A DNA stretch of 41,418 nt from positions 1 through 41,418 of IMG/VR virus record IMGVR_UViG_3300025120_000155; one strand, 5' to 3'. A program made the translations under genes and the position numbers. The DNA comes from a virus. Of this stretch, positions 1 through 41,418 are shown one piece after another (the first letter of the stretch is position 1; the number at the start of each line of letters is the position of its first letter). The notes beneath the pieces were generated by a model. The model was given only the letters and a program-made list of their open reading frames with translations. It was not told where the DNA came from and did not search any database.

Positions 1-233
1 GGTCGGCGCTACGCTATGGCGCTAAAGGCGCTTGAATCAGCCGACCTCGCTACGCTACTGCGCTATACGCTATACTGCAAGGCATCGCTACCCGCTATTG
101 TAGCGGTATGTTAAAGGTGGTCATAAGCGCTACTGAAACCACGATAGCGTTAACGATAGCGATAGCGACATAGCGCCTTATTGCCCGTAGCGGGATAGCG
201 CTTAGCCGGAGTAGCGGTAGCGATAGCGCATTT
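1..233. repeat. Opposed arrays of CGCTA and TAGCG pentamers
   Basis: This non-coding stretch is dominated by one pentamer in two orientations. CGCTA starts at 7, 12, 20, 48, 53, 61, 68, 86, 93 and 128. Its reverse complement TAGCG starts at 101, 145, 157, 163, 171, 188, 196, 212, 218 and 224. The left half is therefore nearly all CGCTA and the right half nearly all TAGCG, with the switch near 100-130. A separate 7-bp inverted repeat (GGTCGGC at 1-7, GCCGACC at 40-46) lies in the left half. Such an arrangement could be a replication origin, a packaging signal or a regulatory region; nothing in the sequence decides between these. The array may continue upstream of the window. The rest of the gap, up to 362, is AT-rich and may carry the promoter of the giant gene. 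Confidence 0.7.
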
Positions 234-362
234 TTGCCCTGCTTAACCCCATGCGAAATACAGAAAAAAAAATTACAAATGAAAAAAATCTCAACCGCGC
301 TCACAGTATTATTTTTTGCCCCAACCGTTAGATTCAAGGGCATTCACTCCCTCGCCTGTCTT

Positions 363-3300
363 ATGCTCTCCAAGCGTGATGCTCCCAAAGGGTATGTTTT
401 TGTCAAAGCCAAAGGCGATGCAGACGACCCATACGACGATATTGACTATGGGCCGATGACAACCGATGAGTTCAAGCCCGACCCACCCCAAGACAAGAAG
501 AAAGTCAAGGTATTGAGCGCGGCTGAAAAAGCCAAGAGAGAAGAAGCACAGGCGCGGTTCCGAGAGAAAGGTAGAGAGCGAATGTTGGCGGCTCGCGAGG
601 CTAAAGAAGACGAAGCGCCCCCCGAAGAAGAGCCGGAGGAAGCCGAAGAAGCCGAAGAAGCGCCCGACGATAGACCGGGGCATGTCAAGGCTAACGATGA
701 GCGAATACCGCAAGTCCAACAGATGATGTTTGACCACATAGAAGAGTTGTTATCGTATGGTGCAAGTCATGAAGAAGCACTCCGAGATGCCTCACAGGTT
801 ATCGGAGAAGCGTTTATTGAAAGTTTAGGCGCTGATGCTAACACAGACGCGTTTGAACGACAGCATGACGAAACACCATTCATCACTCCCGCTATGAGTG
901 CTGTCTTTGCTACTTATGCAGAAGAGAATGGTTTAGACACTACGCCTTATGAGGCCACAGTCAAGGACGAACAAATCCTTCACCACCTCGGTATGCTTGA
1001 CAAATACAAAGTAAAGCGACCGGACAAGGTTATGGAGGCTTTAGATTGGCAAAGTGGTCGCGATGGTGAGGATGCTCACCCTGCGTTTCAAGCGGCAGGT
1101 ATGGCTTACAATGAAGCGGCGCAGACAGGTTCTTTTGATTTACAAGATGCGCTCGATGAAGAGTCATTCCGACGACGACAGCGCGGATATAAAGCGCAAG
1201 ACCAAGCACAAGCGGAATCGGACGAAGCAGAAGCGCGTGATGAGAGCAACAGAAGGTTTGAGGATGTTCCACCATACGACCCGCGCGATGAATCACCGAG
1301 GGGTGGTAGCCCTCAAGCAACCGCACTTGACCAAGCATACCAAAGCATGTTTGAACAACACCCTGTTCGCGGTAATACCATGACCGATGATGACGATAGA
1401 GGCACTTTCGCTCCTACTCACAGCGCTACTCAAGACGCACTCATTGACACTATACAACAAATGGTGCAAGCGGAGCGTGAGCGAGAAGGACATGAGCATG
1501 AGAGGGAAAATGCAAGGCGTGAAGGTTTGGGTGAAGAACCCGTAGAAAGAAAGGTTGCATCCGATGCTTACTTGACACAGAAAGTGTATGACCGAATGCA
1601 GACTATGATGAATACTCACGCGTCTAAGGCTCTCAACGCTATCGGTGTAGGTGGGCGACAAAAGTTAGAGTTTGGTCGAACCAATGAAAGTGGTAGCGAC
1701 CCAATTATGACACCTACATGGAAAGCAATAGGCAATCAATTAGGAATCAAAACTCCAATCAAAGTCAACGCACCGGACGCTCTTTTGGTCGGTCCGTTTT
1801 CGGGCTTGAAATCACTTGGCGGAGAGCCAACTAACCCTTTTAATCCACAATATCAAGCGGCAATCGCGAGCGCTGTCGCGCGACATGTAGACACAAGCAA
1901 GCATGGTATAGATAACATACACCCTGCGATTAAATCAAACGGAAACATAATGAGAACGGTGTTTGAATCCACAGGTCAAGTCGATGTAGCGCAAGAGGCG
2001 GGGCTTAACACAGGACGCGAAGGAGACAGAAACGATTTAGATACTCAAGACCGCCAAGCGGGGTCTGTTTCTACCCAAGAAGCATTAGGTGGGGGTAAAG
2101 CCGGAACCTCTATCAGTAGCGGTTTCGATGCGCTATTGGGTAGAGATTCTAAAACGAAATTGATTTACGGTGATGTGACGCGAGAAGAACTTGCGGGTAT
2201 GTCAAAGAAAGGGCGACGAGAGTTCTTAGAGCGTAAGAGTCGCGCACATCATAGAGCGTTAAAAGAGTTCATGCGAACAGGTAAAGGTTCGTTATTCACA
2301 CAAGCAAACAAGGACAAATTAGCGGCTTTTGAGCATAAAGTTATGATGAACGAAGTCGAATACAATAAGCGATTGCTTGACGCGGGTAGAATCTCAAGAG
2401 ATGAATACAACAAAGAAGTAGGTAGAATTATTGCATTGAAAGGTCTTGAAAATGAAGAAGGTGACAAGACAGAAGAAGAAGAGGAAATGGGTGAATCTCT
2501 TAACATCCCCGATGTTCCCGAAGGTCATTACCTTTACGCTGATAGAAAGACAGGCGAAGTGCTAACACCGGCTCAACGCGAGGAAAAATTAGCAAGTTTC
2601 ATGAACACCATTCTCGGCACTCATCACATTGTTCAAGCCGCTAAAAGACGATTGAACGATGCAGGTGAAGATGCAGGTTTGATTCATAATGAAGGCGATT
2701 TACTTGCTTTGATGAAGCCACCGTCGAAAAGAACCGAAGAAGAAAACGCAAGAGCAGATGCTATGACCGCCGCGAACTTAGACGAGAATTGGCTCAAGAC
2801 AAGATTGACCCAAAACAATGAAATGCGCGAGAATATCCGTGAATTAGGAATTAGCCCATTAGCATTCTTAGACCAAGTAGCGCAAGCATTTGGTGATGGT
2901 GAGAATTATGACAGCCTAAATCAAGGCGCTATCAAAATGATGAATCAAATGGGTAGCAGTAGCGACTTAGATAACGATTCAATCAATAAAATGCTATTCA
3001 ACTTTATGAGAAAGAGGCACACAAAAGAGATGAGTGATATGAATCACGCATCTAAATCAATTGACCAACATAAAGCCTTGAGAGAGAAGAAATTAGGCGA
3101 AGGAGAACATACTTGTGTTAACTGTGTTGGTTCACCGGAACGACACGGAAACATCGGTGAGAATAGAGGCGGCAAAGGGGGCATACGGTCGCCTTATTTG
3201 TATGACTTGATGAAAGTTCCTTCTTTATTTGGTGTTCCTTTGGGTGAACTCGGAACAGAAGCGAACGGGCATATGCCGCTTGGACGCGGAGTGGAAACAT

Positions 3301-6300
3301 CGCTTGTTAACATGTATCACGACATGAAAGGACGCGGTGATGAACAGGAAGATTGGATGAGAACTGATAGAGAATTGGCTAATATGGATTTGCCAACCGT
3401 TCGATACGCTATCGAGCAAAACGCTTTGACGAGAGTTGGTAGCGCTACCGAAGACATATCATCAAAGTATGGCGTTCCCGCGAGATGGACTCAAGCAAGA
3501 CCAAAGGGAATAGCCGCTGATATTGAAAGAAACCCATTAGCCGCAGAAACATGGAAGTATGCATTCCCGTCCACAAGCGGGACTGAAAGAAGAGATGCGC
3601 ACGACAATTTGCAAACGCTCATTAAAAATCAAAAGCAAGACATTTTAGGAGCGTTTAACTTGCTCACTATGGCACGAAGAGATTTGCGCACACCTTTATT
3701 GTTTGATGGAAAAATGTCAAATAGAGGTAAAAGGCATATGATTACCGACTTGGTTAAAGCATCGGGCCAACCTGCATATAGAAAAGCAACGAAGGATTAC
3801 AACAAGTTCGCCAATGACAGAACGATAAAGCGAGATGGGTCGGATGATAAGACCATCTTGGGTCACAATACCAAAATGGATTCGTGGGAGGGTCGAATGA
3901 AGTTTGACGAGATAGAGAACTTGAACCGTAATTTGCAATATATCAAATACGCCGCTGAAGAATTACCAAATATACAAGGTATGTCCGAACCGCAAGTCAA
4001 AGCCATGTTGAAAAATAAATATGGATATGAAGCGTATGTTCTGCTTGGTCATTTGTTTAGGGCTGATGGCGATATTGTAAAACCCGAAGATTTGAAAGCG
4101 CAAACAAAAACAATGAATAGCGCTTTGAAGAAAATGAGGACTAAGGCGGCTGACTACTGCAAGAATAGCGACAGTCATGGGGCGTATGGTGTTGAGTTAA
4201 ACAGATACAGAAAGTCTAAAGAAAAACATAATGCGCTAAAAGAAGCAGTTCAAGTCGCGCAATCAAAAGTTAAGTTTGATGTTGATAACAATCACATCGC
4301 TACTCTTTCTTCACTCTATCCTCAAATCAGCGAGATGATGAAAACGCAAGGTAAAAATCCCGAAGAAGGTAGATTATCCGAAGCGGTTGACGCGCTACAC
4401 AAAGATGTGTATGAAGAAAAGAACGGTATGAATAAGCGACACAGATTCAACTTTGCTCTTGACAAAGCAGGTAGACCTAAAGCATCAAGAGAAGTAAGCC
4501 GAAGTCCGTTAGACGCTAAAGGTGGACTAAGAGGGAGAATCGGTGAAACATTAGGTTCAGCAATCAACTACGCGGGTGGAGGTTATCACGCACCTCTACC
4601 GACAAATCTTGATGATGCATTAGCCATGTTGAGAGAGAAAGGTGTTGACATTACACCCGAAATCATAAGTGATTTGACTTCTGCTGAAACAGCACTAAAG
4701 ACAACTGATGACATAAAAAATGAGTTCAAAGATATTACCGTTAATATGAGTGAGAGGGATAAGGTCAAAGCAAATCGAAGTTATACGCATAGCGATAAGA
4801 AAAATTATTCAAATCCGACAGGTTCGTTAACGCGATGTGGAACTTGCGGAGGCAACGCATGTTTGACAAAAGATGAGATAGTTGCTTACGCTAAAGCACA
4901 TAATCACGAACTGCATGGACTAACTGCTTCATCAAAGGGAATGAGAAGATGGATTAGTCAACACGGTCGTCCCTTTGAGTATCAATCGTATGATTCTTAT
5001 AACGACGCAAACAGTTGTGAAACTTCACCACAAGACCATAACGAATACGCGTGTCCCGATTGTCAACATTGGGATAACCAAGTCAATGGGTATGTATCGG
5101 ATGGTATTTGTGGTTCATGTTTAGGTCATGGAACAATAGACCAAAACGATGAACATTTACTTGAACATATTGAGCATCACCCGCACAAAGTAGGACCCGC
5201 TATGGATGCTGAAAAAATCGCTAAGATTGCCAACATGAATCGAATTAGGCAGATGGGTGAAGATGTAGAACCCATCACCGACCCAAGCAGACTGTTGCCC
5301 GGTCCTCAAAGTGTAGGAACATCTATGGGTGACAATATCATCAACGACATGTTCAGTTCCGATAGTATAAGACCGCTTGATTTGCTATTAGGTCGTATAG
5401 AAGATGGTGAGTTGCCGGACATTCATACACGCGAAGACCTTGAGCGAGCAAAAGCCGCTATGAAGAAAAAACAGCGAACTTCAAACATTCTAACCGGACT
5501 CAAGCATCTTCATGCAGATGACGAAGAAGAAGATGAACAACCATCCGAGTTCGGTCAAGGTCAAGTAATCGAACCAATTAGACCTCACCCGCAACAAAGA
5601 TTGCCCGGATTAGGAATGCCTTCTAATGTGTTAAGAGATGCGCGACACAAAGCAGGTAGGCAATCATTAGAGAAGCAAATTGAAAGCATCAAGAAAATGG
5701 CAAAGCGCTTTGGGCTTCACAATGAAGTGACAAAAGACGATGATGGTGTTGAAACCGGAACAAAATACGATATGATTGAAAAGAAGTGTAATCGCTTGTT
5801 AGCGCATGATTACAGGTCGTTCGATGATGACAATCATGAAGTTCATGATTTGTTTCATGATGTTCAAGTTATGTTGACCGATGCAACCAACACCAAGAGT
5901 GAGCAAAGAGATTTACTTGCTCAAGGAACACCAATGCTTGATGAAATCAACGCTATGCCCGCGGGTGATGATAAGGAAAAAGCGATGAAAAAATACATGA
6001 GCAGGATGTATAAAAGCCCTACTTGGACTACACCGCTATTATCTCACAAAGGCGGTAGAGTAGTGACACAGTGGGAGGATATGCATGAAGAAGCATTCGA
6101 TAGTTTTGGTAGCGTTGATATATCGCACTACAAAACACCCGAAAGAGTCCGCAATTTCTTTAAGTCAAACAAAGATGAGCGTCGAAACCGTATTGAATCA
6201 GCCTTTAACATGTTATCAAGCAGAACATGGGAAGAGATTAAAGATGAAGAAGATGGTCAAATTATGTCTTTCTTGAAAGACTTTGATAGTTTGATAGAGT

Positions 6301-7685
6301 CGGGAGAGAAACCTTTGATGGTGAGTCAAGGTGGTAAATTGAACCCGAATAACGATTATCTTGCGATGAAAGAACTCACAGGCGCGAAAACCGCTGATGA
6401 TGAATACACTAAGGATTTGCCGAAAGGGAATGTTTTACACCCTAACCTCGAAAAACATTCGGATGACGCGCAGAATTGGTTGCGAACTTCAAAGAAGATT
6501 ACCAACGATGACGGAACTAAAACTGATGTTTTGAGAGGCAAGAGAGACGCGCTCCATATGACAATACCCACCGCTATTAGTGATGTGGCGATGAATGAAC
6601 ATAAGGAGATGGCAAAGATGCGCGCTAAAATCGCATTTTTCAAGATACAAAACTTGCCCGGTCAAGACCATATGCTACCCGACATTGAGAAAATACTGAA
6701 TAGCGATGGTCAACCTATGACGATAGAAGAATACGCGCAGGGGGGTTTGAATAGAGAGCAACAGTCACAATTAGATGCTAACATTTCTAAGATGATTGTT
6801 GATAAAAATGGCAACCCCATAGAAGATATTGATGATAAAGACGCGCTGAACAGTTATCACATCATCAATAGAATGCCACACTCGGAGAGTCACAATCAAG
6901 ACTTAGGATTAGAAGAGTTCACATTCAAAGATTATTTTGCTCAAAGAAAAGAAGATGCTGAATTGAATGCAGTAGCGCCGGAGTCGGATGATAACACCTT
7001 CGTCAATAAAGTGCTTGGGGTTATCAAATCAAATCAAGAATTAAGAGCGACCAAGCATGATGATAAGTTCGATATGTCGTATGAAGATGCACAGCAGATT
7101 GTTGATAACGCGAATAACTTCTTCGACATGTATCACTTTCCTAATTTGTATTTGGAAAACAAAATGCACGACATGAAAGATATGTATGGTTTGGATAACT
7201 TGACGGATTTGAAGCGATTGTTTGAGCAAGACCCGGATGAGAGGAAGAACTTTCTCGATGATGTTAAGATGTTAAAGTCGATTCATCCAACTTGGATTCC
7301 TACAAACACAGCACAACAAAGAGAGATTGATATTGCTAACGGATTAGGCAAACAAGCCGACAATACTCAACAATCACACCAATTTTATAGTTCGTATGGA
7401 CCTAAATCCAAAGAAGATATTGAAGCGGAAAAGAAAGCGTATGCGGATAAGTTGATGGAGGCTACAAAGCAACATCTTAGTGTAGGACAACAACCTGTTG
7501 TAGAGGAACCGAGTATGGTGCAAGTGCGTCAAGCACAGCAAGAAGCGGCACAGCAACCCGGACAAACGGCCTTCGCTCAACCTATGCAACAAGACGCTAC
7601 AAACGAAGAAGGTCAACAAACAGGTTTCGTTCAAGTGCTTGGTAATCCACTCACACAACCAAACCCACGGCAGAATAACCAATGA
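363..7685 (+). CDS. Giant virion-cluster protein with zinc motifs (about 2440 aa)
   Basis: I do not recognise a family. The protein is highly charged, mostly helical in character and low in hydrophobic segments. An acidic Glu/Ala-rich region lies near residues 80-105. Cys motifs suggest zinc binding: CVNC near residue 918, CGTCGG near 1492, then CPDC near 1564 paired with CGSCLGHG near 1583, the last pair resembling a DnaJ-type CxxCxGxG zinc centre. An EFGQG motif near residue 1730 recurs in the protein encoded at 15447-17003. The C-terminus is Gln-rich. The start is uncertain: ATG at 279 and TTG at 234 are in frame upstream, none has a clear ribosome site, and I prefer 363 because the residues before it look like translated AT-rich spacer. 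Position ahead of terminase and portal suggests a virion or ejected protein, which is inference. Confidence 0.85.
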   Translation: MLSKRDAPKGYVFVKAKGDADDPYDDIDYGPMTTDEFKPDPPQDKKKVKVLSAAEKAKREEAQARFREKGRERMLAAREAKEDEAPPEEEPEEAEEAEEAPDDRPGHVKANDERIPQVQQMMFDHIEELLSYGASHEEALRDASQVIGEAFIESLGADANTDAFERQHDETPFITPAMSAVFATYAEENGLDTTPYEATVKDEQILHHLGMLDKYKVKRPDKVMEALDWQSGRDGEDAHPAFQAAGMAYNEAAQTGSFDLQDALDEESFRRRQRGYKAQDQAQAESDEAEARDESNRRFEDVPPYDPRDESPRGGSPQATALDQAYQSMFEQHPVRGNTMTDDDDRGTFAPTHSATQDALIDTIQQMVQAEREREGHEHERENARREGLGEEPVERKVASDAYLTQKVYDRMQTMMNTHASKALNAIGVGGRQKLEFGRTNESGSDPIMTPTWKAIGNQLGIKTPIKVNAPDALLVGPFSGLKSLGGEPTNPFNPQYQAAIASAVARHVDTSKHGIDNIHPAIKSNGNIMRTVFESTGQVDVAQEAGLNTGREGDRNDLDTQDRQAGSVSTQEALGGGKAGTSISSGFDALLGRDSKTKLIYGDVTREELAGMSKKGRREFLERKSRAHHRALKEFMRTGKGSLFTQANKDKLAAFEHKVMMNEVEYNKRLLDAGRISRDEYNKEVGRIIALKGLENEEGDKTEEEEEMGESLNIPDVPEGHYLYADRKTGEVLTPAQREEKLASFMNTILGTHHIVQAAKRRLNDAGEDAGLIHNEGDLLALMKPPSKRTEEENARADAMTAANLDENWLKTRLTQNNEMRENIRELGISPLAFLDQVAQAFGDGENYDSLNQGAIKMMNQMGSSSDLDNDSINKMLFNFMRKRHTKEMSDMNHASKSIDQHKALREKKLGEGEHTCVNCVGSPERHGNIGENRGGKGGIRSPYLYDLMKVPSLFGVPLGELGTEANGHMPLGRGVETSLVNMYHDMKGRGDEQEDWMRTDRELANMDLPTVRYAIEQNALTRVGSATEDISSKYGVPARWTQARPKGIAADIERNPLAAETWKYAFPSTSGTERRDAHDNLQTLIKNQKQDILGAFNLLTMARRDLRTPLLFDGKMSNRGKRHMITDLVKASGQPAYRKATKDYNKFANDRTIKRDGSDDKTILGHNTKMDSWEGRMKFDEIENLNRNLQYIKYAAEELPNIQGMSEPQVKAMLKNKYGYEAYVLLGHLFRADGDIVKPEDLKAQTKTMNSALKKMRTKAADYCKNSDSHGAYGVELNRYRKSKEKHNALKEAVQVAQSKVKFDVDNNHIATLSSLYPQISEMMKTQGKNPEEGRLSEAVDALHKDVYEEKNGMNKRHRFNFALDKAGRPKASREVSRSPLDAKGGLRGRIGETLGSAINYAGGGYHAPLPTNLDDALAMLREKGVDITPEIISDLTSAETALKTTDDIKNEFKDITVNMSERDKVKANRSYTHSDKKNYSNPTGSLTRCGTCGGNACLTKDEIVAYAKAHNHELHGLTASSKGMRRWISQHGRPFEYQSYDSYNDANSCETSPQDHNEYACPDCQHWDNQVNGYVSDGICGSCLGHGTIDQNDEHLLEHIEHHPHKVGPAMDAEKIAKIANMNRIRQMGEDVEPITDPSRLLPGPQSVGTSMGDNIINDMFSSDSIRPLDLLLGRIEDGELPDIHTREDLERAKAAMKKKQRTSNILTGLKHLHADDEEEDEQPSEFGQGQVIEPIRPHPQQRLPGLGMPSNVLRDARHKAGRQSLEKQIESIKKMAKRFGLHNEVTKDDDGVETGTKYDMIEKKCNRLLAHDYRSFDDDNHEVHDLFHDVQVMLTDATNTKSEQRDLLAQGTPMLDEINAMPAGDDKEKAMKKYMSRMYKSPTWTTPLLSHKGGRVVTQWEDMHEEAFDSFGSVDISHYKTPERVRNFFKSNKDERRNRIESAFNMLSSRTWEEIKDEEDGQIMSFLKDFDSLIESGEKPLMVSQGGKLNPNNDYLAMKELTGAKTADDEYTKDLPKGNVLHPNLEKHSDDAQNWLRTSKKITNDDGTKTDVLRGKRDALHMTIPTAISDVAMNEHKEMAKMRAKIAFFKIQNLPGQDHMLPDIEKILNSDGQPMTIEEYAQGGLNREQQSQLDANISKMIVDKNGNPIEDIDDKDALNSYHIINRMPHSESHNQDLGLEEFTFKDYFAQRKEDAELNAVAPESDDNTFVNKVLGVIKSNQELRATKHDDKFDMSYEDAQQIVDNANNFFDMYHFPNLYLENKMHDMKDMYGLDNLTDLKRLFEQDPDERKNFLDDVKMLKSIHPTWIPTNTAQQREIDIANGLGKQADNTQQSHQFYSSYGPKSKEDIEAEKKAYADKLMEATKQHLSVGQQPVVEEPSMVQVRQAQQEAAQQPGQTAFAQPMQQDATNEEGQQTGFVQVLGNPLTQPNPRQNNQ
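3440..3447. repeat. First copy of the dispersed palindrome TAGCGCTA
   Basis: One of at least nine exact copies that I located: 3440, 17657, 23698, 24100, 25849, 27265, 28534, 37413 and 39052 (start positions). A random 8-mer is expected less than once in a sequence this long. All copies lie within coding regions, and they occur in different reading frames or codon contexts. The pentamer TAGCG/CGCTA is common throughout the window as well. Function unknown. Confidence 0.6.
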
Positions 7686-7694
7686 GTTTTCGGT

Positions 7695-7767
7695 TTTTCC
7701 GGTTGCCCTTAAGAAAAAGGAATATATTTCATTACATTTCCCGACAGGAAACAGGAAAACCGGAAAA
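7695..7767 (+). promoter_or_regulatory. Promoter region flanked by a 10-bp inverted repeat
   Basis: The spacer after the giant gene contains TTTTCCGGTT at 7695-7704 and its exact reverse complement AACCGGAAAA at 7758-7767. Between the arms lie a purine-rich stretch (AAGAAAAAGG, 7711-7720) and an AT box (AATATATTT, 7721-7729), the order expected for an archaeal BRE plus TATA promoter. A start site about 25 bp downstream would serve the gene cassette beginning at 7824. The T-rich run just after the giant gene's stop codon could also end its transcript. The inverted repeat may be an operator or part of a terminator hairpin. Confidence 0.45.
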
Positions 7768-7823
7768 GGTGAATCAATTACCTTTATTTGATGCACAGTT
7801 CACCGCATAACCGAGGGAACACT

Positions 7824-8363
7824 ATGCAACCGGCGAGTAATCCACAAAATGCAGATGAATTAAGAATACTTGGACTCATATCATTCGTGTCAATTTTAGT
7901 CGGGTGCGCTATCGGTGTATTCGATGCGGGGTTATGGCTCGTTGCTGATGAAGTGCGAACAAACGCGTTAACTTACACGATGGGCGCGTTCACATTGCAA
8001 GGTATGGGTTATTTTCTTTGGAAAATGCTTGCTCAAGACTCAATGGACCAAAAAGCAAGTCTTGCTAACATGCAGAAAACCATGTCGCGTCAAATGCAGA
8101 AGCAACAGATGGGATTCGCGCAGAAGCAGATGGAGATTGAGATGAAGAAGCAAGAAATGATGTTCTCTCATCAACTTGACCAACTTGAACAAGACCCCGA
8201 AGTGGTTCAATACATGGCTTTGCAACAAGAAATGCAAAATGCGGCAGAAGAAGCGGTCAACGCGCCATCTCACCCGGCAGATAAAAAGACACCAATGGCT
8301 TTAGGTGCAACAGGTAAAGCAAGAAAGGCTGATGGGACATTTGCTAAGAAGAAAAAGGAGTGA
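7824..8363 (+). CDS. Membrane protein with Met/Gln/Lys-rich coiled coil
   Basis: First gene of the six-gene membrane cassette (179 aa). Two hydrophobic segments are visible near residues 15-35 (beginning ILGLISFVSILVG) and 48-66 (ALTYTMGAFTLQGMGYFLW). They are followed by a long helical stretch, about residues 75-145, rich in Met, Gln and Lys and probably a coiled coil. The tail is basic and ends in a run of Lys. I chose ATG 7824 because GAGGG precedes it at good spacing; ATG 7791 is an in-frame alternative without such a site. Family not recognised. The arrangement suggests a membrane anchor with a cytoplasmic coiled-coil arm that could hold the GTPase or other cassette products, which is inference. 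Confidence 0.75.
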   Translation: MQPASNPQNADELRILGLISFVSILVGCAIGVFDAGLWLVADEVRTNALTYTMGAFTLQGMGYFLWKMLAQDSMDQKASLANMQKTMSRQMQKQQMGFAQKQMEIEMKKQEMMFSHQLDQLEQDPEVVQYMALQQEMQNAAEEAVNAPSHPADKKTPMALGATGKARKADGTFAKKKKE

Positions 8364-8368
8364 GGGTG

Positions 8369-8605
8369 ATGGGTTGGTTGTTTAAGACACCAAGCGATGA
8401 TGCTACGGAGGCGACCTTACGCGCTTTGCACACTCAAAACACACTTGACACTTACTACGAGCGCGGAAAAGGATTATTATTCGCTATTTTACTTGCCGCA
8501 GGAACAGGATTAGGTGTTTCTTGGTTTGAATATGGAACTGATTTCAGCGTATGGGAAAATACTGTTGAATGGGCTAAAGATAAAGTCGTAGGTTGGGTTT
8601 CGTGA
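8369..8605 (+). CDS. Small single-span membrane protein
   Basis: A 78-aa protein with one clear membrane segment near residues 34-53 (GLLFAILLAAGTGLGVSWF) and short charged or aromatic flanks. ATG 8369 is chosen over the in-frame GTG at 8360 because GGAG at 8357-8360 lies at a good distance. It starts just after the stop of the preceding coiled-coil gene and ends one base before the GTPase gene, so translation is probably coupled. No family recognised. Its place directly before a membrane-anchored GTPase suggests a shared membrane complex, which is inference only. Confidence 0.7.
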   Translation: MGWLFKTPSDDATEATLRALHTQNTLDTYYERGKGLLFAILLAAGTGLGVSWFEYGTDFSVWENTVEWAKDKVVGWVS

Positions 8606-8606
8606 G

Positions 8607-9329
8607 ATGGCAGTAGCGTTGGCGGGTAGCGCACTTATGGGTGCGGTCGTATATGGCAAAGAGTTGTATAATTTTCTTAAACCGCGACGAATAGGTGTGT
8701 ATGGTCCAACATTAGTCGGTAAGACGACGCTTGATTTGTTTATGCGCACCCCCGGAGAGATGGAAGAGATAGAAGAACGAACTATGCACCCTAAAAGACT
8801 GATACAAGGAGGACATGTGCTTCCGCGCGCCACAAGAAAGCGTCTTCGTTGGAAAGGTGAGAAAAGAGTCGTGCATTCAGCAGATATTGGAGGTCAACAG
8901 CGTTTTTGGAACCTTTGGGTTGATGATATGGTGGATAGACAAGTGGAGATTGTTATTTTCATGACTGACACTCGCGCATTGACAGGGAATGGTTCTCAAG
9001 TGATTGATGTTGTTGGCGGTTTGGAGTTTCTTGTTGATTCTTTGATTGAGAAGCGTTGGAAATATCGTAAATTATCGACAAGATTGAAAGGTAAGCGCTA
9101 TGCCCCTAAACAAGTGTGGATTATTGCGAACAAGGCAGATGAGTGGTGGGATGACAATGCAAACATACTTTGGCAATCAAATAGACTTCGTGAACACAAA
9201 GTCTTCGATGTGCATAGACCTGCTATGCGCAGACTACAAAAAGCGGGTATTCCTTGCCGCGTATCTATGATGGCTACAAATATAGGATGGAATGTTGAAA
9301 AAACGCTACTTGAAATGCTACAATGGTGA
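8607..9329 (+). CDS. Membrane-anchored Arf/SR-beta-like small GTPase
   Basis: A 240-aa protein with a full set of small-GTPase motifs. G1/P-loop GPTLVGKT lies at residues 33-40. A candidate switch I Thr is at 59. G3 is D93-I-G-G-Q97 followed by QRFW, which matches the Arf-family pattern DxGGQ more closely than the Ras pattern DTAGQ. G4 is NKAD at 175-178, and a G5-like ATNIG stands near 223-227. The first 25 residues are hydrophobic (ALAGSALMGAVVYG) and probably a membrane anchor, so the layout resembles the signal-recognition-particle receptor beta subunit: one membrane helix plus an Arf-like G domain. A 15-20 residue insertion lies between G3 and G4. It sits inside a cassette of membrane and coiled-coil genes. 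GTP binding is well supported by motifs; the cellular role is unknown. Bacterial MglA-type or other Ras-like GTPases are alternatives. Confidence 0.8.
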   Translation: MAVALAGSALMGAVVYGKELYNFLKPRRIGVYGPTLVGKTTLDLFMRTPGEMEEIEERTMHPKRLIQGGHVLPRATRKRLRWKGEKRVVHSADIGGQQRFWNLWVDDMVDRQVEIVIFMTDTRALTGNGSQVIDVVGGLEFLVDSLIEKRWKYRKLSTRLKGKRYAPKQVWIIANKADEWWDDNANILWQSNRLREHKVFDVHRPAMRRLQKAGIPCRVSMMATNIGWNVEKTLLEMLQW

Positions 9330-9333
9330 TAAT

Positions 9334-10227
9334 ATGCTTGGAAATAAAACACAAACCGAATTACTACGGCTCGCCGCACAAACAAACATGCCTTTAGCGC
9401 AAATACAACAACAAGCGCAAGTCCAAGCCGCTATGCAACAGCAATCGGGTGTAATCGAAGTCCCTCAAGTCAATTTTTACCCGTCAAGACATTCAAATCC
9501 AACAAAAGCGCGCCGTCAAGACATAAAACAGGCGTATAGGTTGTTAAAACCAACAAAAAGAGGCTTTTTTTCACCCCGTAGGTGGTTTTTCGGGGGTAAA
9601 TACCGATATAACACCAATACGATGCGTTGTGTCATTGATGGGGCAGATGTAGAGAATCTTATTCGCTTAGCGGGCAACATTTACGACCAAATCGTTGATG
9701 AAGAGACAGGAAAATCACTATGGGAGTTGTATTTTCATAATCCGGTCACAGGTGAACCCGAAGCGTTTGTAGCGCGAGAGAATGTGACGAGTGGGCGAAA
9801 ATTAAGAGGCACTTATTGTCCCGAACATTTGCATTTGTATCATATGCTTACCAAGTGGGAACGCGAAGAAGAAGCAGAACAAGAAGCAAAAGGTGGAACG
9901 CTAAAGGCTAAACTCAAGAAAGGAGTGTCTGTGGTTGCAGTTCCTATTCAAACCATCAAAAAGAAAGATAACACGCCTCCTACACTTATCAAATACCAAC
10001 CTTTCTTTGATATGTTGAAGAAAGACAACATTCCGGTCACGCATATGACAAATAGCGCGACAGGGGTGAATGATTTGGTTATTGTGATGTTCGATATGCG
10101 TCAATTTCAAAATAATGGCAACGCTCGGCTACTTTTCGACGCGTTAGCGATACATCAAATGCAACAACAAGTAGCGCAACAACAACCAACTGCTTTACCG
10201 ACAGAATCAAATGAAGGGAGCGCGTGA
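9334..10227 (+). CDS. Unknown protein downstream of the GTPase, Gln-rich ends
   Basis: A 297-aa soluble protein with no recognised family. The N-terminus (residues 10-40) and C-terminus (270-290) are Gln-rich. The central part contains CVIDGADVENL and, later, CPEHLHLYH, so a Cys/His metal site is possible. A basic stretch with several Arg and Trp/Phe (KRGFFSPRRWFFGG, about residues 90-103) could bind nucleic acid or acidic lipid. ATG 9334 follows GGTGAT directly after the GTPase stop codon at 9327-9329; an upstream in-frame ATG at 9292 would overlap the GTPase and is less likely. Its tight coupling to the GTPase gene makes it a candidate effector or regulator, which is inference. Confidence 0.75.
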   Translation: MLGNKTQTELLRLAAQTNMPLAQIQQQAQVQAAMQQQSGVIEVPQVNFYPSRHSNPTKARRQDIKQAYRLLKPTKRGFFSPRRWFFGGKYRYNTNTMRCVIDGADVENLIRLAGNIYDQIVDEETGKSLWELYFHNPVTGEPEAFVARENVTSGRKLRGTYCPEHLHLYHMLTKWEREEEAEQEAKGGTLKAKLKKGVSVVAVPIQTIKKKDNTPPTLIKYQPFFDMLKKDNIPVTHMTNSATGVNDLVIVMFDMRQFQNNGNARLLFDALAIHQMQQQVAQQQPTALPTESNEGSA

Positions 10228-10236
10228 GGTGGTATC

Positions 10237-10812
10237 ATGGTGTGGCCGTTCAGTGGTAATCAGCAACCTCAACAACAACCGGGTTTGAATCTTGGATTAC
10301 CGGGAGGACAACAACAAGTTCCTATGCAACAATGGGGGCAACAACAGCAGACTCCGTGGGGGCAACAACAACAATATCAAGCCCCACCAAGCGAAATGGA
10401 TATTATTTCTGCCCTTATCACCTCAAACCCACTTATCGACCGTTGGTTGGCGAATGATACAAACTTTCAACCGCTAATTAGTCTAATGAGTAGCGTTGTA
10501 GCGGTTTCCGTTCATACTATGCTCGCAAGTGCGCGCTTAGTTGAAGATGGAGAAGGCTACAAGTTTGACTTTAGTGGAGTTCAAGGACTACCAACTGCCG
10601 ATAGCGTTACTATGAGCAAGACGCAAATCCAAAACAACTCATCCAATGTAGTGCAACAGAACCAAATGCAAGTGCAACAAATGGTCGCTATGGCGAATCA
10701 AGGCAGTATGCAAGGAATGTTGGACGCGGCGATGGCTGACCCCGGCATGATGCAGAATGTTGGCGGCGGACTCGGTTCGTTAGTGCGGGGATTAGCAACA
10801 GGAGGCCGTTAA
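10237..10812 (+). CDS. Gln-rich low-complexity protein
   Basis: A 191-aa protein. Residues 8-50 are strongly Gln-rich with interspersed Pro, Gly, Trp and Met (repeats such as QQQPQQQPG, WGQQQQ). This is followed by a folded-looking middle region with a mildly hydrophobic segment near residues 80-100 (LISLMSSVVAVSVHTMLAS) and a Met/Gln/Gly-rich tail. GAGGTGGT precedes the ATG at ideal distance. No family recognised. The composition resembles prion-like or phase-separating segments; that is a compositional remark and not a function. It lies within the membrane cassette between the GTPase partner and a two-span membrane protein. Confidence 0.75.
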   Translation: MVWPFSGNQQPQQQPGLNLGLPGGQQQVPMQQWGQQQQTPWGQQQQYQAPPSEMDIISALITSNPLIDRWLANDTNFQPLISLMSSVVAVSVHTMLASARLVEDGEGYKFDFSGVQGLPTADSVTMSKTQIQNNSSNVVQQNQMQVQQMVAMANQGSMQGMLDAAMADPGMMQNVGGGLGSLVRGLATGGR

Positions 10813-10814
10813 AG

Positions 10815-11060
10815 ATGCAAAGTAGTGGAGATTGGACGGGTGGTTTAATTACCGCAATGAGTGATTTTAGCAATATGCGTAAGTCTGTTATTGTTGACAT
10901 GATTATGGTTCAGTTAATCAGTCTAACACTTGGTTGTTTTATGATTATCGCATTCAATAGCGGTAGTATGGACTCAACAAGCCTGTCGTATTTACTCGTC
11001 GCGCTGTTTGGTCTTTTCAGTTTCACCGGAATGGTCTATCGCAAGTTCTCGCAAGGTTGA
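10815..11060 (+). CDS. Small two-span membrane protein
   Basis: An 81-aa protein with two hydrophobic segments, near residues 22-45 (MIMVQLISLTLGCFMIIAF) and 54-73 (SLSYLLVALFGLFSFTGMV). AGGAGG stands just before the ATG. It is the last plus-strand gene of the membrane cassette, and its 3' end overlaps the convergent minus-strand zinc-protein gene by about 69 bp. Family unknown. A holin is a possibility on size and topology, but no endolysin gene is nearby and the neighbours point to a membrane complex with the GTPase. Confidence 0.7.
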   Translation: MQSSGDWTGGLITAMSDFSNMRKSVIVDMIMVQLISLTLGCFMIIAFNSGSMDSTSLSYLLVALFGLFSFTGMVYRKFSQG

Positions 11061-11306
11061 CCATTTGTGGATAGGGCAGTTGCTCGATGTTAAGGTTGTT
11101 TTGAAGTTCATAAAACATCCACATAGAGTGCATCTCGGTGCGTTAAAGTGTTCGCAAGAGTGACATATTTTCAATCTTCTATTGCGTTCTTCATCATTCA
11201 CTTTTCGGTTGAGTAAAGAGTCCATAACTCCTTTTCCGAGACTAATAGCGGCAGTTTTATTCAATGGAACTCCTGCTATACGGGGGGTTTTTTTAGGAGT
11301 GCGCAT
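10992..11306 (-). CDS. Small Cys-rich zinc protein (DUF6171-like)
   Basis: The only convincing minus-strand gene in the window (104 aa from ATG 11306). The C-terminal half carries KICHSCEHF, then RCTLCGCFMNFK, then NCPIHKW, the pattern CxxC ... CxxCGCxMxxK ... CPxxKW found in a widespread small phage family (DUF6171-like) of unknown function that probably binds zinc. The N-terminal half is basic. An upstream in-frame GTG at 11351 would add 15 residues. The gene runs convergently into the end of the two-span membrane protein gene and diverges from the zinc-HTH gene at 11357, so it sits between two transcription units and could be a regulator. Identification of the motif is firm; the role is unknown. 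Confidence 0.8.
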   Translation of the reverse strand: MRTPKKTPRIAGVPLNKTAAISLGKGVMDSLLNRKVNDEERNRRLKICHSCEHFNAPRCTLCGCFMNFKTTLTSSNCPIHKWSTLRELAIDHSGETEKTKQRDE

Positions 11307-11323
11307 GGCGCACTCTATATCGC
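11298..11323. promoter_or_regulatory. Palindrome and TATA-like box between divergent genes
   Basis: AGTGCGC at 11298-11304 and GCGCACT at 11308-11314 form a perfect 7-bp inverted repeat around a 3-base centre. It overlaps the start codon of the minus-strand zinc-protein gene. Directly beside it is TCTATAT at 11314-11320, about 36-43 bp before ATG 11357, which is suitable for a nearly leaderless archaeal promoter of the plus-strand gene. The arrangement suggests an operator shared by the two divergent genes. Confidence 0.4.
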
Positions 11324-11356
11324 AATCATTTTCAAGTGTTTCGTTCTGCACAGTTT

Positions 11357-12028
11357 ATGGGCGAGAGAGTGACGCGAGCATCTTGCCCCTTTTGTCAAGA
11401 TGAAGAGCGAGATAGTTTAGAAGAATTGATGAGAGATGGAATTGTCATCGCTAAGCAATTAGACAAAGATAAGGATTGGCGCGAAGGAACTGCTGACCGC
11501 CATTTTCGCAACCATATGGGTGAATATCATATGGGTGCAAATAGCGAATGTAGTTTATGCACATCTTTGAAACGCGAATCTCTTGAGCATGCTTATTACA
11601 ACGGGTCTATGACAACAGAAGAGATAGCGGTAGATGTGAATATGCCGGAGTCGAGCGTATATCATCACTTGAAACATCACTTGAAACCTCTTGTGCAAAA
11701 AGGTGCGGCAGATATAATCGCTATTGAAGCAGGTAATGAGATGAACTCCATACGCGGCAATCTATCCCGCTTAAACGGCGAATTATCGCATTTTCTTGAC
11801 GATGCTGACCGTAATGACCCTCAATATGTGCGCAATATCGTTTCGCTACACAAAGAAGTTCGTGATACGGTTAATATGATGATGAAGATACAAGACCGCG
11901 CGGCAGGTAATGTGACAGAAAACATCAACGCTCAAACAATCAACATCCTCAAAGTTGAATTAGCAAAAGAATCCCCCGAAGTGTGGCGCAAATTAAGAAC
12001 CAAATTGATGGGTGAAACCGATGAGTGA
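11357..12028 (+). CDS. Tandem zinc-HTH protein, candidate terminase small subunit
   Basis: A 223-aa protein with what looks like two copies of a zinc-stabilised helix-turn-helix unit. Copy one runs from CPFC (residues 10-13) to HFRNHMGEYH (about 49-58). Copy two runs from CSLC (65-68) through MTTEEIAVDVNMPESSVYHH (85-104) to LKHHL. The pattern CxxC, about 35 residues, then HxxxH is known from phage DNA-binding proteins. The rest is helical, with a probable coiled coil at 130-190. Its DNA-binding head, oligomerising helices and position upstream of the terminase large subunit make it a candidate small subunit, although five kilobases separate them. A transcription regulator is the main alternative. 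ATG 11357 is preferred over GTG 11336; no ribosome site is visible, so the transcript may be leaderless. Confidence 0.75.
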   Translation: MGERVTRASCPFCQDEERDSLEELMRDGIVIAKQLDKDKDWREGTADRHFRNHMGEYHMGANSECSLCTSLKRESLEHAYYNGSMTTEEIAVDVNMPESSVYHHLKHHLKPLVQKGAADIIAIEAGNEMNSIRGNLSRLNGELSHFLDDADRNDPQYVRNIVSLHKEVRDTVNMMMKIQDRAAGNVTENINAQTINILKVELAKESPEVWRKLRTKLMGETDE

Positions 12029-12446
12029 GTCTACTGTTTTTGTTCCTTTTATTGAGTGTCGCGATATTAAAAATAGCGACCTTTTGCGCATAAATCGACA
12101 GTTAAATAGCGACGAGTATGGCGATTTCTTCAAACTCACGCATCATGTCATAGACCGTTGGCATCATGCAGTTAGCAATATGGCTCCACACATATACGCT
12201 GAATATCACACTCACAAAGGCATCTTGAAGGATGTTGAAACTCAATTCAAAATAATGACTGTCGATGATGGTGAGAAGTTTATACACGCGCAATCCATTT
12301 TGGCACATATGATGACGGCCATACACACTATTTTTAGCGCATACGCAACAGCGTTTAAGGAAAATGAAGAGGTTTGTTTATTTTATTACAATATAGCGAG
12401 CATTCTCCAAAGGACTTTTGAATCATTGTGTGATGGTGATGCTTAA
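12021..12446 (+). CDS. Unknown helical protein (141 aa)
   Basis: No family recognised. The protein is mainly helical and His-rich (HHVIDRWHH near residue 45, AEYHTHKG near 63) with a long amphipathic C-terminal half. ATG 12021 is chosen because GGGTGA precedes it; it overlaps the stop of the zinc-HTH gene by eight bases, and its own stop overlaps the next start as TAATG. Translational coupling to the candidate small terminase suggests a role in packaging or virion assembly, but this rests on position alone. Confidence 0.7.
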   Translation: MSESTVFVPFIECRDIKNSDLLRINRQLNSDEYGDFFKLTHHVIDRWHHAVSNMAPHIYAEYHTHKGILKDVETQFKIMTVDDGEKFIHAQSILAHMMTAIHTIFSAYATAFKENEEVCLFYYNIASILQRTFESLCDGDA

Positions 12447-13642
12447 TGGGCGGAGAGAAAGGTAGCACATCGGGATTAAGATTTAACCCGCGTCAAAGCG
12501 CAGAAGAAATCGAAGAAGATTCTTCGGTCGGGCGTGAAGATTCCGAAGAGCGCGCTAAGCATGACGCTAAAAAGCAACAAGAACAAGAAAAACGCGCTCT
12601 TTCAATGCATGGTATTCAGCATTTGAAAATTAAAATACCTCAACAGAACACCGAGGATGAAGAGCGCCCAACCGAAGAAGCAGGTCAACTTGCAGGTCAA
12701 GTCGGACAGGCTGACGCTATCGAGGGCGCTAACCCGCGTGGTAATGGGTTAGGTATGGGCGTGATGACAGGAGAGCCTATGGATATGGCTTTCGATGTTA
12801 TCAAAAAAAAAGACGAGCCAAAATACGACAGGGAAAAGCCTAAGAAAACCACTACGATAGCAACAGTTCGTGCAAGACAACGCGCTGAAAAAGGTCGTAA
12901 GGGTAAGAAAGAGAAGACCAAAACAATAGATTCAAAGAAAAAAACCCGCACAAGGAAAGCAGGTAATCCGTTAAGAGTTGATACCGGGCGAAATCCGGGT
13001 AAATACACAGGTGTTATCGCATCACACAGGGCAACTCAACCTTCAATGCAATACAGCAGACAAACTCGCACTACTCCTAATTATCTCACAACAGCATCTA
13101 TGCGTTCGGGTCCACCGGCTATGATGAGTCCACCCCAAGCGCTTGAAGCCGAAGCAAGAAGAGCAGAAATGGCAGGAAGTATGCCTACTCAACCTAACAC
13201 ACCTTCTATCCCGACAGAACAAGTTGATTCTCGCGTCGCTCACGCACCAAGAGGGACGGCTGAACATAGAGAAGCGACCAAAGCACCTAAAAAGCAACAC
13301 ACTCCAAGAAAACCTAACACACCTATGGGTGCAGAACACTCAAAAGCGCATGATTTAGCGGCAGGTGGGGCATCTCCATTCTCATCTTTACTTGCTAAAG
13401 GTATGACAATGCGCGACAAACAAGAATATCGTCGTCTTATACAAAAACTTGAGAAGTTGTTGAGAGGATTGACCAATAAAATGGATGCGAGTCTTGACCC
13501 TGCACCCGATGGACCTACACCTAACGCTCATCCTCGTATGACCTCCGCCCCAACAGGCGCTACCGAAACAGACCCCGATGATGACCCTACAATGTGGGGA
13601 ACTCATGCTTATGGACTCTATACGCGCAGGGGTGGTTTGTGA
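12446..13642 (+). CDS. Disordered charged protein (398 aa)
   Basis: A low-complexity protein with no recognised domain. Residues 1-100 alternate acidic and basic residues. Residues 125-180 are strongly basic (Lys/Arg/Thr-rich), which could bind DNA. Residues 190-310 are rich in Pro, Thr, Ala and Met. A short helical segment follows (about 325-345, RDKQEYRRLIQKLEKLLRG). The remainder is Pro- and Asp-rich. It is coupled by TAATG to the gene before and by TGATG to the one after. A nine-A run at 12803-12811 does not break the frame. It may be an internal virion protein or a DNA-condensing factor, which is inference from composition and location. Confidence 0.75.
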   Translation: MGGEKGSTSGLRFNPRQSAEEIEEDSSVGREDSEERAKHDAKKQQEQEKRALSMHGIQHLKIKIPQQNTEDEERPTEEAGQLAGQVGQADAIEGANPRGNGLGMGVMTGEPMDMAFDVIKKKDEPKYDREKPKKTTTIATVRARQRAEKGRKGKKEKTKTIDSKKKTRTRKAGNPLRVDTGRNPGKYTGVIASHRATQPSMQYSRQTRTTPNYLTTASMRSGPPAMMSPPQALEAEARRAEMAGSMPTQPNTPSIPTEQVDSRVAHAPRGTAEHREATKAPKKQHTPRKPNTPMGAEHSKAHDLAAGGASPFSSLLAKGMTMRDKQEYRRLIQKLEKLLRGLTNKMDASLDPAPDGPTPNAHPRMTSAPTGATETDPDDDPTMWGTHAYGLYTRRGGL

Positions 13643-15450
13643 TGGACGAGTTTGACGATATTATCCTCAAGGGTAAAGGAGTGTATAAGCGCGGAGCAGG
13701 AGGGAAAATGATTCCTATGTCGTTTCCTTCACCGGATTCACCGCATAAAGAAATGTCTCATTTTCATATAGACCACTCAACAGGTAAAGGACACAAAGAA
13801 ATACCCGATAATATGCGTCATTGGCCTATGGAGGCGGCGGCAAGGTATCTTGCAGATAATAAGAAGTTGAAACAACAATATCCGGGTAATTTGTCGCTAA
13901 AAACCGCTAAAATTATCCTCAATAAAGCCGCTAATGACTTTAATAAAAGTAAGCGTGATAGCGGAGATGGTTTTCATACTGTGCCTATTCCGTTTGATGA
14001 AAGCGGTAAATTACACCCCGAATACAAAACAAATCACTACGGAACACACGAATCCCGAAGAGTTCCTACTTCTGCGCGCAAAACACGCGACCGTAATGGG
14101 AAACTCATCAATTTGCACTACAATAGCGTAGCGCATCCCACCGTGGGTCGTTTTCTTGAATCGGGAGCCTTTCATTTTGAGAAAGAGTTTCGTAAAATCA
14201 TTGGTGCTTTGGGTATAGAGAGTGAATTAGGCGCAAGGCAAAATGTTCTTGAGCCTCAACACATAGTTCGCGCACCCGAAAAGATGGCTGATGGCTCATA
14301 CAGGATGCGAAGCCTTCTTGAGAGATACGATAGCAACATGAAAGACCCTACAAGTAAGGATAATCACCATTTTCCCGAATACGGGTCGGAAAAATACAAC
14401 GAAAGAGCGCAATATGGTCAAATTGGACCACTTGATATTCTTGCATCGCTACCCGATGCTTTCTTCACACCCACTTCAAGAGGTAGACCACCTGTAAATG
14501 TTATCAACGCACTAATGAGAGAAGGGGTTTCACCAAGAAGAGCAGAAGAAATGGCTCGCGCACCCGCCGCGCAGTTAGTTTTGGGGCGTGGTAAGAAAGG
14601 TTCTGCAACTCAACTGAATAAAATAGTTGAAAGAATCCAAAACTATATCGGCATCGCCGGTCAAAACAAAGATAATTCGATAGCGGATGCATATCACAAA
14701 CACAGAAGTCATTTTGATGGTCGAGTAGGCGGTGCGGATAGAGGCAGAACAGATGCGGCTAAGAGAATCTTGGCTACCCTCAAAACAGCAGAAGAATTAC
14801 AGATTGATATTGCGCCCGCTATGGGTAGTTCACGCCCTCCACAATCGGTTGTTAGTGGTTGGCGTTCTTACGCGCTACGACAGGGAGGAAACCCTGTCAA
14901 TTTAGCAAATATGGGGATTGCTCAAGAACATCACGAAATGCATGGTCAAATAACAGATGATTTAGGGCATTTGCATGACCAAATACCCGACCATATCAGC
15001 GTCGGTGACTATGACCCGGTGCAAGAGAACCAACAACTACCACCGGGAGGTGCAGGTGGGGGTCTACCATTGAATAATCAAGGCACACAACCACCTTCAC
15101 CAACAGACCCGTTTGGACCCGCAGGAACAGTCGCTACGCGCAACGACCAAACAGGTTTTATGACTTCACAAGACGACCCTATGGGCGCTATCGCGGCTGT
15201 AATGGAGCGAGTTCAAATGCATGACACATGGGAGGATGCGCAAATTATGAAAAGCGTTCAATATCAAAATCTTAATCCTCGCAACCGAAATGATATGAGA
15301 GTTTTAGCGAAACAACTCGACCTTGAATCGACAGATGTTCGCGCTATCGCTATGAGTGTCGGGGATTGGACGATATTAGCGGAACATTTTCAAGTAGGGC
15401 GTGATGTGGTTAACATTATCAAAGCGTCGTGTTTGGAGGCATTAACATGA
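13642..15450 (+). CDS. Unknown virion-cluster protein (602 aa)
   Basis: No family recognised. The N-terminal 120 residues are His- and Lys-rich (MSHFHIDHSTGKGHKEIP near 35-52). A helical middle section spans about 180-420, followed by a Pro/Gly-rich linker (near 465-500) and a helical C-terminal domain (about 515-602) that ends in what could be a helix-turn-helix-like bundle. ATG 13642 overlaps the upstream stop as TGATG; an in-frame start at 13594 would only run through the previous gene. The gene following begins four bases before this stop. Located between disordered and Lys-rich proteins upstream of terminase, it is probably a virion or assembly protein. Confidence 0.75.
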   Translation: MDEFDDIILKGKGVYKRGAGGKMIPMSFPSPDSPHKEMSHFHIDHSTGKGHKEIPDNMRHWPMEAAARYLADNKKLKQQYPGNLSLKTAKIILNKAANDFNKSKRDSGDGFHTVPIPFDESGKLHPEYKTNHYGTHESRRVPTSARKTRDRNGKLINLHYNSVAHPTVGRFLESGAFHFEKEFRKIIGALGIESELGARQNVLEPQHIVRAPEKMADGSYRMRSLLERYDSNMKDPTSKDNHHFPEYGSEKYNERAQYGQIGPLDILASLPDAFFTPTSRGRPPVNVINALMREGVSPRRAEEMARAPAAQLVLGRGKKGSATQLNKIVERIQNYIGIAGQNKDNSIADAYHKHRSHFDGRVGGADRGRTDAAKRILATLKTAEELQIDIAPAMGSSRPPQSVVSGWRSYALRQGGNPVNLANMGIAQEHHEMHGQITDDLGHLHDQIPDHISVGDYDPVQENQQLPPGGAGGGLPLNNQGTQPPSPTDPFGPAGTVATRNDQTGFMTSQDDPMGAIAAVMERVQMHDTWEDAQIMKSVQYQNLNPRNRNDMRVLAKQLDLESTDVRAIAMSVGDWTILAEHFQVGRDVVNIIKASCLEALT

Positions 15451-17003
15451 ATATAGAAACTGAAATGGAATGGAACTCTCACATGATGAAGAGTGGTAAA
15501 GTGTTTGGAACTTACGAGTTTATGATAGCGAAAGGTCACAGTTGGGCTGATATTAACTATGTCGTTTGGGATGTTGAAGATAACACACCAATGCCTCTTA
15601 TGAAAGCCGCATCCTCCGCGCTAAACACACACCCCGACATTCTTTTGAAGGATGTAGCGCAACAAACACAAGCGCAACAACCTCAAGATATGCGAAGTGC
15701 TATCAATCAGCAACAAGTTGGGGCATACAATGATAGAATGCAAGCGCAACAAGCACAAGGCTACAATCCAAAACCAACAGGTGCGGAATTGATGCAAGCG
15801 GGAAAACCCGTCCAAGCCACAGTAGCGGGTGTCAAGAACTTATTCACAGGTGGCGCTCATTCGCGTGGTGGCGCTATCGACGCTCAAGCAGGTTCAGCAG
15901 ACGGAATGAAAGAACGATACCGATTGCGCGACAGACTAAGACCAATGAGAAATCTCGCGTCTCATCTTCAAGAAGGAAACGACAGAAGGCGACAGAAGGC
16001 GGCGAGCAATTCAGCGGCGGCGGCACAACGCATTCTCGATAACGAGTTTGCAGGAATAGACCCCGATAATATGAATGAAAATCAACGAAGGCGCTATGAC
16101 CAACAAGTTGCTTTAATTTCACAATCTAATAATTTGAGTGGCGGAACTAAATTAAGTCGTAATTTGAACAGAACAAAGCGGGACAGAATGAAAGATAAAG
16201 CAAATGCTGATTGGGATAACAATAGCGACCCGAATAAGGGAGAAAGACCATACCCAATGCGTTATCAAAAAGTGCAAGCCGCTAACAATGAAGGTATGGG
16301 TGGTGCAGAAGAGTTTGGTCAAGGTAGCGTTGATGGTCAACAAGAAGACTCTATCACAGATACCGAAGCCGCAGAAGTTGAAGCGTTGGGCGCAGATATA
16401 GACCCTGCCGCTAAGGACGATTCTATGCCAAAACCGGCAACTGATACACCGGCGGCAGAAACCGGCGGAAAACCACAGGCTGACGAAGGCGGTAGTTGGA
16501 AAGACGATGTAAAGGAGGCTTACAAATCGGGCGGTTCACGAAACAATGCAAACAAGAAAGTTGGTGCGTATATTGAGGGGCTTGGAGAAGGCGAATCGGC
16601 AACCTATGATGGATTATTAGAGTCTATGAAAGGTATGCGTGGAGAGCCAAGACAGAAGTTGTTTAATCTTCTCTTGAGTCGCTTTGATATTACACCTAAA
16701 GAGGCAGAAAAGGTTGCAGAAAAGTTAGAAGGTGATTTAGCAGAAGAAGCAGGGGTGGGAGAAGAACCGGAGTTCGGTCAAGGTGAAGTTGCTCCTGCTA
16801 AGAAGAAGACTACTGCTAAGAAGAAGACTACTGCTAAGAAGAAGAAGGCTAAAAAAGAAAAAGAGCCGGAGTTTGGTCAAGGTGAAGTTGCTCCTAAGAC
16901 AGAAGAAGAGCCGGAAGAAGAATTAGATGATGATAATTTCTTATCATCTTACGACGAACCTCACGCTTGGGATTCTTTACTCAAAAGACTCAATGTGAGG
17001 TGA
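15447..17003 (+). CDS. Lys-rich repeat protein with EFGQG motifs (518 aa)
   Basis: The N-terminus (residues 1-50) looks folded. A Gln/Ala-rich segment follows (60-105), then charged disordered sequence. EEFGQGSVDG stands near residue 290. Two copies of EFGQGEVAP (near 442 and 474) bracket tandem Lys repeats (AKKKTT, AKKKTT, AKKKKAKK), a composition like histone H1 or AlgP tails that bind DNA non-specifically. Between them and the N-terminal half lies a helical acidic stretch (about 355-435). GGAGG precedes ATG 15447, which overlaps the previous stop as ATGA. The protein probably interacts with DNA or anionic partners in the particle; the EFGQG motif also occurs in the giant protein at 363-7685. 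No specific family is recognised. Confidence 0.75.
   Translation: MNIETEMEWNSHMMKSGKVFGTYEFMIAKGHSWADINYVVWDVEDNTPMPLMKAASSALNTHPDILLKDVAQQTQAQQPQDMRSAINQQQVGAYNDRMQAQQAQGYNPKPTGAELMQAGKPVQATVAGVKNLFTGGAHSRGGAIDAQAGSADGMKERYRLRDRLRPMRNLASHLQEGNDRRRQKAASNSAAAAQRILDNEFAGIDPDNMNENQRRRYDQQVALISQSNNLSGGTKLSRNLNRTKRDRMKDKANADWDNNSDPNKGERPYPMRYQKVQAANNEGMGGAEEFGQGSVDGQQEDSITDTEAAEVEALGADIDPAAKDDSMPKPATDTPAAETGGKPQADEGGSWKDDVKEAYKSGGSRNNANKKVGAYIEGLGEGESATYDGLLESMKGMRGEPRQKLFNLLLSRFDITPKEAEKVAEKLEGDLAEEAGVGEEPEFGQGEVAPAKKKTTAKKKTTAKKKKAKKEKEPEFGQGEVAPKTEEEPEEELDDDNFLSSYDEPHAWDSLLKRLNVR
16771..16895 (+). repeat. Coding repeat: EFGQGEVAP units and Lys-Thr tandem repeats
   Basis: Two near-identical blocks encoding EPEFGQGEVAP (about 16768-16800 and 16863-16895) flank two exact copies of an 18-base unit encoding AKKKTT plus a diverged third copy. 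Such repeats can expand or contract by slippage, so length variation between related viruses would be expected. Confidence 0.75.
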
Positions 17004-17010
17004 ATGTCCT

Positions 17011-18411
17011 ATGGAGGGCTTGAGCCTTGAAACACTTGAAGAGATTGACTACGAAGTTGCTAAGCGCGACTTCAAGTTCTTCTTTGAAGACATTCTTGGT
17101 TTTCAGTTATCTCACCACCACGAAAAATGGTATAATAATCTTGAATCACAACGACGATACTGTGTGAAAGCGGCGCGTGACCACGGTAAATCAACGCTGT
17201 TCCTCGGCTACCTGCTTTGGAAAGTAGCGTTTAATCCAAAATGTAAAGCGGTTCTTATCAGCCACAGTTTGCATCAATCCATTCACCACATGAGAACACT
17301 CAATGACCTCATAGATGGAATACCTTTCATGGCGCGCATGAAGAAACCCGATTCTTGGTCAAAGACTTTCTTTGGTTTCAGCAATGGTTCAAACATTAGC
17401 GCAAAGTCTGTCGGTGGCGCTATTCGTGGTATTCACCCCGACCTCATTCTATGCGACGACATTCTGTGGGGAACGACAGATACCGAACTCCAAAGAGTCG
17501 CGAGTTGGTTTTATGAGGTTCTTGTGCCTACACTCCACCACTCTTCTAAACTTATGATTGTAGGAACACCGTTCACACCAACTGACCTTTACACGGAATT
17601 AGAACAGCGTGAGGGCTACCTCGTAGAAACATACCCTGCTATCAATGCTAAGGGTGTAGCGCTATGGCCGGAACGGTGGGATTTAGATTCTCTTGATGCG
17701 CGCAGAAATGACATGCCCGCTATTGCATTTGCTCGCGAATATCTATGTGAACCGATGGATGATATGAGCAGTTTATTCCCTTCGTTAGTTCTCCAAGCCG
17801 CGAAAGATAGCGATTTAAGAATTATAAATCGCGCAGATGGCGACCCCGACGACCAATACTTCGTCGGTTGGGACCCTGCTATCTCGTCGGACAGGTCGGC
17901 TGACTACACCGTTATGGTAGTGCTTCGTCGCCCATCTACCAATCCCGAACTGCTTGAATTGGTTCATGTGGTTCGTAGAAAGAACATGGATTTCCGAACA
18001 CAGATTATGGAGATTCAAAAACTCAACGCGAAGTTTGCACCCGATGTGATAGAACTTGAAGCAAACAACTTTCAGCGTGTGTTTGCTACTGAATTACGCG
18101 CGGACACAGACTTACCAATTAAGACATTCATTTCGACTCGGCAACGCCGAGAATCTCTTCTTATGGGATTAGTTATGCGTTTTGAGAAAGAGCAATTAAG
18201 GTTGCCGTGGGGCGATGAGAACTCCCGAACCCTTATGAGCGAGTTAGAACGGGAACTACTTATGTTCGGCATGTCGAAGAAGGGCAAGTTGGATAGCATC
18301 GGTCGCCACGATGACTTTGCTATCGCGCTTGCTTTAGCGCATTGGGGAACTACCGAGTTCCGAGAACGAATAGTTGACATTGATGATATGATGGCGGGGT
18401 TGATTGATTGA
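17011..18411 (+). CDS. terL: Terminase large subunit
   Basis: A 466-aa DNA-packaging motor with ATPase and nuclease domains. The P-loop is a deviant Walker A, R56-D-H-G-K-S-T62, typical of terminases. Walker B is ILCDD with the Asp pair at 149-150. TPF (near 188) fits the coupling motif. The C-terminal RNase H-fold nuclease shows GWDPAISS with D288, an acidic site at VIELEANN, and the late Asp pair in HDDFAIALALA (434-435). Length is normal for the family, without intein or insertion. AGGTGA lies seven bases before the ATG. It pumps viral DNA into the prohead through the portal encoded at 20165-22030 and cuts the concatemer. This is the firmest identification in the window. Confidence 0.96.
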   Translation: MEGLSLETLEEIDYEVAKRDFKFFFEDILGFQLSHHHEKWYNNLESQRRYCVKAARDHGKSTLFLGYLLWKVAFNPKCKAVLISHSLHQSIHHMRTLNDLIDGIPFMARMKKPDSWSKTFFGFSNGSNISAKSVGGAIRGIHPDLILCDDILWGTTDTELQRVASWFYEVLVPTLHHSSKLMIVGTPFTPTDLYTELEQREGYLVETYPAINAKGVALWPERWDLDSLDARRNDMPAIAFAREYLCEPMDDMSSLFPSLVLQAAKDSDLRIINRADGDPDDQYFVGWDPAISSDRSADYTVMVVLRRPSTNPELLELVHVVRRKNMDFRTQIMEIQKLNAKFAPDVIELEANNFQRVFATELRADTDLPIKTFISTRQRRESLLMGLVMRFEKEQLRLPWGDENSRTLMSELERELLMFGMSKKGKLDSIGRHDDFAIALALAHWGTTEFRERIVDIDDMMAGLID

Positions 18412-18743
18412 ACGAAGAATACTGCGAGTGTTGCACACCGGACGAGATAGCATTTGAAATGCTGAAAGCGAAGAAGAAGTCGAAGCCGTTTCACGGCTAC
18501 AATCCAAATAAGCATAGTCCTAAAGGTGGACTAAATGCTAAGGGTCGCGCCGCCGCAAAACGCAAATCCGGCGCGAATCTCAAACCTCCCGTCACGACGA
18601 AACCAAGCAAACTCAAACCCGGTTCAAAGAAAGCCAAGCGACGAAAATCATTCTGCGCAAGAATGGGCGGGATGAAAGGCGCTACAAGCAAAGGTGGAAA
18701 ACTAACACCAAAAGGCGCGTCTCTCAAAAGGTGGAATTGTTAG
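18408..18743 (+). CDS. Small basic protein with RRKSFCARMGGMKG domain (DUF6321-like)
   Basis: A 111-aa very basic protein. It starts at TTG 18408, overlapping the terminase stop. Near the N-terminus are C6, C8 and C9 (YCECC). The middle contains HSPKGGLNAKGRAAAKRKSG. The C-terminus holds KRRKSFCARMGGMKG and ends LKRWNC. The RRKSFCxRMxGMKG ... SLxxWNC pattern is shared with small proteins of marine phages, including cyanophages (DUF6321-like), of unknown function. The composition and its position between terminase and portal suggest DNA contact during packaging, which is inference. Recognition is from memory of the motif and needs a profile search to confirm. Confidence 0.8.
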   Translation: MNEEYCECCTPDEIAFEMLKAKKKSKPFHGYNPNKHSPKGGLNAKGRAAAKRKSGANLKPPVTTKPSKLKPGSKKAKRRKSFCARMGGMKGATSKGGKLTPKGASLKRWNC

Positions 18744-20165
18744 ATGTGGACGGGTTCAATCCTAAAAGACGAAGAGATAGACGCTATTTTGCGTAAAGCA
18801 AGTGGTTCTATTTCTTCTGCTAACATAGGAGATGCGCCCGCGACACAATCACAAGGCGAAGGTGAATTATCCGCACCAACTGTCGCATCTCAACCCGACG
18901 CTCAAGAGCAAGAAGAAGAGAAGAAGAAGATAGAAGATGTTGTTGCTCAACAAAGCGTTCAGCCAACTCAACAACTTAAAAGCGCTATGCCTCACAACGG
19001 GTGGTTTCAATCAATGTTCGGTAAAGATGCTGAATCAATGGTTAAGGAATTAAGAATGGCTCGTCGCGAAAGAAAGGATATGCGAGATGACATTGACCTT
19101 GCAATCAACGCAATAAGAATCGCTAAGCGGGAAGAAGTAGAATCAACATTAAAATCTCTTCCGTGGGCTGACAATCATCTTTCATCTATACGCGCTCTTG
19201 GGGTTTCCGACAGAAATCTTCACGCTTTGAGGAAACATGGTGTATCGCGCGAAGTATCATTACGAAGAGCATGCTCTATGTGGGAGAAAGCAAATGATGT
19301 GATAACAAAGTTGTCACAAGTCGAAGGTGACTTCAATGAAGAGCAGTTGCAAATATGGCTCGATTCAAGACAGATGAGAAAGGATGCTAAATCTCAATGG
19401 AAAAAGGCGCTACATCCAATTGACGCAATTAAGAAGCAAGAGGCTATATGGCTAACACAATCAGCAAACTTGCTAACAGATAGAGGTCCGCTATCTTCAA
19501 ATGAGATTTACAATTCAATAGGTTCACCAAAGCATCTAACGATAAGGAAAATGTCATCCATGCTGAAAACGCATGGAATAGAGTTCGATATTGAGAAGGT
19601 TGGAACAAACTACGGAATAGTTCGTGATGATATGGTCATCGTCAAAGATATTTGGGCTTACGCCGCAGGTTTCCTCGACGCTGACGGATATATCACAATC
19701 ACTAAGCGCGGAGAACCAAGAGCAGGATTTGTAGCGACAGGAGGTAGAGGTAAATTGCATTGTGAACAATTGCATAAATCTCTTGGGTGTGGAGTTCTTC
19801 AAACTGATTTGAAAATACACAAGAATAGCAAGCGCACACAGCACAGGCTTCAATTCTACGGTGCTGATGATTTACGCAAATTACTCAAAGGCATTTCACC
19901 ACATCTTCAAATGAAGAAAGGTCAAGCCAAAGCGGTCTTAGAACTGCTTGATATGCGCGGACGAAAAAGTGACATAGTGAAGTCAAGAAGGGATGAATTA
20001 TACCGTGTTGTTAAGTGGGAAAATTGGAAGGATGTTCCCGAAGAGCGCGACAAACTACTCCGAGAGTGGAAAGTTGAAGAGCATGAAGTCCTTGCATGGG
20101 GACAACGGGACAATGAAGTTATCCGCCTTGTGGACGATATTCACCGTATAGAGAGGCTGATTTAA
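18744..20165 (+). CDS. Fusion protein with LAGLIDADG homing-endonuclease-like domain
   Basis: A 473-aa protein in two parts. Residues 1-300 contain a disordered acidic/Gln-rich segment (20-85) and a helical region (90-230). Residues about 305-440 match a LAGLIDADG endonuclease: YAAGFLDADGYITI with G309, D312 and D314, then SLGCGVLQ, the LKG-S-PHLQMKKGQA segment typical of the second half of the fold, and a basic end. Only one LAGLIDADG helix is visible, so it would act as a dimer. There are no intein splice motifs, and the neighbouring terminase and portal are intact. The endonuclease may be mobile and fused by chance to a virion gene, or it may have been adopted for DNA binding or cutting at packaging. 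It begins right after the basic protein's stop and overlaps the portal start. Confidence 0.75.
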   Translation: MWTGSILKDEEIDAILRKASGSISSANIGDAPATQSQGEGELSAPTVASQPDAQEQEEEKKKIEDVVAQQSVQPTQQLKSAMPHNGWFQSMFGKDAESMVKELRMARRERKDMRDDIDLAINAIRIAKREEVESTLKSLPWADNHLSSIRALGVSDRNLHALRKHGVSREVSLRRACSMWEKANDVITKLSQVEGDFNEEQLQIWLDSRQMRKDAKSQWKKALHPIDAIKKQEAIWLTQSANLLTDRGPLSSNEIYNSIGSPKHLTIRKMSSMLKTHGIEFDIEKVGTNYGIVRDDMVIVKDIWAYAAGFLDADGYITITKRGEPRAGFVATGGRGKLHCEQLHKSLGCGVLQTDLKIHKNSKRTQHRLQFYGADDLRKLLKGISPHLQMKKGQAKAVLELLDMRGRKSDIVKSRRDELYRVVKWENWKDVPEERDKLLREWKVEEHEVLAWGQRDNEVIRLVDDIHRIERLI

Positions 20166-22030
20166 TGGTTGAAGAGAAAAAAGGCGTTGTTGGTCGATTC
20201 CTATCATCGTTGTCTAAACCATTCCGCCGACGAACAACCCCCGAACCTATTATGCCGCTATGGAAAAGCGGTATTCAAGAGCCTGTTCTTGTTCAAGGTG
20301 TGAGCATTCCTGCTCTTTACGCGACAGTTCAAGAGTCTGTTGTTTTAAGAACTACGATTAACACACTTTGTCAAGAAGTGTTTAGACGCGGGCATTATTG
20401 GGAGAAGAAGTTTCACAAGAAATGCACAAACTGCGAAGAAGAATACCAACATGATACGGTCAAAGAGTGTCGTTTGTGTGGGAATACGGAGTTCAAATCT
20501 CCCGATGTTGACGAAGTGCTATACCCGCGTTGGTTCTTAGACCAAAGAAACAGTATGGACCAATCATTCATGGATGTTATGCGTGAAATTGAATGGGATT
20601 TAGATATTGTTGATGACTGTTTCCTTATCCTCATCAAAGAGTATTTCATCGACCCCGATAATGGTGAAATATCGTTTATGCGAATTAAAGAAATCATGAG
20701 AGGCGACCCTACATTCATGAGAATAGTTGCTGATAAGCGCGGAGCAAGAGGTGGCAGGTATCTCATATGTCCTGTTCATCGCGATAAAACATATCCGCAT
20801 AATGGCGACTTTCATAACTGCGATGTAGAAAGATGTGGATTACCTCTCCAAGATGTTCATTTCATCAATACAGCAGGTAGCGGTAAAACACAATACTACA
20901 TCGACGGAGAAATAATCCACACAAGCAAATACAATCCATCTAAACTCTATGGTCGTAGCCCTGTCGCTACCATGTGGAGACAAGCACAAACTCTCACCGC
21001 TATGGATAATTATATCTATCTTGCATATCAAAAGCGTAGAATCCCTCGCGGTATTCTTGCAATCACCACCGACAACATTCAATCTACTGCTTCTTTTTGG
21101 AAGGGGGCAGAAGAGAAGATGGAACGCGACCCGCATTACATACCTAAAGTTGGTATCGAATCAGCGTCCGGTCGCGGTAAAGTCGAGTTCGTTCGCTTCA
21201 TGGATAGCCTTGACGAAATGCAGTATTCTCAAATCCGCGATGAAGTGAGAATGCGTATAGCGGCTTTCTATGGCGTTTCAAGTATCTTTATGATGGACGC
21301 GGGTAAATCCGGCGGATTGAACAATGAAGGAATGCAAATCCTTGTCACAAATCGTGCTGTTGAATACGGACAAAAAATATATGCTAAAAATATATTCCCG
21401 CGTTTGTTGTATGAGATGGGTGTTAAAGATTGGGAATTGACTCTTTACCCTAACGAAGAAGAAGATGATGTGACAAGACTACGACGAGATGAGCAAGAAG
21501 TCAACATCGCACAGCGTATGCAACAACTCGGATTTCAAGCAGAACTCACAGAAGGCGCAGGTAGCGATATTCGTTTCACTTATTCAAAACCCGAACCTCA
21601 ACCACAACAAGACCCTAACGCCGCAGGTGGCGGCGCACCTCCGATGCCACCTACCGGCAATCCACCGCCGGGTGGTATGCCACCTCCAATGCCGGGAGGC
21701 GGTATGCCAATGCCACCTCCACAACAAGGCTCACCTCCAATGGGCGGTGCGATGATGCCTCAAGGTGGCGGGGGGCTACCACCACAAGGCGGAGCGCCAC
21801 CCGGAGGTCAAATTATGATGATGGAAAAAGGCGGTGTAGCAGGACTTGGTGAAGGGACAGGGCAACGCGATAATGGACCTGCACCTATTTCATCCGAAAC
21901 GCATTTGAGTGGCGCGCCCTCATCTAAGAAGAACCAAAGAGGTTCGGAAAAGACTGTGACTGAACAGGCACTTGACGCAGTAGAAGCCGCAAAAGACCCT
22001 ACAAGTAAGAACCAAGAAAGCGGATTTTGA
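20165..22030 (+). CDS. Portal protein with zinc motifs and Pro/Gly/Met-rich tail
   Basis: A 621-aa dodecameric portal through which DNA enters and leaves the capsid. Typical features are the N-terminal clip/wing region (VLRTTINTLCQEVFRRG), the central HTSKYNPSKLYGRSPVA segment, and the stem/crown segment with IAAFYGVSSIFM and NNEGMQILVTNRAVEYGQ. Unusual are two Cys/His groups: CTNC at 87-90 with CRLC at 102-105 (a zinc ribbon), and C202-x2-H205 with C219-x4-C224. The last 140 residues are disordered, with a run of Pro, Gly and Met followed by a Lys/Ser/Glu-rich end. It follows the packaging genes directly, as usual. Family assignment is confident; metal binding is inferred from the motifs. 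Confidence 0.92.
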   Translation: MVEEKKGVVGRFLSSLSKPFRRRTTPEPIMPLWKSGIQEPVLVQGVSIPALYATVQESVVLRTTINTLCQEVFRRGHYWEKKFHKKCTNCEEEYQHDTVKECRLCGNTEFKSPDVDEVLYPRWFLDQRNSMDQSFMDVMREIEWDLDIVDDCFLILIKEYFIDPDNGEISFMRIKEIMRGDPTFMRIVADKRGARGGRYLICPVHRDKTYPHNGDFHNCDVERCGLPLQDVHFINTAGSGKTQYYIDGEIIHTSKYNPSKLYGRSPVATMWRQAQTLTAMDNYIYLAYQKRRIPRGILAITTDNIQSTASFWKGAEEKMERDPHYIPKVGIESASGRGKVEFVRFMDSLDEMQYSQIRDEVRMRIAAFYGVSSIFMMDAGKSGGLNNEGMQILVTNRAVEYGQKIYAKNIFPRLLYEMGVKDWELTLYPNEEEDDVTRLRRDEQEVNIAQRMQQLGFQAELTEGAGSDIRFTYSKPEPQPQQDPNAAGGGAPPMPPTGNPPPGGMPPPMPGGGMPMPPPQQGSPPMGGAMMPQGGGGLPPQGGAPPGGQIMMMEKGGVAGLGEGTGQRDNGPAPISSETHLSGAPSSKKNQRGSEKTVTEQALDAVEAAKDPTSKNQESGF

Positions 22031-22070
22031 TAAGCGATACATTGAAAGGTCGCGCGGTAATGGCCTATTT

Positions 22071-22412
22071 ATGAGCGACTCTCTCAACAAGATGGACCCG
22101 ATGGTGCGCAAATTAGAAACGGCTATGGCCGAGTTCAAAGTTGCGCTATCAAATAATGACCTTGTATCAGCAGAACAGTTTTTGCGAAGTATTCAAACAA
22201 CAAGCGATTACCTCGCTGATGATGTGACCGCTATTTACAAATCACAAAACGAAGTTAAGATTACAGGAATCAATGACCGATACGCGGGCGGTGTTCCTGT
22301 AATGCAGTTCAACAGTATCGAAAATGTCATTGCTAAAGGAGAATCGCGACCTTTGGGCTATGTTGGCCCGGATAGAATCGGTGGCGTTTTCAAGAAGCAA
22401 GGGCAGGTGTGA
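22071..22412 (+). CDS. Small unknown protein after portal (113 aa)
   Basis: No family recognised. The N-terminal half is helical (MDPMVRKLETAMAEFKVALS) and may form a coiled coil; the C-terminal half is Gly/Pro-containing and probably a short beta or extended segment (GGVPVMQFNSIENVIAKGES). It stands in a run of three small genes between portal and the second giant gene. Such genes often encode internal scaffolding or minor head proteins, but this one gives no direct hint. Confidence 0.7.
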   Translation: MSDSLNKMDPMVRKLETAMAEFKVALSNNDLVSAEQFLRSIQTTSDYLADDVTAIYKSQNEVKITGINDRYAGGVPVMQFNSIENVIAKGESRPLGYVGPDRIGGVFKKQGQV

Positions 22413-22415
22413 AAC

Positions 22416-22766
22416 TTGCCCGATGAAGCAGACGCTATGCTTTTGATGAAAGCGCTTATTGGTAAAATGGAGGCTATGGATGCCGAGTTAGGTATGTTGC
22501 GAAAGCAAGTATCTAACCCTCAAGCGATGTTGCGAAAGTCGGGGTTTGTTAAAGCCGTCACTCCTGCGAGTGAAGATGTTTGGGGCGACCCTCTTCGTGG
22601 AGAGCGCGACAATGTTATTTCTAAAGCCGCAGAAGAAATTAGTGAATCTATGAACGGTATCTCTATGCCGTCTTCAAATGAAGAATGGCATGAAATGTCA
22701 TGGGACGATATTCACGCAATGGCTAACACAGCCGCACAGGTAGAAGGTAGGAGAGTGGACCAATGA
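22416..22766 (+). CDS. Small protein with C-terminal MSWDDIHAMA motif
   Basis: A 116-aa protein starting at TTG 22416, preceded by AGGTGTGA and following the previous stop by three bases. Residues 5-40 are helical (LLMKALIGKMEAMDAELGML), probably a coiled coil. Near the C-terminus is MSWDDIHAMANTA, which closely matches MSWDDVHRMADKA at the very end of the prohead protease/scaffold protein at 29374-30774. In HK97-like systems the end of the scaffold contacts the capsid protein, so this protein may dock to the shell through the same peptide; that is inference. Its stop overlaps the next start as ATGA. Confidence 0.75.
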   Translation: MPDEADAMLLMKALIGKMEAMDAELGMLRKQVSNPQAMLRKSGFVKAVTPASEDVWGDPLRGERDNVISKAAEEISESMNGISMPSSNEEWHEMSWDDIHAMANTAAQVEGRRVDQ

Positions 22767-23101
22767 AACCAATGAAAGTCGAAGCAGGTGAAAATGCACC
22801 GGATTTAGAAGCGCTACTCAAAGAAGCAAAAGTGGTTGCAGATAAGTTTGACACCAAAGTAGGCAACTTGTTTCAAAATGTTACAGGTGTTGAGGCTGTC
22901 AAAACAGGCTATTACGATACCAACCAACGCCACATTGAAGCCGAAGATATTAAGCGAACAGAACCAAAGAAAGAAGAAGTCAACTTGGATGCTATGCAAC
23001 ATTCATCACACGACGATGCGTTGTCTGCACATGAAAACACAGCAGGGGACAAATCGGATAAAAATCCTCCGGGCGCATATACAATGACCGATTACTATTG
23101 A
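22763..23101 (+). CDS. Small acidic unknown protein (112 aa)
   Basis: An acidic, largely disordered protein with a short helical N-terminal part (DLEALLKEAKVVADKFDTKV) and a charged middle (KRTEPKKEEVNLD). No domain or family is recognised. The ATG overlaps the previous stop (ATGA) and the stop is followed after a few bases by the ribosome site of the 2077-aa gene. Position suggests a minor head or assembly role. Confidence 0.7.
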   Translation: MKPMKVEAGENAPDLEALLKEAKVVADKFDTKVGNLFQNVTGVEAVKTGYYDTNQRHIEAEDIKRTEPKKEEVNLDAMQHSSHDDALSAHENTAGDKSDKNPPGAYTMTDYY

Positions 23102-23113
23102 GGTGGTGGTCGT

Positions 23114-26100
23114 GTGTCTAAAGACAATCCTACACAATACCATACGCGCACAATAGACCTTTTTGTTAAATCGTATTTTGAAGGATATTCTGCGCTCAAT
23201 GAAGCCGCAGATGTAATGTTTAGCGCAAACAATTTAGAAAATCATGGACTTTTTGTTCCATCTTTCATTCATCATATTGAGAATTACTTAGCAAAAGCCA
23301 AAATCGCGACAGTCACAAGCGGCGATTTACCCCGTAGAGAACAAGCCAACATTATCAACACGCGTAGTCAAGAGGTCACAAGGGGTCTAAAGCACCCCAA
23401 AGAAGCGATACTAATGTTTGACTTCGATGATTGGTATGATTGCTCACCTAATGGCAAAAACCCTAACCCCGAACGCAGAAGAGAACTCGCACAGCGTTTT
23501 TTGAGTTGGGATATACCAACAAAACCGCGTGAAGGTAGCGCACCCGACGCAGAAGAACATCCTTTCCGTCACTTAAATCTCACTCACTCTCAATCATCAT
23601 TCGCCTCATCCAACTCTTCTACTCCGATGATGGTTCAAATGATTCAAACAATCTTTAACGGTAGAATGGATGGTGAACCTACGCGCAAACTCATGGATAG
23701 CGCTATGGCTGATATGGGTGTTAATCCAAGATTGGCTCAATCTCAAAACATGGGTAAGTGGTCTAATTCCGCTAACGAAGCAGGATATAACAAACAATTT
23801 GTAGACAACTTTCGCAAGTATAGGGATGAGTTCAACGATAAGTTCACATCATTAACCGTCAATGAAGATAGACTGAAAGCCATCATTAAAAACAGAAAAG
23901 AAAATGGCACATACAAAAGTGATGAGAACGCGCGTAATTTATTGGTGAACTCACAATTAAAGAATCACTTCTTTCAGCACAAAATATGGGAGTTGCGCGG
24001 AGTTCCCGATGATTACATTTGGGATAACCTGTATGGTGAAGGTGGAATAATAGAGCAAGAGAACACGAAGCGATTGAAGGCGAAGAGTGAGTCAAGAGAT
24101 AGCGCTAAATACCGTTCGGGTTTTTGGATGATGTATTTCGGCATACCTCTTATTGACTATGAAGACAAGATAAAGTTCTCGGAATGGTTTTTAGATGGTG
24201 GAGGCCATATAGATGGCGTTAACTACGAAATGCCTAATCCTCGCTTTGATGATAAAGAAATCAATAGGATATTAGGACACAATGCAAGAGGGTTTCTCAC
24301 AAGACATGTTTCCTCCTTTGCTAATGCGCTACATGGTGTCTATTCGGGTAATGTCGGCACATCCGGTTTCAACTCATTACCCGGAGGAACAGTCGGTCAA
24401 ACGCGCGGTCAGCAAGATATGACGCGCAATAAAGACTTCAAACAGAAATTACTAAAAGTAGGGGCGGCAAATGAAAACATCCAAGATGATGATGTAATAG
24501 CGCTTATTGACGAAGCAGGTATTACGCGAGAGATGCAAAACGAAGTTCTTGCGAGTTTGCCTTCTTCTACCAATGAAGATGCTACGCTACTTGACGATGT
24601 AGGTGAGGGTGAAGATACTCCGAATTATCATACTGCGCTAAACGAACAAGATTTGAAACAAGTTATGCATCAATTTGCGCAAATCTATGGTAAGAAAGGT
24701 TCGACAGCAGACAATAAAGAGTTCTTGAATAATTCCAAACATACTTTCAAGTTGAAAGACCATTTCTTTGACCCCATGAAAGGTGTGCCGGAATTAGATA
24801 AGACACTTCTATACTACATGAGCCACGCTATCGGTAATCTACAAGGTGCGCATGGTGAAGAATGGTCACACTTTGACGATGCTGTGAACGAAGCATTCCC
24901 TTCTGTCTTTGTCACTCAAGAAGAGCCAATGATTGATGATGAAGAGCGCGAAAGAGTTCTACCTTCTGTGAAAAACACTGTTGACACTTTAGGTTCTTCT
25001 TACATGAAACCTTCTTTGTTTCAAGATGTGTTCCAATCCAAACCCGATGACCCCGCACACACTAACATCAAACAGGATTTGATTGCGGCTATGAGGCGCG
25101 CAGAAATGAGTGAGGGTGAACAGGATGAAAAGTTAGCAGAATATGAACAAGGTAAGCCTGTCAAAGTTCCATTCCCGCAAGGAGTTGGTGAAAAACAAAC
25201 CGCTACGCAAGCAGAAGATGTTGACGAAGAAGAATACATGGAGGATAAATTACCTATGGGTGTTGCTGAATATGTTGGTGGTTATCAGCAAACATCATCC
25301 CCTGTCACAGCCGGACATGCCGGACTCATCACACCGCTACTATCGCATGATGAGAATCAAAGGAACCCCAATCACTTTTCAGCAGATTACAATCACCATT
25401 GGGTGAGAGATTTAGAAAACGAAAACCGACCAAGCGACAGCATCTTAGCAATGAGACATGCGCGACTTGAATCGGATAAAATAGGTGGAGTTTCTAAGAG
25501 TCGTGCGAAAAAAGGCGCAGACGGTGAAACATTAAGACGAGTTGGAGATTCAACATTCGGTCGAGATGTAAAAGGGGTTGAAAGACACAGCCCAAGTAAA
25601 GGTATAATCGGAAAAAAGAAACGAAGCCTTCATTCATCCGAAGTAACCAAAGATGAGGCATACAACCGTATGCTTATGATGCACACTTTACTCTTTCAAG
25701 CGCATCATGGTATTGACAATTATAGCGAAGAAGACCATTCATCACATCACGAAAAACAAACCATGCCACATACAGTCTACAAAACCAAACATCGCGACCC
25801 GTTAGGTAGAGGTGAAGATGCAGGTAAAACATATCAAAATGAATTACTTAGCGCTACTAAAGACGATAACCCATTCAATGCAAAAATAGCGGTCTATGAC
25901 AAAGACGAATATGAGGCGGCAATAAAACGCTTTGAAGAAGACGGAGGCGTTCTTCGATTGCCGGACACTCTAAAAGATAACATTGGCAGTAGAAGAGAGT
26001 TAGAGCAAGAGTTGATGGCTACAAGTAGCGATGGTGGTAGTTTTCATCTATCATCAAACGGTTCAACTGTTTCGGAATTAGGTTTTGCTGAAAGGAACAG

Positions 26101-29100
26101 ATTGCGTAATGATGTGATGCAGAAGCCTAACTTTACAGGGTATTACGGTGAAGGAAAGCAATACATTGTCGCGCCTAACCCTTTATCACATTATCAAGAC
26201 GCGCTATCGGATTTGAGAAGATACGCAAGAATAGAACACAAACATGGACGCACAGAAAGCGCAGTTAATTTTGAAAAATTAGCAACTGAACAAGCACGAC
26301 ATGTTGTGGACGAAGTAGGTGAAATGCCTTCTATCACACAAGATGAATTGCGCAAAAATTACTTAGATGATGCACAAGAGATGCATGCTCAAGCAGTAGC
26401 GGCAAGTCAAATCATGAAGCCTTTATTGAAATGGGCCAACCCCGACATGTTTCAAACTCACACGCCTAAACTTGCGAATCAAGCGTGGGCTGATACCAAA
26501 ATGCTCGCGCATCTATGCGAAACATGGATGAGAACACTAAACCCCGAAGAAAGAAAGAATTGGATAAAGAATGCAACAGTTCAGTCTTCGCGCGATGGCG
26601 CACAAAGCGAATCGGTTATGAATATCCTAAAGTCTCATTTTGAGAATCAAGGTATGAAACCTGCCGCTATTGAGTCACGCATTAAGAGAATGACAAAAGA
26701 TGTGACTAAGCCGCTACAAAGGCAGACATGGCAAGGTGGCGACATTCGACGCAACATAGAGATGGGTGATGAGGATAAATCAGTCATGAGTATGATGCGA
26801 AGGTATGTCGATGGTGAATTGGACTCAAGCCATTACCCACTTCATGAGAAAAATGAATTAGTGAAGAAAATCTTTGATGAAGTAAGTCGCGTATTGCCTA
26901 AGAACGCTACACCTCAAGACTTTGCAGATGTTCTACATGCTCGATATATACCTCATCGCGCTAAAGGTCGCGAGAAAGACGAAGACGGTAAAATGATTGA
27001 TACGGGTGGTCAAAATCTAATGCAAGAATTACCTATTGATTCAGTTAAGGAGTTTGGTTTAGGTGACGGTCAAAAGGCTTACAATTACAAATCGGCTAAA
27101 GGAGGACACCATCATGAAGCCGAACTCGATGAATATACGCCTTTGATGAGTGGCGGTGAAGGAATTAGAAGAAAGGGTGAGGGAACTAAGCCGGATTACT
27201 CTATGTATGCAGAAATACACGCGCTAAACAAAGTGTATCGCGCCCTGCTCAAGCAATCCAAAGGTAGCGCTAATGCTATCGAAGCAGTTCCGCATAAGAC
27301 AGCACCTTTGAAGAAAGACACAAGCGATAAAGGATTTGAAAATCTAACAGAAAGATTTGGTAATTTCATTGAGCGTTTGAAAGGTGATGTAAAAGGTATC
27401 ACTAACGAAGCAGGTAAAATCAACACACAGTTTGAGCCTGTTGGAACAGGCGGTATTGGTGTTAATGAAATACAATTACCTGCTGTTCACAGTTGCCCTA
27501 AAGCGAACAGAACTTTTGGTCATGTTATTCTACCTTCAAGAAGAATCGCTACACATGGATTGAGAGAGAACAGACTCATTGTTCACGACGATGAAGGTGA
27601 TTATCATCAAGGTGAATCAAACATGAAGATGAGAATGGACCCTTACGCGCTTCGTGAGTTTCACCCGGAATTACCACCATACGATATATCAGCAGACGGG
27701 AATACGCTATTCCCACCTGTCGCTATGCAACCATCCGGTATTCCGGGTGAAAGTGTTAATAGCAACTTTCCTGTGTTTAGCGATATGGGGTCGGGTCAAA
27801 TGTTAAACAGGTCCGACATTGAACTTCTTGATTCTTTAACTGATGATACACTGATTTACAAGAAAGATGGTCGCCCCGTTCCTGTCAAATCAATGCACAG
27901 AATCTTTGATTATAGCGACTTGAAACATCTACGCGGATTTAGCGGTGATTGGGTAGCGTCGCATATTCCTAAAGGTGAACCAATTATACTCCAAAAGAAA
28001 GGTAAGCGCGTTAAAGCGTATAATGCGGGTATGAAGTTGGTTGAATTGACCGACGATATAGATGATGAAATGGGTAAAGTCAACGAAAAAGACTTTGTTG
28101 TTCATGCAGTAATTGATGGAGATATGCTTTACTTCATCGACTTACTTGAGGCGGCAGATGAGAAAACTCACAACATGCCCGCTAAAGACCGAGTTAGGCA
28201 TTTACGCGCACACTTTGAATCATCGGAACATATCAAAATGCCCGAACCGTATAACACAAAGCGCGCGGATGATGAAGGGTTAGAAGAAGCAATTCATCTA
28301 TTACGCGAAGAATCTTCTTGCGATATACTGCTACGCGATGCATCGGCTACATACATGAGAGGGGAAATACGACACCCTAAGTGGGTTCTTTTGAGTAAAG
28401 AAAAGAAGATTGATGTGATTATTCTTGACCGTAAAGGAATGAATTATCGTATCGGTGTTGGGCCAATTATGCATCCCGAACATTACGGTTCGCGTTCAGT
28501 AGAGTTGAATGGTCAACACTACATGGATGTTGGTAGCGCTAAAGGCCCAAGAGGGTATGACAAAGGTGAATACATCTCCGTATTTTGCACAGGTGCTACA
28601 AAAGCAGGTGATGAGAATCCTACATACAAATTGCGCTCGGCAAGAGTTGACCGAGATGCGAACCCTCAAGCCGCAGATAGCGTTGAATCGTTAAGTTTGA
28701 TGTGTAGCGATTCAAAGATACCTCATAAAGTTAGATTGAATAAAGGCGCTATACACATTTCATTCCCATCACTTGATGATGAAGTCATTTACAAAGTCGA
28801 TAGAGAAGAAGGTGGGTGGATGCTTGAACCTCAAAACACTCTATGGGGTCATGGAGAAGATTACTTCATTAAATTGTCCGAAGATATGCGCCCTCATTGG
28901 TCGCCAATAGCGACTATACTTCTCAAGAAAGACCAAGAGAAGGCCGTCAATACTCCAAAGCGCTACAAGAGTAAAAAAGTTGACCCCGAAGCACCCGCAG
29001 GTCACACAAAGGAACGAAAAGAAATACTTCCAAAAGAAGAAGAGATTATCAAACAAGGTCTTGAACTCCTTGAGCGCGGTCTTGAGCGATTAAAGAAAGA

Positions 29101-29347
29101 GAAAATCACATACACAGGTGTAGAAGGTCTTGGAGTTGATTACGCAGATGCAGATGTTGAGTCCCCGCGAGGGCCAACTACAAACATGAACGATGATACG
29201 CTACCGGACTTTGACCCTGCATCGCGCGATTACAAAGAAAAACCCGCTAAAACTGACAAAAAAGAAAAGGTTATTCGCACTACTGCGGGCGAAGAAGCCA
29301 TTACGGATAACAAAGGAAACATCACTATAACAAAACCGCGCGTTTGA
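23114..29347 (+). CDS. Giant protein with C-terminal ligase-like region (2077 aa)
   Basis: Starts at GTG 23114 after a clear GAGGTGGT site. Residues 1-1480 are charged and helical with no recognised domain. From about residue 1600 to 1830 the order of motifs recalls an ATP-dependent DNA ligase: FSGDWVAS (D1612) at the place of motif I KxDGxR, then VIDGDMLYFIDLLE (D1668-G1669) like the ligase xxLDGELxxFDLL segment, then MPAKDRVRHLRAHF, then RHPKWVLLSKEKKIDVIIL (K1756, K1762) like motif V WLKLK, and finally YMDVGSAKGPRGYDKGE resembling the OB-fold loop. The catalytic Lys of motif I seems to be missing, so the region is probably inactive or diverged. Residues 1840-2077 are charged. Location between portal and protease suggests a virion component. 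The ligase match is from motif order only. Confidence 0.85.
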   Translation: MSKDNPTQYHTRTIDLFVKSYFEGYSALNEAADVMFSANNLENHGLFVPSFIHHIENYLAKAKIATVTSGDLPRREQANIINTRSQEVTRGLKHPKEAILMFDFDDWYDCSPNGKNPNPERRRELAQRFLSWDIPTKPREGSAPDAEEHPFRHLNLTHSQSSFASSNSSTPMMVQMIQTIFNGRMDGEPTRKLMDSAMADMGVNPRLAQSQNMGKWSNSANEAGYNKQFVDNFRKYRDEFNDKFTSLTVNEDRLKAIIKNRKENGTYKSDENARNLLVNSQLKNHFFQHKIWELRGVPDDYIWDNLYGEGGIIEQENTKRLKAKSESRDSAKYRSGFWMMYFGIPLIDYEDKIKFSEWFLDGGGHIDGVNYEMPNPRFDDKEINRILGHNARGFLTRHVSSFANALHGVYSGNVGTSGFNSLPGGTVGQTRGQQDMTRNKDFKQKLLKVGAANENIQDDDVIALIDEAGITREMQNEVLASLPSSTNEDATLLDDVGEGEDTPNYHTALNEQDLKQVMHQFAQIYGKKGSTADNKEFLNNSKHTFKLKDHFFDPMKGVPELDKTLLYYMSHAIGNLQGAHGEEWSHFDDAVNEAFPSVFVTQEEPMIDDEERERVLPSVKNTVDTLGSSYMKPSLFQDVFQSKPDDPAHTNIKQDLIAAMRRAEMSEGEQDEKLAEYEQGKPVKVPFPQGVGEKQTATQAEDVDEEEYMEDKLPMGVAEYVGGYQQTSSPVTAGHAGLITPLLSHDENQRNPNHFSADYNHHWVRDLENENRPSDSILAMRHARLESDKIGGVSKSRAKKGADGETLRRVGDSTFGRDVKGVERHSPSKGIIGKKKRSLHSSEVTKDEAYNRMLMMHTLLFQAHHGIDNYSEEDHSSHHEKQTMPHTVYKTKHRDPLGRGEDAGKTYQNELLSATKDDNPFNAKIAVYDKDEYEAAIKRFEEDGGVLRLPDTLKDNIGSRRELEQELMATSSDGGSFHLSSNGSTVSELGFAERNRLRNDVMQKPNFTGYYGEGKQYIVAPNPLSHYQDALSDLRRYARIEHKHGRTESAVNFEKLATEQARHVVDEVGEMPSITQDELRKNYLDDAQEMHAQAVAASQIMKPLLKWANPDMFQTHTPKLANQAWADTKMLAHLCETWMRTLNPEERKNWIKNATVQSSRDGAQSESVMNILKSHFENQGMKPAAIESRIKRMTKDVTKPLQRQTWQGGDIRRNIEMGDEDKSVMSMMRRYVDGELDSSHYPLHEKNELVKKIFDEVSRVLPKNATPQDFADVLHARYIPHRAKGREKDEDGKMIDTGGQNLMQELPIDSVKEFGLGDGQKAYNYKSAKGGHHHEAELDEYTPLMSGGEGIRRKGEGTKPDYSMYAEIHALNKVYRALLKQSKGSANAIEAVPHKTAPLKKDTSDKGFENLTERFGNFIERLKGDVKGITNEAGKINTQFEPVGTGGIGVNEIQLPAVHSCPKANRTFGHVILPSRRIATHGLRENRLIVHDDEGDYHQGESNMKMRMDPYALREFHPELPPYDISADGNTLFPPVAMQPSGIPGESVNSNFPVFSDMGSGQMLNRSDIELLDSLTDDTLIYKKDGRPVPVKSMHRIFDYSDLKHLRGFSGDWVASHIPKGEPIILQKKGKRVKAYNAGMKLVELTDDIDDEMGKVNEKDFVVHAVIDGDMLYFIDLLEAADEKTHNMPAKDRVRHLRAHFESSEHIKMPEPYNTKRADDEGLEEAIHLLREESSCDILLRDASATYMRGEIRHPKWVLLSKEKKIDVIILDRKGMNYRIGVGPIMHPEHYGSRSVELNGQHYMDVGSAKGPRGYDKGEYISVFCTGATKAGDENPTYKLRSARVDRDANPQAADSVESLSLMCSDSKIPHKVRLNKGAIHISFPSLDDEVIYKVDREEGGWMLEPQNTLWGHGEDYFIKLSEDMRPHWSPIATILLKKDQEKAVNTPKRYKSKKVDPEAPAGHTKERKEILPKEEEIIKQGLELLERGLERLKKEKITYTGVEGLGVDYADADVESPRGPTTNMNDDTLPDFDPASRDYKEKPAKTDKKEKVIRTTAGEEAITDNKGNITITKPRV

Positions 29348-29373
29348 TATACTTGTAGCGCTTGAACAGGTCG

Positions 29374-30774
29374 ATGGCAATTCTCGCACCTTCATCCACT
29401 TCACCCCTTGTTCTCAAGGGATTCGGTGATGATTTGGTTGTAGCGGGCTATGCTTCTGTCGAGATGGTTGACAAGCAAGGCGACCTTATTACTCGTAGCG
29501 CTTTGAAAGACGCATTTGGCGGATTCATGAAAGCAGAAGCATTCCGCAATGTGCAACTTGCACACTCTAACATTCAAGTAGGAACAGTTATTCCTTCTTA
29601 TACAGATAGCAACGGTCGTGTTTGGAAATCCGAAGTGGATGACACAGGCATGTTTGTTGTTATTCAACTTCGCGGGGATATTGAAAAAGCCCGCGAAGTT
29701 GCATCCGAAATCCGTAAGGGCAACCTACGGTCGTTCTCAATAGGCGGTCAAGCCTTTGAGCGCGTCAACAAAAGCGACGCTACTCGCGGTGACTACCGTG
29801 AAATCCGTCGCATGGAACTCCATGAGGTGACGATTTGTGAGAAGGGTATTAACCCCGAAGCGCAATTTCGTATTCTAAAGGAGGACACAGGTGATACTAT
29901 GACCGACCCAATGAGTGAATTACAAAATGTATTAGAGCGACTATCCAAGAAATTGGACGAAGAAGAGAAAGACGATGATAAGAAGGATAAAGAATCCAAA
30001 GACACCGGCTTCGACATGAAAGAAAAACCCGAAGGCGGAAACCCATTCAAACCAAGTCTTGACCTCGGAGACGAAGAGGAAGAGGAAGAGGAAGAGGATG
30101 ATGAAGGTGAAGATTCAATGTATGGTGAAGATATGAAAGACATGAACAAAGCAGACGATATGATAACAATGGACTATCTTAATTGGCTTGAGCAAACAGC
30201 AAAGTCCGGCGGACATGATGTTGCAGACGCTCGCGCTCATTTTGATAGTGTGAACAAAGGATATGGACCGGGGCAATCCGGCTACGACCACCGCGGACAA
30301 GGTTCTCTTGAAGGCGCAGGTGAAGGCGAATCCTCAAAGCGACCTAAGCAGAATTGGGGTAGCGCTCCAAGCGGAAACAAGAATGTCATTAAGGGTGAAG
30401 ATTTTATCATGCCCGAAAATGTTTCTCAATCCGATATTGAAGCGGCTTACGAAGTCTACAAGGCCGCATCCGTAGAACAACAATTCAAAGGCTCTCTCGG
30501 AGATTACTTCGCAGACCGCCTATCCAAAGAACAGCGAATTGCAAAGAATGAGAAAGCGCGAGCAAAGTTTGACTCCCGCAAACCTCTTCTTGAATTGCAA
30601 AAGGCTGTTGTTGCACTTGATGACCGCATCAACCGCGTTTCATCCGGTGGTGGAGAAACACTCACTAAGAGTGCTTCGACCACATCAATTACAATTCCCG
30701 ATACTACGGAAATGGCTAATATGTCGTGGGACGATGTTCACCGAATGGCCGACAAAGCATTGAGGGGAGAGTGA
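29374..30774 (+). CDS. Prohead protease fused to scaffold-like acidic domain
   Basis: A 466-aa HK97-type (U35/S78-like) maturation protease. Residues 18-170 show the fold: VAGYASVEMVDKQGDLI, the candidate catalytic H64 in QLAHSN, the candidate catalytic S122 in LRSFSIGGQ, and ELHEVTICEKGINPEAQF near the domain end. Residues 180-465 are acidic and helical, with a run of Glu/Asp near 230-250, as expected for an internal scaffold that is later digested. The last residues, MSWDDVHRMADKALRGE, are likely the capsid-contact helix and recur in the protein at 22416-22766. ATG 29374 is preferred to an in-frame TTG at 29362. The capsid gene follows after five bases. The capsid protein lacks a long N-terminal delta domain, which agrees with scaffold function residing here. 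Confidence 0.88.
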   Translation: MAILAPSSTSPLVLKGFGDDLVVAGYASVEMVDKQGDLITRSALKDAFGGFMKAEAFRNVQLAHSNIQVGTVIPSYTDSNGRVWKSEVDDTGMFVVIQLRGDIEKAREVASEIRKGNLRSFSIGGQAFERVNKSDATRGDYREIRRMELHEVTICEKGINPEAQFRILKEDTGDTMTDPMSELQNVLERLSKKLDEEEKDDDKKDKESKDTGFDMKEKPEGGNPFKPSLDLGDEEEEEEEEDDEGEDSMYGEDMKDMNKADDMITMDYLNWLEQTAKSGGHDVADARAHFDSVNKGYGPGQSGYDHRGQGSLEGAGEGESSKRPKQNWGSAPSGNKNVIKGEDFIMPENVSQSDIEAAYEVYKAASVEQQFKGSLGDYFADRLSKEQRIAKNEKARAKFDSRKPLLELQKAVVALDDRINRVSSGGGETLTKSASTTSITIPDTTEMANMSWDDVHRMADKALRGE

Positions 30775-30779
30775 AATAT

Positions 30780-31919
30780 ATGGCACGAAATTATGTAAGA
30801 ACAGTTCAAGATATGGAAAGATACTACTACGGTGGTGCGGCTCAAACAGGCTACACCTACGGCGCAGGTGACATTCTCAAAGCAGATAGCCCAATGATGT
30901 CAACCACAGCCGGAACTTACCAAGCGGTCTACGGTCGTAAGGTTTGGTCACAGTTGAACCAAGAGTTCAACGCCTTCTCTATTCTACCGAAGAAGCCGTG
31001 GGAACGAAGTGGATGGCGTATTCTAACCGACCGCGCTGAAAGCGGAGTCACAGGCGGTATTGCAGAAAACGGAACGCTACCGGACACCAAGCGACCGGAG
31101 TTCCTTCATGTTGCCGCAAAGCCAAAGACCATCGCGCACACTTTTGACTTGTCCGAAGTGAGCATGTTCTTGTCCGACAAGGATGACGGTCTTGGAGATG
31201 TTCGCCAAGTTCTCAAAGAAGAAATGGGTAAGCATCACGCTGAAATGGTCAACAAGATGCTTCTTGTTGATGTTGACACTCCTGCCGGAAACAACTTTGA
31301 ATCTCTCGACAGATTGGTTTCCGACCCGGATAAGATGACCACAGGAACAGGCCATGTAAGCGCTACCACTGACCACGACATGTATTCTATTACTCGCGAC
31401 GGTAGCAAAGATTTCCATAGCGCAGAAGTAGATGTTGCGGCGGCTAACCGAAACCTATCGCTAAACCAACTTGATGGATTATTCCAACAGATTTGGACTC
31501 GCGGTGGTAATCCAAAGGTTATGCTAACAGGATATGATACGCTTATGCGCGCTCAACAACTGTTGCAATCTCAACAGCGATTCATGGACTCCAAGAGAAT
31601 CACTCCTACATACTCCGGTGTGAAGGGTGTTCCGGGTATTGAAGCAGGATTTATCGTTGCTACATACAACGGAGTTCCTATTATCCCAACAAAGGATATG
31701 CCGGATGAAGGTGCAAGTTCACTATCTCGTATCTATTACCTTGATACTGATTACTTGTGGTTCCAAACTGCAATTCCTACACAATACTTTGAATCCGGTA
31801 TCGAAACCGGCGACCCATTCGCGATTAACAGGCTCGGCCAAGAAGGGCTTTACCGAACTATGGGTGAACTATGGGGTAGTTTCTTTGGTGCAAGCGGTTC
31901 AATTCGTGACCTACAATGA
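30780..31919 (+). CDS. Major capsid protein, HK97 fold
   Basis: A 379-aa shell protein. Its place directly after the protease/scaffold gene and its sequence texture fit the HK97 fold: a short N-terminal arm, an E-loop region near residues 45-100, a long spine-helix candidate (DVRQVLKEEMGKHHAEMVNKML, about 140-160), and the late P- and A-domain segments GNPKVMLTGYDTLMRAQQLL and GVPIIPTKDMP. Such segments are typical of tailed-virus and encapsulin shells. Translation from the ATG at 30780 gives MARNYVRT; an in-frame ATG at 30726 lies inside the protease gene and is rejected. A GGGGAGAGTGA stretch just upstream serves as ribosome site. Codon use looks more GC-rich at third positions than in the giant genes, as expected for high expression. 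Confidence 0.9.
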   Translation: MARNYVRTVQDMERYYYGGAAQTGYTYGAGDILKADSPMMSTTAGTYQAVYGRKVWSQLNQEFNAFSILPKKPWERSGWRILTDRAESGVTGGIAENGTLPDTKRPEFLHVAAKPKTIAHTFDLSEVSMFLSDKDDGLGDVRQVLKEEMGKHHAEMVNKMLLVDVDTPAGNNFESLDRLVSDPDKMTTGTGHVSATTDHDMYSITRDGSKDFHSAEVDVAAANRNLSLNQLDGLFQQIWTRGGNPKVMLTGYDTLMRAQQLLQSQQRFMDSKRITPTYSGVKGVPGIEAGFIVATYNGVPIIPTKDMPDEGASSLSRIYYLDTDYLWFQTAIPTQYFESGIETGDPFAINRLGQEGLYRTMGELWGSFFGASGSIRDLQ

Positions 31920-31934
31920 AGGAGATGATGAAAG

Positions 31935-32420
31935 ATGGTAGATACAACAACAAAAACAGAAAATGGACTTAGCATTAAAGTAGCCGACAGCGATTTTACG
32001 CTCGTTGACATTCTTGCTGATATTGACTTGAGACAAGGAACACCTGTCGATGAAACAACATGGCTCGGTGCGTCTTATCCGGGTGATGGAGCGTTGACTG
32101 ATTCATTTGGTCCTCAACAAACAGACCGAGCAAACAACGGAGGCCCACGATTGGTCACTTTTACAGTGAATGTCGTTCAAGCGGCAACCGTTGAACCTCT
32201 ATTGTTTTCAGCCGGTGCTTCAAAGATTCTCGGAATTATCGGGTATGCTTCGGCAACAGCCGCGAAAGATGTGACAATCACAATGACCAACACAGGTAAA
32301 GTAGGTGCAGATGCAGCAACCGCGCCTCTTGCAACAGGTGGAGCATTGCCTTGTCTAATCATTGATTCCGAAGTAGCGAATCAAGTAGTGCAAGTGACTG
32401 TTCTATTGCTCGGTGCATGA
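31935..32420 (+). CDS. Probable capsid decoration or minor structural protein
   Basis: A 161-aa beta-rich, Ala/Thr/Gly-rich protein without charged low-complexity segments (TVNVVQAATVEPLLFSAGAS, KDVTITMTNTGKVG). The gene follows the major capsid protein after 15 bases with GGAGATGAT upstream of its ATG. Small beta-rich proteins in this position are usually capsid decoration or cement proteins. No specific family is recognised, so the call rests on composition and location. Confidence 0.75.
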   Translation: MVDTTTKTENGLSIKVADSDFTLVDILADIDLRQGTPVDETTWLGASYPGDGALTDSFGPQQTDRANNGGPRLVTFTVNVVQAATVEPLLFSAGASKILGIIGYASATAAKDVTITMTNTGKVGADAATAPLATGGALPCLIIDSEVANQVVQVTVLLLGA

Positions 32421-32431
32421 GGTGATTCCTT

Positions 32432-32818
32432 TTGCCGACTGTAATTTACAAAGGTCCGCACAAAGCGGGTCGTAATATGGGTCGCTTAGGGTTTTGGACT
32501 TGGGGCAAGGCAGAAAGCAAAACGCAAGAATGGGTTGACCATTATGCGAAAAGTCTTGTTGGTGATTTCTTAGTAGACGGTGTGCTTTTCGCGCTACCTG
32601 TTGCTAAAGAAGACGAAGGTAATGACGGTATTCCCGACATGAAGTGGACTAAGGGTGACATTATGACTTGGATGGACGATAGCGGCGTAGAATACGGCGC
32701 ATTGAACACCAAAGCAAAGTTGCTCGCTAAAGTCGAAGCACACCTTAACCCACCCGAAGATACCGAAGACTCTATGAGCGAAGGCGATATGGATAACACA
32801 ACAGGAGATGAAGAATAA
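32432..32818 (+). CDS. Head protein with HeH/SAP-like C-terminal motif
   Basis: A 128-aa protein starting at TTG 32432 behind GGTGATTC (32421-32428). Residues 1-60 appear folded (MGRLGFWTWGKAESKTQEW). Residues about 72-107 (KGDIMTWMDDSGVEYG, then TKAKLLAKVEAHL) fit the helix-extension-helix pattern of HeH/LEM/SAP modules that are common at the ends of phage head and connector proteins. An acidic Asp/Glu/Met tail follows. Its stop TAA overlaps the next ATG as TAATG. Role in the head is inferred from position; the HeH assignment is by pattern only. Confidence 0.75.
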   Translation: MPTVIYKGPHKAGRNMGRLGFWTWGKAESKTQEWVDHYAKSLVGDFLVDGVLFALPVAKEDEGNDGIPDMKWTKGDIMTWMDDSGVEYGALNTKAKLLAKVEAHLNPPEDTEDSMSEGDMDNTTGDEE

Positions 32819-33066
32819 TGGCATTTACAAGCGATAACAGACCACACACATTAGGAGACTTATTGGTAATTACCGGAACAGTCGCAAATGGTGACACAAG
32901 CACAGACCTTAGCGCATTTATGAGTGAGATTTTATTCGCTCAAGTATGCGCTATCAAAGGCGGTGCAGGACCAAACGCTACAACCTCTATCAATGGAACT
33001 ACTGTGGTTCACGCCGACCCCGGTGTGGCCGCAGGTGGAAAATTGTTTGCAATCGGTAAGAGATAA
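32818..33066 (+). CDS. Small beta-rich structural protein (82 aa)
   Basis: An 82-aa protein rich in Thr, Gly, Ala and Val (LGDLLVITGTVANGDTSTDL, TSINGTTVVHADPGVAAGG), with the alternating pattern of a small beta barrel. It overlaps the preceding stop as TAATG. Similar short beta-rich proteins near the capsid gene serve as decoration or spike-base proteins, but no family is recognised here. Confidence 0.7.
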   Translation: MAFTSDNRPHTLGDLLVITGTVANGDTSTDLSAFMSEILFAQVCAIKGGAGPNATTSINGTTVVHADPGVAAGGKLFAIGKR

Positions 33067-33077
33067 GGTGATTCACC

Positions 33078-33245
33078 TTGCCTTCTGTCACAGTTCATGA
33101 GTTCACACCTAACGAGGCTTGTGAAACGGTTAACACCGTTGCCGGTGGCATCGCTAAGGTGTTGAATGATACCGCCGCGGGAATGGTTGCAATAACAGCA
33201 TATCAATGTCAAGGGAACATCTATGTGGTAGCCGTTCATGGATGA
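33078..33245 (+). CDS. Small TTG-start protein (55 aa)
   Basis: A short gene starting at TTG 33078 behind GGTGATTC at 33067-33074, the same leader and start arrangement as the gene at 32432. It encodes 55 residues with a beta-strand-like pattern (VTVHEFTPNEACETVNTVAG and MVAITAYQCQGNIYVVAVHG). Its stop overlaps the following ATG (33238). The precise overlap with neighbours on both sides and the strong ribosome site support it as real. It resembles the preceding 82-aa protein in composition, so it may be another small capsid-surface protein. Confidence 0.65.
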   Translation: MPSVTVHEFTPNEACETVNTVAGGIAKVLNDTAAGMVAITAYQCQGNIYVVAVHG

Positions 33246-33531
33246 CGGTGATAGCATGACGGGATTAACACCACAAGACATTCACAGAATGGCTAAGCAA
33301 GGTTGGTCACAAGACGAAGGCGACCGTGTTGACCCTAATCAACGAGATAAACTCAAAGGCGTTATCAAAAAGCAGAACATTCGTTCGCGCAACATCCGTG
33401 ATGTGTTAAACATCGGTAGCGGAACTCGTTGTCGCCATTGCGGTATGCTTCACTTTTGTTATCTTGAGCGCTGTGGTTCGTGTCAAAAACCAATGGAATA
33501 TAATCTTGGTAAGGTTGAGAAGGTGATTTAA
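33238..33531 (+). CDS. Zinc-ribbon protein with DIHRMA motif (97 aa)
   Basis: The C-terminal half contains CRHCGMLHFCYLERCGSC, two CxxC knuckles that make a probable zinc ribbon. The N-terminal part has LTPQDIHRMAKQGW, which partly matches the DD-H-MA motif found at the ends of the protease/scaffold and of the protein at 22416-22766. The middle is basic. Its stop overlaps the next start as TAATG. A structural or DNA-contact role in the head is possible; the family is not recognised. Confidence 0.75.
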   Translation: MDDGDSMTGLTPQDIHRMAKQGWSQDEGDRVDPNQRDKLKGVIKKQNIRSRNIRDVLNIGSGTRCRHCGMLHFCYLERCGSCQKPMEYNLGKVEKVI

Positions 33532-33758
33532 TGAGTTGGATTTTAATTCTCAAAAACGACCCTGCTGAAATTGGCAGAATGCTTGCACAACAACAAGCGG
33601 AGCGAGAGCGAAAACAACAAGAAGATGCACGACGCATTGAGCAAGAATATGCGCCTCATTTTGAAGAGTTGAAAAGACTTGTAGCGGAGAAGAGAGCAGA
33701 AGCAGATAGGTTAGAAGCCCAACTACAAGCAGAAAAGGCGAAGCGGGGGCAACAATAG
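33531..33758 (+). CDS. Small coiled-coil protein (75 aa)
   Basis: A single long helix from about residue 10 to the end, rich in Glu, Arg, Gln and Ala with heptad-like spacing (EELKRLVAEKRAEADRLEAQ). The N-terminus MSWILILKNDPAEIGR is short and hydrophobic. It is joined to the zinc-ribbon gene by TAATG and ends directly before the connector gene. Function unknown; small coiled-coil proteins between capsid and connector genes may act in assembly. Confidence 0.7.
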   Translation: MSWILILKNDPAEIGRMLAQQQAERERKQQEDARRIEQEYAPHFEELKRLVAEKRAEADRLEAQLQAEKAKRGQQ

Positions 33759-35348
33759 ATGCCAACTGTATTTCAAACAGGAGAGCGAGCATCAAGACCA
33801 CTTGACCCTACGCGCTTATACTATACATCAGCACAAAAGGTAGCAGACATTTTACAGATACCGCTACCCGACCCCGTTTATCTTGTGAGTGATTCTAACA
33901 CAGGCGCTACAACTGCTACTATTACGGCAAACGATTACAGACACACCGGCTTTGAAATTGGTGATAAAATTGAAATCGCGAGTAATAGTGAAATGGGAGA
34001 AGAACTCACTATAACCGACATTAACCGTGATGGTAGTAATGTCGTCATAACATGGGTTGGTGGAACAACGGGTGATTACGACATAGCAGACGAAGCGTAT
34101 ATTCAACCGCTACAATCATTCACAAATGGTAGGCGTAAAGGCATCACAAAGAAACAAGTTGAAACATTGATTCAACGAACTCAAGACAAAATAGACAACC
34201 TTACAAACAATTCATGGCGACCTATGCTACAAACAGCAGAATATGTCAATTTCGATACTTACAAGCCTTACCGACGACGATATTATACGGATTATGTCGG
34301 TTCTGTTCCTCTTTACTTTCGCAATGTTCAGCAAATTATGAGACTTGAAGTATGGCAAGGGCATGAGTATCGCGAGATTGCTTGCGCAGAAGTGCGTTTG
34401 AAAGTTATCGACTTCACTAAACTAACAGCAGATACCGACAAAGTGTATCTTTGCCCCGGTGGTGGCGGTATCGCTACTCTCACAGCGGGGACTACCAAAT
34501 CAAAGTTCAATGCTCAATTTGATAATGTCACAACCGCGCAACAATTGTCCGACCTTATCAACAAAGATTTGAGACGCGGTAAAACTTCAACTTTATTCTC
34601 TCCATCATTTTCTCTTGAAGACGCAGAAGCAGACGAGGGTTCAGTTGTTGCTAATGTGCATCATGAGTTTATGTCATCCGCAAACGCAGACTACGGTGGA
34701 GGCCAAATCAAAATTACAAGCATGCGTCGTGGTGACGCAGGAGAAACCGCTACTATCGCTATAACAGACGAAGACGGCATCTCATGCACAGGCGCTAACA
34801 AGTTTGTAGGAACGGTAGTATCTTCAACCGCTACTGAAATAACTCTTACTGACGCGTCACCATTTGCTGATTATGGTCTTATTAAAATTGGTTCGGCTAT
34901 TGGATATTACACAAGCAAAACAGGTAATGTTCTAAACGGCGTTGCTGACCTCACAGGCGATATAAGCGCGGCGGCAACAAATGGTGCTTCTGTAAATCAA
35001 ACTCGATTCAGCATTGATTATGTTGGAGGTTCAACAGGTGACGAAGCGCGTTTGCGAGATTGGTGGGCTGACTATGATTTAGGTATCATTTACTTCAATA
35101 ACACTTATCCTTACTTCTCATGGAACGCTGTCAAAGTTTCCTATGTGTATGGAGAGCGCTATGTGGAGAAAGCCATCGAGGATATTTGCACTAAACTTGT
35201 AGCGATGGATTTGATTCTATCCGACGACCGTAGCGTTCTACTGCCCGAAGGAACACAGAATGTTGATTTAGGTTCAAAATACCAACTCCTAAAGGCTCAA
35301 GTAGCGGAAACCTTACCGCGATATGTTGAGGTGATGACGCTTGAGTGA
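33759..35348 (+). CDS. Head-tail connector (adaptor-like) with inserted beta domains
   Basis: A 529-aa protein. The C-terminal helices (VEKAIEDICTKLVAMDLILS and later YQLLKAQVAETLPRY) and helices around residues 125-150 (KKQVETLIQRTQDKIDNL) resemble the helical head-tail adaptor that binds under the portal. Two beta segments are inserted: residues about 48-112 (GDKIEIASNSEMGEELTITD) and 365-420 (DYGLIKIGSAIGYYTSKTGN, then VLNGVADL), the latter fitting the common phage-structural pattern GxxxIGxxxIxYTxKTGNxLxGV. The family's usual adaptor is near 100-200 aa, so this one is much enlarged. Assignment is by position and helix pattern and needs structure prediction. Confidence 0.75.
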   Translation: MPTVFQTGERASRPLDPTRLYYTSAQKVADILQIPLPDPVYLVSDSNTGATTATITANDYRHTGFEIGDKIEIASNSEMGEELTITDINRDGSNVVITWVGGTTGDYDIADEAYIQPLQSFTNGRRKGITKKQVETLIQRTQDKIDNLTNNSWRPMLQTAEYVNFDTYKPYRRRYYTDYVGSVPLYFRNVQQIMRLEVWQGHEYREIACAEVRLKVIDFTKLTADTDKVYLCPGGGGIATLTAGTTKSKFNAQFDNVTTAQQLSDLINKDLRRGKTSTLFSPSFSLEDAEADEGSVVANVHHEFMSSANADYGGGQIKITSMRRGDAGETATIAITDEDGISCTGANKFVGTVVSSTATEITLTDASPFADYGLIKIGSAIGYYTSKTGNVLNGVADLTGDISAAATNGASVNQTRFSIDYVGGSTGDEARLRDWWADYDLGIIYFNNTYPYFSWNAVKVSYVYGERYVEKAIEDICTKLVAMDLILSDDRSVLLPEGTQNVDLGSKYQLLKAQVAETLPRYVEVMTLE

Positions 35349-35607
35349 GTTGTATGATAAAGATGCTATGCTCAAGCAGTTGGCAGTTCCTCTACGAGAA
35401 GTAAGAAAAATGTCAATATACGGCAACGAAGGTCGTATTTTTCTCATAGCGACGGCAGATGCTATGGGGTATGAGGTTGATAGAGAAGGCAATATACTGC
35501 TTGAAAATGGGTCTAAAATGGATTCAAAACATCCCGATTACAATTCAATTATAGAGGCCGCTATGAAGCAAGCGGCTAACGAAAGTTCTATTGGGAGGGA
35601 CATTTGA
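35341..35607 (+). CDS. Small neck-region protein (88 aa)
   Basis: Starts at TTG 35341, overlapping the connector stop, with GAGGTGATG just upstream. The protein is acidic with an N-terminal helix (DAMLKQLAVPLREVRKM), a beta hairpin (GRIFLIATADAMGYEVDREG) and a C-terminal helix. It lies between the adaptor-like gene and the tail-terminator-like gene, the place of a head closure or stopper protein, but no family similarity is visible. Confidence 0.7.
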   Translation: MSELYDKDAMLKQLAVPLREVRKMSIYGNEGRIFLIATADAMGYEVDREGNILLENGSKMDSKHPDYNSIIEAAMKQAANESSIGRDI

Positions 35608-36044
35608 TGGGTCTTGAATCAATAGAACTTATCAAAAAATTATTTGATGATGGTTGGAATCGCGGTAATACATCGCAAAGGAAACCAACCATTCAAGACA
35701 TAACCACTGTTGAACCGGGTGGTAAGCGTCTTGATTTATCCCGTTCGGACGCTATCGTTCTATACGAAACGGCGCATAATGAAGAGCAACCCGAAGTGTT
35801 TTACGACTTCGTTCACACGCGTATAAATGTGACAGTTGATGCTCGGACTATGGAGGGGCGCGCACAGTTGTCTAAGATAGAAGATGAGATTCGGCGTATC
35901 GTTCACGCGAACAGAAAAGGCGATGCGGCTAATTTTGACCGATTACTCTATAAAACACGAACTGACCTTTCGGACCGAACGAAGCGGTTGCATCGCATGA
36001 CATTCCAAGTTGAGATAGTAATTTTCAGCGAACTAATAGCATAA
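35607..36044 (+). CDS. Tail terminator/completion-like protein
   Basis: A 145-aa protein with the alpha-beta layout of tail terminators: an N-terminal helix (LESIELIKKLFDDGW), strands with FVHTRINVTVDA, a helix (GRAQLSKIEDEIRRIVHANR), and a last strand RMTFQVEIVIFSELIA. GGGAGG precedes ATG 35607, which overlaps the previous stop; a TTG one codon earlier is possible. It is directly before the tail tube gene, as in lambda-like and SPP1-like gene order. It would cap the tail tube and join it to the head. Assignment is by pattern and gene order. Confidence 0.75.
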   Translation: MGLESIELIKKLFDDGWNRGNTSQRKPTIQDITTVEPGGKRLDLSRSDAIVLYETAHNEEQPEVFYDFVHTRINVTVDARTMEGRAQLSKIEDEIRRIVHANRKGDAANFDRLLYKTRTDLSDRTKRLHRMTFQVEIVIFSELIA

Positions 36045-36063
36045 AAATAATGAGGGAAACAAG

Positions 36064-38514
36064 ATGGTATCGACAGTCTATAAAGGAGATTTAGCAGAAA
36101 TAACATTCGGACATGAATGCGGAGTAGCGCTTAAACACGGCGCATTTGGTGGTGGTGTCGTAGCGACACTAACCACTTCTCCTACAACTGCGGGTTCGGG
36201 TTATTCTGTCGCCACGGTCGCTACAACCGGCGGTAGCGGTGATGGTGACGCGACAGTTGCTATTGCCTCAATTGCAAACGGCGTGATAACTGCTTCGGGG
36301 GTAGATGACGCAGGTGCAAGTTATGTAGCGAGTAATGCGGTCACTCAAAGCGCGACAACAGGTAGCGGAACAGGTTTAGCAATTACTATCAATACTGTTT
36401 CCGGCACAGGTGGTGTTCTAACATATACTGTCACCGCAGGTGGCGCTACACACGCAGTAAGCGATGTAGTCACTATGACAGGTGGAGCAGGGTCGGGTTT
36501 CAAAGTTGTAGTCACGGCTGTTGCTAATGGCGCTATTACTGCTCTTACAGCATCGCCCCCTGCCGGTGGTAAAGGGTATGTTATTGGAGATGTTTTGACT
36601 CTTGGAACAGGAACAGGCGGAACAGCAACCGTAGCAACTCTTACAGCAGGTGGTTTGCTATTCACAAAAACAACTAACGCAAACAACCCCGATTGCACAG
36701 ATATTACATTCACACAAGCAACAAGCGGAATGTTCGACGCAGGTGGTAATCTCAAATATCCTGCGGGAATGCTTGTTGGTTCTCAACTTCGCGTAAGAGG
36801 TTCAACCACACATTATGTCGGTGATGATTACGCTACAACAGGTAATACATACAATATCGTAGCCAACTCCGGCGCGGTAATCACAGTCACTCCAAAGATG
36901 AAATCGAATGGTGCATCGAATAATAATGACGAAATACTCATTGACACAATCGGAACACCTACAATGGACACAGGAATGACTTACAACACAAGCGCTAAAC
37001 TATCCGATGAGTCCGTTCTCACAGACCAATTCGTAGGTCTTGCCGCTACGGTATCGCTACCGGAAACCAAAGTCGAAATCCGTCGAAGCCATGTTATTGG
37101 TCTTGGTCGTGATGTTGTCATCCAAGAACCTCAAAGCATGAAGAACGAAGGTGGCGCTATCGAAACCATGATGAACAGCGCTCGTTGGTTATACTATGCT
37201 CTCGGCGCGCAAGTTGTTGATGAACCATCTACTGTTAAATCAACTATTACAGTTGGTGGCGAACTACCTATTGCCGCAGGTGATACTTACTTTGAATACA
37301 CAGGTAGTATATCCGGCGAGCCTGTCGCGGGAGAATACTTACTCATTGTTGATGGAACAGCAGTTGAGTTCCCAACAGACCGAGCAGTAGCCGCAGATAA
37401 TAAGAAGTGGGGTAGCGCTAATGGACTTGGTGTTGATATGCAGAACGCCGAGCGCAATGAAATCCGCCGTGTCATTTTGCATGATGCTGTTGGTAAGCGA
37501 ATCTATGTTGATGAGCCATTCACCTTCGACCACGCTGTTGCAAACATGGCGCAGAAAGTTTGTGCTTACGCAGATGATGATACAACCGGCTCTCCTAACT
37601 TCAACACTACTGCGGGTTCTTATGGAGAAATCCAAAACCGAATGTCGCGGTTGATTTTTCAAGGACCAACCGTTCCTTCATTCACTCTTGAGTCAAGTAT
37701 GCGAACGCGCAACACCGGCTCTTTCAATGCAAGCGCAACAGGTAGCGAAGCCGCACCGGGTTCAGCATCCGATAACAAACAACTAACTCGTATTTGGCGA
37801 GGATGCAAAGTAAAGGACTTTTCACTTGCCGCAGACGCGGATGCAGAAGTCAAACTGTCAATTAACTTTGATGCGCTATATTGCTACACAGATACAGGCC
37901 GTCTTGAAGACGAAACCCCTGCTAACAAAGGTGACAGATACAGCACTCATCGAATGTTTGAGAACATCGCTAACGGTAAAGCAGAACGAAAGAAGGCAGG
38001 TATCGCACCAAACACCGAGAAACCTTACTTCTTTTACAACGGACAGATTAGCGCTTTCGGTGTTAACCTCGCGCAAATTACAAACTTTGCACTTACAGGA
38101 AACAACAATATCGAGAACCTTTTGACTGTTCGCGGGTCTTCGTTTAGAGAATCAAGGAACTCACTTGGTCAATCACTTGAGCAAGTTCCATTTGGCGGTT
38201 CGCGCAATCCAAACCTTACTATTGAGAAACAAGTTGAGTATGAAATGAAAATGTCAATCATTGTTTCCGACCCGCTACTATGGCACGAATACAGAACCAA
38301 CCGTAGTCACGGTCACACAGAACCAATCACACTTACTCTTACTAAGGCAGGTGTGGGTGCTAACCGCGAAGAAGTTATCATCGTTGTCGATGATTACATC
38401 ATCAGCGAAGCACCGCTACCAATCCCCGAAGATAAGGGTGTAATCAAGAGCGAGATGACAATCATGCCAAAGCATGTTCGTGTCATTTCACACGACGCAT
38501 TTTTAGGACTGTGA
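36064..38514 (+). CDS. Major tail tube protein with inserted beta repeats
   Basis: An 816-aa protein, far larger than the usual 200-400 aa tube subunit. Residues about 35-215 consist of three diverged copies of a Gly/Thr/Ala-rich repeat of the type GY-x-GDVLTLGTGTGGTATV ... GAITALTASPPAGG, common in virion surface proteins. The rest resembles a tube protein: ESVLTDQFVGLAATVSLP, GPTVPSFTLESSMRTRNTG, YFFYNGQISAFGVNLAQITN and a beta-rich end. It lies between the terminator-like gene and the chaperone/tape measure genes, as expected. The repeats probably protrude from the tail surface and may contact the cell. No sheath gene is seen beside it. Confidence 0.8.
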   Translation: MVSTVYKGDLAEITFGHECGVALKHGAFGGGVVATLTTSPTTAGSGYSVATVATTGGSGDGDATVAIASIANGVITASGVDDAGASYVASNAVTQSATTGSGTGLAITINTVSGTGGVLTYTVTAGGATHAVSDVVTMTGGAGSGFKVVVTAVANGAITALTASPPAGGKGYVIGDVLTLGTGTGGTATVATLTAGGLLFTKTTNANNPDCTDITFTQATSGMFDAGGNLKYPAGMLVGSQLRVRGSTTHYVGDDYATTGNTYNIVANSGAVITVTPKMKSNGASNNNDEILIDTIGTPTMDTGMTYNTSAKLSDESVLTDQFVGLAATVSLPETKVEIRRSHVIGLGRDVVIQEPQSMKNEGGAIETMMNSARWLYYALGAQVVDEPSTVKSTITVGGELPIAAGDTYFEYTGSISGEPVAGEYLLIVDGTAVEFPTDRAVAADNKKWGSANGLGVDMQNAERNEIRRVILHDAVGKRIYVDEPFTFDHAVANMAQKVCAYADDDTTGSPNFNTTAGSYGEIQNRMSRLIFQGPTVPSFTLESSMRTRNTGSFNASATGSEAAPGSASDNKQLTRIWRGCKVKDFSLAADADAEVKLSINFDALYCYTDTGRLEDETPANKGDRYSTHRMFENIANGKAERKKAGIAPNTEKPYFFYNGQISAFGVNLAQITNFALTGNNNIENLLTVRGSSFRESRNSLGQSLEQVPFGGSRNPNLTIEKQVEYEMKMSIIVSDPLLWHEYRTNRSHGHTEPITLTLTKAGVGANREEVIIVVDDYIISEAPLPIPEDKGVIKSEMTIMPKHVRVISHDAFLGL

Positions 38515-38518
38515 TATA

Positions 38519-39415
38519 ATGAATACAATGAATATAGCATGGACTGTATTAAAACAGAATGTAGCGACTACACACACTCAATATGGTAGCGGTATGACGG
38601 AAATTAAACCTCACCCTGCGGCGGTGTCATATGCTCAAAGGTCGGGTTATCAGCCGGACGGTAGGGTTTATCCTAATGTGAACGACGCAGGTGTTAAATC
38701 GAACACATCAACTCAACAAACACCCAACGCAGAACACCCTATGGATGGCAACGCACAAGGAGCGCTACCGGGGCGTAAGATTGAACTTATGCCAAGACCA
38801 AAAGCACCGACTAACAGCGAACCAAATTATCAAAACATGGGTATCAGCCCCAAAACAGGCAGACAGATGGAGCGAGAATCGTATGATATGGATTACAACA
38901 GCGAAGGAAGAAAATATAATTCAGCAAACAGCGCTAAGGTAACGGCGGCACACAACACTAAACAAGGACGAGTGGGGCGACGAGACGCGGGCGGACACTA
39001 CCGCGGCCCGGAAGGACAAGAACACGCGGATAAGATATTAGGTCCTGTTGGTAGCGCTAACCCAAGAAATAATTTAGAGCAAATGCAAGGCGACTTAGAC
39101 CAATTTGACCGAATGCCTCAAAATGAAAAAGAGGCTCGCGCTCTTAAAAACAGCAGAATGAATCAAAGACATGTTCAACCAAGTTCATCTCACAGGCAAA
39201 GATTAGGAACAGAAGTTCACGATAAGGACGGTAGACGAAACCCAAATGCCCCTGTGCGAGATTTCAACAAACCACAAGAAACCCAAAACCTTGTCGCAAC
39301 AGGCTATCCTATGGCAATGAATCATGCATGGTCCATCGTTAAACAGAAAGCAAAGTGTTGTCCTAAGTGTGAGCCTAAAGGCTCAACATGCGAGAAAGAA
39401 GGGTGTAATTCATGA
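38519..39415 (+). CDS. Disordered tail-region protein with two AWxxLK-like motifs
   Basis: A 298-aa hydrophilic, largely disordered protein rich in Asn, Gln, Arg and Gly. It begins MNTMNIAWTVLKQN and near the C-terminus has AMNHAWSIVKQKAK, two versions of the same motif. The end is Cys-rich (CCPKCEPKGSTCEKEGC), suggesting metal binding. The next small gene also has the motif and a Cys-rich segment. The stop overlaps the next start as ATGA. Located between tail tube and chaperone genes; function unknown. Confidence 0.75.
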   Translation: MNTMNIAWTVLKQNVATTHTQYGSGMTEIKPHPAAVSYAQRSGYQPDGRVYPNVNDAGVKSNTSTQQTPNAEHPMDGNAQGALPGRKIELMPRPKAPTNSEPNYQNMGISPKTGRQMERESYDMDYNSEGRKYNSANSAKVTAAHNTKQGRVGRRDAGGHYRGPEGQEHADKILGPVGSANPRNNLEQMQGDLDQFDRMPQNEKEARALKNSRMNQRHVQPSSSHRQRLGTEVHDKDGRRNPNAPVRDFNKPQETQNLVATGYPMAMNHAWSIVKQKAKCCPKCEPKGSTCEKEGCNS

Positions 39416-39585
39416 AAGACTCATGTTGTTGCGGCGCTACTAAAAAGAACCCATGCGCGTGTATGAAGAAAGATGTAATGAATTGTTCAAGCAAAGAACC
39501 TAAATGTCCTTGCTACAAAGACAAAGACAATATGAAAAAATCATTCAATATCGCATGGGATAACTTAAAAGAATTGCATTGGTAG
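39412..39585 (+). CDS. Cys-rich microprotein with AWDNLK motif (57 aa)
   Basis: A short gene starting at ATG 39412, overlapping the stop of the previous gene (ATGA), and ending at TAG 39583-39585. The first 33 residues hold nine Cys (SCCCGATKKNPCACMKKDVM, then NCSSKEPKCPCYK), a density like metallothioneins or zinc clusters. The end reads KKSFNIAWDNLKELHW, matching the NIAWTVLKQ and NHAWSIVKQ motifs of its neighbour. The stop-start overlap, conserved motif and non-random composition support it as a real gene. Metal binding is inferred. Confidence 0.75.
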   Translation: MKDSCCCGATKKNPCACMKKDVMNCSSKEPKCPCYKDKDNMKKSFNIAWDNLKELHW

Positions 39586-39595
39586 GCGTGATTAC

Positions 39596-40033
39596 ATGAG
39601 AGAAAGTATGCATTTAGGCGGAGCGCGAACCCGAAGATGGGTTGCTGTTGAGAAAAACGCATATGTTGCAGAACCTCTTGAAGAAGAAATCGTTGAAGAA
39701 GAAGTCTTCAATCCCGAAGCCGCTATGACAGACGGCAATCCATTTCCCGAAAAAGTAGTTGAAGAAACTACACCTCTTGAAGAAGAAGGTCCGACCGATT
39801 ACAATCCCCTAACAGTTGAAGAACTACGCGCACTTTGTCGTGCGCGCAATTTAGCAGTTGGTGGTAAAAAGGCGGAATTAGTTGCCCGTCTATTGGACGC
39901 AGATGCCCCCTCGCAAGAGGCAGTTGAAGTGACCGAAGATGCCCCCTCGCAAGAGGCAGTATCAAGCGATGAAACAGGAAGTGTAAGTAATGAATCCGAA
40001 ACAGAAACAGAAACAGCCGACACAGTTGGTTGA
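39596..40033 (+). CDS. SAP-domain protein of the tail region (145 aa)
   Basis: Residues about 72-103 (LTVEELRALCRARNLAVGGK, then KAELVARLLDA) form a clear SAP motif, a helix-loop-helix that often binds DNA in cellular proteins and is common as a small module in phage structural proteins. The flanks are acidic and disordered, with EEEIVEEEVF near residue 30 and two copies of DAPSQEAV near the C-terminus. AGGCGTGAT lies upstream of the ATG. The end overlaps the chaperone gene by 44 bases in another frame. Role unknown; it may link DNA or a protein partner to the tail base. Confidence 0.78.
   Translation: MRESMHLGGARTRRWVAVEKNAYVAEPLEEEIVEEEVFNPEAAMTDGNPFPEKVVEETTPLEEEGPTDYNPLTVEELRALCRARNLAVGGKKAELVARLLDADAPSQEAVEVTEDAPSQEAVSSDETGSVSNESETETETADTVG
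39901..39960 (+). repeat. Two exact 24-bp direct repeats
   Basis: An identical 24-base stretch (beginning AGATGCCCCCTCGCAAGAGG) occurs at 39901-39924 and 39937-39960, 36 bases apart and in frame. It encodes DAPSQEAV twice in the SAP-domain protein. The repeat unit is 36 bp, so slippage would keep the frame. It looks like a recent duplication. Confidence 0.9.
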
Positions 40034-40382
40034 TAGCGCATTAAGCCTATTGGTAAATACAACAGCGAAAGAACATATGATTGGCGTAGACCCCAACAAT
40101 CCCGATATTGGATTGAAGGTGTGGATTCGCGAATTGTCCTTTATGCAGATGCAGAATGCCATCAAGACTTTTTTGAATATCACCGCACAAGGCGGAGTTG
40201 ATATTGACCTTGCCGCTTATTGGAAACACATGTTCGCGGAGTGCGTTGAGAAAACTGAACCACGACTGACACCTACTCAAATGATGCAACTACAACCATA
40301 TGTTGCTCAACAAATTACCGCGCTATTACCACAACCACAGGATTTGATTAACAACCCTTTGAGCGATGGGGACAACGAATAG
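39990..40382 (+). CDS. Tail assembly chaperone, upstream frame (gpG-like)
   Basis: A 130-aa protein in the position of the lambda gpG-type chaperone, immediately ahead of the second frame and the tape measure gene. Sequence features are a mixed alpha-beta start, GLKVWIRELSFMQMQNAIKT, helical middle, and the Pro/Gln-rich end PQPQDLINNPL. The heptamer CCCTTTG at 40355-40361 lies in the correct X-XXY-YYZ register near the 3' end, so a share of ribosomes should slip back one base and continue into the next frame. Such a pair coats the tape measure during tail assembly and is absent from the mature particle. Identification rests on gene order plus the frameshift signal. Confidence 0.82.
   Translation: MNPKQKQKQPTQLVDSALSLLVNTTAKEHMIGVDPNNPDIGLKVWIRELSFMQMQNAIKTFLNITAQGGVDIDLAAYWKHMFAECVEKTEPRLTPTQMMQLQPYVAQQITALLPQPQDLINNPLSDGDNE
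40355..40361 (+). other. Programmed -1 frameshift slippery site CCCTTTG
   Basis: In the upstream frame the codons here read AAC CCT TTG. Slipping back one base re-pairs as CCC TTT and enters a frame that is open from 40352 (just after a TAA at 40349-40351) through the downstream gene to 40663. The fused product would be about 224 aa. The in-frame stop of the unshifted product is 21 bases past the heptamer, TAG at 40380-40382. Confidence 0.75.
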
Positions 40383-40399
40383 ACACAGTTTATTCGTTT

Positions 40400-40663
40400 A
40401 TGAAGGCCCCGTCACACAAACCCGAAGAACTCGACATTGAGATTTACATGAACTCTTCTGCGTATTTTGTAGCGAAACATTACGGATTACGCTTAGGCGA
40501 TGTGTGGGACATGTCGCTACATGAGTTTGAAGAATCTCTCGCATTCGCGTCTGCGGCTGAAAGAATTAAAGCAGAAGAAATGGAAAAGGCAACCAATGAC
40601 TCTAAGGGTAAAATGAGCGTAGCAGGAACAGACGCGGGAACACCTATGCCATTTAGCGATTAA
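40400..40663 (+). CDS. Tail assembly chaperone, frameshifted extension (T-like)
   Basis: The second frame of the chaperone pair. An ATG at 40400 would give 87 aa, but no ribosome site precedes it, so it is more likely made only as a fusion through the slip at 40355-40361. The sequence DIEIYMNSSAYFVAKHYGLR followed by LHEFEESLAFASAAERIKAE has the helix-rich look of the T domain that binds the tape measure protein. The end is Lys/Asp-rich and disordered. The tape measure gene starts 13 bases later. Confidence 0.8.
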   Translation: MKAPSHKPEELDIEIYMNSSAYFVAKHYGLRLGDVWDMSLHEFEESLAFASAAERIKAEEMEKATNDSKGKMSVAGTDAGTPMPFSD

Positions 40664-40675
40664 GGAGTGAAATAA

Positions 40676-41418
40676 ATGACTGATGTTGCTAAACTATCCA
40701 AAGACTTCAATGATTTGAAAACAGCACTACAAGAGTTGGGGGTTGTTGGAAACGCTTACGGTAAAACCGCAGGTATAATGGAGAAGCAACAAGGCAAACT
40801 AAAAGCCGCTTTCAACAAAAATCCTATCGTGCAGGTAGGTAAATCATTCATGGGGTTAGGTAAGCAGGTTAAAATCTTCAATAAATTACAAACTCAATCA
40901 ACACAACTCACAGAAGAGCAGAAAGCAGAAGTCGAAAAGAATGCGACAGGTTTGACCAAGTGGATGGTGACAATAGTAGGCGCTACCGCTTATGGGAAAA
41001 TGATGAATAAGATGGTTGAGAATCAAGTGTCGCTATGGCGAAGATTAACAATGAACATATTTGCTATTCTTTCTATATTCTTACTTGTTGGATTTGCTAT
41101 CGCGGCAGTATCAGTCGCGTTTCAAGGTGCTGAAACACCATTGTTAGATTACACGGAGGGCATACCTGTTCTTGATGAGGCGCTGAAAGGTCTTATCATG
41201 GCTATGACAGGCGAAGGCGAAGGCGGTTTGTATGGTGCAATCAACCTTGTAGTGGCCGCGATGGTTTTAGCGCTCCCTGTCATGTTTTTGTTTGGGTTCC
41301 AAGCCGGACTGATTTCGGGTTCGCTTTTGCTCATGGTAGGTGCATACCAACTCGTCAAGAAAGAAACAGGTAGCACAACTGCCGCATTCGCGGCGGCGGC
41401 GGCGGTGGTATTAACACT
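40676..41418 (+). CDS. Tape measure protein, N-terminal part (cut by window end)
   Basis: An open frame starting at ATG 40676 behind AAGGAGTGA and running off the window; at least 247 residues are visible. Residues 1-110 are helical and Lys/Gln-rich (DVAKLSKDFNDLKTALQELG). Hydrophobic segments follow near residues 125-145 (MNIFAILSIFLLVGFAIAA) and 190-222 (LVVAAMVLALPVMFLFGFQA and on), then an Ala-rich run. Helical sequence with internal membrane-like segments right after a frameshifting chaperone pair is the hallmark of tape measure proteins, which set tail length and may help DNA cross the membrane. The length of the full gene cannot be seen here. Confidence 0.82.
   Translation, partial: MTDVAKLSKDFNDLKTALQELGVVGNAYGKTAGIMEKQQGKLKAAFNKNPIVQVGKSFMGLGKQVKIFNKLQTQSTQLTEEQKAEVEKNATGLTKWMVTIVGATAYGKMMNKMVENQVSLWRRLTMNIFAILSIFLLVGFAIAAVSVAFQGAETPLLDYTEGIPVLDEALKGLIMAMTGEGEGGLYGAINLVVAAMVLALPVMFLFGFQAGLISGSLLLMVGAYQLVKKETGSTTAAFAAAAAVVLT

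What the first reader, a model, noticed from the sequence alone, without database searches (positions are those of the whole stretch)
27860..28720. Degenerate ATP-dependent DNA ligase-like region in a 2077-aa virion-cluster protein
Seen: FSGDWVAS, VIDGDMLYFIDLLE, MPAKDRVRHLRAHF, RHPKWVLLSKEKKIDVIIL and YMDVGSAKGPRGYDKGE occur in the order and approximate spacing of ligase motif I, the DGE segment, the following helix, motif V and the OB-fold loop. The motif I Lys appears absent. Known: ATP-dependent ligases transfer AMP through that Lys, so the domain would be inactive. Inference: a ligase fold has been taken into a giant protein as a DNA-binding, end-capping or nick-recognition module, possibly packaged or ejected with the genome.
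Basis: partly seen in the sequence, partly recalled or inferred. Interest (0 to 1): 0.75.

Follow-up and report, generated by a model that had tools for sequence, protein, structure and literature searches.

The report
Dead DNA ligase in virus head-protein
A very large protein encoded among the head-building genes of marine archaeal viruses carries a DNA ligase-shaped domain that has lost every residue needed to join DNA yet is the protein's best-conserved part, so these viruses have probably reused a ligase as a non-catalytic binding module.

Summary
Residues about 1580-1941 of the 2077-aa ORF (23114-29347) form an ATP-dependent DNA ligase core: a nucleotidyltransferase domain plus an OB domain. 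Evidence: 60 of 83 relatives hit Pfam PF01068 (best E 1e-8); hhalign against nine fetched ligases gives E 1e-8 (score 70; controls at most 20); an AlphaFold2 model has pLDDT 92; all 50 listed PDB Foldseek matches are ATP-dependent DNA ligases. It is catalytically dead: none of 153 distinct relatives has the motif I lysine, and motif III Glu, motif IV Glu/Lys and motif V lysines are also lost.

The domain is not decaying: dN/dS is about 0.06, it is the protein's most conserved part, and the gene lies between portal and protease/MCP in every locus checked. About 465 IMG/VR contigs carry it; two scans of cellular genomes found none. Long relatives (about 100 kb, PolB, chaperonin) look like Magrovirales; the only other ligase-like gene found in them is a second, free-standing, also dead one. 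Most likely role: non-catalytic DNA or nucleotide binding in head assembly, packaging or delivery. That function is inference.

The parts
23114..29347 (+). Giant head-module protein, 2077 aa (GTG start); carries the pseudo-ligase domain near its C-terminus
   Evidence: ORF, translation; N-terminal 1579 aa without recognisable domain in the window; 1800-2580 aa in complete relatives
27851..28936 (+). Pseudo-DNA-ligase region modelled (res 1580-1941): nucleotidyltransferase core + OB domain + small C-terminal extension
   Evidence: AF2 pLDDT 91.9, pTM 0.77; Foldseek PDB E 1.7e-13 over 353 columns, all 50 listed hits ATP-dependent DNA ligases; hhalign to nine ligases E 1.1e-8
27965..27982 (+). 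Motif I position: I-P-K-G-E-P (res 1618-1623) where ligases have K-x-D-G-x-R; catalytic Lys replaced by Ile here, by Trp/Tyr/Phe/Leu/Ser in relatives, never Lys
28094..28111 (+). Motif III position: FVVHAV (ligase FILDGE); Glu lost
   Evidence: alignments; placement partly by eye, because family and ligase profiles differ in length here
28127..28150 (+). Motif IIIa: LYFIDLLE, Asp1676 invariant (ligase LNLFDILY)
28319..28339 (+). Motif IV position: CDILLRD (ligase EGLMAKR); Glu lost, Lys to Arg1741 (151/153)
28349..28396 (+). Family signature STYMxGExRHPKW (nearly invariant) running into motif V position WVLLS (ligase WLKIK); motif V lysines lost
28403..28702 (+). OB-fold part (approximate limits, res 1764-1863), ends in ADSVESL-like motif comparable to the end of ligase OB domains
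   Evidence: model secondary structure, Foldseek coverage; limits set by eye
29102..29344 (+). Conserved C-terminal tail (KITYTG ... SPRGPT ... DDTLPDFDPASR)
   Evidence: conservation profile
20165..22030 (+). Portal protein, upstream neighbour
   Evidence: phrog_18178 E 2e-74; upstream in 105/105 loci with room
29362..30774 (+). Prohead (head maturation) protease, immediate downstream neighbour
   Evidence: phrog_23555 E 2e-15; downstream in 120/120 loci
30726..31919 (+). Major capsid protein, HK97-type
   Evidence: phrog_24667 E 7e-56; 33% identical to Druskaviridae MCP

Best explanation
Shown: the C-terminal part of the giant head-module protein is a descendant of an ATP-dependent DNA ligase (nucleotidyltransferase + OB core, without the N-terminal DNA-binding domain). 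It has lost the nucleotide-attaching lysine and the other catalytic residues but keeps its fold under strong purifying selection, always encoded between portal and protease. Inferred: it works as a non-catalytic binding module. The old ligase cleft, with the invariant Arg/Lys/His set of the RD-STYMxGExRHPKW signature near the former active site, still holds a nucleic-acid feature (DNA end, nick, gap or 5'-phosphate/nucleotide) during head assembly, genome packaging or delivery. The long protein ahead of it attaches it to the procapsid or virion interior.
For: Fold and homology. Loss of the motif I Lys and of other catalytic residues in 153 distinct relatives. Selection and conservation: dN/dS 0.06 in the domain against 0.15-0.20 in the N-terminal part, and highest conservation within the protein. 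Strict head-module synteny: 105/105 portal upstream, 120/120 protease and MCP downstream. Invariant basic residues R1741, R1753, H1754, K1756, with R1741 at the motif IV Lys position. Precedent for dead ligases with structural DNA-end roles: catalytically inactive DNA ligase IV promotes end joining (PMC9638927, PMC10858965, PMC11754673; seen as abstracts).
Against: No direct evidence of DNA or nucleotide binding. The domain is mildly acidic. It lacks the N-terminal DNA-binding domain of archaeal ligases. Packaging in the virion is inferred from gene position only. The rest of the giant protein has no recognisable domain and no detectable homology to the proteins in the same slot of HVTV-1/HCTV-1, so its attachment role is a guess.
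Confidence: 0.5

Rival explanations
1. Nucleotide- or cap-like ligand binder (snurportin-like): the dead active-site pocket binds a nucleotide or modified 5' end rather than a DNA duplex, as snurportin-1 is understood to do with a fold related to capping enzymes.
For: 32 of 83 relatives hit PF21974 snurportin m3G-cap-binding domain, best E 2.3e-6; 3 hit the mRNA capping enzyme. The catalytic Lys is replaced mostly by aromatic Trp/Tyr, which could stack a base. Invariant Arg/Lys at the pocket motifs.
Against: Stronger and more frequent hits to DNA ligases. The window and its closest relatives have Ile, not an aromatic residue, at that position. Archaea are not known to have m3G caps (own knowledge). 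That snurportin is a non-catalytic relative of guanylyltransferases is from memory and was not checked in a paper here.
Confidence: 0.2
2. Protein-interaction scaffold: the ligase fold is kept only as a rigid interface for portal, protease, capsid protein or the second pseudo-ligase; no nucleic-acid ligand.
For: Acidic domain; strict head-module synteny; the second free-standing pseudo-ligase in many of the same genomes could be a partner.
Against: The most conserved residues are in the former active-site motif IV-V region (STYMxGExRHPKW), not a new patch elsewhere.
Confidence: 0.2
3. Still an active nucleotidyltransferase using a displaced lysine (for example K in SKWYDGKR of one clade).
For: One clade has a Lys one residue before the Trp (57 of 153 sequences).
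Against: That Lys is not conserved across the family (His in the window); motif III Glu, motif IV Glu/Lys and motif V Lys are also gone.
Confidence: 0.04
4. Relic domain decaying after a gene fusion, without function.
For: Catalytic residues are lost.
Against: dN/dS about 0.06 and best conservation of the whole protein; family of about 465 contigs.
Confidence: 0.02

Closest known systems
Archaeal/eukaryal-type ATP-dependent DNA ligases (PF01068 DNA_ligase_A_M; Thermococcus and Pyrococcus ligases 4eq5, 3rr5, 2cfm; human LIG1)
   Same: Nucleotidyltransferase + OB fold over the whole domain; motif order I, III, IIIa, IV, V recognisable; helix after IIIa; Y-G-R-W residues between IV and V kept
   Different: No catalytic Lys, no motif III/IV Glu, no motif V Lys; no N-terminal DNA-binding domain; embedded near the C-terminus of an 1800-2580 aa head-module protein
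Snurportin-1 m3G-cap-binding domain (PF21974)
   Same: Profile hits in 32 of 83 relatives; understood (from memory) to be a capping-enzyme-like fold that binds without catalysis
   Different: Eukaryotic RNA import factor; weaker match than ligases; ligand residues not compared
Second, free-standing pseudo-ligase of the same viruses (A10 family, about 400-525 aa)
   Same: Homologous by hhalign (E 7e-7) and by profile hits to the giant ORF; also without KxDG in 17/17 ORFs examined
   Different: Keeps a region matching the N-terminal part of archaeal ligases; lies far from the head module, apparently towards the PolB side of the genome; more degenerate
Druskaviridae HVTV-1 / HCTV-1 head module
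   Same: Homologous portal, protease and MCP in the same order; large proteins also lie between portal and protease
   Different: Those large proteins (gp113, gpF-like, zeta-toxin-domain proteins) show no detectable homology to the giant protein

Membership tests
ATP-dependent DNA ligase (as fold/ancestry) | Nucleotidyltransferase + OB ligase core | tested here: met
ATP-dependent DNA ligase (as enzyme) | Motif I KxDG with nucleophilic Lys | tested here: not met
   0 of 153 distinct relatives
ATP-dependent DNA ligase (as enzyme) | Motif III Glu (DGE) | tested here: not met
   Position reads D[A/G][I/V] or HAV; alignment-dependent
ATP-dependent DNA ligase (as enzyme) | Motif IV EGxxxK and motif V KxK | tested here: not met
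   xxILLRD and WVLLS/R
ATP-dependent DNA ligase (as enzyme) | Self-adenylation and nick sealing | not testable with these tools
   Needs protein
Snurportin-like cap binder | Profile match to PF21974 | tested here: inconclusive
   32/83 members, best 2.3e-6, but weaker than ligase; snurportin 1xk5 only E 2.6 in the PDB search
Snurportin-like cap binder | Cap-stacking residues and cap binding | not tested
   No residue-level comparison made
Virion/head-module protein | Fixed position between portal and protease/MCP | tested here: met
   105/105 and 120/120 loci
Virion/head-module protein | Present in purified virions | not testable with these tools
   No cultured virus, no proteomics
Magrovirales (virus assignment) | About 90-110 kb genome, PolB, chaperonin, clamp loader, Druskaviridae-like head genes | tested here: met
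   Long relatives: PolB in 14/18, Cpn60 in G011 and an RFC-like ATPase in G015, MCP similarity; family description PMC12999244, PMC10768690. Window itself is a 41-kb fragment
Magrovirales (virus assignment) | Direct comparison with a named magrovirus genome | not testable with these tools
   ON649702 and OR863078 not held

The most novel reading that the evidence does not exclude
These viruses run a system of two dead ligases: one carried on a giant head protein, one free in the genome. The pair recognises the ends, nicks or gaps of replicating or packaged viral DNA without sealing them, linking replication to packaging or protecting injected ends. The 'ATP-dependent DNA ligase' credited to magroviruses would then, at least in these lineages, be a pseudoenzyme.
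Probability: 0.25. Interest if true: 0.85.

Novelty: new variant of a known kind. Interest (0 to 1): 0.68.

Why it matters
Ligase-fold pseudoenzymes are little documented; in the open papers searched, hits were inactive LIG4 mutants or unrelated 'ligases' such as ubiquitin ligases. Here is a natural family with about 465 environmental contigs, strong selection and fixed synteny in what looks like an abundant marine archaeal virus group. It also cautions against the statement in the literature that magroviruses encode an ATP-dependent DNA ligase and so hardly need the host replisome (PMC10768690, PMC12999244, PMC10160649). In the long relatives examined here, the ligase-like genes found are catalytically dead. 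That reading is directly testable on the named genomes.

Tried and rejected
Single-sequence searches of the window protein failed: Pfam gave only noise on the whole protein and E 0.13 on the trimmed domain, PDB none, phages none, so the case rests on the family. A first AF2 run with 8 sequences was useless (pLDDT 40); 83 sequences gave pLDDT 92. Weak hits rejected as noise: Lipocalin_4, CCDC-167, PksE. Cellular genomes: two scans of genome contigs found no relative. NAD-dependent ligase in the long contigs: 0/50. I first guessed wrong ORFs as the free-standing ligase of G011/G015 and dropped them. Apparent 'protease 7 kb away' values were a bug of my distance formula when genes overlap (checked). 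Homology of the giant's N-terminal part to HVTV-1/HCTV-1 proteins: none.

Full report
Setting. The window is a 41,418-base IMG/VR virus record. Its gene order is that of a tailed-virus head module: TerL (17011-18411), an HNH protein, portal (20165-22030), three small ORFs, the 2077-aa giant protein (23114-29347), protease (29362-30774), and MCP (30726-31919). The MCP's only relatives in the phage collection are archaeal viruses: Druskaviridae HVTV-1/HCTV-1/HCTV-5 at 33% identity, and a few viruses of methanogen-related archaea.

Observation. By itself the window protein gives almost nothing: PF01068 at E 0.13 for the trimmed domain is the only Pfam hit, and the PDB and phage searches are empty. 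Relatives settle it. Successive alignment-based scans of viral contigs raised the family from 5 to about 465 contigs. Two scans of cellular genomes found none.

Homology to DNA ligases. (a) Pfam PF01068 (ATP-dependent DNA ligase domain) hits 24 of 32 members at E up to 1 and 60 of 83 at E up to 0.1, best E 1.1e-8. In 50 long contigs it rings in 37, 19 of them over Pfam's curated cut-off. (b) A family profile searched against PDB sequences puts archaeal DNA ligases on top: 4eq5 at E 1.2e-5, and E 4.6e-7 with one clade. (c) hhalign against nine fetched annotated DNA ligases gives score 70, E 1.1e-8; reversed or column-shuffled ligases give at most 20. (d) AlphaFold2 on the window's own domain with 83 sequences gives mean pLDDT 91.9, and all 50 listed Foldseek PDB matches are ATP-dependent DNA ligases, best E 1.7e-13 over 353 alignment columns. 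TM-scores are moderate (at most 0.56), which I read as a different relative placement of the two subdomains; I could not check coordinates. Viral predicted structures agree.

Catalytic residues. HMMER aligns ligase KYDGARVQVHKDGDKV with the family's WPxGERVIVEKKGKKV, and 38 of 153 distinct sequences read WYDGKR. The catalytic Lys is Trp, Tyr, Ile, Phe, Leu or Ser and never Lys. One clade has a Lys one residue upstream, but it is not conserved. Motif III Glu is replaced mostly by Ile/Val, motif IV EGxxxK by xx[I/V]LLR, and motif V lysines by Leu and Ser/Arg/Thr. Nearly invariant residues define a new signature, RD-x-STYMxGExRHPKW, with R1741 at the motif IV Lys position.

Not a relic. dN/dS of the domain is 0.06 against the two closest relatives, compared with 0.15-0.20 for the N-terminal 1550 residues. 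Across 40 complete homologues the domain and the C-terminal tail are the best-conserved parts; the rest is poorly alignable and has no recognised domain in the window. Synteny is strict: portal upstream in 105/105 and protease plus MCP downstream in 120/120 loci with enough flanking sequence (some loci are overlapping copies of one contig; distance bug checked). The large proteins in the same slot of HVTV-1/HCTV-1 are not detectably homologous.

Virus group. Long relatives are about 90-118 kb. PolB is found in 14 of 18, a Cpn60 chaperonin in G011 and an RFC-like ATPase in G015. This matches published descriptions of Magrovirales, viruses of marine Poseidoniales archaea (PMC12999244, PMC10768690). 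Named magrovirus records were not held, so the assignment is an inference.

A second dead ligase. In G020, PF01068 gave one extra weak hit in a 459-aa ORF. Relatives exist in 17 of 28 long contigs searched. Their profile matches archaeal ligases from the N-terminal domain into the nucleotidyltransferase domain, weakly (E 0.007, but the five hits are all DNA ligases). It also matches the nine ligases (hhalign E 3.4e-6) and the giant's domain (7e-7), with clean controls, and detects the giant ORF itself in five genomes. None of 17 ORFs has KxDG. No NAD-dependent ligase was found, and no other PF01068 gene. In these lineages I therefore find no intact ligase, although the literature credits magroviruses with an ATP-dependent DNA ligase (PMC10768690, PMC12999244, PMC10160649). 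I could not see which gene those papers annotated, and a profile search can miss a divergent enzyme.

Mechanism. Shown: ligase ancestry and fold, loss of catalytic residues, strong selection, head-module position. Inferred: non-catalytic binding. The conserved basic residues at or near the former active site favour a ligand in the old cleft (DNA end, nick, phosphate or nucleotide); the mildly acidic net charge argues against simple unspecific DNA coating. Hits of 32 of 83 members to the snurportin cap-binding domain make a nucleotide-binding rival reasonable. Packaging or ejection with the genome is possible from gene position but unsupported by direct data.

Verdict. Novelty: a new variant of a known fold family (a natural ligase pseudoenzyme), with function open.

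Noticed in passing
G020:C1:74278-75654 (L299) and L300-L306, L309-L325: A second, free-standing ligase-like ORF (about 400-525 aa) in the long relatives, with a region matching the N-terminal part of archaeal ligases but no KxDG in any of 17 ORFs; also a pseudo-ligase.
   Followed up: partly
window 234-7685: A second giant ORF (2483 aa listed from a TTG start; the true start is uncertain) with CxxC zinc-ribbon-like clusters and no family hit in PHROGs.
   Followed up: no
window 18744-20165: HNH-endonuclease-domain protein (phrog_5046, E 3e-11) between TerL and portal.
   Followed up: no
L297:5128-6681 (G011): Virus-encoded Cpn60/TCP-1 chaperonin (PF00118, E 2e-133) in a 108-kb relative.
   Followed up: no
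window 22071-23101: Three small ORFs (113, 116, 112 aa) between portal and the giant protein; a gap of about 1.05-1.6 kb is kept at this place in the relatives listed.
   Followed up: no
N-terminal part of one homologue in alignment A11: One member has an Anti-TRAP-like zinc-binding match (PF15777, E 3e-5) in the otherwise featureless N-terminal region.
   Followed up: no
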